A DNA stretch of 64,000 bases from Muricea muricata (Eukaryota; Cnidaria; Anthozoa; Malacalcyonacea; Plexauridae). A model generated the notes under the pieces. It had not been told where the DNA came from. It worked only from the letters and a program-made list of their open reading frames with translations, and searched no databases. Where the stretch lies: NCBI GenBank assembly GCA_963855995.1, contig OY979724.1, positions 12,694,032 to 12,758,031 on the forward strand, given 5' to 3'. Both the position numbers and the translations under genes were made by a program. Positions 1 through 64,000 of the stretch are shown here, in pieces (positions within the stretch are counted from its first letter, which is position 1; each line of letters starts with the position of its first letter).

Positions 1-68
1 GAGCTAGAAAACTCGGCAAAAATTGTCATCTGCATGATCATTAGTGTTTAAATTATGTAGGTGGTATC

Positions 69-221
69 ATAGGCGGCCCAATTCGCTGTGTAGTTTCAGT
101 AATATACACAGATCAGTGCGCACATAAACACGCTTCGTAACTCGTAACCACTTGATTACGAAGTATGTTTATGTGCGCACTGATCTCTATATGAAAGTAC
201 ACCGTGAATTGGGCCGCCTAT
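69..221. mobile_element. Fold-back (MITE-like) element, about 153 bp
   Basis: Two arms of roughly 70 to 80 bases are inverted copies. The left end ATAGGCGGCCCAATTC is mirrored by GAATTGGGCCGCCTAT at the right end, and the internal segment CAGTGCGCACATAAAC is mirrored by GTTTATGTGCGCACTG. There is no coding capacity, so it is probably a non-autonomous DNA transposon. Confidence 0.7.
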
Positions 222-2602
222 ATGGCAGTATTTCCTCCAATGTTCTCAGTGTTTTTACAAACTGCTTGTTCACAACTGCAAACGTCAGGGTTTGTGCAAA
301 ACTCGAATGTCCTTAAATGCCCTTGACTTAAGTGCTTGAATTTATAAAGAAGTGCGTGAAAGTCCTTGAATTCGTCTTGCTTTATAGTTTCTGGGCATTT
401 TTTGAGACTGAAAAATTAAAGGTCCATCACTTCTAAATCTGTTTTAAACACTTTTTAGTCCTTGAATTTCCTGAAACATGGCCTTGACAATCCTTGAGAA
501 GTTCTTGCCTTATTCACATTGACCTGTACCCCACCTGGAAGTGTCTTCTAGGGAGTACGTCAAAGCGAGACAATATTCTGATACAAAAACCTCACGATAG
601 GATTTTTACGCAAAGGAGGCGTCTACGAGACTAAGGTATCCTGGCTAGGAATAAACTATGATAACATGTGGTGACCTTGAAGGAAAACAGTCACGCTGGT
701 TCAGCCAATGAGGTGGCAATGAGCTGTTAATATGACACATTTACGAAAGATAGCTACGCTTCTGTTGCTTGTTTGAAATTTGTAATTGGTCGTAACTGTC
801 GTATATAGGAAGGATGATCATCTTGGATGATCTGATAGTGTCTAGATGTACCTTTTCCATTATGAGCTGTATTAAAATCAGCCATTATTAACTGTAGATC
901 TGTATTCAGATACTCATCACATCGGCCATGCACTTTGATATATTCACGACTAAATGGAAACTAGACTTTAAAGTTTTGCCTGCAAAGCGCAATCTTAACT
1001 GTCCAAAATTCGTTATATACCTGATGCAAAACCCTTGCAATCGCAACAAATAGTGACCACGGCAAAATTCAAAACAAGTACACCCGATTAGAAGTCTTCA
1101 AGGAGGTTACCAGTTCAATTTTTTTCCTAAAATAACATTTCCTGTATACAAGTTGTCTCTCTGACCTTACATACTGCGATGATGACAGTAGCCTCGCCAG
1201 GAGTGCACGTCTCGAGCCCAAAACAGACATTTTATTGGCGCCTGTCGAAGACAAATCAGAATTTTCTGACTGGCGTGTTTAATATTAGCAAGGTTAGCGA
1301 AGGAGCTCTAAAATGCTATTTAAAGCGGTCGAAAATTACGATCAGATTTCTCTATATTTACATCCTAATCCAATAATATACCGGCTATTTGGCCAGACGA
1401 GCTTTACTGTTTTTACCCTTTCTTTGATTGTTTACTTTATTATGTAGCTATAAAATTTCGCATTATGTACTATTAGTACAAAAGATCTTTGGAACGTTAT
1501 GGTTTTTGAACGCAACTTACAAATTTGTTATATTTCCATCAGTGTTTCCTCGGGTATTTAGGATGTATATAATATGATGTTTATTCTTTTTGGATTTCAT
1601 AGTTTTCTGGTTATGTTGATCCAGTTATTTTACTACATACGAAAATATTTTTCACAGTTTCTGTGGTTTATTTTGTATGTATAAGTACTTGTGTTGGAAT
1701 CTAGCTGCGTTTTTTTGTGTTTTCTTTTCTATCCAAACATGTTATGAAAACACCTAAATCGCGCATTAATCCTTTCTCGCTGCGTCTGTCACATTGATGG
1801 ATTAATAAGCGTTGTTAGCTTGAAACCTTGCTATGTATACTGCTGTTGTTTTGATAGTCGTTCATGTAATGCATCGTGACAATCTTTCTGCTTTTTCAAC
1901 CAACAAAGTTCTCTTTACATCCACGCTGGAGTTCTTCTTTAGCTTCTTCTTCTCCTTTACCTGAAGACCTCACACACACGATTTTCAGAGAAGTGCTTTT
2001 ATAATTGCAGTATTTGTTTTGAAAGTGCATGATCTGTAAGTAGATGTTCTACTTATATGAAGACTTTTCTGGAAAGAAAAGGTATTAAATTTAACAAATT
2101 CTTAAAAAAAGTATTAAATTTAAGTTTAGTCTGAGAAGGTTTTAGTGACCGCGTTGTATCGAATACGAACTCTGAAGAGTGTTAACACGGACGCAAATAT
2201 TGTAGAAGTAGCTTTTTTGTGAAACTCTTCAGTTTCATAGTTCTCCAAGTTCCAAATTGGCCAGTTCCTTGACAGCATTTCGCCAGGAGTATATCGAGAT
2301 TTAATATTTTCACCTTGGGGGAGGGGTGAGGTGGGACGTTCTATTCCCATTTCTCAGCCCAAATTTTGACAAAATCCCACTGTCGGAGAGTACAAATCTC
2401 ATAGTCCTAATGGTTGTCTTGCACAAATCTTGATTGTTTTTTTTTTGCCGATAATTGCCAGTCCCAGCACATAGAATTGCATTTTCCCAGCAAAAATATG
2501 CAATTCTTCGCTCCCATCATACTTCTTCAGGGTCGTCTTTATGAACTTAGTCAAAAAGGGGGAGGGAAAGCTTAGGAAAATCGCATCAAAACTGTTTACG
2601 AC
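222..2602. other. No recognised gene
   Basis: AT-rich sequence with only short, compositionally poor open frames (all under 85 codons, none with a recognisable family). I see no RNA gene, no strong repeat structure and no convincing exon. Confidence 0.5.
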
Positions 2603-2991
2603 AATGGACCATTCCCCAATTAGACAAACTTTTAAATTCGAAAGCAATTTCAGCTCAGTTGGAAAGAGCTTCCTAAATTTAGTGAAATTGTAAAGTTTGG
2701 TTGCAAAATATGGTAAAATGTGGAAAATATAGCCCTGTAAAGTTTGTGAATTTTGTATACTTTTGTATTACACAAGGAAAAGAGTTACCACTACGTGGAA
2801 ATGTGGTAACGCTTTTTCCCGCATAATAGAAAAGTATACAAAATTCGCAAACTTTAAAGGGCTATATTTTTCACATTTTATAATATTTTACAACCAAACT
2901 TCACAATTTCACTAAATTTAGGAAGCTCTTTCCAACTGTGCTAAAATTGTTTTCGAATTTAAAAGTTTGTCTAATTGGGGAATGGTCCATT
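2603..2991. mobile_element. MITE family 1, copy 1 (full length, 389 bp)
   Basis: Almost the whole element is an imperfect palindrome. It starts AATGGACCATTCCCCAATTA and ends with the complement TAATTGGGGAATGGTCCATT. The inner arms pair through a TTTTGTATACTTTTGTATTA-type segment. The same family recurs at 19470, 20372 and 37373, and a diverged split copy is at 13299. The short open frames inside the arms are not genes. Confidence 0.85.
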
Positions 2992-3356
2992 GTACTTGTT
3001 CCATATTTTCGCCTTCTAAGACTTTCGCCAAACATGGAGCTTTTATATATCTCGAGGTATCGTTTCCGTTTTTACAAGACAAAATACCGCTTTAATCTTA
3101 CGGGGAGCTTTTCCACACTTCTGCCAAAACGTTTAGATATATTTTTCAGACTGTTTTCAAAAACAAGACATCTGGGAAATATATTATGTTACCAAATATG
3201 CTTCTGAGATCATTGGCGTCGACCGTAAATGCAACTGACAACAACAATTTATTTGTTTGTGTTCCGACAGAGAGGACAAATATACCATTAAGCAGTTGGG
3301 GGTGATTAAATGACATATTGACAAAGCAGACAAGACTGTAATACTCTTGCGCTTCT

Positions 3357-3600
3357 ACAAACTCACAAGGTTAAATCTTTCAAGATAACATGACTATCAC
3401 TTAGGTTTATATTTTTTCTTGCTATTTTTATGAGTACTATATATGGTACTTTCTAATGACCAACTTTGTACTCCGCGCTCCTATAAGCTTTCAAGGTTTA
3501 ATCTTTCAAACTAACATGACTAGAAATTAGGTATGTATTTTTCCTAGCTACTTTTATGAGTGCCATATAGAGGACCAAATATAAGACCAATCTTTTAGGT
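3357..3600. repeat. Two diverged tandem copies of about 122 bp
   Basis: The segment beginning near 3365 (AAGGTTAAATCTTTCAAGAT) is repeated near 3492 (AAGGTTTAATCTTTCAAACT). Shared features follow in the same order: AACATGACTA, then a TTTTTATGAGT-type block, then a block ending in GACCAA. Confidence 0.6.
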
Positions 3601-4056
3601 AAACTGACAAAAAGAAATTATCTGTATTGACCAATTCTAGGATTGCCCTATCAAGTTGTTTTTTTGTGTCATCCATTGCTCTTGCTTCCTCATTTGGTCA
3701 GCTGCCAAATTATAATTACCTTGCTGTACATTTCCTTGCAAGAGAGAACACAACTACTGACCAACGCGAGAATGAACTCCAATTATCTTTGCATCTGTCC
3801 ATTCATTGATTGATAATATCTTCGCGGCAGCAGCAAATTATATAGAAAGCAGGCAAAACAGCAATTAGCGGATCGTTAGAAACTCTAATTCGACTTAATT
3901 GTCAATGATCAATATTCACTAAGAAGGAGGAGATTCGGACCGCCCAGTCAATGTTGCTAAGATAACAAATGGTTTGAAAATCATAAAACATCGTATGTAG
4001 TTATACCAAAGTTATGCGGGCTATTTGCAGGGACTATTTGTTTCAATATATATAAC

Positions 4057-4585
4057 ATAGCTTCTACCTGTTCTAGACTGTTCTTCTTAGAGGTCCAGTA
4101 TGCATAAGTTGATCCATTGTTACTAAACCAACTATTTTTATACTGGATGGCTCTATCAATTGTAAACCGTTCCTCTTAGACTTGGAGATCCACTAAAGAT
4201 CATCTCTTGTTCATTCAAGAGACACCATAAAGTAAACTAACTTTATTTATACTGGATAGCTCTATCAGTTCTAAACTATTCTTCCTAGAGGTTCAGCAAG
4301 GATCATCATCTCTTATTGATCCAGTGTTACTACAGGAGGAAACCTAGATGAACTAAACTACCTTTATTTTTTACTGGATACCTCTATCAGTTCTTAACTG
4401 TTCTTCCTAGAGGTTCGGTAAGGATCATCTCTTATTGATCCAGTGTTACTATTGCAGGAGGAAACCTAAACTAAACTAACTTTATTTATACTGGATAGCT
4501 CTATCAGTTCGAAACTGGTCTTCCTAGGGGTCCAGTAAGGATCATCTGTGATTGATCCAGTATTACTACAGGAGTTAAATTGATC
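4057..4585. repeat. Minisatellite, about 4 to 5 units of 110-120 bp
   Basis: Units share ACTGGATAGCTCTATCAGTT, TTCTTCCTAGAGGTTC, AAGGATCATCTCTTATTGAT and CCAGTGTTACTACAGGAGG. The first two units are diverged and the last two are close, which suggests expansion from the right end. Non-coding. Confidence 0.8.
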
Positions 4586-4589
4586 AAAA

Positions 4590-5950
4590 TTCTAACCTGT
4601 TCTAAAAATTCCCAAAGGTTTTTAAGCATTGCCCTTTTCTTAGTAAACTCTCTTTAAAATATTTCTTTGCTGCATATTTTCTTCAGTTTTTACCTGCTGT
4701 GGTCTCCAATTGGATTGATTTGTCACTTACAATTTACATTGCTATTAAATCGGAACGATAATAAGTCGATTACTTGATATAGTTTACAAGGTTAATCCAA
4801 TTTACCAACTGCGCCAATTTCAAAGCAATTCCCAGCAAATTATGTTGGATAATCAAAACCAAATTTGAGAATCTTTCTATAACTTGCCGCCATTTGTAAA
4901 TCAGCGTGTGCGGAGCGTGAAAGTTTTGGCCAGTAAACATCAAGTTTCATAATACGAAACAACCACGTAAAAAACGCACGGTGCACGCTCAAACAACGTT
5001 GTGCACAGTTCAACCCTGCCCCGTTGACTTAACTTCACATATAAACATCCTTTTCCATCCAAAGTCCTGTTTCAAATCTTTCCGTATATCTGTTTTAGGG
5101 GAAATATTTATCATTTTCTTATTTTTTTCTGTAAAACTTAGGTTTACTTGCTGCATGATGACTTGCATCAGCTGGAAAGTTTTATATGTGAGATAAATTT
5201 ATGATGGCACTGGCTTGTTATTGATTCGTGTCGTTGGGTTAGACCTTGCATTTTCAGACTAATGCCCAAGAAATTAGCGCGATTTTGCCTCTTTTCGCAT
5301 CTTTGAGCAGAACTAATGCCTGGGAATCAAATAGCTCGAAAAACTAATATATTAATTGTTTTATATATATTATTAGATGTTCTTTTAGACGATACAAGTT
5401 GTTTTCTCACAGAAATTTGGCTGTTTTTTTAGTAATATAGAAGTTCAATAATGTACAATTAATAGTAATATACAATTTCACAGACTGAAATTAAAGAAAC
5501 GTTTTCTAGGCGCTGGTTCCGAAATGTGTCATTAAACGTTTATATCCTAGTTCATACCAAATTTGGTATATATTTCGACCAGTGACGATACGTTAATTCT
5601 TTACTAGATCTGACCGTACGATAAAATATAAACCAGACTTCAAATGAAACCTTGGAAATATAAATAACAGCTGGTAGAATCATTATCCACAGTATGCCTG
5701 TATATTTTGCAAGTCAACGACTATGATATAATGATCACAGAATGCTTTCAAAACAAACTTATTTTGAAACCAATTTTCAGACTATAAGTGGTATTTTTAA
5801 ACCCATTACAAAAGTACATCTGACGCAGTTTTGCGTTGTATACTTGAACTACTGTGCAGATTGCCGCCCTAAAAAGAATTCTATAATAAGAGCTCTCACA
5901 AAAATAACTTTTGAGGACTCAAGTCCCCTTCCGCAATAGTAATAATAATT
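4590..5950. other. No recognised gene
   Basis: AT-rich. A loosely inverted block near 4890-5000 (GCACGGTGCACGCTCAA) resembles sequence at 41930-42075 and is probably another dispersed fold-back element. The open frames here are short and of low complexity. Confidence 0.4.
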
Positions 5951-5952
5951 AT

Positions 5953-6295
5953 CAGTAGAATCATACTAGTTTTTACGACTGCCATATAGAGTATTTTAAT
6001 AAAACACAAAACTATTGATACTCTATAAATTGTCAACATTTTTTATTGTAAACGTTTCGACATGTAGTGTAAGTCATCTTCTGAAGATGGCTCATATACT
6101 AGTATATACTATTGCAAATTAATGCTGTCATTTGATTAGCTACTCTACGCGCTCTCTATTCTTCCATAGACAATTTTCCTGTTTTTTTTATTCAAAGACG
6201 ATTTGTAGCATTTTTTGTAACAAAATGGCTCAAAAAATTTTTTTGTCTCTAATTCTACTAAAACTCGATCTCTATGAGGCAATATCACCGCCTAT
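5953..6295. mobile_element. Diverged MITE family 2 copy
   Basis: It contains GTAGAATCATACTAG, then TATACTATTGCAAATTAATG and GCTACTCTACGCGCTCTCTA, and ends near AATTCTACTAAAACTCGATC. These are the same landmarks as the copies at 16097-16497 and 30674-30966. The segment around 6030-6095 has a CGAAACGTTT (minus strand) motif of the kind found at the ends of Penelope-like or other retroelements. Confidence 0.55.
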
Positions 6296-6299
6296 GAAT

Positions 6300-7164
6300 C
6301 TCGGGCTCATGTTAATTGTGCTAACTTTATGTATTGACTCATTTATAGGCAGAAAAATGCATCGTGTTCCCAACTTGTGGTGCCATTCAAGTATTTTTCT
6401 TCATTCTGTGAGTACATTTAAATTTTGTATTCTGCATAAAAGTTATACCGAAATGGAGGTACTCCTTAAATTTCAAATATTTCAAAGCAAGCATGACTTA
6501 CTGGTCTTGTGTAATGCATAAGTTTTATTTTCACTAACCATCTCACTGGTAGTCAATTAGATAATAACCGACAGTTGAAAGTTTTGGCTTAGCCTGCTGG
6601 GATACGCGCACTTTTTGTCGTTTTCTAAAAATGGAATTAGCGCATTGTTTCAGTTCAAAAAAAGAGCATAGCCTGTGGCGATGTGCTTGTCGCATAACTC
6701 AACAGATTGTGGGAAACTTGGGAAAATTAGTTTTTTGTCTCAATGCGTACCCAAACGCGACGCTGTGGCCTGTGGCAAGGGATTTACTTAGAGTTACATA
6801 TGACTTCTCAAGCATTATTTCGTTGGACAACTACCTTGGGAGCACAGAAAACAGATCATGCTCCATCGTGGTCAACTTTATGAAACATGGAACTTTGGAA
6901 GTTGTCGGCTTTGCGTTTCTAGTGACAAATGAATGAGAACATCACAGAGGGTTGTCGTTAGAGAAGGCTGCCTTCGAAGCATTCCTCACCTAACGATTTA
7001 ATTACGTGCGAATGAACAAAGAGCAGACGCCGTGACTGTTGCATACATATATTGCGTCGCTTTGACTCTTGCGTCTTCATATAAATTTCGTCGTCGCTAC
7101 AAGAGCTTGTATTTCACCACGGAAGAGCGTAAAATCGAATTTGAATATCCCTGCGCAAATCACG
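6300..7164. other. Sequence upstream of noggin
   Basis: No recognised gene. A 101-codon open frame at 6631-6936 (+) has no family signature and no splice support. A TATAAA at 7080-7085 lies about 80 bases upstream of the noggin start codon and could be its core promoter. This is an inference from position and motif only. Confidence 0.35.
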
Positions 7165-7851
7165 ATGTATTTCTGGGGAATGTTTCTGCTGTTTTTTCTA
7201 CAAGACGTTGGCTGCGTTCCGGTGTATCGTCCTATGGCGAGCGCAAAATTTCGAAATATTTCTCGAGAGGCTTTTAAGAAGTTGAACTCCGAGACTTGGC
7301 AAGGCAGCGTGCTGACGGAAGCCGAGAGGACAAGCTATGTCGAGCTGAGCGTCAACCGCAAAAGCAGCAGAGTATCTCGTTGGAATTCCACGCAACTCAA
7401 GGAACTGTTAGGCGAGAATTACGATCCAAAATTTATGTCTGAAACCAAACCAAACCGGGCGTGGCTTAAGAGGAGAGTCGAGCTGCATCGTCGAAGCGAA
7501 TTCAAGCACGACGAAACAGTTAAGAACACAATTACAAAACTTTTCAATGAAAAGGGGATTGGTTTGAATGAAGTCGATTTCGAGGACATGCATTTTTGGC
7601 TGTGGAATTTAACCCGATGTACAGTTGAGCCGCTGTGGAAGGATTTTGGAAGTCACGTTTGGCCTCGTTATGTCAATTTTGGCAAGTGTTCCAACAAAAA
7701 CACCTGCTCCTTTCCCAGCGGAATGAAATGTCGGCCAAGCAAAGAGAAGAGCATCCGACTCTTGTACTGGTTTTGTCGAAAGAATTCCAAGAGATGCTTT
7801 TGGTCCTCGTTTGAGACGAAAGTTATTCACGCGTGTCGTTGTTCGTGTTAA
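7165..7851 (+). CDS. noggin: Noggin-like secreted BMP antagonist (single exon, 228 aa)
   Basis: Predicted secreted cystine-knot protein of the noggin family, which binds BMP ligands outside the cell and blocks receptor contact. I chose the Met at 7165 rather than the in-frame upstream codons because it is directly followed by a signal peptide (FWGMFLLFFLQDVGC). An N-terminal clip-like segment carries LKELLGENYDPKFMS, matching the LLGGHYDPGFM region of vertebrate noggin. After a basic middle part comes MHFWLWNLTRCTV, then DFGSHVWPRYVNFGKC, the SFPSGMKCRPSK block, WFCRKNSKRCFW and the terminal CRCSC. Length and intron-less structure match vertebrate noggin (about 230 aa, one exon). MITEs start less than 100 bases downstream. 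I am very confident of the family; whether it antagonises BMPs in this animal is inference. Confidence 0.95.
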   Translation: MYFWGMFLLFFLQDVGCVPVYRPMASAKFRNISREAFKKLNSETWQGSVLTEAERTSYVELSVNRKSSRVSRWNSTQLKELLGENYDPKFMSETKPNRAWLKRRVELHRRSEFKHDETVKNTITKLFNEKGIGLNEVDFEDMHFWLWNLTRCTVEPLWKDFGSHVWPRYVNFGKCSNKNTCSFPSGMKCRPSKEKSIRLLYWFCRKNSKRCFWSSFETKVIHACRCSC

Positions 7852-7926
7852 ATTCTGACCTCTGTATTTTTACACTGGCTTTTACACTGCCATGCAAAAT
7901 TTGTGTGACCACAAAATGGGTCGATT

Positions 7927-8255
7927 GTACGAAAAGTGAATAGTGCTATGCACCGGATAGTGATTTTTTCAAACTTCTAAGCATCTTCAGTATGTTACTC
8001 GGTATTAAAGTTCAGCATTTTTTGAGTTCAACCAAGTCATTTTTTATCTCTTGCGAGTTCAATGTGCCTGGTGTCTTTATGCCTTTCTAAACATGTTCAG
8101 TAAGGGATTTAGTATTAAAGTTGAGCATTTTCGAGTTCAATCAAGTCATTTTTTATCTCTTCCTTATTTAATATCCCTGGTGTCATTGCTTTTTACGCCC
8201 GTCTGTTACTGTTGAAAGGATCACTGTCCTGTGGATAGTTATCCACCTTTCGTAC
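7927..8255. mobile_element. MITE family 3, copy 1
   Basis: The ends are inverted: GTACGAAAAGTGAATAGTGC on the left and a CCACCTTTCGTAC end on the right, with GGATAGTGAT / ATCACTGTCC inside. An internal segment (TAAAGTTCAGCATTTTTTGA, then CAAGTCATTTTTTATCTCTT) is present twice within the element. Relatives are at 32119 and 50450. Confidence 0.75.
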
Positions 8256-9517
8256 AACTGCGGCCAGTGGAGTTTTGCATCGGTAAATTCTATACGTCTC
8301 GTGACTATTTTTAGGAAATCCTAAAGGAAAATAAATCCATGAATATTATAGTTATATAGTTTTCTCAAGAATTAGAATGTATACTCTGAGGCGAATTCCT
8401 GCTTTGGTCAAAGCAATAACATAACTCCGCCTTAGTTTTCGGGCTTTATGCATGAAACACTTGGGTAAAGGAGATTGAAGTATGCCTGGAAATCACAGTA
8501 ACAAAGATTAAACAATCTGCTTCGCAGGCTAAAACAATGTTAGCGCCTTTTATTAACATGGGGTATATAAGAAGTCTAAGTCGAGCCAGTTTGTCTATTT
8601 TTGAAGTTACGCACGCTTGACCTTAACTACTAGTCTGTATGTAACGCTTTTTGAAACAGGCACAAAGTGTGGTCTCCTGTACCATTTTTGATGTTTCAAT
8701 TCTCACCCAAGTACGATTTCTTCGCGCACGCGAACGCAAAGTGGAATGACATGCATAAGCACGCAAATATAACATTGTACTACTATATATACATTGTAGA
8801 TTTTAATTGTAAATAAAGACAGTCCACTAGCATCTGAAGGCAGTCCGCCAAATGGACTGTATACGCGATCTAGCTTTAGTGCCGATTCGTAAAAAAGTTA
8901 CATACCGAAAACGAGGAATATACAGTAAGTGGTCTATATTTACCCGAAGAGCCGTTTGCTTCAAGTTCTCGGCATATAACTGAGTTATTTCATTTTCGAG
9001 CAGGTTTTTTTAACAAGAAAAGCTTTCACTTCAAGGGATCAGAGCTTTCTTCGCCATTTCATTTAATTATTCATTCATGCAAGGTAAACAACGCGCATGC
9101 TCTTACAGACCTTGATACATCAAAGAAAACCAACTTAAAAATTAAATAATTACTGTGTCAATTACCTTGTCAGTGTTTTTATCAATGGTTAATGTTTATA
9201 ATTATGTTCTGCATAGTGCAGCACCGATACTAATTACAATCATTTTATAAAGTTGTACCAGCAGTTAAGAAAAATTAAAGCAAATCATGATTATCAATAT
9301 AGTCCAAACTTTTACAAATCCCATGCAATATTATCGACTACCCGGCTTGACCCTGAATTCTAGGAATCCCCAATATTTTCTCTATCGCGTATAACAATTG
9401 CTTAAAGACCACTTTACCAAATACAAGTATACTACTGACTTATCACTCCGTATGCTCGTGGAGAGTGACGCAGAGTTTTAAGAACTTAAAACTCTGTTTG
9501 GCTACCACTCGTGGGTA
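8256..9517. other. No recognised gene
   Basis: AT-rich intergenic DNA. There is a short local inverted repeat around 8820-8870 (GACAGTCCACTAG / AATGGACTGTA) and an AATAAA near 8811. No exon with splice support. Confidence 0.4.
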
Positions 9518-9782
9518 CAGTAAAACCCCACCTATAAGAACCTAAATTTTTGAAGTTAGCCTAAACAGGTTCTTATTTAATTGCATGTGGCATATTGTTC
9601 TTGTTGGGAGGCAGTGTTTATCTCTTTATACGGTGGAAAACGAATTCCTGTAGAAAAAAACATACATGCAGTCTTTAATAGAGTCAAATTTGCATGTCCT
9701 GAGACAAATCCGTGGCATGGAGAACGTAATTTTAGCCTAAGAGGTTCTTAAAATGTAGATTCTTATACACGGGGTTTTACTG
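9518..9782. mobile_element. pogo/Tigger-type MITE, 265 bp
   Basis: Inverted ends CAGTAAAACCCC ... GGGGTTTTACTG are flanked by TA on both sides (9516-9517 and 9783-9784), the target duplication expected for Tc1/mariner/pogo elements. The inner inverted part pairs TATAAGAACCTAAATTTTT with AAATGTAGATTCTTATA. No transposase is present. Confidence 0.75.
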
Positions 9783-9784
9783 TA

Positions 9785-10320
9785 TTGATATTCACGTTTG
9801 AGCCCAGTGCAATGCTCATTTTGATAATTTACAGCAGAATATCACTCGTGCTAAACGGCAAGAATATTGTTCTTCGAAAATATTTTTAAACAACCAATTT
9901 TGACGGATTCCATCGATTCAAGGGGTAATGAATATTATGATTTTTTGAATTGTGCAATAGTATCCGTTGTGTTTCCACTTAAATTTTTAGCATCGATTAT
10001 AATATGTAAACTTTATAGTATATTCTTGATGATGACATAATCGTTATGCTGATTTAAGACTTCAATTAAAGTTGACATTGGATATTGTCAATATATATTT
10101 ATATATTAACATCATATACCAAGTTTACAAGCTAAACTATTAACTAGCGTTAACATTAACATCAAGTCTAGAATTAAATTCTCGGTACATTACGTTCTCG
10201 GTAGGGCAGTGGTACATATAAGGAGGATAAGTCAGACTTGGATTATTGCATTTGAATTTTAATTCACTACAAATCTGTTTCGTATGACAAGCAGAAGCTT
10301 GCCACATCATCAGTTAATTC
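9785..10320. other. No recognised gene
   Basis: AT-rich. Nothing recognisable apart from short AT-only runs around 10090-10110. Confidence 0.4.
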
Positions 10321-10324
10321 CTTT

Positions 10325-10533
10325 ATATCATATAAGCTACCTTCGTCTATATCATATAAGCTACCTCCCTCTATATCATATAAGCTAGCTTCCTCTATAT
10401 CATATAAGCTACCTTCCTCTATATCATATAAGCTAGCTTCCTCTATATCATATAAGCTAGCTTCCTCTATATCATATAAGCTAGCTTCCTCTATATCATA
10501 TAAGCTAGCTTCCTCTATATCATATAAGCTAGG
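10325..10533. repeat. 24-bp tandem array, about 9 units
   Basis: The unit is TATATCATATAAGCTAGCTT followed by CCTC. Early units read GCTACC and later ones GCTAGC, so the array homogenised from its right part. It lies beyond the 3' end of ART-family copy A (minus strand). Confidence 0.9.
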
Positions 10534-10756
10534 TTCCTCCGCAGATATCCCTGATGGTATTGAATATTTTTATACACGGCTTGGGTTGGCTGTGTCGAAC
10601 TGGATTATGAGGATTATGTATATATCATACTAGTTATCTTATGTCTTCTGAATTTCTAGACGACCAGTTACATTTTACAGCATAGATTATATAAGCTTAA
10701 AGCATTTATAAGAATAGCTATATGGTAAAACGTTATATGTTGGTTTAAAACAACAC

Positions 10757-11034
10757 TTAATCTCTGAATATCTTCGATGACTCCTTGAAGTTCAACTCCT
10801 GGTTCTCCAACACACTCGTGCGAACAAAAATGACTGAACGGACGACAACATTGCGGGCAGATTCCACACGCAAAATGACTTCTTTGTCGTCTCCTTCGAC
10901 AGGGACACGATATTCAGGTAAATCTGGTTCACCTTCCATTCCTTCGTAGCTGAAAATGATATTCCGGAATTATCTAAAGCATTGTTATACCTTATGGTAA
11001 CATTTTCTGATATAATTATTCTTCGTCAGTGAGC

Positions 11035-11133
<99 letters not shown>

Positions 11134-12476
11134 GGAGTAAGAACTCAAGTGCCAAAAGTGAAGTCAAAGATGGCGGAAATTGAAGAAGCTATAAGGTGTC
11201 AATCTTAATCCTCCAACACATCAACACATAGCCTAGGATTGAATGTAGTATAGCTCCTTCGATTTTCCTTCAAATCTGAGATAAAAATCGATTCAACTAT
11301 TTTCACAACTTTCACGAAATTGATTTGAAACGCCACTCAAATTTTACCTTACCTTAAAACAGTGGGGTCATATGCTTTGTAGCTTTCTGGATTACAATAC
11401 GCTTTGATCAAAACACACCAATTTTCTTTCGCGGACATTATTCTTTCTGAATAAGCTGCGTGCGCAGAGTACAAGATACTCGGTGAAAGAAAGATGGCCG
11501 CTGCCCAGTTGCTGATGCCAAAAAATGTTTCCCCAAGTTTGAAATGGCCAGGCGGTGGTTTGATTCCGCTTGTGCCAGCGGGCATCAGACCTTGTGCTAG
11601 GATTGATTCGAGGTTTTTAAATTTTGTTCCATGCCATGTCATCACCCAATTTTTGAGGATTTTGTTTAATTCCGATCTTGTTTTTGAATCAAGTCTACTC
11701 GGATGACGAATCAACTCTTTTGCGATGACTTTCCCATTGAACTCGATTGGTCGCATTTCTGATACGAGCTGTTTTGCCGTAAGTTTTGTTTTCACGGAAA
11801 AAATGAAATCTAACGAAGCATTTCGAATCAAATTTGTGATCTCGGTTGAATGACTTTCCTCTAATGCCGTTTGTTGCCATTTATTCTTAATGTCAGTTCG
11901 TGCGCCAAATTCGAGCAACAAACCAACGACAAGAGGATGACCAAAGAACGAAGCGGCATGAAGTGGGGTACTACCATCTCTTTGGATCTTATTTATATCC
12001 GCGCCTTTTTGCAGCAACATTTTCACCGTATCGTAGAAACCAGACTTGCAGGCCAGGTATAGCAATGTGCGACCGTGTTCGTCAGATTTTTGAACTAGGG
12101 ATTTGTCTCTTTGAATCAGCGCTTTCAATTCAACGGTATTACCATAAGCTGCTATGGTAAAATGATCACGAGTTTTGATGGTAAACATGTTGTTCTGTTG
12201 GCGATGATATCTTGGTTCTGTCGACGTCAGGATGTGGTTAGCAAGTGAAGCAAGAGCTCGATTTTGACGATGTGGTTGTCTAATTTTCTCTCGGAATGCC
12301 ATTTTGACTTCATCACGAGAAGCCGCGGATGAGGCAAGACCCAAGGTTACCCAGGGGTTTATGGGTAGGGGGATGCAGACCTGTCCACCGCCAGCCGCCG
12401 TGTATGATATAGTGGTAGAACGATGTGCTGTTCTTGATGAGGAACCTGGTCTTGAACGTCGCGATCGCGAAGCCAT
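10757..12476 (-). CDS. J-like / ankyrin / PARP-ART-fold protein, copy A (2 coding exons, 438 aa)
   Basis: Exon 1 is 12476-11353 and exon 2 is 10949-10757. Donor TTAAG|gtaagg and acceptor ttttcag|CTACG give a clean phase-2 junction. Residues about 38-90 ([19 protein letters not shown]) resemble a DnaJ J-domain, but the HPD motif is missing. Residues about 105-220 hold three to four ankyrin repeats ([30 protein letters not shown]). Residues about 275-438 read as a PARP/ART catalytic fold: WHGT with His at about 282, then [11 protein letters not shown] with Tyr near 336-342, then [14 protein letters not shown] with Glu at about 398, placed like the H-Y-E triad of PARPs. I infer ADP-ribosyl transfer; no named family was recognised. 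The acceptor ttctag|GGATTTACC just upstream of the ATG implies a 5' UTR exon. The intron carries a TA microsatellite. Confidence 0.8.
11037..11131. repeat. (TA)n microsatellite
   Basis: About 95 bases of uninterrupted TA inside the intron of copy A. Confidence 0.95.
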
Positions 12477-12499
12477 GGTAAATCCCTAGAAACATGTCG

Positions 12500-12775
12500 T
12501 TAATTATTATCTTCAATTATAAAATTCATTAATAATGCATGAAGTCCGTAACTCGGAAAGAGATTTCGCCCTGATTTACGTAAACTTCGAGTTTGATTTT
12601 CTAACCAAATATCATTCATTTCATCGCTCAGCGCATCACTCGCCTCGCCTTCAAAAGACACCAGTTCTTGTCTTGTGTTAGTTGTGTGCGTTTGTGTGGA
12701 ATATTTGTTAGATATATTACGTGTTGCAACAGAATTATTTCTGGTTAATAGCATAGATTCATCAGCTGAATCCAA
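12500..12775 (-). other. Possible upstream exon of copy A (Ser/Thr- and Glu-rich frame)
   Basis: An open frame of about 90 codons (includes ARNNS-type Ser/Thr-rich sequence and SFEGEASDALSDEM) lies just upstream of copy A. A good acceptor (ggattcag) precedes it, but I find no donor that joins it in frame to the copy A start. It may be an untranslated exon, a remnant of an N-terminal exon as in copy B, or chance. Confidence 0.25.
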
Positions 12776-12819
12776 ACAAGCAATTGAGTATTAAGAATAT
12801 TATCATTACATGGAGCTCG

Positions 12820-13118
12820 ATGGTTTGAAAATGCATTAGAATTACAATATAAGTCCTCTATGTTTTTGTTCTAGTTTATGCAGAAATAAGGTCCTTCGTC
12901 GTCACGTGCGTATTGTATTTTTACCAAACTAACCAATAACAACGTTTTAGAAAAGTTAGCCATCTGCGACTTGAACGATAGTGTAATTTAAGAATTGCTG
13001 TTGGTGGATTTGGCAAAAACACAACACACACGTGACGATGAAGAACCATATTTTTGCATAAACGTTGACCAACATAAATAATGAGTTATATTGTTATTCT
13101 AATGAATTTTCAAACCAT
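12820..13118. mobile_element. Fold-back element, about 300 bp
   Basis: The ends ATGGTTTGAAAATGCATTAG and the inverted CTAATGAATTTTCAAACCAT pair. Inner blocks pair TTTATGCAGAAATAAGG with a TTTTTGCATAAA block, and GTCACGTGCG with CACGTGAC. Non-coding. Confidence 0.7.
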
Positions 13119-13134
13119 CTACGATCTTTCCTCG

Positions 13135-13268
13135 TTTTCATATATCGTAATTCATGGGCGATGTCCTTTTGGTTTTTGCGATGGATAAAATCTTTTGTGT
13201 TTCTGAAATCATTTTCTCCTTCAGTGATCTCCCTCAATAGATCGGCGATGAATAACGATGTATGAAAA
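13135..13268. mobile_element. MITE family 4, copy 1
   Basis: Palindromic: TTTTCATATATCGTAATTCA at the left is mirrored by AATAACGATGTATGAAAA at the right. The interior (AAAATCTTTTGTGTTTCTGA) matches the inverted copy at 47015-47163. Confidence 0.7.
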
Positions 13269-13298
13269 CCTAAGCCGAAAATTCGATGTCGAATTCGG

Positions 13299-14488
13299 AA
13301 TGGACCTTTAAACTTTTAGACGATATTTTCAAAAAATTCGAAACAGGCAAAAATATTACTACATCTTGAAAGAGTATCCTAAACTTACTAAAATTGCAAA
13401 GTTTGGTTGTGAAATGTTCTAAAATATGGAAAATATAGCCTTGCGAATTTGGCAAATTTTGTACACATTTTGTATTACGGGTGGAAAATAATACCCAGTT
13501 GATACCCTTGGGTTTCATTTCTCACGGGTAACAAAAAATACAGGAAATTTGCCAACTTCGCAACAACAAGGCTATATTTTCTATACGACTATACAGGGTG
13601 TATAAAAAAAGTAGACAAATATGAAAACACTCTCTGTTTCGCAAATCGCCTCAATGTACGATGTTTTGTAATTTGTATTAAAATAGATTGTTTTGGTACT
13701 TTTAATCTAGAATAAACCGGGAAAATGAGAAATTTAAAACTTCAATACCCGGGTGGTTCTGTCTTTTACGGCAATTCAAATATGCCTTGCGCTCAAAACT
13801 TAAATGCTTAAAAGTAATTTTGACTTGGTAGATGGAAAATTTGTCGGACGTTGTATTGCTGTACAAAATTTCAGAAAATTTGCTCGAGTCTAAGCCGTTC
13901 AAAACGTCGCGCGAACTTCCATATTTTTAGCAAAATTAGCTTTTTGCATGTTTAATTTATGTTTTTTGCATACAACTTCCAAGGGACATTTAATTAAAAT
14001 TGGAACATTTCTTCAGAAAAACGATTCTTATTCAGAAAAATATACGTTCGTACGACGTTTTGAATGGCTTAAACCCAATCAAATTTCTTGAAATTTTGAA
14101 CAGCAATAAAACACCTAACATATTTTCTACCTACCAACTCAAAATTACTTTTAAGCCTTTAAATGTCGTGCGCAAGCCATTTTTAATGTGTTTCAAAATA
14201 CGCACACCCCTAGGTTTGAAACATTTAAATTTCAGAATATTTCATTTATTCTACACCGTAAATACCCAAACAATGTATATCAATAAAAAACTTCATACTT
14301 CAAGCCGCTTCGCGAGGTTGAGAGCCGTTTCAAAATTGTCTACTTTTTTTATACACCCTGCAGTTTACAACATTTTACAACCAAACTTTGCAATTTTACT
14401 ATGTTTAGGATGCTCTTTCAAGCTGTGGTAATATTTTTTTCCTATTTCGATCTTTTTTAAATTTCGTCTAAAAGGTTACAGGTCCATT
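13299..14488. mobile_element. Diverged MITE family 1 copy split by another element
   Basis: The outer ends AATGGACCTTTAAACTTTTA and the inverted GTCTAAAAGGTTACAGGTCC, with the inner AAATATAGCC and TTTACAACCAAACTTTGC blocks, belong to family 1. The middle is occupied by a second element (13594-14360). Confidence 0.65.
13594..14360. mobile_element. Nested element with 24-bp inverted ends
   Basis: It begins CAGGGTGTATAAAAAAAGTA and ends with the complement TACTTTTTTTATACACCCTG. The interior is itself an imperfect palindrome (TAAGCCGTTCAAAACGTCGC versus ACGACGTTTTGAATGGCTTA). A related fragment is at 22960-23110. Open frames inside are remnants or arm effects with no transposase motif. Confidence 0.7.
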
Positions 14489-16096
14489 TGGTCCATCCAT
14501 TATCATAAGTATAATTTATCGAGCGTAAATTAATGGCAGGACGCCCGCCCCGCTTGCAATTAGTAATTATCATCTTGAATAGATATTTTATTTGGCACAA
14601 TTATTTAAAAAGCATTTCTCGTCGTTTGAACGATATATTTTATAAAACAATACTTGTGTGTACTTATTTGAAGCGTGAAGGCGGAAGTAGTTTGATCTGA
14701 TACTGATTCTATAATAGCGGTAGACCTGACTGGAAAATTTGCAGTGCGGAGATTTGCAGAGATTTCGAAAATTTACAATAAGATATATAGGGAACATCAA
14801 AACTGAGCAACCAAGATCTTGGTTGCACAATACAAACTTCCAGACTGGGCAGTAGATGACGTAACCTAAGCAGTTGAGCTAAAATACTAGAAATATCGTT
14901 TAAAAGTGCATCAAATAATACTGAAAGAGTTCCATTTAGCTTAGCCTTTCTATGTTAGTCCAATATTAAGGACTTACCTTTCAGAAGAACTGCGTTGGGC
15001 TTAACGAAACGTGTAGACAGTATTGTGCTGACTTAACCGTGTCGGGTTATTTCTGTGTAGCAAGTCATGTGAGCAAACAAAATTAAAAATGCATTTTAAT
15101 ATTCATTTAAATATTCATGTATAATTACGTTTTTTGTGATGATCAATAGATGTTCAACCGTGCCATGTGTAAGCAGAACCAATAGTTTAGTTGATATTAA
15201 TTCTAAACAATTGTATATTATCCCTGTTATATTCGGAGTTTCATATACATATATAGGTTAAGGCAAACGACATTATCAGTTAAATTATTATGCATGAGGT
15301 CTGGGGATTACACATTTGACCTCTTTTAACTTCTTGCGCTTATTCGAACATTAACTAGTATTTTCAAAATCTGGTTGCATCTTTAACAATTTTTAAGTCT
15401 GGTTTCCATTTGTTCGTAACTGTTGTGGCAAAGTCATTTTCAGTGATGTTATATAACGTAGCTCTTTCCGCGAGCTGTGTTCAAATTAGACAATATGACC
15501 TAGTTGATTTGAAAACACGGAAAAGTACTGGCACTAGTTGTCAAATAGAAATCCATTTCTCGAGCCAAACTCATTAAGTATAATTTACTTCGGTTCCAAA
15601 TTTCTGGTGGACTTATAATTTTCTTTGCTGAACATGATTACAAAGTTTCAACAAGTTTCATAAAGGAGAATAAAAGATATAAGTGATTATAAACAGCAAA
15701 ATGGATTTGTATTCGGTAGCTAGTTCCAGGCCTTTTACTCACGGTCAGATCAGCTGGACTAAGTGTAGATCCGTGTACACATCTCTGTATATCACATCGG
15801 TCATTCGCTGACTGATATATATGTATTCACCACAGCCACCAATGTGGCGGGCAGTTCACATATTTGAGTCTGAATTAATGTCTCCAGAATCAAACAAAGT
15901 ATGAAAAAGCCGTAACTTTGTTAGTTGTTTCCAAAACACTTTCAAATTGCCATTACGCTTTAAGCGTAGGTTTGTCGGTTCACACTTGATATACATCGAT
16001 CACAGCTACCACTAACTGAATGGGAACCAGACATGACTATAGTCTGTATATAATAACTAATATCATGAATTAAATGAGTATGGAATAAGCAAAACT
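14489..16096. other. No recognised gene
   Basis: AT-rich intergenic DNA between copies A and B of the ART family. I found no exon or element that I can defend. Confidence 0.4.
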
Positions 16097-16497
16097 ATCA
16101 TTATTAGTAGAATCATACCAGTATATTCTCATAAAACACAAAACAATAGACACTCCCTATTGTTTTGTGTTTTATGAAAATACTCTATGGCAACCGAAAC
16201 TTTCATACCAGTATACTATTGCAAATTAATGCTGTAATTTTATTGGCTACTCTACTCGCTATCTATTACTCAATGGATAGCGAGTACCGAAAGAATAATT
16301 TGCGTTGAGATTTTTTTATAAGAAATTGCTTAAAAATCAATTTTCATGTTAAATATGTCATGTTGGATCTCCGATTCTACTAAAACAATTAGATTACTAG
16401 CTCTCGATTTCTGTAAAACGATAGCCGATTCCGGCTTCGCCCACATCAACTATCACTTCATAGAAATCTCAAGGTCGCAATCTAATTGTTATTTAGT
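16097..16497. mobile_element. MITE family 2, copy with internal hairpins
   Basis: It contains a near-perfect hairpin (CATAAAACACAAAACAATAG with its complement, 16131-16180), the shared landmarks TATACTATTGCAAATTAATG and GCTACTCTACTCGCTATCTA, and a second inverted block opening ACAATTAGATTAC and closing AATCTAATTGT. The same parts in reverse order are at 30674-30966. Confidence 0.75.
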
Positions 16498-16540
16498 TAT
16501 ATGAACAAACTTGCTATATCCAATTGTAAATAACACTTTG

Positions 16541-19500
16541 TCACTCCAATTCTTTGTCTTTGAATATCTTCTCTGTCTCTCTGAACTTCATCTCGTGAGT
16601 CTCCAACACACTCGCGCGAATAAACATAACTGAACGAACGATGACATTCCGGGCAGATTCCACACGCAGAATAACTTCTTTGTCATCTTCTAAAACGGGC
16701 ACGTTCATTTCGGAGAGATAACCACTCTCATAGTCAGACTCTTCACCAAAGTTAAAAGTCACGCGGTATTCTGGTGATGGAGTCTCGCCGTCCATTCCTT
16801 GGTAGCTGAAAAACCCCCGAGATAACTATTAGAGACTCGTGAGAAATTAACAGTGGGGTGGACGGGGCTGGAAACATGGGGAGGGTATGACTCCGAAAAT
16901 GGAGAAATGTACTGCTTGAAGGGAGGGGGGGGGGTTGAAATTTACGCTTGAGCTCATATAGTTGTTGGTACATATTTGGTCCAACCCTCCATTGTTTTGG
17001 TCTTTAAAAACTGATGCCCCTCCCCATGTTTCCACCCTCTCTGTCCCATTGTAAATTTCTGACAAATCCCTACTACCTTTTAATGCATAACCGGATTGCT
17101 ATTTAAAATCAAGCATTGAGTAAAAGCATTTTCGTCGACTATTGTTTGTCACCTTCATACTTTCAAGGTCAATATTTTCAAGGCTTATCCCATAGAGATT
17201 ATACACCAGAGGGGATATCGGGGGTAAAATTTGGGAGCGCGGCGATTGGGGGGCAAATTGAAGTCCCGGATGTTCACTCATTCACGATGTCCCAGGCAAA
17301 AAAGTCATTTTAGACGAGTTTTTCTGCTTTTTGAAATGTTTTTCCACGTAAAAATATTGAATATATCATTTCAGATTGTCTAAAATAATAAAAACAATTG
17401 AAAAAGTACTATTTTGCCCACAAAACCGGCAAAACGACCTCAACAACGATGAGGAAAAAAATCATAGAAATAATAGATATAGAATGCGTGCTTGGTAACC
17501 TAGCCGGTACCCAAATTGAAAAAAAAATTGCCCTTATAAATCCGCCATGTTGGATTTGTCCGAGGAGCGGTCTATGCGAATTACAGCGGGGCGAGTTTAA
17601 TTTGCCCTTATAAATCGGCCATTTTGAATTTTAATGTGGCGTCATTTGTTTACCTGAAAATAGATAGGAGCGCGCATTCTATATCTTTTATTTCTATGAA
17701 AAAAATTCATACAAATTTCTGCTGTTGCTAAGGTGGTTGCTAAGGGAGCATTAGCTCAGCCAATCAGCGCCTGGCCCTGCATCCGGGACTTGAATTTGCC
17801 CCCCAAAAAACGCGTTCCCTTTTGTTATCAGTGAAAAAGATTACGATGCCTCCTCTAGTGTTATTTATAATCTCTATGGCTTATCCCACTTGTGACGTCA
17901 TGTAATGAGTAAGAATTTATCCAAGATGGCGTTACATTACATGGGAAATTGTAAAGACCTTCACTGATAATTTTTAAAGACCTATCAAACGGATCATCTG
18001 CTTAGTTTTTATCGTGAAATCTGAAACACTGTCGCGAGATAAAAATTCTTATTTTCTGTCATTAGAACCTAAAGTACCTTAAGACAGTGGGATCATAGGC
18101 TTTGTAGCTTTCAGGGCGACAGTACGTTTTGATCAGGACACACCATTGCTCATTTTCGGACGTTATTCTTTCTGAATAAGCTGTGTGCGCAGAGTACATG
18201 AGGCTTGGTGAAACAAAGATAGCCGCTGCCCAGTTTTCGACACCATAAAAATTTTCCCCAAGTCTAAAATGACCAGGTGGTGGTGAGATGCCCGCAGAAC
18301 CAGCGGGCAGAAGACCTTGTGCTAGGATTGACCCCACATTGGCAAGCTTTGTTCCATGCCATGTCAACTTCCATGTTTTCAGGATTGTGTTTAATTCTGA
18401 TCTCGTTCTCTCGTCAAATCTACTTGGATGGCGAATCAACTCCTTCGCGATGATGTCACCTTTGAACTTAACCGGTCGCATTTCTGAGACGAGTTTCGCT
18501 TGCGTCAATTTGGCTTTCTCACGAAAAATGAAATCTGACGAAGATTCTTGAATCAAATTTATGACCTCTGTTGAATTACTTTCTTGTAATGCTGTTGCTC
18601 CCCATTTATTCTTAATGTCAGCTCGTGCGCCATACTCTAGCAACAACCGAACAACATTAAGATGACCATAGTATGCAGCGACATGAAGAGCTGTGCTACC
18701 ATCTTTTTGAATCTTATTTACATCGGCGCCTTCTCGCAACAACATTCTCACCATACCGTAAAAACCAGACTTGCAGGCCAGGTATAGCAATGTGCGACCG
18801 TGTTCGTCTGTAGTCGTGAGCAGGGAATTATCTCTTCTGATAAGCACTTTCAGCTCATGTGTATTACCATATGCTGCTATGGTGAAATGATCACGATTTA
18901 TGATGCTAAACAGATCATTCTGTTCACGGTGATATCTTGCGGGCTCTGTGGAGGTTAGCATGTGCTTTGAAAGAGAAACAAGAGCTCGGTCTTGATCGTG
19001 AAGACCTGGATTGTTAATCTTCTCTTTGAAAGCTTGTTTTGCGGCGTCGCGGGTGGAATCAGAAGGAAGACTCAAGGTTGCCCAAGGGTTTATGGGAAGA
19101 CTAATGGTCACCTGCATGCCACCAGCGGCTGTGTATGATATATTTTGAAAACGATCCGCTTCTGAAATTGGTTTCAACAATGCACCCGCCAGTGATTTGC
19201 AATCAAGAGTAGATGGCGATACTATCGGTAATGACGGTAATTCAAGATCCTAAAAATATGGTGGTAATTTTATATATGAAAAACAATATTGTGGTGAATA
19301 AAATGTATGAAGTATGCCCGTAAGGAGAACTGCTGTTGAACTTGGTTTCTTTGGAATTGATTCTACTACTTCTTCATCGCAACTGGAAGAAATTACTAGC
19401 TTGCAAAGATGGTGATCTGGTTTTACCGGTGGTGGACTTCCTAAATACACTTGGTCTCCGTGATCTATATTTAATACAATTCTCAAGTTTGTTTTCAAAA

Positions 19501-22500
19501 TATTCTAAAATGTGGAGAACATAGTCCTGTAAAGTTTGCGAGTTTTTGTATACTCTTGTATTACGCACAGTAATACACTATGTGGAAATGTGGTGACGCT
19601 TTTTCCCGCGTAATACAAAAGTATACAAAATTCACAAACTTTACATTACTATATTTTCCACATTTTACAATATTTTAAAACAAAACTTGATAATTACACT
19701 ACATTTAGGACGCTCTTTCCAACTGTGCTAAAATTGTTTTCAAATTTAAAAGTTTGTCTAATTGGGGAATGGTCCATTCTCATACCAATATTTTAACGTT
19801 CGGATTATATACGTATATTATATATTGTGCAAAATACCTCAAAAACTGCGTCTCCTGGTGGTGGTGAAGATGTTGGATCGGGTAGCACTAGTGGTGACGG
19901 CGAAGATAATGTTAATCCGCGTGGTTTTACCGGTGGTGTCCCGGTTGATACTCGTGAACTTGGTGTAGGTGATGGTGATCTAACAACCTAAAAATATGAT
20001 TGTCATTATATATAAAATGTACAAGTGTGCTGTAGACTTAAGGATTCGACATTCTAGCATACTTGATGATAAAGAACGGGAAAATGTATTGAAGCTTTAG
20101 AAATTCAGAAACGCTCGGGACAATTGATCAATGGGTGTATTGGTAAAACAATTGATATTTAAAACATTTTAGTTTATTTTAGAGTATTCCATCTTTCACG
20201 GAAAATGTTCTTATGCCATTGTACGAATAAAAACATTCATTATTTGTTTATATCATCCAAAATAGACGGTTGCTTTTCAAGAACAGTTTAGTAACAGTTT
20301 GTTAAGTGTTTTGATTGGATGGGATTTATTGAAAAAATAAAGAGTGCAATAGAACAATGTATGAGCTCTCTAAATTGACCATTTCCCTATTAGAAAAACT
20401 TTTGAATTTGGAAAATCAATTAACACAACGAGCATCCTAAAATTCATACAATTCTCAAGTTTGGTTTCCAAGTATTGTAAAATGTTATGGAAAATATGGC
20501 CCTGTAAAGTTTGCGAATTTTGTATACTTTTGTATCACGCACAGGTAAGCGTTACCACTATGTGGAAATGTGCATGGTAACGCTTTTTCCTGCGTAATAC
20601 AAAAATATACAAAATTGGCAAACTTTACATTACTATATTTTCGACATTTTTCAATATTATACAACCAAACTTTAGGCGTTTAGGACGCTCCTTCCAACTG
20701 TGCTAAAATCCTCAAATTTACTTGGATGGCAAATCATCTCCTTCGCGATAATGTCACCCGATGATGAACTTAACCGGTCGCATTTTTGAGACGCGTTTCT
20801 CTTTCGTCCATTTGGCTTTCTCGCGGAAAATTAAATCTGACAAAGCATTTTAAATCAAATTTTTTATCTCGGTTGAATTACTTTCCTGTAATGCTGTTTT
20901 GTTTAACCCATTTTTTATGTCAGTTCGCGCACCATAGTCGAGCAACAACCGGATAACAGAACGATGATCATAGAATGCAGCGACATGGAGAGGTGTGTTT
21001 TTATCTCTTTGGATCTTATTTACGTCTGCGCCTTCTCGCAACAACGTTTCCACCATATCGTCAAAACCAGATTTACAAGCGAAGTATAGCAATGTGCGAC
21101 CGTGTTCGTCTGAAGCAGCAAGCAAGGAATTATCTTTTTTAATAAGCACTTTCAGCTCATCGGTATTACCATATGCTGCTATGGTGAAGTGATCACGATT
21201 TTTTATGGTAAACAGATTATTCTTGTGACGTTGATATCTTGCGGGATCTGTCGAGGCTAGCATGTGATTGGCAAGAGAAGTAAGGGCTCGACTTTGACGT
21301 CCTGATTCTTTAATCTTCTTTCGGAAAGCTTGTTTCACATCGTAACGAGAATATTTATCGGGGGATAGGCCCAAGATTTTGCAAGGGTTTATGGGGAAAC
21401 TGATATATACATTCGTTCCATCGCCAGCTATGTACGTTATGGTTGTAGAACGATCTGCTGTTGAAATGGGTTTCAGTGGTGGTGGTGGTGATGGTGGTAG
21501 TGGTGTTGGTGGTAGTAATGGTGGTCGTAGTGATGATTTATCCTTCTAAAAGCATAACACTAATTATTATTTTTTACTCGTTTATCTATGCTAATATCCA
21601 TACAACATTATTCTAGAACCTTGGTAATGGAATAAATTATTTGCTTCTATAAACCTCTTGCCAAACTGACAGTGATGGATTCCGCTTAAGTGAAATAGAC
21701 TGTATGTATTTGTGATCATGTCTGGGCTTCCTCAAATATTTACCACTACAGCAAAGTATTAGTGTTGCAATAATTGATGTAGATAAGGTTGATAGCTTTT
21801 AGGCGTATAATATCTAAGATAATTTCTACTGAAATTGTTTACTCACTATGGTGGATGATTTTTGTGAAGACAAACTGCTGTTGAACTTAGTGTTGCCTAT
21901 TGATCCATACCTATATTCATTCAATTTTTTTTTAAATCGTGATAAGAAAGTATTCTCGAAATATCAATTCATTTGCTCCTACGCACCTCTCACGAGGCTA
22001 ACAGTGGAGGATTTTCCTGGAATGAAACAGGCTGTAATGTTTGAGGTGTTTGTCATGTCTGGGTTTCCTCAAGCATTTCACCACTACAACCTGTTGCTTC
22101 ATCAGGTGGTAGGCGAATTGGTAGGACAATTGTTGCATATGGTAGATAGTTAACAATTAGTCGCCGAAGGCGAGGTGATTACAAGCCTATATTCACTGCA
22201 TGTTGATCAACGTAATTACCAATAACAAAAATATCTAAAGTAATTTCTACTGAAAATGTTTACTCACTTCCGTGCTTAGTTTGGAACAAACTAAGGGACG
22301 ATCTGCTCTAGGAAGACCTGTTGTTGAACTTGGTGTTGCCGCGCTCGATGATCGTAATTTGTGTGAAGGACCAGTTGTTGGATTTGATGTCGTCACACCT
22401 GATGGCAATTTGTGTGAAGGACTAGCTGTTGGATTTGGTGTCGTTGTACCTGATGGCAATTTGTGTGAAGGACCAGTTGTTGGATTTGTTGTCGTCACTC

Positions 22501-24254
22501 CTGATGGCAATTTGTGTGAAGGACCAGTTTTTGGATTTGTTGTCGTCACTCCTGATGGCAATTTGTGTGAAGGACCAGTTGTAGGATTTGATGTCGTCAC
22601 ACCTGATGGCAATTTGTGTGAAGGACCAGTTTTTGGATTTGTTGTCGTCACTTCTGATGGCAATTTGTGTGAAGGACCAGTTGTTGGATTTGATGTCGTT
22701 GGTGTCGTACCGGATGGCGATATGCTTTCTGGACTTTTTGCTCTTCCCAATGAACTTGTTCTGTTTGAGCGTTTAAATGGCGGAAGATAATTTGGGATGT
22801 AAGAACGCTGAACAGATAGCTAAAAAGATAACATACATTGATCGTTATCTACAGGGCATGTCCGTGCATTTATATATACACTTCAACAACACCAGCTACA
22901 TTCATAACGATAGTGAAACTTTTGAGTTACATCGCTTGAGCATTAGACACTACAGTTCTTTTCTAATGCCAAGATATACGACAACGAGGGTAGATAGGAA
23001 AACGACTGACTTTTCTCAAAAACGTTTGCGCGTCCTTAAATTTGCTGAAATCATAAACAGCAATTCAACACCTAACACATTTTCAAGCCACCAAGTCAAG
23101 ATTACTTTTCTGAAGTTCCAGTCTGTATTGGTCAACTTACCACTGAGAGAAATGGCCTGTAAAATAAAGCGAGTGAATTGCCACAATATTTAATAGTTAT
23201 TAGATCAGGTTAATCTGCCTAGCCATGCCTATTTTCATTCAAAATTGTTTTGCTTCGCACCAGGCTAACAGTGGAGGATTTTGCATGAATGAAACAGGCT
23301 GTAATGTTTGGGGTATTTATCATCATGTCTGGGTTTTCTCTAACATTTTACTACTACTTAACAAATAGATTGCATTTTGCCGTTGTCTGTTCAGTTATAG
23401 ATGCACGGTATGACGTCATAATGTGGTAAGAAGAAAAAAGTGGACCACGAGCCGCCTAGGCGAGTGGGTCACTGATGCTCTTACCACATTATGACGTCTA
23501 CCGTGTATCTATAACTGAACAGACAACGGCAAAATGTAATCTATCTGTTTTGTATAATAAAAATGTGAAAAATTTTGCCAAAATAAGCTTTGTAGTGCGA
23601 CGAAAAGACTTTCACTGAGCCGAACGCGAAGTGAATATATATGCTTGTAATGAGAAAATACCAAAGAAAATCTAAAGTAATTTCTACTGAAAATAAACGT
23701 TTATCCCGTACCCATTGGTCGTGTAAAGAACGATCAGCTCTTGTTGAACTTGGTGTTGCCGCACTCGATGGCGATTTGTGTGAAGAATGACCTGCTCTAG
23801 GAAGATCTACTGATGAAATTGGTCTAGTTGTACCTGATCTCTGTAAGGGTTCAGAACGATCTGCTCTAGGAAGACCAGCTGTTGGACTTGGCGTTGCCGC
23901 AGCCGATGGCGATTTGTGTCGATGCTGAGGTACTGGAGTACTGTATATGCTGGCACTTGGTATGGTGGGATCCGATGGTAATTTATGTTGAGAAGGATCT
24001 CCTTTTAAACAATCTGCTCTAGAACTTTGTGTCGTGTTATCTGAGAATATGTAGATAGAATGATCAATTGAGGGATCTACTGATGAACGTGGTCTCGTCT
24101 CATCCAATCGCGGTAAGGGTGCAGAATGATCTGTTCTTGAATTTAGTGTCGGTGCTTGGAATGTAAATATAGAATGATCTATTTCCGATGGCGAAATGTA
24201 TTCTCGACCTCTTGCTGTTCCCGATGATGAGCTTGTTTTCCTTGGATGTTCCAT
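16541..24254 (-). CDS. J-like / ankyrin / PARP-ART-fold protein, copy B (multi-exon model)
   Basis: The firm core is exon 19249-18078 plus last exon 16805-16541, joined through TTAAG|gtactt and ttttcag|CTACC in the same phase as copy A. The core has the same order as copy A: ISYTAAGG and INPWATLSL, a J-like helix pair without HPD, ankyrin repeats ([29 protein letters not shown]), WHGT, YSAHTAYSERI, and a last exon with [14 protein letters not shown]. The last exon has about 20 extra acidic residues compared with copy A. Upstream exons 19987-19838, 22819-22268 and 24254-23712 are all open, phase 0 and bounded by good splice sites. If joined they give about 893 aa beginning MEHPRKTSSSSG. Copy C and two broken exon remnants (near 21850 and 19330-19450) lie between them. 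The core is secure; the joining of distant exons is inference. Confidence 0.7.
17188..17880. mobile_element. Fold-back element interrupted by a second element
   Basis: The outer ends pair CCATAGAGATTATA with TATAATCTCTATGG, and GGGGCAAATTGAAGTCCCGG pairs with CCGGGACTTGAATTTGCCCC. The inner block 17470-17693 has its own inverted ends (ATAGATATAGAATGCGTGCT / GCGCATTCTATATCTTTTAT) and a relative at 30965-31205. The whole sits in the last intron of copy B. Confidence 0.7.
19470..19775. mobile_element. MITE family 1, copy truncated at the left
   Basis: The right half ends in AAGTTTGTCTAATTGGGGAA then TGGTCCATT, as in the 2603 copy. The left arm starts inside the family consensus and lacks the terminal 60 or so bases. 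It abuts a broken Ser/Pro-rich exon remnant of the ART locus at 19330-19450. Confidence 0.8.
19838..19987 (-). CDS. Ser/Pro-rich exon upstream of copy B (50 codons, phase 0)
   Basis: Bounded by tttttag|GTTGTTAGA and GAG|gtatttt, open throughout, exactly 150 bases. It encodes a Ser/Pro/Thr-rich linker (SPSPTPSSRVSTGTPP, SSPPPGD) with no globular domain. Its middle (TGTPPVKP) is echoed by the broken remnant at 19330-19450 (GSPPPVKP), so this exon was duplicated. Probable linker exon of copy B. Confidence 0.55.
20372..20706. mobile_element. MITE family 1, copy that truncates ART-family copy C
   Basis: The left end (TTGACCATTTCCCTATTAGA) is near complete. The right end stops at GTGCTAAAAT and passes directly into copy C sequence, so it lacks the terminal 50 or so bases. 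Family consensus AAATTTGAAAAC and the copy C junction AAATTTGAGG share a short run, which fits deletion by microhomology. Confidence 0.8.
20706..21545 (-). pseudogene. ART-family copy C, truncated
   Basis: It begins after acceptor ttttag|AAGGATAAA at 21545 with a Pro-rich run encoded by a CCA/ACC triplet repeat. The J-like segment (SRYDVKQAFRKKIKE) and ankyrin repeats ([16 protein letters not shown]) follow. The frame meets a TAA at 20850. Clear homology to copy B continues after the stop (FREKAK, MRPVKF) with small frame errors until about 20707, where a MITE replaces everything downstream. The ART domain is therefore gone. It could still be transcribed as a terminal exon of an ART-less isoform; otherwise it is a pseudogene. 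Confidence 0.75.
21848..22150. other. Duplicated exon-intron block remnant of the ART locus
   Basis: On the minus strand a short Ser-rich exon-like piece ends at ATA|gtgagtaaac (21847), the donor context seen at the 22268 exon, but no acceptor gives a compatible phase. The flanking intron text (AACAGTGGAGGATTTTCCTG, CATGTCTGGGTTTCCTCAAG) recurs at about 21665-21760 and 23260-23340, showing that exon plus intron units were copied together. Confidence 0.5.
22268..22819 (-). CDS. Ser/Thr/Pro-rich exon with a 17-residue tandem repeat (184 codons)
   Basis: Bounded by tttttag|CTATCTGTT and GAA|gtgagtaaac, exactly 552 bases, open in phase 0. After a basic start (YLPPFKRSNRTSS) it encodes about seven units of 17 residues of the form GPSHKLPSGVTTTNPKT, then SSAATPSSTTGLPRADRP. 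Low complexity and no fold expected; the Ser/Thr content suggests a flexible, possibly modified stalk. It is homologous to the 23712-24254 exon (shared KTSS/RTSS start, ISPS, AATPS and GLPRADR). Most likely the N-terminal region of copy B or of a copy C isoform. Confidence 0.6.
22353..22712. repeat. 51-bp coding minisatellite, 7 units
   Basis: The unit on the plus strand begins GGCAATTTGTGTGAAGGACC and is 51 bases, a multiple of three, so copy-number changes keep the minus-strand frame. Units differ at a few positions (Lys/Thr, Ser/Thr/Pro). Confidence 0.9.
22960..23110. mobile_element. Fragment of the 13594-14360 element family
   Basis: ATAAACAGCAATTCAACACC and CAAGATTACTTTT align in order with AACAGCAATAAAACACC and AAAATTACTTTT at 14100-14150. 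No ends remain. Confidence 0.5.
23366..23546. mobile_element. Fold-back element with 65-bp arms
   Basis: AGATTGCATTTTGCCGTTGT and GTTCAGTTATAGATGCACGG on the left are mirrored by the right arm ending ACGGCAAAATGTAATCT. Each arm carries a GACGTCATAATGTGGTAAGA block, including a CRE-like TGACGTCA on the left. It lies in the first intron of the copy B model. Confidence 0.8.
23712..24254 (-). CDS. First Ser/Pro-rich exon of the copy B model (starts MEHPRKTSS)
   Basis: A genuine ATG at 24254 opens 181 codons ending at TGG|gtacgg, phase 0. The sequence is Ser/Pro/Asp-rich with degenerate repeats (SSAATPSST, GLPRADRS, ISSVD) and no signal peptide or membrane span. The donor context aligns with the gtgagtaaac donors of the sister exons. 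Probably the N-terminal exon of the locus. Beyond the donor the frame runs a further 57 codons into intron. Confidence 0.6.
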
Positions 24255-25040
24255 TACTAGTAACTACCTAACAATATCATAACTAGTCATTTCTCGATCG
24301 AGACCGCAGTGCATATGACTTTCAAACAAGTCCTTATAGCGACGAGGTAGCTACGGCGAAAATGTGCTTATACAAGAAGTAAGTTTTCCATAGATTCATA
24401 ATTATTTCAACTATACATTGTTTGAAGTTTCAGCTTTACATTAAACGCGATAAATTGTCACTCGTAATTTCACCAATTTCAAGTGGCATTAGAAAGCCAA
24501 GCCATTTTGTACCGTCTTAATTATAATAGAAACTGCTAAATTTGCTTATATAATTGAACATATTTATTACTAGAAACATTTTCTGCTTCAGCCACAGGTA
24601 TTTCATACATATTCAAGCCGTACATATTATGCGTAGGGGAGCTAAATTCAACGTTTATACCTCGTTTAAACGAATCAAAATTTGATTTGATGCCCGACTG
24701 GTGTAGATAATAGCTCTACAGACGAGATCATCAAGCAAACGTACAGTTAAGCTGAAATACTTGAATCAAAGCTAAAAATCACAATAAACTGGTTTCTTCG
24801 TCTTAGTCTGCGTAGATTTGTGCAACATTAACGACCTACCTTTTACATGAATTTAGACTGCATGAGCGAAACGTCCGCACAATTTTTTGACGGCGTTGGG
24901 TGGTTTGAAAATCTTTGTGTATTGGAGTGAAAGTGAAACCAAAAATTAATGCATTGATTTGAAACATCTCAAACATCCATGAATAATGTGAAACAGTTAA
25001 ATGCTGCCATATCATGCATGTAATGGTCGGTATTAGAATA
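24255..25040. other. Upstream region of the ART locus
   Basis: No gene seen. It presumably holds the promoter of the MEHPRKTSS transcript, but I see no distinct motif. Confidence 0.35.
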
Positions 25041-25043
25041 TAA

Positions 25044-25149
<106 letters not shown>

Positions 25150-25397
25150 TATAATCTTAAAATATTACAATTGTCGCTACTTTAATGCAATCATCAGGCG
25201 ACTGTTCCGATTGAGTTCGTTGTTTGCTTACGCTACTCACTAACGGTTTTTACGCGCGCGCGTGAAATTTCGCGCGAGGAATTTGTTCTTGTGTCGGCAT
25301 TTTGCAAACAGTTCCGATCGTTTGTTCAAGGATGATCTTGTGTTTGCTTTCAATAAGCACAGTTTTTCATCCAGGCAAAGGTGACAGTTCTATACAT

Positions 25398-25475
25398 ACA
25401 TATATATATATATATATATACAGTTCTTTATATATATAAATATATATATATTTATATATATATGTAGACAGTTCT

Positions 25476-25565
<90 letters not shown>

Positions 25566-25571
25566 ATGTAT

Positions 25572-25669
<98 letters not shown>

Positions 25670-25672
25670 CAT
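25398..25672. repeat. Compound (TA)n / (TATATG)n microsatellite
   Basis: TA runs (25398-25555, broken by CAGTTCTATACATACA-type segments) grade through GTGTGTGT into about 17 units of ATATGT. The Met-Tyr open frame across it is an artefact of the repeat. Confidence 0.95.
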
Positions 25673-26771
25673 AGAAATATATTGTAAATATCTTCTAAAC
25701 ATTGAACGTGTAAGGGTTAGGGTCAGGTTTAATTCGAGCTTCTTCGAGATTTTTCCACAAATTTGATGTAATTATTCATTCAAGGTATCTATCCGAGATA
25801 ATTACCTCGGAACATCGAAGAAGACCGACTCAAAAATAAATTTACAGGCATTAACTTTAAATGAAACTGATTGCCACGTTAAAAGTTTCAATTTTGTGTC
25901 GGGTTTGCAGGCTTGCCTGACGACAGCTAAATGCTAAGAGCGGGAAACTAATTGGCGTGATAACGGCAAAATAAGTTAATACAGAAATCATCCTATCATT
26001 TAAATGTTTGATTCAGAGTCCAAAAAGGTTAATGCGACACGAAAAGTAAATCATAATATAACATTTCTATCTTTTGAAACCTCGTTGGCTAATAGGGATG
26101 ATAACACGAAAAATTTCTCCTCTGTTATTATTTTAAATTTTTATGCTATTTTACAAAAGAAATATAATTTTTTTCTTATTGATATACACTATTGTATCAA
26201 CACTAAAATTGGAAAAACTAGAAATCTTGTGAAAACTTTCTGCTCTGTTCCCATACAATTTCTTGTTTTTCTAATTTACAACTGTACATCATGTTGGAAA
26301 ATGTTTTATATTTCATTAATTTAATATACAAGTTTTATTTACAGACATTGATTCACTCGAATTTTCATTCTTTCATTCATTTCGGCATTTGCATTCACAT
26401 GCCACGGCTGATAACATTACATCAGTTCTCCAAGTACATCTACGTCCTTGTTTTGGCGTTTTTCTTGCTCTGCTTTTCTTGCCCCAAGGTCTCTTGAATT
26501 TCCTCTTTCTTTGACAAACTTTCACAATGACGCGTTTGAAAGCGATCTTAGAAGCCTGGCACGAGCATGTGACGTCAGTCGAGGAACAACGCGATGACGC
26601 ACAAACGCCAATCTATACCAGAATTCGAAAAAGCAAATTGTGCTAATTTTTTCAGACGTCATTGATAGCCGAACAAGCGTGTCTGACTGAAAACCTGCTT
26701 TAAACCTACTTTTCTAAGACTTGCAAGAATCGGCTATAACTTCTTCTGGGCGATGTGATTGAATGAATGTC
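25673..26771. other. No recognised gene
   Basis: AT-rich intergenic DNA. A CRE-like TGACGTCA lies near 26570 inside a 39-codon open frame starting at 26527 that has no other support. Confidence 0.35.
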
Positions 26772-27064
26772 ATACAGCTGATATTCAATAAAAGTTGATT
26801 TTCCAAAAGCGTAAACTATAATGGATGGCGGGTCAATTTGAGGCAAGCCAAGGATCTGCGGGTTATTCCTTATTTTCACCTCTAAACATGGAATGATTTC
26901 TTTGCGATAGCATCGGGGGAAAACAGGAAACTTGCAACAGAAAATTTACTTGCTACAAAGGCAATTCCCTGAATATCAGGGCCTAAATAAACAATAATCT
27001 GTCCTCCCTTGCACACTTATGGTTTACGCTTTTGGAAAGACAACCTTAATTTAAATAGCTGTAT
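26772..27064. mobile_element. Fold-back element, about 290 bp
   Basis: ATACAGCTGATATTCAATAA and TTCCAAAAGCGTAAAC on the left are mirrored by GTTTACGCTTTTGGAA and AATTTAAATAGCTGTAT on the right. Confidence 0.65.
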
Positions 27065-27281
27065 ATAAGTGTAAACCTTTACAAAAGTAAGTAATATTTG
27101 TGCTATACTTTATAGTTTTTGAGTACACACGTCAGAAGGAGAAAATCTCCAATTCACGACAAACGATTTTTCCACAAAAAACACGCTTTACTGATAAGCT
27201 TGCCATATGTTTGTAGAAAAGCTATCACAAAAATGCCATTTAAGGTTATATTCCGAAATTATGTAAAATAAGACAAATAGG

Positions 27282-27737
27282 TCAGGAGCCGAAAAATGCC
27301 GGCGAAAAATGCTGCAGTTTTTTAACTCTCACCTTGATCCGTCTTGGTACAACACCTCTGCCCATTTTTCGTTCCTCTTGGCGAACTATGCAACTTCTGT
27401 TCGTTTCCTTTCCTCGTTGAATATGTGGCACAAATACTTTCTGAAACAGTTCAATCGACTTTCGCAATTCTGGGGTATGGTTCCGTTGTATAGCGTCGCC
27501 ATATTGTTTGACCTCTTTCAGGTCTACAGTTTTGTTCAAGAAACGATTTTCTAAAGCCCGTAGCTTGGATTTCAACTGCGATTCTTTCGTAGCTTTTGTT
27601 GTAAATAATGCAGGTTTGGTTGATGGGCGTATTCGGATCGCCATTTGTGCTTTTCCGAGCATGCTACAAATGAAGAATACGATGAAAGATAGTTTGGTGT
27701 ACATGATTGATTCATAGCTTGACTCCGTCTCGTGCAT
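27282..27737 (-). CDS. Small predicted secreted protein, unknown family (151 or 140 aa)
   Basis: A single open frame with a strong signal peptide starting at the second Met (27704, MYTKLSFIVFFICSMLGKAQ). The first Met at 27737 would put 11 hydrophilic residues before it, so I prefer 27704. The mature part is basic, with an amphipathic helical stretch (LKSKLRALENRFLNKTVDLK), paired basic residues, one Cys and a very basic tail (RRIKVRVKKLQHF). No family recognised. It could be a neuropeptide-like precursor, a growth-factor prodomain or an extracellular matrix peptide; none of these is shown. No intron is needed. Confidence 0.5.
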   Translation of the reverse strand: MHETESSYESIMYTKLSFIVFFICSMLGKAQMAIRIRPSTKPALFTTKATKESQLKSKLRALENRFLNKTVDLKEVKQYGDAIQRNHTPELRKSIELFQKVFVPHIQRGKETNRSCIVRQEERKMGRGVVPRRIKVRVKKLQHFSPAFFGS

Positions 27738-27739
27738 TC

Positions 27740-28850
27740 GGCATCGTTAATCGTGTTTTGATGTTGTCTGACGTTACGTAATTTATTATATCACCAACGT
27801 TAACAATTCCTTTTTAATGCGAAGTCAATTAGTTCTAGGCGAGTCAAAACATCTTTGAAGTGCTTTTCTTGACATTTTCATCCGCCTTGTTTAATGAAAA
27901 TGGAATAAAACTAAAACAAATCAAACTAGCAAACCAACGAGATGCCTAAAGACCTATTGTCTACAGATTACGCCTTAAGAGGGCAAGATGCCATCAGTAA
28001 GCTTGCGATATTTATCGAGTACAATATTATAAAAATCGTTAAAAAAAGGTTAGTTTAAAAGTTGAATTAAATCTCCAAGCAGCTTGTTTAGAAGGCTCCG
28101 GAAATTTGTCTGGATCAATACTAGATTTTGTTTCTGCCGTTCTCAAAGAAATATAGGGGAAGGTATCGGGAACGACCGACCCCAAAAATAGTTTGATGTA
28201 AAATGTTTTAAATTGATAAACACTACAAAGTACTCAAGAATGGGCCATATATTTATTTTCAGCCTAGCCTTCATGCGTTTGTTTTGGAAAGCTTTCTTCC
28301 GTCAGGAAATTGATGCCAAGTGATCGACTTCCTGGCGTTGACGTCAGATGACGTCATGTTAAGCAGAGGCGTACATCATTACTGAATGACCATCTTTGAA
28401 TATCTAGGGAGATTTTACCCTCCCTGTGCGGTATTCAAAACCATTCTACCGTATACTTCGGCAGTATACTACGTCCTCAACCTCCAGAGCAGACCTCGCT
28501 TAAGAATTCTTCAAATATTTAGTATGGCTAATTTCCTCATAACTTCCTATGTTATTTTGGTTGTTTTGGCTTCCTAACCTGCCGACCTATCAAGCACTTC
28601 ACATTTTTTTCATAGTAACGAACGCTTGTATTCTTTTGCGCACATTGGCACAACCTGGCACGCATTGCCATGAAGGCTGATGAAGTCAAGTCTCCTTATA
28701 ACGGACACCCTAGGGAGCTTCATTTAGCATCTGTAATAGTAAGAATCTTGTTGCAAATAAAATTTCCCAATTTCAGGGGGCAGAATGTCAGTACAAATTC
28801 GTAGACCTTTTTGTTTTGAAATGTGTAGTTTATTCTAACGTCTAGTTGAT
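27740..28850. other. No recognised gene
   Basis: Intergenic. Presumed promoter side of the small secreted protein, followed by anonymous AT-rich DNA. Confidence 0.35.
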
Positions 28851-28867
28851 GTTTGTGTAATATGCAT

Positions 28868-29165
28868 GTTTTGAATATGAATCCCCGGTATGGTTTGATT
28901 CAACGGTGCATCTATCCAAAGCAACTGAGTCCATCCAAAAACGCTTTGAAAATTATTCACCCTCTGCTCTTTTACGAAGGTGTGCTGTCAGCAACAGGAC
29001 TGGGTACTTTAGAGAGTCGTCGTCATCATGCCTGTTTGAGCTTTGTTGATAAAATGATATGTGACGATCAAATTGGCATAAACCGGCTAGCAAGTATTTT
29101 TCGCAAGACTCCACGTGACAATGATCATAACTGTGATTTATTATTATTATTATTATTATTAAGAG
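28868..29165 (+). mobile_element. Non-LTR (LINE) reverse-transcriptase tail fragment
   Basis: The frame encodes LIQRCIYP, then NALKIIHPLLFYEGVL, ATGLGTLESRRHHACLSF and VDKMI. This order (ALKII.P...YE..L...GL.TLE.RR...C..F..K) is the familiar C-terminal block after the reverse transcriptase domain of CR1/jockey-type LINEs. The frame then enters a TTA triplet repeat (29138-29161). No other retroelement domain is nearby, so it is a dead fragment. Confidence 0.6.
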
Positions 29166-29259
29166 TCAAGGGTGTATACGCAAAAAATGTAAATGAATCG
29201 AGTTGATGTCTGTATCGTAGAATTCACACAGAAATTCATCCTCTTTCCTCCTATTACAT

Positions 29260-29640
29260 AGAAATGATCCTCTTGGGGTGTCTGCCTGCCGCCAGAATCG
29301 ATGAACGCCAGCAAATGCATCAATCGCGTGCTCAACTGCTTGTCCTGGTCGATCTCTTGCCACTCTTATTGACCATTATTCTCTTGATTCTCCACGCAGT
29401 CCTGCGCGTAGTTTTGTTCACGCCACCTGATTTATTCTTTCTGTCCGTAGTCCCCCGCTCCTTGGCTTGAACACCTTCATAACGCGGTCAGGGAACTGGA
29501 ACATGATGATCCCCTTGGTCTGGGTGGCAATCAAGGTGTCCTGGATAGCTGGCTGTCTACAAGGCAGGACTTGACTGGTGTCACTAGCTTGCGCAGTTGA
29601 CACTTTAGCTGAAGGATTTTAAGACTACCAGGCTACAGAC
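29260..29640. other. GC-richer block, possible old transposon or gene fragment
   Basis: Base composition rises clearly compared with its neighbours. The minus strand shows a frame with TLIATQTKGIIMFQFPD that reads like coding sequence, broken by stops on both sides. No family recognised. Confidence 0.3.
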
Positions 29641-30660
29641 GGGAGACCGCGTGAGACACCATCTCCGTCTGCACTCGCCTTCATGTTCTTTATGAGTTGA
29701 TCTCTCTGAAAAAATCAACACACAAAGTAGTATATGTATTTATAAGATGTAATGTGTGCAATTATGCTTACGGAAATTGTTAACTAGGGTTAATAAGTCA
29801 CGATCCCCTTTCAAGGAAGTGTGTGTATGCTTGAATGAGACTCACTGATTTGATACGAGTGTCTTCAACAGTAGCTGTTCAAAGCTGGGTTAACCTGACT
29901 TACCTGAGTGTATATATTTACACCTCCCTTTATTTCGAAACTTCAGAATTGAAAACTACCATTCAATGATCCATAGACAAGATTTCTGAAGAAATATTTC
30001 CAAACATCTAAACAAGTTCCTGGTATATTTCTTATGGATTTTACGTTGAACGGGGTTAAGCTAACCGGTTTTTGAGCAAGCGACCTAATATAAACCATGG
30101 CAATTTAACAACATGTTTGGATTTCAACGTCAAGATAGTATCCAGAAATTAAAGCAATATACTAATTACATTTAAGCACTCTTTATAAGTTTAATTAAGG
30201 ACTTTTAATTAAGGCCTGGGATTTTTGTTTTCAAATTCAAGGCCATTTAATCAAGGTCAAGTTTTTTTACTAAGCCTGCAGATGTTTGGTATTCTGGGAA
30301 TGTTCTTGGAAGACTAATGGGTTTTATAAGGATTACACATCAATAAGTTTGCGCTCTTAGTGAATTTTGTTAAGACTAACTAGCATGATGATATTCACTA
30401 ATCGTTACTCCTGAACACCCTGCTGACTCAAACTCAACAGTTTATTTATGCTATTAGAGTCTTGTGCGAGAATGCCGCCATGCTAGCCTGAAGGGCTTGG
30501 TTTCACTTGAAATTTTCCTGTGGGTTCTTCCTTTTGACGGATGTAAAGGCGTGAATCAGTTGGAAATGTTCAGGCGGGTAATCATTCACTCAGAACATTC
30601 CTTACTAATCCACTCTTTTACATCTGTCAGATGGAGAAAATTGTATTAGAAATCACGGCA
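29641..30660. other. No recognised gene
   Basis: AT-rich intergenic DNA with no structure I can support. Confidence 0.35.
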
Positions 30661-30673
30661 AAAATGTATATAA

Positions 30674-30966
30674 TTAACAATTAGATTACGAGCTCGAGAT
30701 TTCTACGCGGTGATAGTTGAGGGCGAAGTCCGAATCAACTATCACCGCATAGAAATCGAGAGCGAGTAATCTAATTGTTTTAGTAGAATCAGAGGTCAAA
30801 CATGGAATATTCAACAAAAAAATTGATTTTTAAGCAATTTTTTTAAAAGAAATCTCGGCAGGAAGATGATTGTTTCGCTACTCGCTATCTATCGAGAAAT
30901 AGATAGCGAGTAGAGTAACCAATCAAATTACAGCATTTGCAATAGTATACTAGTATGATTCTACTA
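30674..30966. mobile_element. MITE family 2, copy in reverse orientation
   Basis: It starts with a long hairpin (ACAATTAGATTACGAGCTCG, centre TTGAGGGCGAAGTCCGAATC, closing CGAGTAATCTAATTGT, 30674-30778). A second hairpin ACTCGCTATCTAT / ATAGATAGCGAGT follows, then TTGCAATAGTATACTAGTAT. All parts occur in the 16097-16497 copy in the opposite order. Confidence 0.75.
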
Positions 30967-31205
30967 AATAGATATAGAATGCGTACTCGGTCACGAATTA
31001 TGTTTCCACTTTTTCTTGAGCGTGCTCTTCGAAATCCGCCATATTGGATTCGCTCGTCGTGCAACGAGCGCTCGACGGCGCGAAATTCCTGGCCACAGGG
31101 TACTGGAACGAGCCAAAATGCCCTTTGGAATCCGCCATTTTGTAGAGACAAAATTTTTACTGAGAAAAGATAGAAAAGTACGCACTCTATGGCTATTATT
31201 TCTAT
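30965..31205. mobile_element. Fold-back element, relative of 17470-17693
   Basis: The ends AATAGATATAGAATGCGTAC and the inverted TACGCACTCTATGGCTATTA pair. The inner GAAATCCGCCATATTGGATT and TGGAATCCGCCATTTTG blocks also form inverted arms. It directly abuts the previous element, which ends in ATTCTACTAAATAG. Confidence 0.65.
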
Positions 31206-31346
31206 TGTTTATGTATAGACTGATCTCAATGCATATGCTGGTCAAAAATAGGGAACCAAACTAGGTTGTGCTGAGAGGCGCGTATACCTACTTGTATGAC
31301 TCTCGAAAAACTGTGGTATTTTTGAGCCTCCAGGCCTTGATTTCCT

Positions 31347-31569
31347 TTATTTTCGGATTTGATTTCCTGTATTTGCAAGACGATACGAAAACGTTGTAAA
31401 AAGATAAAACACAGCAGTGAAAAGCAGGAAAAAAACGACTAAAGCAAGACAAAATAAAAAAGTGGTATTGCTGGATTTTATTGCAGATGTGATGATGTCT
31501 CGAACTGCTAACGTCGTCAGTGTAGGTACTGCAGTCAAAATCACACGAAAACATAGGATCTTTCGCCAC
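31347..31569 (-). CDS. Possible last exon of a single-pass membrane protein
   Basis: After a good acceptor (atattgtttcag|G) an open frame of 73 codons carries a clear membrane span (FLFCLALVVFFLLFTAVFYL) and a short tail, then a stop and an AATAAA just downstream (minus strand). A second frame is also open but hydropathically mixed. An open frame upstream at 31794-32033 (minus), with an EHFCCSTAC motif and further Cys, might be another exon, but I could not join the two. Family unknown. Confidence 0.35.
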
Positions 31570-32065
31570 CTGAAACAATATAAACGAGCTCTAATCGGTC
31601 ATCGCCGGGATGCCATTACTAACTTCCTGACGAAAGGTCTTCGTCCGTAACATCGTTTATGTGCATTTTATGCCTTGGCTCATTTTTCCCTGTACAGCAC
31701 AAATGTAAAATAAACTGTTTTGCCGGTGGGTATTTATTGTTTACCTCTGCGATAAAGGTCGTATATATTAATAGATTTGCCGATCAGTTTCATTCATAAC
31801 ATAAATATTTTCTTTGTAATTTGATACTGACTCTCAAAACTGCGACATGACCAGATGGCTGTAACATAAAAAGATTTTCCCGCGCATCCAGCTGTCGAAG
31901 CAGTCAAGTCTCGAGCAACGTATTGCGTTGAAGTGCAAGCAGTACTACAACAGAAATGTTCTATACTTATCCCCCAGTCGCTTTTATCTTCATCTATCAT
32001 TCTGCAAATCCTTGTCAGGTCAAAAACAGGCATAACCCCTTAAATAACGACCGGGGAAGAGTCTG

Positions 32066-32417
32066 GTGTTGTTCAATGTTGTCAACAATATTCAGGTGTA
32101 AAAATGCGGGGGTCAGTAGTACGAAAGGTTAATAGCGCTATCCACCGGATAGTGATTTTCTCAAACTTTCTAAACATGTTCAGTAACTGGTATAACCCTT
32201 AGTAAAGTTCAGCATTTTCGAGTTAAAGTCACTTTTTATCTCTTGCGAGTCCAATATCCATGGTGTCATTGCTTTTAATGCCTTTCTGCGGCAGTTAAAA
32301 AAATCACTATCCGGTGGATAGCGCTATATTCACCTTTAACCCCCAGAACAATATTGTTGACAACATTGAACAATGTTGGCATGCAGTGAAGCATTGTTCA
32401 ATGCTGTTTTCGTTTGG
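32066..32417. mobile_element. Fold-back element family 5 with a family 3 MITE inside
   Basis: The left piece TTGTTCAATGTTGTCAACAA and the right piece TTGTTGACAACATTGAACAA are inverted parts of the element also found complete at 35753-35993. Between them sits a family 3 MITE (32119-32338; GTACGAAAGGTTAATAGCGC and its inverted end), so family 3 inserted into family 5. Confidence 0.75.
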
Positions 32418-32581
32418 TTGGCCGCAACTAAAGCGAGCTTGTAACTGAACATATATTCCGTTAAAAATAATACATGCCTATACCCGCCAATGATCAACCT
32501 ATGCTAACAAAGCTTTGTGAGTGGTTGGTTATGACAATGAAAGACAATGAACTATACAAATAAATGTTCTATACTTGTTTC

Positions 32582-32803
32582 ACAAAATAAAACAAATTCC
32601 AAAAATAGACATCTTGTATTCCTGATATTCAAGAAAGAACAAGAAAACGACGGAGTCGGTGATATTTCGTCTTTATTCTAAAGACATAGTCAAACCAATG
32701 TCTTTGGAGTAAAGACGAAATATCACCGACTCCGTCATTTTGTTGTTCTTTCTTGAATATCAGGAATACAAGATGTCTATTTTCGGAATTTGTTTTATTT
32801 TGT
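32582..32803. mobile_element. Near-perfect 222-bp palindrome
   Basis: Arms of about 100 bases, from ACAAAATAAAACAAATTCC to GGAATTTGTTTTATTTTGT, differ at only a handful of positions and are separated by about 20 bases. It contains GACGGAGTCGGTGATATTTC and its complement. Probably a recently inserted fold-back element; it lies beyond the 3' end of the SLC38A10-like gene. Confidence 0.85.
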
Positions 32804-33034
32804 ATTTCCTTAAGTTGTCTGCTTGTCGTGGTTTCCAGTCACAAAGCCTGATAATTTTTTAGGTTGGTATTTACCCCGAAATGCCGAGAAACTTAAGTTT
32901 TGGTTGATGGAGATGGAAGATTATTCACATTTTATGCCTTCGCATTTCTGCGAAAGATATTTCATTCCTCCATTGATATAGTATAGATTTTCTTCACATG
33001 GCATTATCTCTTGCATGTCTTTTCAAATTGCTCT

Positions 33035-36000
33035 TTAATCTGACGATCTTTTCCGACGATTTCTTTCTTGTAGTCTAATCTTAGATAGTTCAATTTGTTT
33101 TCTTAATAATAAAGGTGGTTGAATTCTTTGAATTCTTGTAGGAATGCCGGTAGATTTATCTGTTACATTTGATTTCACACCACTCTGAACTGTTCTTGGA
33201 ACCGTAGCTGTGTTTACATCAGTAACTGTATTATTTTTAACTATACTTTGTGTTGTTGTGCCTTTCTCCAAAGCTCCCTCGTTGTCAACTTTGAGAGATG
33301 TCCTTTGATCAGCATTACTAACATTGCTTGGTAACGTGCTTCGTTTAGTAGTTGTGATGGTTTTAACATCGGGACTATATTCGGCATTATTCAATATTTT
33401 TCTTTCCTTTGCAATACGTACTTCATCGTTAATGGCGTGTTCTTTCTCCTGAGACACAGTGTTAGCCCGTACCTAGGAAAGCAGGAATTGTGTGATATTT
33501 GGGCAATTTTACAAGTGTCCCCTTAGACCTAGGGTTGTACGACCACTACAGCAGAGTAAGATAATCTGTATGCAGAGAAAAGTGACATCAACTGACAACC
33601 TACCGGCAAATCTTCCCTCTTCAAAATGTCTTCACGAAGTTTTAAAGTGTCCTTAACAGAGTCCCGGCCTATCGTTTGCTCTTCGCCATTCTTCAATTCC
33701 GCTTGCTTAGGTTTTAAATCCGCATTTTTAAGCGTGTCAGACAAATCGGGTTTTACTTCCTTTTCTGTGGGCAGGTGTCTTACGTCGATATCTTCAGAGG
33801 TTGTCGCGTGTTGCTGTGCCAATTTCTTTTCTACAAGCTTTAAAATTTTGTTTTCATCTGGAGGTTTCAGGTTCCCTGCCGGAAGTTTCCCAACAATGCT
33901 TTCCTGGGGCAGAGCCGGTTCCTTCCTCGACTCTTGCACAACTTCGGCTGTGTTTGTTCGAGGGACTAATTTTTTTTTGCCATCAATGATACTCCTCTTC
34001 TCCTCTTCATGGGCCACTTCTTTATTCTTACTTTTATTCGTCTTCTCAATTTTATCAAGCAATACCTTTAGAAGAAAACACACATTCTATACGAAAGGTC
34101 ATAATAAAACACTAAAAAATTAACATCGTGACCAATTTAGCTCATAGTTTATGGATTTGTGGGAATATGTATTCCCATACGGGGGGAGGGAGCGCCGTTC
34201 CCCCACTCACCTGGAGTTTTTTCATCTCTTGAGAAGGCTTGAGCAATGTAGTGTTAGTCGTAATTGTTGGTGGGTTAAGCATGGGACGCAAGGGTTGTAG
34301 CACAGGCGCCATTTTCGCTTCCTTACTTTGACTCTCCCCAAGACTTATGACGGCGAATGTGCTTAGACAGCAAAGGCAAATACCAGCCACTAAAAACACC
34401 TGAGAAATCAAGAAAAAACCCATTTTAATGATCGAGTCTTCTTGCATATAGCAAAGCATTTCGTTGGCGCAAGGCACAAGCTCTTTTTAATTCCGAGACC
34501 GTGAGTTTGATGTCTCAGACGCGTGACACTTATGTGAAGTTACAGTTATTCAAAGCTTTGTTGAAAGTCGTAGGTTTTTCCCGAGTACTCTGGTTTCATT
34601 CCACGAGGAATGTTGCCAGGGTGAGTTAAGACAGACACACTAAAAAAAGTAATATTGTATTTCAAATATTAGGTGAATTTTGTGCCATGTAGTGGAATTT
34701 TGATTTGTCTTTTCATTGTTTTAAAATTCTCAGTGTCGTCCATGATTCTTAGCCTGCAGTTCTTTTAATTATGACGCGTAAAACGGTGATTTCTTAAACT
34801 TAGACGATTTCCAAGAAATGACCACACACTTCAAGTCAATAAAAAAAATCAGGGACCTTCGCCTCTGCCTTTGAAGTGTCTTCTCCAGATACTCTTAGAA
34901 AGATGTAGGATGGTAAAATCAACGTTAACATAGACCCCATTGTTGCTCCAACCAAAGCCATCACAAATTCAACTGAAAGAACAACACAAAAATCAATTTT
35001 GTCCTATCAGAAACCAAGACCACAGCGAGAATAAGACCTTATTGGAGTCTTAGCCTACACAGCCAAAAAACGCCACAGACTTGCTGCAATTCGTCAACAA
35101 GTTGCAACAAACATGTTAATTTCATCAATTTCAACAAGTCTGTTAAAGTCAGGCTTGTTACAACTTGTCATTGCAGATTTGTTACAACTGGTTAAAACAA
35201 CTTGCAGCAAGCCTGTGGATAACAAGTTTTGATAATCAACTTGCAACAGTTGGCTTGTCCTTAACAAGCTGTAGACATCACAATAACAATAGCCGTTTCA
35301 TAATCTAAACTATTCCAAACTCTTGATCTTAACCTTACTGTAATTCTAATCATGATTCTAACCTAATTCTTATCTTAATCCTGGTTTTAATCTTAATCTA
35401 GGTCTGCATCTGCTACGGATTTAGCACCACACTTGTAGTCACAATAAATGATGACTGACGTACCACTCGGAAAAAGGACTCCACATAACAACGTGCCGAT
35501 GACAAGCGACGACGTGATAATGAAGAAGCGATCATGTGGAATGAAGGCTCCGGCAGCTGCTCCAAGATCAATCTGAAAATTTCACACGTTAGTGTATAAG
35601 ACTTTTTCCCTGAAGAATAAAATCGTCTTGTCTTAGAGTAGAACAAAATAATGTGCAATTGAATGCAGTGCGGCTTACAAAAATTCAACATAGTCCACTT
35701 TAAAGTCCTTCTCGACATCCCGTCTCTTTCAGATTTAATTGTACTCTTCAGTACACAGCAAAAAACGCACAACCTGTTCTGGCCTGATGAAAACAGCATT
35801 GAACAATGTTTTGCTGCCCACATTGTTCAAGGTTGTCAACAATATTGTTCAACATTGTTACACCTGAGTGCAGGCTAGTTCAGGCTCAACAACTTGTTCA
35901 GTATTGTTGACAACATTGAACAATGTGGGCAGCAAAACATTGCTCAATGCTGTTTTGATCAGGCCAGAACAGGTTGTTCATTTTTGGCTGTGTATCGCAA

Positions 36001-39000
36001 TACCTACCTTTACTGAGGAAATTAAGGAGTTGATGCTTGATCGACATGGAAACACCAGCAAAGGAAAACTCAGTATCGTTGAAATACAAAATCCTACATG
36101 GAAACACCAGCAAAGGAAAACTCAGTATCGTTGAAATACAAAATCCTACATGAAAGGTATGAGAATGTAAATACTAAACACTTCAATGGTTGGTGTTGTT
36201 GTTGTATTCTTGTTGTTAATGTTATTGCTGTTGTTATTTGTTTATTTATTTAACTTTGCTAAGAGGCATGCTATTCTAATGGAAGAACAAATTAGAAGAC
36301 TTATATAGCTACGTGTACCATGTCCTTGGATTATCAACGTCAAAATCGTCGTAAACTATAATGTTATTGTTTGTCAAACTCTTCCAAATTCTCTTTGTTT
36401 AGTACAGAAATTATCTTTGATAGGTGCACGTCGCACTCAGTTATTATCATTCTTAAGTTCCTTGTATGTTTGCATCGTGACTATCAAATTGAAATATAAT
36501 TTTGTGGAAACACCACGTAAATTTACTATCGCAAAGCTTTCGATCCGTAAGCTCGGATCTTCATCAGTGCTAGTAACAACGCATTATTATTAGCACTGAT
36601 GAAGATCCGAGCTTACGGGTCGAAAGCTTTGCGATGGTAAACTTACGTGGGGTTTCCACAAATTATATTTTAATATGATTATTTTTGTTTTATTTGTGTT
36701 CTGGCCGTTACTGTTGTTTTGTGTGTTATGATTGTTGTTGTTCAATGCAACCATCAAATAGCGCTGGCGTCATCCCATTGCTACACGAACCACAACCTCC
36801 AGCCACGTGCTGTACCTAAGCGGATAAATTCCGAGATAAAATCATGTTGGTAGTTATTCAACAAATCTCCTTCAATCCCGTCATCAAAATATCTCACATA
36901 TCCAGAAAATCCGACCTAGACAAACACAAGTTGAAAACATTATCGGCTGCCAAGCAGAAGACACTGTTTGTTCGATAGAAAGTTCTTCAACTTACAGTAA
37001 AAGAAAGCAAAAGTACAATATTCATTGCGGAATCGACTACGTGCTCCATTTTCTTGACAGAAGGATCAGGAAGTGCTTCGTACAGTACGAAAATAACACT
37101 ATATGAAAAGATAATGTACGAGGTTCGTGGTGGATTATTCTCAGTTTATATCCACATCGGACAAGCTGAAGAATACGCCTGACCGCGACAGGAATTGAAA
37201 CCTGGTGTAATATAAACTCAGAGTAACACCACAAACATCATTTTCACATCAAGACACATAACAATCTTAAAAATTAATTATGTTTTATTAAATATTAATT
37301 TCATTTAATATTTTGCAGCCTATTCCAACCATGTTCATATGCTGAAACTGATCTGGTACAGACGCATGTTTGGAATGGACCATTCCGCTATTAGACAAAC
37401 TTTTAAACTAGGCAAATCGATTAGTACAGCTGGGAAGAGCATCCTAAATTTCATACAATTGTCAAGTTTGGTAGCAAAATATTGTAAAGTGTGGAAAATA
37501 TAATCCTGTAAAGTTTGCAAATTTTGTATACTCTTGTATTACGCACAGTAATACACTATGTGGAAATGTGGTAACGCTTTTTCCCGCGTAATACAAAAGC
37601 ATACAAAATTCCCAAACTTTATATTACTATATTTTAGACATTTCACAGTTTCACTAAACTTAGGAAGCTCTTTCCAACTGTGCTAAAATTGTTGTCAAAT
37701 TTAAAAGTTTGTCTAATTGGGGAATGGGCCATTGAGAACTTACGTTTGACAGAGAAATGAGATGCCAAATATCGGTAAGCATTGCAGAACTCCGTCAGGT
37801 TTCCAGAAGTTGACACCACCGAGCCAAACACCAGATAAAATTCGCGGTAAAGTACTAAAAAATAACTAAACCGAAAATTTTGAGTCAAGTCTGGTGCGCG
37901 CTGCCAAAAACGCAAAAAAAATCTGACTCGTTCACACTCATGATTTCTTTTGTGTTTCATGAATTATTATTCTCAAACTCATTAATATTTCAAAAAGCAA
38001 GTACAAAGAAAGTCAATACGATGGATAAAGTTTGGAGATCGGAGGAAGAAATTGCATAGGTTAAGCCATGCAGCTTTTTCTTAGATTTTCGCGCGAAATA
38101 CTGGTTCGTTTGAGAAGTACGTTCAAAAATTAGTATGGACTACTATGGAGGACTTCCTCTGATTTCAGAACAATTCGAAGTTCGTTAAAAAATATTTGGC
38201 TTTGCCTCGTATGTTCAACTCCTCTCGGCGTTTGGAAATCGAAGGACGTCGTCCAACTCGTGCTCCGAAATATACGTCAAAACGATTCCAAGTCATTAAA
38301 TCTTAATCCTAACTTTTAATCTTAACCTTAGTGTTGAAGGTTTGTGTAATAAAGTTAACTTAACTCATATTGTCATCATTCTGTGCTTACTATCATTTGC
38401 AATCGACCGTTAAACGTGACCAATCAAACGCTTTGTTTTACGTCTATTTCCGTTGACATTTCGGCGCGTAAACGTCCCGATTTTTTATAACAAATGTCGA
38501 CGTTTGTTCACCCAAAAAGTTAAGCAAATTACGCAAGGATACTGCGATTTACAAGAAGGATATTGGATTTAGTTAGACAGGTGTACGAAAATGTCATTCA
38601 ATTCATTTAAAATGACATAAGAGTTAAAATAAGCAAGAAAACGCGTATTAACAAAACATGACGATTACGTGCCCAAACGTCATGTAAATAGTACATAAAA
38701 CAAAACATTTGGTTGGTCACAGTTAATGGTTGATTGCAAATGGTACTAAGGTCAATTACCTGTAAAACAAATAAAGTATAGATTGCAATTGCAACATTGC
38801 TTGCACTGCTTAAACTCGTGATGTCTTTCACCAGTGAAAGAGGCAACACAACGAAAATTCCAATAGTGACAATTAAAACTTTTCTTAGAAATGATGTATT
38901 CTAGATATGACAAGATACAATCAGTCAATATATATATATAATAACACATTAAGTTTTATTGTTATCCACAAATTATCAATTCAAAGGATATGATGTGAAA

Positions 39001-40730
39001 TTATTCTAATCTTACTTCAATGCCTAATAAACTAGATACAACAGCAGGAGAAACATCACCAATGATAACAAACCAAGCTATTGCTGTCCCAACCAGATAA
39101 CCTATAAGACTGGACAGGAAAAGGACTGTTGACTCTACTATTTACATGGTAGAAAGGTATGGTAGAGAAGAGGGGAGGGGAGCTTTGGTTGACAGGTGGA
39201 AGGGGGGAGAGGGGGGGCTTCAATGGATAGAAAAGTGGGTGGGCTTTAGTTTGTAAATGGAAGGGAGCTTTAGTTAATGTGACAGGGGATAGTTGGGTAG
39301 AGAGGATTCAATGGGAGAGGAAAGTGCTTTGGTTAAGTAGAGAGGGGGATTTAGTTGGATAAGGAGACCTTTTTTATAGAATCGGGAGATGGGGCTTAAC
39401 ATGGATAAAGATGAGGGGAGGAACTATAATTGTTGGTATAAGGGTTGGTATAGTGGTGGTTTTAGTTGTGTAAAGAAGGGGGGGTCAGTGGGTAGAGTTG
39501 GGGGGGAATTCAGTTGGCCAGATGGGAGAGTGGTTATTTGCAGGGGAGAACTGATAGACATGTACATAATTTTGAGTTAGGGAGGGATAGGCACTGCAGG
39601 GTGCTAAGTAGGGTGTAGTAAAACTCATAACTACCTCATTTCAATAATAAATTTTCCTAAAAATCCTCCAACATGGAAACCTATTAAAACAACAATATAG
39701 GAAATGTATAAGTAATTTCAAAACATATACATATATATATATATATGATATAATGTGACAGAGTCGAATTAGTATCACATGCATAACCTACCTAATGACT
39801 CGAAATCTCGTTTTCGTGATATTTGCGATGACCTCAGCAATAAACTGCATGACTTTTTTGATGCGTAAGAAGATGCAATTAAAAGCAATGTCCCTAACAT
39901 CAAACCACACTGAAAACATGTAAAATAAGGTTGAATCTTTGGATGAAAAAGTAGAAAAAAACTATTTAATTAGTTACAAAGGGAGGGTAATCACAACAGC
40001 ATGAACCAATTACTGTAGGCCCATATCTTAGAACCCACTCTGCTAACTTTCATTGTGGGAGGACATAGAGTACCCAGAGAAAACCCACAACTTTTGGCGT
40101 ATTGTTGGCTTGTACTCTTTACATGGGGTCTGAGCTTGAGTCTGCAACTTTAGAGGTGAAATGTACTAGTCTAACCACTTTGCTACAAAAGCCCCAGTAT
40201 AATCAGCCATTGTAGTTTTAATCTACCCTACCCCCTATATTGATGAAATGTGGAACTTTTATAAGAAAAACAACCCACCCTGACCCCCTTCCAAAAAAAA
40301 TAAAAATGAAAAAAAATTCCATTTTGGTGTACAAATTTTAAAGCAAATCTGTAGAAATTACGGGGGGATTTAAAAATGCATGCCCTGGATGTGGGTGGGG
40401 GTGATGGATTAAAAAGGAAAATCTCAATACTTCGTGCAAGTCACAACGTAAACTTCTAATCCATAATCTCTTTGATATTATTTCATACATTATCAATATT
40501 TCCTGTTTAATTTTTTGTTATATTTCCTTGTATACAAACCCATAACAAAGCAATATTACATTGCTAAAATTGAACAACAGATATTGCTTTTATAGCGTAT
40601 ATTTTAGTACGTGTTGTTAAAAAAATCACTAGAATTTACTAACCTGATGAAAACAATATGGAACAGCCAAAACAGTCACTCCAAACGCTGTGTTAACTAA
40701 ATTTACAACGAAAGGCAATGTACTTGACAT
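33035..40730 (-). CDS. SLC38A10: SLC38A10-like putative sodium-coupled amino acid transporter (14 exons, 736 aa)
   Basis: Coding exons: 40730-40644, 39909-39792, 39680-39635, 39109-39016, 38900-38760, 37865-37744, 37098-36996, 36915-36816, 36093-36008, 35572-35464, 34972-34857, 34399-34211, 34065-33604, 33472-33035. All junctions are GT-AG and in phase; the total is 2211 bases. The first about 395 residues form an amino acid/auxin permease fold with about 11 membrane spans: FVVNLVNTAFGVTVLAVPYC, CGLMLGTLLLIASSY, YLVGTAIAWFVIIGDVSP, CLPIFGISFLCQT, DPSVKKMEHVVDSAMNIV, VGFSGYVRYF, SFPLLVFPCR, LVGATMGSML. These match SLC38A10 in order. The last about 340 residues are a hydrophilic, charged tail, as in vertebrate SLC38A10 (shorter here). 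The start Met precedes the first span. Head-to-head with RPL18. Exon 9 carries a 52-bp tandem duplication at its acceptor. Confidence 0.92.
35040..35285. repeat. AACAAGTTG-rich imperfect repeat in an SLC38A10 intron
   Basis: Many short variants of TTGCAACAAG, AACAAGTC and ACAACTTG in both orientations, starting with ACACAGCCAAAAAACGCCAC, an end that resembles the family 5 element end. Non-coding. Confidence 0.6.
35753..35993. mobile_element. Fold-back element family 5, complete copy
   Basis: ACACAGCAAAAAACGCACAA and the inverted CATTTTTGGCTGTGT form the ends. GAACAATGTTTTGCTGCCCA and TGGGCAGCAAAACATTGCTC-type blocks form the inner arms. It ends 14 bases from the donor of SLC38A10 exon 9. Confidence 0.85.
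36046..36149. repeat. 52-bp exact tandem duplication across a splice acceptor
   Basis: The unit beginning ATGGAAACACCAGCAAAGGA is present twice with no mismatch that I can see. On the minus strand each unit contains atgtag|GATTTTG, so SLC38A10 exon 9 has two identical acceptors 52 bases apart. Only the acceptor nearer the exon body keeps the frame. Confidence 0.95.
36492..36670. mobile_element. Fold-back element with GATCCGAGCTTACGG core
   Basis: AAATATAATTTTGTGGAAAC pairs with GTTTCCACAAATTATATTT. Each arm holds CACTGATGAAGATCCGAGCT, then TACGG, then TCGAAAGCTTTGCGAT. The CTGATGA...GAAA spacing with a six-pair intervening stem is reminiscent of the hammerhead core found in Penelope-like element termini. 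It lies in an SLC38A10 intron. Confidence 0.75.
37373..37733. mobile_element. MITE family 1, copy in an SLC38A10 intron
   Basis: AATGGACCATTCCGCTATTA on the left, ending GTCTAATTGGGGAATGGGCC then ATT. On the minus strand it begins only 10 bases after the exon 6 donor (37743). Next to it, 37192-37247 holds a piece of the SINE tail seen at 59480 (ATATAAACTCAGAGTAACAC). Confidence 0.85.
39130..39600. repeat. G-rich low-complexity intron segment
   Basis: Runs of GGGG and repeated GGGCTTTAGTT- or GGAGCTTTGGTT-like pieces on the plus strand (C-rich in the SLC38A10 pre-mRNA). The open frame at 39389 is an artefact of this. Confidence 0.7.
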
Positions 40731-40973
40731 TTTGGCAAAGCTCTCTCGACTGCCGACGTTTACATTTTTCAATGAATGAAATTTTAATATTGATTGAGTT
40801 ACCACAACATTGAGGCCATTGTTTTTTACTTTTGCATTTACATGAAGTATTTCACAATGTTTAGAAAAAGAAACTTTCATTTCGAGGAAATTTTATGACA
40901 ATTATGTGGAAGCCCAAGCTCGGAAAACGTGCTTCGTTCCCAGGTACTCCTCGTCGCTCTCTTTCTTTCCAAA
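40731..40973. promoter_or_regulatory. Probable bidirectional promoter, SLC38A10-like / RPL18
   Basis: Only 243 bases separate the two start codons. On the RPL18 side a pyrimidine tract CTCTCTTTCTTTCC (40957-40970) directly precedes AAAATG, the arrangement of a 5' TOP transcript start of a ribosomal protein gene. TOP motifs put the mRNA under mTOR-dependent translational control in animals. Confidence 0.65.
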
Positions 40974-43341
40974 ATGGTGAGTGTATCTGTAATATTTCAC
41001 TGTCTGACAAATCCATTGATTTTCTCGGACATCCTTGGTCCTTTTCCACATTATGTGACAGAATTACACAAAGTAAAATCTGTAGATATGATATCTGGCA
41101 ATATTTTAGACGTATACACTAAATTCCGTTGGGTATTTTAGGGTATAGACATCAAACATAAACACCAAAAGAAAAAAAATCGCCGAGATCCCGTCTCGGA
41201 AAACATCTATCTCCGTTTGCTGGTGAAGGTATGAACCATACACATTAATTTTCAATATTTTTTATTTTGGATTTGTTTAATTTTTCATAATCATTTTGTG
41301 ATTGTTGATTCAATTTATAGTTTGAAGAGATAATAAAGTAGTTTTCAATGTTTTCCTAGCTTTACAAGTTCCTTGTCCGACGTAGCGATGCCAAGTTCAA
41401 CAAGATCATTTTGAAGAGGCTTTGTATGAGTAAAGTAAACCGGCCACCTCTGTCATTAGCCAGACTGGTATGTTTTGATGTAATGCAGTTTTAGCGTAAT
41501 GGTCATCAGATTATTTGCACAAGTGTAAGTAGTTGTAGAGTTGATCCACGATGGAAAGTTTTTTTCTCACACCAATTGCACCGAGGGCAGCTGTATGCCA
41601 CACCGATACAATTTGCAAACTTTCCACCAAGGTTCTTGATGATCATGCCACTTCCTTTCAGTCTGCTCAAATGTTCATAATTCAAGCCAATGCAGACTGG
41701 ATTGTCAGCAGAAATAAAAAGCTTGAACAAGTGATGTTTTTGATACTGCAGATATCACTTGGAAGCACTGAAGATGACTTTCTGTACCTTATTCTGTGTT
41801 GATTTTCATGTGTAATAGCTTGATTTACTTGCATTTTATGTTCTGGTTGTCAAAAACATTGTTTGTTTAAGCTCTCTAATTTTACAAAGACTGTTGTCAT
41901 TGAAGATTGTTGATGATTACAGCCATTTGCAATTCAGCGTGCACCGTGCGTTTTTAAGTGTTTGTTTTGTATTATGAAACTTAGTGTTTATTGCTCAAAA
42001 CTTTCATGTTGACAATGTTACTAAGGCCTGCACATAAAAAAAACACATGGTGCATGCTCAATTGCAAATGCCAGACTTGATGTGAAACTCCAAATAGCAA
42101 TTTGTAAATATTGAGGGAGGGGGACAAATGAAAAAATACTATGATTGATTAACTCCTTGTTTAAATACCCAGGTTCGTAAAATGAAGCCTTACGGTTTTG
42201 AAGGCAAAATTGCTGTGGTAGTTGGTACCATCACAGATGATTTGAGGATTTATGAAATTCCAAAAATGACTGTAAGTGCATTTCTTCATGTGACCATATA
42301 AACATTTTGAGTACCCCTCAAAACGCCTGTGTTCAAGTATGTGTAGGTAGTAAAGACTTGAACAATTACCTTTGTCTTCTCAAATATGGAAAAGCAAATA
42401 TAATCAACATCATCAGCAATAGCATAGTATAGCAAATAAACCTTAACAGTACAAGATGACTGGCCAGAATAATGGTGGAACATTCAGTTCGGCATTTCTA
42501 TTGGTCAGAAAAGGCAATCGACTGGCCAGAACCTGCATATTGAACATGTGCAATGTGACGTGCATGGTAACACACACTTCTAAGGTTTTGACTTGACTGT
42601 TCCTTCTGTTAATTTTCTTTTCTGTGGTAATAGTGTATATAGTCAGTTGAATTTCTCGTTATAACAGTTGATATAGTTAGTTTATATCTCTGCTGTTTGA
42701 CACCATTCCATGCTAGATTTATGGTTTGTTTACTGTTTAATAGAAGAAACCATTGCTTCATAGTTTACTGAATTATTCACAGGTTTGTGCTTTGCATGTT
42801 ACTGATGGGGCCCAGGCAAGAATATTGAAGGCTGGTGGAGAGATTCTCACATTTGATCAGTTGGCTTTAAGAGCACCAACTGGCCAGCACACAGTTTTGC
42901 TCCAAGGTTTGTGTTGTTTTTTTTTGGTAATTCACAATGGTTTTTACCATTTAAAAAGATGTTGGGATATAAGTATTGTACCAATAAAGCATTTAAGTAT
43001 TTCATTCCAACTAGATTTATTGTAAATTGCGCCTGTATAGTTTGATTTGGGTATGATGAATTATAACACGACGGTCTTCAGATAAAATAATGCTGACATT
43101 GTGTTAACTGACCCAATTTTAGTAAACAGAAGAAACTTGTAAGAATTATGGCTTGATAAAAACATTTATTTTAAATGAACTTCTTTTTCGTTTAGGACCC
43201 CGGAAGGCAAGAAAAGCTGAGCGATACTTTGGTCTTGCACCAGGTGTGCCACATAGCCACTCTCGTGCACGTGTTCGTTCCAAGGGGCGTAAGTTTGAGC
43301 GTGCTCGTGGCCGTCGTAACAGCCGTGGCTACAGGGCATAA
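40974..43341 (+). CDS. RPL18: 60S ribosomal protein L18 / eL18 (6 exons, 186 aa)
   Basis: Coding exons: 40974-40976 (ATG only), 41142-41228, 41360-41467, 42173-42271, 42783-42906, 43196-43341. All junctions are GT-AG and in phase. The protein starts [18 protein letters not shown] and continues [67 protein letters not shown], and ends [20 protein letters not shown], matching animal eL18 along its length. It is a component of the large cytosolic ribosomal subunit. The ATG-only first exon ending at AAAATG|gtgagt is typical of ribosomal protein genes. A polyadenylation signal AATAAA is at 43369-43374. Certain. Confidence 0.98.
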
Positions 43342-43664
43342 ACATCAATCAGTGTATTGACAAATGAAAATAAAATACTTCAAACGTGTTGTTGTTTAGT
43401 TTTTTTGGGTGAATAAAGAATTTGACTTTCTCTGTTGATAACTTAAAATAACATTCCATTAATTTCAAGGTTTAATTTAGATGAAGCCTTACAACTGTGA
43501 ACTAATTAAATTTTGTATTAAACAAGTATTCTTATTAAAACATTAAGGACCAGGTCTAATTCCTGGTTAAATATAAGTTAACAAAACTAGGAAACTAATA
43601 TATTGTATGTTCATCATCTTTCCAGTAAAGTGTCTCTTTATCAACCTTTCTTTTGGAGCAGTGT

Positions 43665-45739
43665 TCAAATTTCTTCCAATATTGCTTTAATCCGATGACC
43701 TGTCAAAACATTTAAATCGGTTAACCCCTGTACATATTGTGTTACTGTGTCTTGCTCAAATTAAATTTTCATGTAAAAGATTTGTTCCATACCATCAACC
43801 TCCAAACCATCCAGAGAGACCACTAACAATTCACCTCCCATAGAGCTAGGCATTCTGAAGTAGATAGGTGCATACACTTCAACTTATGTCTTAAAAATAC
43901 CTCAAATAAAGTCACACCAATTATCTAACCTTATAGAACATGTTTTGCTGTCATCTTTGATGTCAAATGTGTATGATTCCATTTCTCCATAAGGTTCAAC
44001 AATATCATGAAGTTCCTATGTAACAAAAATCAAAATTACAAAATGTTTTATTGTGAAGATAACCAAAGCTTATACTTTACTACCTCCTCCGTGAAAGCCA
44101 ATGGAAGATTTTCTAGTAAAACATTGCATGGCTCCATTTCCTGCAAAAACGTACATTTGTTAGTACTTTCATCATACAATGTACACTTTTTGTTCATTTT
44201 TGTGACAATATTTACCATATCACTTGTTGACATGTCCATAGACTCCTCCAATGTTTCCCTGGTATCATCAGCTTTTATACATTGTGGTCTGGGTGATGTT
44301 AATTGGTTTATACCAGCTGATACAATGCTGTTGGTATCTTCTAGTGATGTAGCGCTTTCTTGAGTATCTTCTTGCCAAGACAAATGGCTATCAGGTGATG
44401 CCTGTCCATTAGAGTCCCAGACTTCATCAACAATAACTGTTTCATCTGATGAACTTGTGGATAACTCATTACAAATACCCTCATTGCTGTACTGTTTATC
44501 AACATGGACGTTTTCATCCTTCATCATATCATTCTGAGAATCATCTTTTGAATATTGGTTATCCTCAAGTCTTACTTTGTCTGATAATTGCTTACAATTC
44601 TCAATTTTTTCATTGTCATATTCCTGAAACAAATTATCCTTGTTGTTCACCTCTTCAGCTTCTTGCAAATATTCTTTTGAATTCAAATTTTCTTCATTGC
44701 CAAAACCTAATTGGTCTGAGTCTGAAAACTGGTCAGAAATCTTAGTTTCATCATCATCATTTAGATTGTCACTTTTGTTAGTGCACTTATTTTGTCTTAT
44801 CTCTTCTTTACAATTATTGGTGTTTTTATTAATTTTACCAGAGCTCTCCTTTTTTCCTTTGCCTTTCTTTATCGAAGGTCTTGTGTCTGTTCTTGTTGCA
44901 GATGATTGCAATGAAGGGAACTGTTCTGCAGAAAGATATTCGAATCCAAAAAATTTTGATCCAAGTGTCTTAGGTTTTTCTTTAGCAACTGTGTCACTGG
45001 GCTGAAAAGAAAAAGTACAAAATCTTTATTATGATAATTCTGTTAGCACGGAAGGGGGGACCCCAAAAGTTCTTACATTAGGTATACAGCTTTCTGAATA
45101 ATGTTCTTTCACCTTATGAGAGCATGTCTCTTAAAAGAATGACCCACCTCCCTCTTTTGAAGTATTACAGTGTATTATTCCTTTTGATAGCAATAATTTC
45201 CAAAATTACACCCCTGCCTAAATCCTGTACCCACTGGTAAATAACTTCCTCCTCTTCAAAATGCTACATTAGTTCCTTTTGGTGGAAATGATCTTCAAAA
45301 GGTACAAACCCTGTCCTTTTGACCTTTTCTCCAACGTATTGGTCTATCACCTCCCCCCCCCCCCCCCTCAAAATATTACTGTATAATATTTCCTTGTGAT
45401 ACAGTATTGATAGCAATGATTTTCAAAGGGTACACCCCCAACCCCACCAGTGGTCGACAATAAACCACATACTTACTCCCTTACCTTCCTTTCTCCAGGT
45501 CGCCTGCTAGGTTTATCACACCCAAGAGCCCTATTGGCCAATGATCTACCACGACCTCTTGTTCTGCTATTACCCTCGCTTGAAAAATACGCTTCTTTTG
45601 GTAACACAATTTTACTCAAATCTATGTGAGTGATCTTATTTCGCCAACTAGGTAGAATCAATGGTTCGATATCGTCTTCTTTGCGGGAATTAATTTCATC
45701 CAGACCATCTAGGTCCCAAGTACGCCATCTGCTTGCCAT
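43665..45739 (-). CDS. RRM-domain protein, family not identified (6 exons, 426 aa)
   Basis: Exons: 45739-45485, 45001-44216, 44140-44084, 44015-43930, 43854-43793, 43699-43665; GT-AG and in phase. The N-terminal part starts MASRWRTWDLDGLDEINSRK. A basic RG segment (SRTRGRGRSLANR) and SKFFGFEYLSAEQFPSLQ follow, then about 200 acidic, Ser-rich, probably disordered residues. The last about 80 residues form an RRM-like fold: PCNVLLENLPLAFTEEELHD (RNP2), YGEMESYTFDIKDD, CSIRMPSSMGGELLVVSL, then DGLEVDGHRIKAILEEI. RNP1 aromatics are absent, so RNA contact may be atypical. Intron 44141-44215 is 75 bases and open, so its retention would insert 25 residues. Divergent from the TEFM-like gene. Confidence 0.8.
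45120..45460. repeat. About three diverged 100-bp units in an RRM-gene intron
   Basis: Units share CCTC..CAAAAT.TTAC, a CCTTTTGATAGCAATAAT-type block, and a TTTCCAAAATTACACCCC or TTTCAAAGGGTACACCCC block. A 15-base C run lies near 45355. Confidence 0.6.
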
Positions 45740-46252
45740 TGTGTTTGTGTTTGTGTGTAATTGTGTCTGTTTGTGCTTTCTATAAAATTACATACCTTGA
45801 ATGGATGTCACTTGCCTGCGGGCAAACCACGCGTGGGGTCGCGAAATGTCTATTATATTGTATTTGGAAATACAGGTAACTTCTATAGGGCAATTTATGG
45901 CACATTAGCGGCAATTTGTCTTGGCTAAATAGGTAGATTATCAAAATTTCTGCAATCAATGCTTTCCCTGAATAACTGTAAGTAATTGATAATGTGAAAT
46001 TGGTGGCTGGCAGCTTTTTGACCTGAATGGAAGATTTTGAAAAACCCCCGCAAAAATCAGCCATAAAACGCTAATTTTTGGAGTTGCAAATGCAAATAAA
46101 GAAATTTGTATGAAGATTTTATAATATACGATTGCGATGTCATTCTCGCGTATGGAAATAAGCCAAAAATGGCGGCTACATATTCCAAGATGGCGGTAAA
46201 TTCAAGGAGTGAAGAAATGCCATTCCTGTGATATTTTGATCAATTTAACACT
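45740..46252. promoter_or_regulatory. Divergent promoter region, RRM gene / TEFM-like gene
   Basis: Two AAAATGGCGG or AAGATGGCGG motifs at about 46166-46175 and 46188-46197 match the YY1-type element often found just downstream of the start site of housekeeping and mitochondrial-function genes. They lie 55 to 90 bases before the TEFM-like ATG. No TATA box stands out. Confidence 0.5.
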
Positions 46253-49200
46253 ATGTTGAGCAGTTTACTTGAATCGATGCGTGTCTTGCGAACTCCTTGT
46301 GTTAAATGTCGCTTTGAAATCATCAGAAATTTTTCGGAAAGCCCACGAAAGGTATTACCTGAGTTGGCAATGTTTTCAAGCGATCAAGAAAAGGTATTTT
46401 GTATATTTTACTCACCGATGCAGGGTTTGGAACGGGTTAGCTGTAAAATGCGCTGACAAAGATACGAGCATATATTTCCTAGTACATTATATCATAAGCA
46501 TATTCTCATCTCACATGCTGACAAACGATTTATTAGGGGCTGATTATATGATCCCACTTACCGGGGATTAAACGAATCGTAAAATGATTTTGCAATGACG
46601 AAGTCGTAGTTTATGATTTGAAAATGTTCAATTTCTGATTGCTTGAGATTTTTGTTTTTCCGAAATATGAAGTGAAGAAAATAGTACTTGGCATTTATTT
46701 TTGTAAAATTATCTTTTTTATTGATCAATACTGAAAGCATTCTAACTTTGTTTTGTTCCCCAAAATGACTTATTTCAGTACCTTAAGGTCGGTTTACCTT
46801 TATTTAATCCCGGGCGAACGGTAGCGTATAATCACAGCATGTTAGACCTGCTATATGCAAATATTCCCGTGTTCATTGACTGTGAAAACAATCAATCTCT
46901 AAATAAATAAACGAATCATGGTAACATCATAATAGTGGCATAACCATAGGAGGGAGAAATGTGTGGGTTAGCTGCTGACGCATTAGTCTTGCAGGTTTAA
47001 ATGCCTGGGCCTGATTTTCATGTATCGTAATTCATCGCCGATCTATTGTGGAGATCACTAAAGGAGAGAATTATTTCAGAAACACAAAAGATTTTATCCA
47101 TCACTGATCACCGCGACAATGAAACCACAAGGACGATTTTATTAAAAATTACGATATATGAAACCCAGGCCTCAACCTTAACATCGAGCTTATCCTTGAG
47201 GTCAAATATCAATCAGGGCCATAGCTAAAACGTTAGTGGGGGGGGGGGGGGTATTCATACATTCATGTTTTGCACGACGAGTTCCTTGTCAAATCAAATT
47301 CAAATTGATCAATGTGTGATTTGCATCGATGAAACGTTTGTTCGATGAACCTAAATTCAACCTTACGTGTGAGTATTATGCACATAGACACAGTGTTGTG
47401 TAAAAATTACAATGTAGAATTTATAAATGCTATAACAATTCGTTATGATTATTTAAATTCTTGGAATTTCGCAGCTTGTTCTGGAGCAGATAAATCAAAG
47501 AAGCCTTGATGATTTCTGTAATACCAAAGGTATTGGACCAGCTCGAGGAAACGCAATCATTGAACACCGTACGAAACATGGTGCATTTTCGTCTCTCGCT
47601 GATTTGGCGGCCATTAAAGGCTTTGGGAGGGCATTTTTTAAGAATTTAATTGAGTCAAATGGTGTTTTGCCGATAGCAAAAAAGAAACATAGTATATCGA
47701 CTCTGTTAACGTTACAAGAAAAAAAGGTAATGTAACATTTGGCAAAATACACCATAGAATAAAATTTCTGTTAGTTATGTATTGTTTATTACGAACAATT
47801 ATCAGATTGTAATAATTTTGAAAACTAATGAAAAAATCCATATAAGTAAGGGTTCCACAAATCGGCCATTTTGCGGGGGAAATTTTATTTTGTCAACGCA
47901 TCTGTGTCTCGTAATGTCATGTACATTCTCCCACCCAGAGCCCGTCTGCTATCACTGGAGCCAGCACTAAAACATAATTTTCCGTTTCAAATTTCCATGT
48001 ACTTGTCTATTAGCACATTTATTTAACATCTCAATTACATTCGGTTCAATTTGAGTGAAAATTGAAAGATAAATTAACCAAAACTTCTGCCGCTCCTGTC
48101 TGACCTACGAAACTGACAAAGTGTTAAGTCTAAGCCTACCACTTTTCAATGATCTTTTTCTTTGAACCGTCATTCTTTAAAAATATTGCTTGAAAAATAT
48201 TGGTCACACATGCAAAAGCACCCCTTGCTTTATGGAGCGTTGTAACTTAATTAATGCGTAATTTTGGGACATTGTAAATTAATTAATTCGTAACTTAGAC
48301 GATTATGTAATTATTATGTAATTGTTATTGATTCGCCCAAAACAAATAATTCGTTTAGGTAAATATAAATTAAAGTGTCAGCTTTATAACCAAACAAGCT
48401 TTCGCATTTAAGAATTGACATGTTATCACCTAGTGTTTAATACCACCAAACGCCTCTTTCCAGGCGAATACCATGCAGTCGAATAACTCGTCGCAGACTA
48501 ATATTATTATTTGCCATTCGGTCTCTCTAGCTAAATCAACATGTTGATAATATTTCTCTTTTTCTTGTCATATGTCAAAGCTTTCAATTATAGCAGTATT
48601 TTAGTTTCAAAGTACTACTGAAAACACTTTAGTTTGCTTGCCGTTTGTAAAGCTTCGGTGAAGCTATATCTAAGTGGTTCATCGTGACCTCGTGCATATT
48701 TTGTATGATTTCACAAAACTTTTTGACGTGTTTCAGACTTTCAGTATCAAAGCATGCATTTCATTTCATTAAAATGTCTTTTTTAGACAATATCGACCTT
48801 GGTATCTATAGATATCGGCTTAAGTAATGCCGCTTACGTTCACATTGATCGCAACAAACGTGTTCTCGATTGGAAAAGAATTTCCGTGCCAGTTCCACGA
48901 CCTTATAGTCCTATGAACTGTAAGAATTCTGTGAGTATTGGAAGTTATAGTTATATATTGGTTAGATATTTGAGAAATTTACCGCTTATATTTCCATCAC
49001 ACGCAGTAATAGAGATTTTAGCCTTTATTTTAGTATTTATGATAATCAGCGAGTGCACTTTACTATCAATTGAAATTATCAAAGTGCCGTGTGTTAACAG
49101 AACACACAATTAACTGAATTAAGCATATGAAAACTTATCAAGCTGTAGGAAGCCTTTGGCGTCATCCTCGTTGGTTTCAAGTTTCAACCAGTTGTTGTTG

Positions 49201-50239
49201 ATTGTACTTTCCTTGCACAAAGGCACATTGTGCTTTTTCACGATATAACACCGGTTTACTCAGGTTTCGTGTATGAAGTGTATGTCTCGTATTTATGCAG
49301 TACGATGCACTCGCTGATTATCATAATTAGTCTCTAATAACGATCATATGTAGAATAAAAGGCTTATGCTAAAACTCTCTATTACGTTCACGAAATATTT
49401 GGTATATATTATATATTGACATATATACATAATTGTGTATATGTTAATACCTACATCTTGCATGCTGGGCTATAGCTATGATTCTAACAGCATGAGCACA
49501 CAAAAAAACATAATAGGATTTTTCACGTCCTGAGACAATACAAGCAGAATCGCTTATACTTCTTGTTTTATATTTCCCTTGCATCGGCGTATCGGTTCTG
49601 CTTATACATCGTTTCAGACGCATGCATACTTGGGTAACAGATAGGATTTGACAAAACTTATCTACGCATATTTTTAATCAAATACTTCATCATCTTTAGC
49701 TCATTGCTAGCTATTACTTCTAGGTACAACAAGTAGTCTCGTGCCTACCAAATGCTGATTTATACCTCATTGAACGACAAAGTCACCGAGCATCCCGTGT
49801 GGATCCGGCAATGTTCCCATTCGTCCTCCACCTCAGGATAGTAGAGGCCATGTTCCATTGTCTTCTCCATGATAAACTGGTGCTAGACATGAACCCAGTC
49901 ATCACCGCTAGATATTTTGGTCTGCCCACGGGAATAAAAAAGAAGAAAGCAGCAGTCGATTTAATATCGTTTATGATCAAGACAAATGAAAATACCCAGT
50001 TCTTTGAGGACTCGCCTGACGCGTTCTTCGAGAAGACGACGAGCATGACGGGAAGTAAGGAGACGGTCTCTTCCATTCTGGCAACATCTTCAATGAAGGA
50101 GCACATGGTTGATAAGAAATGGCAAGCGGATATCCCTGAGAGGTTTATGGAGTATTTTGTGGCAGAAAAAAAGAAAGACGATCTTAGCGATTGCCTACTT
50201 CAAGCTTTGGCATTTTTAGATCTTGCTTTTCAGGAGTAG
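46253..50239 (+). CDS. TEFM: TEFM-like mitochondrial HhH / RNase H-fold protein (4 exons, 350 aa)
   Basis: Exons: 46253-46393, 47475-47726, 48787-48930, 49724-50239; all GT-AG and phase 0. Residues 1-47 (MLSSLLESMRVLRTPC, basic with few acids at first) look like a mitochondrial presequence. Residues about 48-131 hold two helix-hairpin-helix motifs (NTKGIGPARGNAII and AAIKGFGRAFFKNL). Residues about 132-350 form a RuvC/RNase H-type fold: VSIDIGLSNAAYVHID, RVLDW, ADLYLIERQ, LHLRIVEAMFHCLL, ARYFGLPTGIKKKK, KKKDDLSDCLLQALAFLDLA. Length (human about 360 aa) and architecture match TEFM, which binds mitochondrial RNA polymerase and promotes elongation. Unlike human TEFM as I recall it, acidic residues of Cce1/Ydc2-type resolvases are present (D140, E196, D331/D332/D335). 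AATAAA at 50276-50281. Confidence 0.88.
47015..47163. mobile_element. MITE family 4, inverted copy (first intron of the TEFM-like gene)
   Basis: Ends TTTTCATGTATCGTAATTCA and AATTACGATATATGAAA. The interior CAGAAACACAAAAGATTTTA is the complement of the 13135 copy. Confidence 0.7.
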
Positions 50240-50281
50240 ATTTTGTATACAATGTACATTTGTAGTAGAGCTAGTAATAAA

Positions 50282-50449
50282 GAAAGTAACTATATGGCGT
50301 TATTGTCGTTTTAATTACCATTAATGCTCGTCTTTCTTTTTTCTTGGCTTGGGTAATACATAGGCTCGATTTCCAGCCGGCTCCTGGGAATAAGCGGAGC
50401 CTAAGTAATACATGGTAGTCACAGCTGCAACATGTACTAGGGGGAAAAT
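50282..50449. other. No recognised gene
   Basis: Downstream of the TEFM-like polyadenylation signal; nothing notable. Confidence 0.4.
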
Positions 50450-50670
50450 TCACTTCTATATCCACCGTATAGTGATATTTTTATCTGCCATAGGAATGCA
50501 TGAAAAGCAATGACACCTAGAGTATTGAACTTGAAGGAGATAAAACGTGACTTCACCCAAAATTGGTGAACTTTTAACATGGGTTTTACCAGTTATTGAA
50601 GATGTTTAGAAACTTTTATAAAGGTCACTATCCGGCTGTTAGCGCTATTCACTTATTCACCTATCGTACA
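50450..50670. mobile_element. MITE family 3, copy 3
   Basis: TATATCCACCGTATAGTGAT on the left pairs with ATCCGGCTGTTAGCGC on the right, and CTATTCACTTATTCACCTAT then CGTAC form the terminal part. The interior AAGCAATGACACCTAGAGTA is the complement of the TGGTGTCATTGCTTTT segment in the other two copies. Confidence 0.7.
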
Positions 50671-52780
50671 ATTGTGATGTAAAAAGTTTGTTGTTTTTGC
50701 CTGTCGTATAGTTTTCGTGCCACAGCGCCAGCGGTGCGATCATTCATTCAAGCTGATAATTGTGAACGACGAAAACTGTCCTGATTATGTGACCCGACAG
50801 TAACCACTGTAGGAATTATATAATTCTTCATGGGTAAATTCTAGAACTAAAAAGCTTGAAAGTATTTACCAGTGGTATGATTTTCGGTTAAAATGATGAT
50901 TAATAATTGAAGCTTACTTACAAATTCCTGAAAACTTATGATCCAATTGGCGATATGACCACAAAACTGACACTGTCAAAAGAATCGTGAATTTTAGTCG
51001 TACAGTTTTACATTGGCGTATAGCAATCGATAATTAGGGGGGGGTGCATAATTATCGATGGCCGTACGCAGCTTACTATTAACCACGACTATAATAACTT
51101 TAGCGAGCATTGTGACGTATTTTGCGGGCTAAAATAAACAAATCACTGACGTAATAGCCAATTGGAAGCCATTTAAGTGTAGTTGTTTTTTTGAAAAATG
51201 GCTGAAAAAGGTGTGGACGATGCACGCTAAATTTACTATAATAGTAATAGAGCTGATGTTCTTATGTTCTTGGGCATATATATCATGTTTTTGGCCCTTC
51301 TCAGAGATCATTTTAACCCTTGCTACGCTCGGACTAAAATGATTCTGAGTCGGGCCAAAAACATATTTATACCCGCGAACGTCAACTCTATTGTTATATT
51401 AAAGGTAAAAGTTCATAAACAATGCCCGAATTATCTTTTTTCGTAGACAAATCGTAGATATATGGCGCATAGGGTGAAATTGCTATCGCTGGTAATAAAT
51501 ATTGCCAATTCATATTTGTGACCATAGTACTATGGTTGTCGGTTCGTGCATTGTTTTGTAGTTGCATCACCTCTAAAATTTACGTCAGTAATTCATATTA
51601 CTGCGAAACATATTTATTTAATTTTCTTATCTGTTCCCGACGCATAGAAGTATCCAAGTATGGATTCCGCTAACAACTTTCCCTTTTAAAAAAGTGAAAT
51701 AATCGAAAAATAAAGCGGCGTTGAATTTTATCGTTCATGATGAGAATCCACACGAAATTTGTAATTCTAGAAAACTTTTCATCCATAACACTTGTGGGCG
51801 GGACTTGAATTATTAATACTTGTCATGTGATATTACGAGTTATCAAAGACGCCGACATACAAGAAAAACAGCCGTTAAATTTCGCTTTGAAAGGGATACG
51901 TTATTACTGAATTTCGGCCGGTAGTATTCGCTAGGTTTTGGTCTATCGAATGATGTATTTTTTGCGAGGTTTCGTGAAAAACTAAGAAGATTCTGAGCGA
52001 TTTAGCGATGTTGCTTGCTTGTAAATTTACATTTCTCAACTGGTGGTGCTCACACCTGTCACTCAAACCCACGTGGGTTTGTTGACAATTTCCGTCGTGA
52101 AACAATACCCGACTTCGCGTTGCATTCACATCGTCAAAATCAACGTTGTTTCTTTATAATATTTGAGATATCATAAAAAGCTCCGCCATATTAAACTTGT
52201 CCTAATGAAGCTATTTCACGTATTGTGAGAGAGTGTAAAACATTTTGGAGGAGAGAAAGTTACCGTGTTGACAAGTACTTTGGTTTGTCTTTAATATTTT
52301 TATGCACATCGTCTGGTGAGTATTTAATACCACACGTCTGGTTCTGTATTTGTGTGTATTTTGCCGGTTAAGGCAATCCTTCATATATTCTACGACTAAC
52401 TTTGCTGTTGAAGCGGCAAAGTTTCAACCTGCTTCCGTTAACAATATCGAGCCAGTAATATAATCAAACTTTGAGGAAGAACATTGCAATGTTGTCGAAC
52501 GGGTGTCATTCATGGTGTAGCAAGCACCTATTTGACGAAGTCTTAAATTAACGCTAATACTAGATGTATGCTAGCTGGACTTGTGTTTGGGTAGCTGTGC
52601 GTTAAAACGGCAATATATTACTTCGCAGCAACTACCAGGTTGCCTTCGAAGTGCCAAATGTTAACCAATCTTACCCAATCTTAAGAAGGCATCCAAGATG
52701 TATACATTTCAATATTTTGCATAAAAAAACCCCAGAAAAGAGATTATTAAATTTCGAATAATTTATAAAGTCCATTGGCT
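50671..52780. other. No recognised gene; one small fold-back element
   Basis: AT-rich. At 51272-51374 there is an inverted pair (ATGTTTTTGGCCCTTCTCAG / CTGAGTCGGGCCAAAAACAT). The remaining open frames are short and without splice support. Confidence 0.4.
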
Positions 52781-52781
52781 G

Positions 52782-52842
52782 TGCGCATGCGCTGTACGTA
52801 CAGTTGACGCCATATTTATTTTCAGACACGAGGCAAGGTCAG
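52782..52842 (+). promoter_or_regulatory. NRF1-type site and possible 5' UTR exon
   Basis: TGCGCATGCGCT (52782-52793) is an exact NRF1-type palindrome. It is followed by a CGCCATATT and then by GGTCAG|gtaaggc, a strong donor at 52843. This looks like a housekeeping promoter with a non-coding first exon on the plus strand. The next gene in that direction is the ATF7IP-like gene, so it may be its first exon. Inference only. Confidence 0.4.
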
Positions 52843-55800
52843 GTAAGGCAGAATTCGTCGCTTTTTGCATAAATATTTGTGCTTTATCGTAGTTTTTCAA
52901 GTATCAGACAAATATACATTGTTCCTTCATCGCTCCTCGCTTTATATTAACGATTTAATCAAGCAGAAAAATGTAATTGCTGTGTTAAAATGGATAGTTT
53001 ACTTCGAGGAAAGATTGCTATATATGTCTGTACAGTTTGTCGCATGTTGTGTTGTTCAAAACAGCTCTCACTGCCCAAGGTGATGTTTTAATATTGGACC
53101 TCACGTTTTTGACTACTTTTAACCTCGCTTAAAACGTTGCATCTATGCAGTATACTCCATTTACTACGGTTCTAAGTTTACTGTTGAATGTTTCGTCTTG
53201 AGAAAACAGACTTAATTTTGGATCGTGTCCTTCTTCTGCGAGTAAAATTAATGAATGGCTTTTAATAATGAATGTACTTATACACAGATATTTAAGAAAG
53301 TTTAAACGGACTCGGGGGAAAAATGGATATCGAATCTGCATAAAAGTGAATACTTATTGCAAACAGGTGGCTAGAAACGCTGAAAATCGCGTTGTCGTAG
53401 GGCGTAATGGCTTATTTTTGTTTAAACGTGGTTTTGCAATGCTAATTTCGGGGGTTGATTAAGTAATTATTGCGAGAAACTTCTGCTTCGACATTGTTGA
53501 CGTTTTTGTTGTATTTCTGCTTCTAATTTCCATAATTCCAAGGATACAAAATTCGTTCACTTATGGCAGTTATGCTCTGCGTCTTTCTTAAAACGAGTGT
53601 ATGTCTAAGACGAGTTTTGTATTGGGATGTATGCCAAAATGTGCACATTCATTAGTGATTGGCCAATGCTGTAATAGTATCGACTTTTTCATGCCAACAG
53701 CAGACGTTTATAATCTTGGCACTGGGAAGGCAGGAGACCGATCGGTTGGCTGGATGCTTAATTAGAATGTTGCCCCAGGGGTGCTTAGGTGGTTAAGTTC
53801 TGATTAACTTTCTTTGTGCTGTGGTTTTTCTTTTGAACTTTCAGACGGTGCTTCATTAACTCTTGTTTACTATCCCTTGCGCACGGAACATATGTGCGGA
53901 TGTGCCTGCCAAAGAGTGCCTTGTCTTTGAGGAGTTGTGTATTAAAACTACAAGCGACGATAAATGTGTTCACAAGTTTGCATTCAAGTGTGCACGTGAC
54001 TTTTAAATTCAAGGATATCTCTTTCTTTAGTAAGCTGTAAGCCATCCTCAAAAATGCGCATATATCATCTTAAATATACGCGATGAGCAAATGAGACAGT
54101 CTGGCCGGCTTTCCGTATATCTCTGAGACTTTCTTAGAATCTCGTTACCATATCAGGATAGCGATAATATAGTAAATGAACGATTAAATTTTCCTGAATG
54201 TTTTAGTAGCAGCGATCTCTAATTTGGCGTGAAATGTTTTGGAGTCAGGCTGTGTCGAATAAAAGACTTGGCTCTGAAGCCATAATCTACAATGGAAAAC
54301 TTATAATTCGCTTCCTTTAACCTGTAATTCTGAGAAACATGGACACATCCTTCTGTAAGAACAATGTAAACGATGTCCTGGACAAACCTTATGACCAAGA
54401 CAAACTTTTGAAGAAAAATTATGTTTCACAGAAACACGGTGTAAACACTGCAATTTCAATGGAAAGTTATGTGAATGGTCGATTTCGATGAACCAGTGTT
54501 CGATTCTGCAATACTTGCCGCAGATAGGTTTGGCACATCACTGGTAGTTATGTGATGAAATTATTGAAACCTGACAATTATGACTTGCTGCTATGAATAA
54601 CCTTTTGTCTGCTTGGGTAACAAAGACGTTGATGATGGAGCAGTGAAGCGCATTACCGCCGGAACTTTGATAAAGTTTTTTGTTATGTTCCTCTTATCAA
54701 GCGAAGTTACACAGTATCATTTTTGGCTGTGAAATCTGCGTTTAAAACGGATTGTTGTTAAGTTGGTCGACGAGAATATTCACCGTGTATAAGATGTTCT
54801 GGCGTACATGAAATTTGATACTATTGATAATAACTCAGCATGTCGCGATTAAGACCTGCGTGGTTCAGATTCCATTGTAGCATAATCTGTGGCCGGCGCA
54901 AGATTAGATTATGATGACATCGGTGGTCAAAATCCAGTGAAGAATACGCTTCGTTTTAACCGGGCCAACGACACACTTTCTGTTTGTGGGCGAACTGGTG
55001 AAAGATTGTACAATTGCGATCGACATCGAGGATTCGTTCCCGTTCTGAAGTACGTGGTAGCTACACGTTTCAAGGGAAATTGGGAATACGTTGAATCGTA
55101 GGAAAGCGGTGAAGCCTAAGGTTACGAAACAAACACATTTTGTTTAGCATTATTAACTTTGTAAATATGCTTTTTCTGTCTCAAGGATCCGATGGCGATA
55201 AAATGACAACATGATGAAGCTATTTCTTCTTTCACATTGATATTCTGCGTAATCAGTTCCTATCTTGACCTATTCCTAGATTTTTGTCGTTTGTGGCATT
55301 TCGGTGACGAAAGCGGATGGCAAAAAATTGTTTAAGTGCTTTCACGAGTCCTTGTGATCGCTTTTTGCGACAACCCAAAGACAATGAGATATTGTAGTTT
55401 ATTCAAGTCTTACTCCAGTATTACAGCATCTTTTAAATTCTTAAATTACCCAACCTTATCGAGCGTTGGCTTTTGTTGGCGTTTTTGTTGGTAATTTGAC
55501 GTAGACAAGATTCGATAGTCTTGAGCTTAAAGGTCTTTTGTAAACAAGGTCTTCGTTCACGGTGATGAAAAAATTGGGAGCAAAATTGATGGCAAAGATG
55601 ATGGCAAAATTGCTGCAGACACGGAGTCTAGCTTGAGAATTACACCAAGTTGTTCTAATAATTATCAGTTCTGTCTAATCCCTCGTTTTGTAATTAGAAT
55701 TCCCTTACAATTAGAATTCTCTTCTTTCTAATTAGAACTCTTCCAAATTGTTTAGTTAGTTGTTTCCTAGCGCTAGTTTCAGATTAGAATTTCTCTGTTT

Positions 55801-56716
55801 ATTCTAATTGTTCCAAGAAACGAGGTACTTGCAAATGTGACTTTTAAAAAGGCGAAAAATGCGCCCCAGTCTTTGACGTAGATTGTTTATAAAAGTTGAT
55901 GAGGTTGGAAACTCAGATATGAAAGACGCTCTTCATTAATAATTGATAGCTGTTTATGGTACAGTGATTTATTTCATGGTGGATTATTGAGCAATATATA
56001 TCCACACTGCTTCTGGTGCAGTGCGTTGTTGAAATCTAGCGAAACGGTACGGGACCGTTTCTTGCGAGATACAAGAGTGTACAAAATGCGAAGTTTATAC
56101 CATCTATATGGCGTGGAGATTTAACGCTTATGACGAAGTGGAGTTCGTTTAGATATTGCATTGTTTACGCCAGCTTGAAGTTAGCGCTATTAATGACAAC
56201 GAATAGCAATCAATAATCGGTGATCCTGTGTTTATTCTTTATTATATGTAGTAAATTACCTTACGGGGTTAGCAGAATTCTATAAGTTCCTTGAAGTTTT
56301 GATTCTTTGTCTGCACTCGCGAATACGTGCTGTGTTATTATTGAAGTGATATTTTCTTTATATAGCTTTTGTACGATGATTGCCTGCTGATGTTGTAAAC
56401 CATGGATGAACCTTCGCCAGTTAAGAGAAGGTAGAGTTAACAAAATTAAACCTTGATACTTAAGGTTACTTTATGCGTGCACGAAAGGAATATGTTATTT
56501 TTTTATAATAAAGCTCCAATCATGCGTTGTACGGGTTCTTAATATAATACAATACAAAAAGCAGCCCTTTATTGTCGTGATCAGTGTTTTCAGTTTAAAA
56601 TATAATGATTTAAGGCAGACTTGATGCGTTGCTTCTTTGTTATAAAAGCGCTTTTTTACTGGTAAAATCGCTAAACCCTGAAGGTTGATAATAATCTTCA
56701 TGCGTGAATGTATATA

Positions 56717-56845
<129 letters not shown>

Positions 56846-57378
56846 TATATGTGTATATAGTATCGTCGTAAGCCCGGTTAATATAAACATGACCAATTTT
56901 TTCCCCTGCCAGGTTTTAACCCTTAGCTCAATATTTAAAAGTTACCAGATTTATGATTAATCTATTTGTGATGACAACTTAGAATTGGTAATGTATATTT
57001 GTGGAAGGTCGATGTTTAAGGCCGATTTACACAACACCATAAGTCTTATGTGGAAATAATGAAAAATCGTTGACAAAGGAAACTACCGGCTTGGACGAAC
57101 ACTTGAATCATGGCACTCCGCAAGCAACAAAAACTCCTCAATTCAAAACATTTACCGAAAGCGATTGCCGAAATTTTCCTGAGCGCAATTTGACTAATTT
57201 ACTCGCATGTAATTTAAGATATTGTACATAAGGAAACTGCATCCACACCTTTGCTAAATAAATCTTTACAACCAAAGAACATCTACAAACTTATTGTGAA
57301 TAATCTTGATTTCGCTTCAAGCATTTTTAATTTGAAAGAAGTTTTGGAATTTGCAGTCGTTTTTGTATGCCAGGGATG

Positions 57379-57512
57379 GGTTGTATAAAAAAGTGAATAA
57401 AGTTAACTATGAATAGTGGAAAGGTCAACCAATCAGAACAATGTATTTTGCACTTAATCACTATTTAACTACAAACAGTGATTTAAAAAGTGATTAAGAG
57501 TTTTATACAACC
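57379..57512. mobile_element. Fold-back element, 134 bp
   Basis: GGTTGTATAAAAAAGTGA and the inverted AGTTTTATACAACC form the ends, and ACTATGAATAGTG / CACTATTTAACT the inner arms. Confidence 0.7.
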
Positions 57513-57816
57513 GGCCCCAGAATGACAATCGCATCCAGCATGGTGCATCATGTAAATCGTCTTTTACACGAATAAAATGACGGTTGTCAATGTCTGTATT
57601 TGTCAATGTCTGTATTCTAGTAGGTTCCTCGCACGCACAGCTTGAGTTTAAGAATGTGTACCGACACAGTCCATTGCGTGTTTTAAATAATTACCTTAAT
57701 TCGCTAGAAATTATTAAACGAAAGAACTCGACTAGCATTCGTATGCAAATCGGTCTTATTGGAACATTGTTAGGAAATTAACATTCATAGTGTAAAGTAT
57801 GTTTATTTTTTTGTAG

Positions 57817-60800
57817 GCGTACTGAAGCCCGAAACGGTGGTAAGTCACTTTGAAGTCTGTTTTGTGCGATATTTTAAAATTTTTTAAAAATAGTTTAGTG
57901 CTGTTCTAATAGATGTTTCTGCAGATGGTAACGTTGCGAAGCAGTGGCCGGAAAGCAGGGAAATCAATACAGTTTCTGTCAAACCAGACAAATTTCAAAA
58001 ATTACGCCGTATCGCTACGAGCTGCACGGAAAAAATTCAAAATCCAAAGTCCGATGATATGGTTATCTCGTCTGTTGGCTCATCTCCAGGCTCGTCACCA
58101 CGCCCCGAAAATATGACGGCGCTTTCGACCCCCGTCGACCCCACTGAACTTCATGCCCAACTTTCAGTCTTGGTACTGGAAGAAGATAAAGAAAATTGCG
58201 GACGAAAATCGGGCGATGAAAATGTGCAGGCAGCCGGCGGGGTTGATAAGGGAATAAAGAGTACGGAGAGTGATGTGAAGGGTGATACGATGGTTAAGAA
58301 TACGAATATCTCTGTGAGCGCTGAGGAATTCTACGCGGTAAGTGGAGATATTTTTTTTGCCTACTAATATTCAGTGCTGTAAGTAGGCAGAAAATAGTGT
58401 ATTACTTATTTACATATTCCCTTGGTCGACGACTTTTAGCTATAAGTAACCTTTTCAAGACATTGATAACAAACTTGGCAAGCAAATCAGCATGAAAGCA
58501 TTTAAGCAAGGTTTGCGATAACAAGATTATGTTTTACTACCAGATATCAACATTATATAAGAACAGTTCATTCCTTACGAAAAAAATACATGAAAATCAG
58601 ATGTGTTTCACATGGTAGTCACATGTGATCCACATCGTAGTCACGTGTGATTCACATGTAGATTTATGATGTTTATTTCAAACCACATCTGTTTCACATG
58701 TGGTTCCAATGTGGTTCACATGTGATTAGCATGTGGCTAACCAAAATATGCCCGAGAACGATATATATAGTCATGTTTTTTCTCAAAAAGTTACGCCAAA
58801 CTCTTGAGATATTGCCTCTCAGGCGAATTTCGGTCATTTGCTATGAATCCACCCCATAATGATGACAAACGTGTCGGGCTTGTATTAAAAAATATAGCGT
58901 CTACATGTATGGTTGGCTGTTTTTCCCCCGTCAGGTTGTGAGGAAAATGGTTAGTGAAAAGTTGAGAACATTAGAAGAAAGTTACAACGAGAAGATTATT
59001 CCAGATCTTGAAGGAAAGATTGCAAACTTAGAAAACGAAAATCGATGTCTTCAAGAACATGCCAAAAAATTACAAGAAATGTTGACGAAACTTGTCGCGG
59101 AGTATCAGAAACAACAACAGGTTAGAAGGATTTTGGATGCGGTACAATATACGACCTGTTCTTAGGCTTAAAATACGAGTTCTAAGACTATGATCCAAAC
59201 TATCACATACTCGAGTCGAGCTGGCCGCGTAGCTCAGTTGGCAAAGCATTGGGTTCAACAGTCGCATGTAGGTTCGATTTCGGCCTTGACTAGACATATT
59301 TTACAGCTTGCCCGGTGAGGATATAAAAAAGTACGACCTGTTCTGAGACTAAGTTCCGAGAAGTCACATACTCGAGTCGACCTGACAGCGTTGCTCAGTT
59401 TGCAGGGCTGGCAATTCGAAAGGTCGTCCGTGGGTTTGATTCCCACCTTGGTCAGGCATATTTCTCAGCCTGCTTGGTGTGGATATAAACTCAGAGTAAC
59501 ACCAGAAACATCATTTTCACAAGAGTTCACAACACCAAGTACATAAAATCATGTTCGAAAGCTTCCATGCACTTATTGTTTTAGTTTTAATTCATTGGCG
59601 TTCTACTTTGAAATAATCTCTATCATTTAATCTATTCCAAAGAATGTTTAATTGCCTGAAAGTATCTCAATAATGCCTATATTGCTATTTGTGTTGTTGT
59701 CCTCTTATCTGTTTTAATTATCTGTATGTATTTATCTCGGCGTTTTCGCTGAGCTAAAACAACAAAGCCATTCTAAAATCTACCGATCAAGGAATTTAAT
59801 AACGTGTTTACTGGTACTGATCTATGACTGGTAATTTTAGAAACCTGCTCAAGTTCATGCTGCAGTGCAAGTTAGTACCGGTGAACCACCAGTAAGTGCA
59901 GATTCTCTTTGTACTTCGTGTATTTACCTCGCAGAATATCGCACTAAATGTCCATATTATAGTTTAATGTATTACTGAGATTAGTAAAGGCTGCTTTCCG
60001 GTTGTCCGTTTTTTACACGTACGTGCACGCACGTAAAAGATTAAAATCTTCTATGTAGTTTGTATTGAACAAATAGAATCACTAAAGTGTGCTAACTCGT
60101 TAGGAATCCTGAATTCTCTCCATCAAAACGTTTGTTTATTGAAATTGATTTAGACTTTTACGTGCGTGTACGTAGGTGTGAAAAACGCGTAACTGGAAAA
60201 CAGCCTTTAGTTATTGACATATTTGGTAGCAATAGACACTTCCCGAATTTGCTTGAGTGCACACGAAACAATAGCTTGAAATCGAGGCGGGGTATGAAGC
60301 CTATTGAAAAGAAGTGTTTTTTATGCCCACAGGATGAATTCGGGAAGTGTCTATTACTTCATTTTTTCCAATCGATTTCCAACATAGATTGTTTTCTTTC
60401 TCTCATTTCTTTTCTTATTTTTATCTTTGACCAGTCGCTGACGCCGTTTGCTTCGTCCGGCGGCAGTCAAACAATGTCACCCAGCAATTCAGCTAAGATT
60501 GTTCACGTCATAGACTCTGTACCAGGCCTTTACAAGCCTCCGTCAACAACGCAGTCCCTTGCAACGCAAGCAAGCTCTCCGGCTGGCGCGTACACGCTAC
60601 GAGGTGCAAGTATGGTCAATGGTATACGACAAGCTACTGCTAGCACGGGACATGTTTACACATCTTCTGCTGGTCAACCACGTATGTACAGTGCAGGTAA
60701 GGTTACCCCCAGTCCACCCTGGTTATTGCAGGCACTCAGGCAGGGACTGTACCCACGCAACGTGATCTCTTGCTAAAATTAAGGCTATGTTTTCATTGTA

Positions 60801-62889
60801 AATACGGCTAAAATTAATTTTAATGCACCGTAAAGGCCCATTTACACGGGCGATTTTAACTGCAATTTTTCTTGCAATTTTCTGTTTTCGGAAGATGTGA
60901 AAGAGTGAATTACTTGATCAAGTGTGATCGTGTTGTTATGAAATATCATAACCTGGAACATTTGTAACTCATTGACCTTTTCCCATCGTTCAAAAGAACA
61001 AAATCGCGTTGTAAATCGCAGCAAAAATCGCTCGTGTAAATAGGCCTTAATAAGCTTGTAAGACAAGTTAAAGCTTTGCTGTAAAGGGGCGAGTGGTCTG
61101 GGCAAGAGTCGGGATTAAGATTAAGATTATGGTTGGGATTAAGGGTTTTCGAGCATTTTCACAACAACCTTGGTGTCCGTTAAATACCGAGTGTAGCAGG
61201 GGCAGAATTTTAGTACAATGTAGTAGTGGTTTTGTCTTCTTACAGCCGTGGCAATTGAAGTGTTCCTAAAATATTGCATCAATTCATTTGCTCACTAGAA
61301 CAAATTGATTTGACAGTTGGTGGAACTGTTTACAAACTTCACAAATCTGACCATCTCTGGTCACTTCCTGCCTCGTTGTGATTGGCCGCTTGTGCCAAAG
61401 CCAATGGTGATTGGAGCATTCAACAGGAAGTTGATCAATTATTTAGGAAGTTGTAAAATTTTAAAATGTTTTATCAAATGAATTCGTTCATGTTGGCAAA
61501 TGAATTGATACAATATTTTAGGAACACTTCAATTGCCACGGCTGTAAAATGTCCAGTCTTTTTGAACTTCTAGCCTCTATGTGATAAGTACTTTCCGGGT
61601 GATACTGAACAATATTTTCCCGGGCACCAATCTGGTACAAAGCACTAACTATGATTCTGCTTTACCAGCTCCTTACAAACCTGGCTCTCATCCAAATGCC
61701 GTAGTGTCGCCTGCATCCCATGCAACTTATACCCGACCTCCGGGACCCATCATGGCTACCGTTTATCCCCAACCACAAAACCACGCAACGTCCTTAGATG
61801 TTCACCGTGCTACCCCGCCTACCCAAACATCACCCAGCAGGTTCCCCTATAGTCCACAAACTGCCAACGGCGCGAGGATACGAGCACCCGGTCAACAAAA
61901 CGTACAATATGTCGTCAACCAGGAGAGGAAGGATAATTCGGCGGGGCAACCACTAGGGCTACGACAAAAGCCACCCAGTGTTCAAGGCCCTCCGCCTAGT
62001 TATTCCGCCACAAATTCACGCCCACAACAACAACAGGCGAGTTTTCTTTTTAAATCATTCCTAGAATCAATCTGAATAAACGTGACCCAAGATCACTTGT
62101 GTGTTTTTCTTACGGCCGGGAGAATCTTCTGAAAATTTATTACCCTCGAAAATTTACTTTCATCGTTTTCCTAACGAAATATGAAGTTCGCTGTATTTAA
62201 CAGATTTTGGGGGTTTTTTCCAGGTATACCGTCCCGCTCCAACAACGAATCAAGCAGCCCAAGTAAATGGTGTGCATCACTATCAGGTCAGGCAAGCTGT
62301 TCCCTCCGGTGGAATGGTAGGGGCTCCAGGAGGCCCTCCTCCCTTGGTCCGTGCCCCACCTACCATGCGTCCACAAGTGAACAATGTCCCGCGCTACCAA
62401 ACTGCAGTGCGTCAGCGCGCTTCGTACCCACAAAATACCCCTGGAAGCGATCCCCGTGCCCAAGTTTCGGCTGTACCCCCACGCCACGCGGTTGCACCCC
62501 CACCGCCCTCTCAAACGTCACCCCCGCAAACGAACGGAATCGCACGGGACCTGCTGCCACCGACGCCAGTGGTCTCAATCTCAGGCGCCTCAAACGGTAT
62601 TGTCCTATCGTGGAACATGTCCATTCCCGAAGGATGTGCGCCTATTGACTCTTACCAACTTTTTGCGTACCAAAATAACACCAAGGCGGCGAATTCGCCT
62701 TCGCTGTGGAAAAAGCTCGGAATAGTTAAAGCTCTGCCGCTGCCTATGGCTTGTACATTGACGCAGTTTGTTTCCGGAAGCATGTACTACTTCGCGGTAC
62801 GCGCAATAGACGTTCATGGCAGGGCAGGCGGCTACAGTTCGCCATGCGCAATAACGTTACCGAATGAAAACGAGAAGGGAAGAGCGTGA
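57817..62889 (+). CDS. ATF7IP: ATF7IP / MCAF1-like SETDB1 cofactor (7 exons seen, 5' end open)
   Basis: Exons: 57817-57839, 57925-58337, 58935-59120, 59841-59891, 60435-60696, 61669-62036, 62224-62889; all in phase. The last exon encodes a fibronectin type III domain (SNGIVLSWNM, IDSYQLFAYQ, SLWKKLGIVKALPLPMACTL, TQFVSGSMYYFAVRAIDVHG) that is almost residue-for-residue the C-terminal domain of vertebrate ATF7IP, which contacts MBD1. Exon 3 encodes a coiled coil (VVRKMVSEKLRTLEESYNEK, ENENRCLQEHAKKLQEML) where ATF7IP binds SETDB1. A Pro/Gln/Ser-rich linker lies between. The expected nuclear role is H3K9 methylation and gene silencing. The first in-frame Met I can see is at 58059, but the frame is open from 57817, so the true start is probably in an unseen upstream exon. 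The 61669 exon ends at a GC donor. Confidence 0.9.
58596..58741. repeat. CACATGTG-rich tandem repeat in an intron
   Basis: About eight variants of TTTCACATGTGGT or TCACATGTGAT in a row. The unit is self-complementary, giving many E-box-like CACATGTG sites. Confidence 0.75.
59150..59520 (+). mobile_element. Tandem pair of tRNA-derived SINE units
   Basis: Each unit has a shared leader (TACGACCTGTTCT ... CACATACTCGAGTCGA), then a tRNA-like part. Unit 1 has GCGTAGCTCAGTTGGC (box A) and GTAGGTTCGATTTC (box B); unit 2 has GCGTTGCTCAGTTTGC and GTGGGTTTGATTCC. The unit 2 tail ATATAAACTCAGAGTAACAC occurs again at 37200. The cloverleaf is too degenerate for a functional tRNA. It lies in an ATF7IP-like intron. 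Confidence 0.7.
61240..61545. mobile_element. Fold-back element in an ATF7IP-like intron
   Basis: TACAGCCGTGGCAATTGAAG and TGTTCCTAAAATATTG on the left are mirrored by CAATATTTTAGGAACACTTC and AATTGCCACGGCTGTA on the right. An inner AACAAATTGATTTGAC block is only loosely mirrored. Confidence 0.75.
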
Positions 62890-64000
62890 GGCCGGAATTT
62901 CCGGCCGTAATATGCTTTCGAATTACACCAAATTGCAAGCTGAAACCTCGAAAAACAAGGCTACGATTTTTCATCAAGAGAATCTCGAATGTGCTTAATT
63001 TCATGATTTTTTTATGTCGCTGGTATTTTCTATTTACATCCATTCGTGATTCGATGTTTTCTGTGCGGCGGCTGGAAAGGTCTTCGTTCGTAGCACAGAG
63101 CATGTCTAATTTATGCAATGATATTTTTTGTTTTTTATATTTATTTACTAGCAGAAAATTGTAAAAAGATCACACAGACTTGTACAGATTATTTATTTCA
63201 GGAAAGGAGAGAACATGAAAATTAAAAATCATTTTAACACAACTTGTGTCTTGTAGCTGTATTTTCACAGGAGATACACATGCATAGCTAGAATTTTCCG
63301 TTACCAATTCCAATCCATGTTTTGTCAATTTATCTTTAATGCTCTTTTATTTGTCTTGGACAGACTTTACCGACAGCGTACGATCAGTTTTACTTCGACA
63401 GTGTTTCGTTATCGTTTGGTCTCTGATCTTTAAACTTGTCTTGAAAACGACATTCAGCTTATGTGTTGCCATCTTGCCTGTGAATTTTACTCCAAATTAT
63501 TCTTACATTCTTGACGGATTTTGAAGAAAGCTTTCGTAATTTTTCGTGCATTACACTTCTTACAGGTAACATGTCGTGCGTCTTGTACAGTTGAACCCTT
63601 GTCTCTGTTCCTAGAATGTTTTGTAGAATTCCTAGAATTAGACTTGTACGTCTCTGAATGCCAGAGATACAAGCGCCTTCTGATGTCCTTGATATTTGCG
63701 AACGACTTCCTCCTGCTCTAAACTCCACAGGCGAGCTATGTTGTCTGACGACACTGCAAAATAATTGCAAAGAAAGATGGCAAAAAATTAGTCTTCAATT
63801 CTTCAATGTGTCGATTCTCCAACTTGCATGTAAAAAGCATTTTCCTACGTACAAAAAAAACACTAAAATGTTTAAGTACGAATAATCTCACGTGAAACGC
63901 TTACTACCAGCCCATATACATCTGAGAGAATACTGCTAAATTTTAAAACACAAATGTTTGCTAGAATAGATTTAGAAGCATTTTCATACTTCCAAGTCCA
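62890..64000. other. 3' flank of the ATF7IP-like gene; no recognised gene
   Basis: AT-rich. Presumably contains the 3' UTR; no clear AATAAA soon after the stop. Open frames at 63459-63770 (minus) and 63658-63885 (plus) overlap each other and show no family features. Confidence 0.4.

Follow-up and report, generated by a model that had tools for sequence, protein, structure and literature searches.

A 64,000-nucleotide stretch of the Muricea muricata genome (C9:12694032-12758031; hereafter the window) carries a small tandem gene family in which two members, copies A and B, are intact-looking spliced genes that join a J-like segment and ankyrin repeats to a C-terminal tail likely related, on the evidence of a block around H282, to the ADP-ribosyltransferase (ART) superfamily. 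We tentatively propose, with slightly less than even confidence, that these are diverged, NEURL4-like ART proteins which would recruit partners through their ankyrin repeats and mono-ADP-ribosylate them. The initial annotation of the locus, which had described a degenerate J domain, ankyrin repeats and a PARP-like His-Tyr-Glu domain, was confirmed in part: gene structure, ankyrin repeats and a separate exon for the Glu block stood, but a PARP likeness of the Tyr and Glu blocks and a profile match for the J-like segment did not.

Gene models and selection

Copy A consists of two minus-strand exons that encode 438 amino acids without a stop and are joined through a GT donor and an AG acceptor, and copy B of three exons that together give 528 codons in one frame, likewise with GT donors and AG acceptors (Table 1). 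The tail intron interrupts the same Ser codon in both copies and measures 403 nt in A and 1272 nt in B, where it is in frame (424 codons). The two proteins are 68% identical over their whole length and 71% in the tail, and their matching spliced exons bear out the shared order of J-like segment, ankyrin repeats and PARP-like tail that had been claimed for them. Neither a signal peptide nor a membrane segment was noticed by eye, and both proteins are probably cytosolic. Copy C has kept the first half of the gene and lost the tail, of which a remnant adjoins a dispersed repeat (~20373-20672). Two further exons upstream encode a stalk; the first had no Pfam match, and the second contains near-identical repeats (TTxNPxTGPSHKLPSGV) revealed by self-matches.

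Table 1 Features of the tandem family; positions refer to the window.
Feature	Position	Strand	Content	Evidence and remarks
Copy A exon 1	11353..12476	-	J-like segment, ankyrin repeats, H282 His block, F329/Y336/Y342 block	ATG to GT donor at 11352; splice sites, open frame, Pfam Ank and weak PARP
Copy A exon 2	10757..10949	-	Glu block with E398, to stop codon	AG acceptor, in-frame join, homologous exon in B
Copy B upstream exon	19838..19987	-	Pro/Ser-rich	150 nt; AG 5', GT 3'; stop-free in-frame join
Copy B main exon	18078..19249	-	J-like segment, ankyrin repeats, first part of ART-like tail	
Copy B last exon	16541..16805	-	Glu block	20-residue acidic insert relative to A
Copy C	20850..21545	-	J-like and ankyrin parts	Stop after EIKNLI
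Copy C tail remnant	20678..20849	-	Decayed tail start	tblastn and blastn self-comparison
First stalk exon	23713..24254	-	Ser/Thr/Pro-rich	ATG at 24254, GT donor after; candidate for B or C
Second stalk exon	22268..22770	-	Stalk repeats	ORF 22247-22819, self-matches, GTGAGT donor; 5' limit provisional; candidate for B or C

Ratios of dN/dS between A and B, calculated by Nei-Gojobori counting as point estimates without a significance test, were 0.28 overall, 0.16 in the J-like part and 0.35 in the ankyrin repeats, and in the tail 0.29 (residues 219-375), 0.25 (residues 255-438) and 0.23 (last exon). Differences between the two copies across the whole tail are mainly synonymous. The Glu block, which had been noted as lying on a separate exon and as conserved in both copies, is so in the strict sense, with five synonymous and no amino-acid differences in 15 codons; the block around F329 and Y342 has three synonymous and four amino-acid differences in 24 codons. 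The assignment of H-Y-E as the catalytic triad, on which selection had been suggested to act, was not established. For the J-like and ankyrin parts of copy C the ratio was 0.27 against A and 0.42 against B, rising to 0.51 against B when the J-like part is taken by itself. The dS between A and B varies among parts from 0.46 to 1.43, the upper value being near saturation, and this unevenness perhaps reflects gene conversion.

J-like segment and ankyrin repeats

The ankyrin repeats exceed the Pfam cut-off in all three copies (Ank, 59.9-67.5 bits; Ank_2, 56.3-103.1 bits), with two individually passing Ank stretches in each, and four helix pairs span this region in the AlphaFold model of B, in agreement with the three to four repeats originally counted. 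Assignment of the preceding segment is less firm. The HPD motif is absent from A and B, Pfam DnaJ gave no match in A, B or C up to E 10, and a profile search of the PDB returned five hits, none significant, the best being 2cug_A (E 0.78), which we take to be a J domain, and the remaining four lymphocyte antigen 96 (E 1-1.1). The AlphaFold model of B places helices at residues 67-78 and 85-99 (block pLDDT 70-84), which would fit a degenerate J domain, a possible identity for the segment. Its earlier description as a degenerate J segment without HPD was correct as to the missing motif but found no backing in a significant J-domain profile match.

Two AlphaFold jobs were run. The first, with the unspliced main-exon frame of B together with A and C, three sequences in all, gave block pLDDT values of 52-84 for the J-like and ankyrin parts and of 23-50 for the tail, with no usable tail model; the best 50 of the 1047 hits in a fold search of this model were almost all ankyrin or DARPin structures by title. 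The second, with a B tail carrying the 424-codon intron and its stops as residues, had an overall pLDDT of 28 and gave no model. We attribute the lack of a predicted tail fold to too few related sequences.

The His block of the tail resembles PARPs

When the isolated tail of A was compared with Pfam, PARP was the top match (E 1.5e-4, 21.8 bits) and Tpt1/KptA the second, on the same residues (E 0.077), with nothing further up to E 1; the corresponding values for B were E 2.7e-4 for PARP and no Tpt1/KptA up to E 1. The PF00644 scores of the copies (20.5-21.8 bits) stem from, at most, positions 38-72 of the 199 in the profile and lie under the membership cut-off of 26.7 bits. The His block (WHGT...SILAQGL), which was chosen for shuffle testing once the Pfam match was known, aligned to PARP2 with a score reached by none of 5000 shuffles for A and one of 5000 for B, and to two PARPs of the same genome with scores reached by 69 and 2 (A) or 183 and 148 (B) of 5000; it is closest to PARP2-type sequences. 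Profile A2, searched against PDB chains, had as its best match a Toll-like receptor chain (E 0.25), above eight PARP chains, all aligned on the His block (E 0.9-1.4), which made up eight of the nine matches at E ≤ 10. A phmmer search of PDB chains with the A tail found nothing up to E 10, and hhalign of the tail with five PARPs of the same genome aligned 20 columns with a probability of 1.7%. Judged from the His block, both kinship of the A and B tails with the ART superfamily and an ART fold are likely.

The remaining two blocks behaved differently from the His block. All six local alignments computed for the Tyr block were at chance level, their scores being reached by 1300-3432 of 5000 shuffles. 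At that level, F329 fell on the PARP catalytic Tyr in three of the six (both copies with L001, A with L002) and Y342 in two (A and B with PARP2; 2375 and 2364 of 5000 shuffles), and in the sixth (B with L002) another stretch was aligned in which neither residue was placed. Ten comparisons of the Glu block were matched by 132-1427 of 2000 shuffles, and E398 fell on the PARP Glu in none of them. In A, reading F329 as the second residue of the triad gives spacings of 47 (H282-F329) and 69 residues (F329-E398), and reading Y342 gives 60 (H282-Y342) and 56 (Y342-E398); the PARP L001 has 35 (His-Tyr) and 65 (Tyr-Glu). The 13 residues between F329 and Y342 equal the gap between the first and second Tyr in L001, and the corresponding gap in PARP2 is 11. 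Of the PARP-like context originally claimed for His, Tyr and Glu, the first is beyond chance against PARP2, but the other two are at chance level. The interpretation of the tail as an ART is supported to that extent, as a likely superfamily relationship, and not as an H-Y-E triad.

Relation to known ART architectures

The tail contains the motifs HGT, F[L/V]S (FLS or FVS) and DKE, its Tyr block including both Y336 and Y342. These motifs recall HGS, LLS and ELE of the 121-residue NEURL4 ART, whose triad is given as H-L-E in Table 1 of PMC7955679, a table that cautions that its two alignment methods at times disagreed. F329 is preferred on account of this resemblance, and the favoured assignment, made at the level of motifs, is a putative triad of H282, F329 and E398, with Y342 as the candidate stacking residue. 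Agreement with the NEURL4 type, judged by eye, extends to HG[ST], a non-Tyr residue followed by [L/V]S, and xxE, the last two at positions for which every alignment was at chance level. Neither domain is assigned by Pfam, as given for the NEURL4 ART in PMC7955679 and as seen here for the A/B tail. NEURL4 is named among diverged ARTs in PMC10789625 and, by a title cited in PMC10450202, is reported to mediate ADP-ribosylation. Two differences stand out. The A/B tail, compared through the published motifs alone, has ~180-220 residues against 121 (PMC7955679), and NEURL4 has Neuralized repeats whereas A, B and C have none, PF07177 giving no match in their main exons up to E 1. A Neuralized locus is present in the same genome, on C5; no ART-like piece was recognised within 30 kb upstream (tblastn and motif, both strands) or within 30 kb downstream (tblastn and motif on the plus strand, the first 20 kb also by eye on that strand).

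Pairing of ankyrin repeats with a PARP domain is already known. In the tankyrases (TNKS, TNKS2) ankyrin repeats precede a PARP-type catalytic domain, as in A and B, and recruit substrates, as outlined in PMC10450202. Tankyrases, however, combine clusters of ankyrin repeats with a SAM domain and an H-Y-E PARP domain (PMC10450202, PMC4245714, PMC7955679), whereas A and B have roughly four repeats, match no SAM profile up to E 1 and score below the PARP cut-off. Ankyrin-type clade 1 PARPs, among them PME-5 of C. elegans and ADPRT3 of Dictyostelium, occur in nematode, amoeba and others, and the combination is said there to have arisen independently (PMC4245714); they share ankyrin plus PARP with A and B but differ in that the A/B tail stays under the PARP cut-off. 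The domain combination had been put forward as unfamiliar, which does not hold for ankyrin plus PARP; the full order, from J-like segment through ankyrin repeats to NEURL4-like tail, was not met in the portions of open-licence PMC literature covered. Highly diverged ART-like domains also occur in LRRC9, where the domain lies beside repeats, and in TASOR; a pseudoenzyme has been proposed in the former case and the latter is listed as inactive, with triads Y-V-K and L-Y-Q that lack the His and Glu which A and B seem to retain (entries in PMC7955679).

Relatives of the tail were sought in several sequence collections. A tail alignment search confirmed none of 295 pattern stretches in the genome contig collection and none of 57 and of 30 in the viral contig collection. 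A motif pattern that recovers both A and B in the window had no occurrence in the genome contigs, nor did its relaxed form in the viral contigs. A wider pattern (WHGT...SPS) gave four stretches in viral contigs, all rejected: three have stops inside the match, and the fourth, L019, is open across the match and by eye bears no resemblance to the tail. Phage and plasmid tblastn, NCBIfam and PADLOC gave no match, and PHROGs gave three families (E 0.1-0.33) with one member each. Because these collections are without eukaryote proteomes, absence from them says little. The A/B tail may resemble proteins of other eukaryotes, a likeness that plays no part in our reading.

Proposed function and alternative explanations

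In the mechanism that we tentatively favour, the J-like helical segment and the roughly four ankyrin repeats would recruit a partner protein, and the C-terminal domain, with motifs nearest to the NEURL4 type, would bind NAD+ and transfer single ADP-ribose units, presumably mono rather than poly, to the recruited partner. The role of H282 would be to hold the NAD+ ribose, F329 would stand in place of the PARP Tyr with Y342 possibly stacking on the nicotinamide, and E398 may serve as the catalytic acid. It is unlikely, though conceivable, that A and B go further and establish an undescribed H-F-E (NEURL4-like) class of ART, in which the J-like and ankyrin module delivers the substrate and a non-PARP ART lineage arrived independently at a tankyrase-like design. 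A role in signalling or defence, as put forward in the initial annotation, is conjectural. Should the tail turn out to be an active ART, A and B would be ankyrin-guided ADP-ribosyltransferases outside the PARP family, and they would test whether catalysis can proceed in an active site that lacks the PARP Tyr; an inactive tail would be one more diverged pseudo-ART paired with repeat domains.

The latter outcome, in which the ART fold has been kept to bind proteins or nucleotides, a role proposed for LRRC9, and the ankyrin repeats are the main working part, seems to us less likely but is the foremost alternative. The possible replacement of the PARP Tyr by Phe in A and B (three of six chance-level alignments), the precedents of LRRC9 and TASOR listed in PMC7955679 and the persistence of tail-less copy C as an open J-like and ankyrin frame all speak for it, but the His and Glu blocks are retained, the latter with synonymous changes alone, and NEURL4, with H-L-E, is itself reported to mediate ADP-ribosylation in the title cited in PMC10450202. 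That the tail is instead a canonical, very diverged H-Y-E PARP with Y342 (or Y336) as its catalytic Tyr is improbable: PARP2-type sequences are the nearest to the His block and Y342 falls on the PARP2 Tyr in both copies, yet both of those alignments are at chance level and 60 residues from H282 to Y342 compare poorly with the 35 of L001.

Equally improbable, in our estimation, is a WHGT domain of other origin that is PARP-like across one strand and helix only. Such an origin would explain why significance is limited to the His block, but PARP and Tpt1/KptA are the only families that the A tail matches in Pfam up to E 1, and NCBIfam and PADLOC offered no other. Least probable is that the copies are decaying duplicates without function, a fate compatible with copy C, whose frame ends in a stop and whose tail was lost next to a dispersed repeat, but at odds with A and B, whose frames stay open for 438 and 528 codons, whose splice sites match and which have dN/dS of 0.16-0.35 in every part compared. 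A diverged, NEURL4-like ART remains our preferred, if tentative, reading of A and B.

Copy number in the genome

Searched with the B tail, the M. muricata genome (453 Mb, 74 contigs) yielded five exon-level matches at E ≤ 1, all in this cluster, and with the J-like segment and the start of the ankyrin repeats three, namely A, B and C. No additional copies were found in the flanks, 20 kb to the left and 10 kb to the right of the window. The search scores the best candidates only, so three copies are a lower bound and distant paralogues may escape. The initial annotation had rightly called the locus a duplicating one, but it is small, with at least three copies, and a large lineage-specific expansion was dropped from consideration for this reason. 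PF00644 gave 61 exon-level matches in the genome at E 0.001, none of them on the contig of the window, which leaves A and B outside this set; one of the 61, L008, looks by eye like a PARP1-type exon.

Other features of the window and PARP-domain open frames elsewhere in the genome

Four short dispersed repeats in the window are related to one another, and at least three of them are self-complementary; one adjoins the point at which copy C, a tandem ankyrin gene, lost its tail. A tandem repeat with an apparent 24-base unit, one frame of which reads YDIEEASL, lies shortly past the 3' end of copy A.

Pfam matches were also obtained for other regions of the window. The Ydc2-catalyt match (mitochondrial resolvase Ydc2), of a chiefly fungal family, scored above the family cut-off. 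The fn3_4 match (Fibronectin type III domain) is preceded by Pro/Gln-rich stretches, an arrangement like that of ATF7IP.

Locations of repeats and Pfam matches in the window
Feature	Position	Strand	E-value
Short dispersed repeats, mutually related	2601-2993, 19465-19778, 20373-20672, 37374-37734		
ORF, Noggin (PF05806)	7066-7851	+	1.4e-34
Tandem repeat	10318-10540		
ORF, Ydc2-catalyt	49724-50239	+	2.4e-7
fn3_4	62185-62889	+	6.4e-33

Elsewhere in the M. muricata genome, the PARP domains of six loci (L001-L006, contigs C3 and C6) lie within long open frames of 1354-1466 codons, and in several a second PARP match falls in that one frame. Four of the six fall in one cluster, C6:14343641-14385395.
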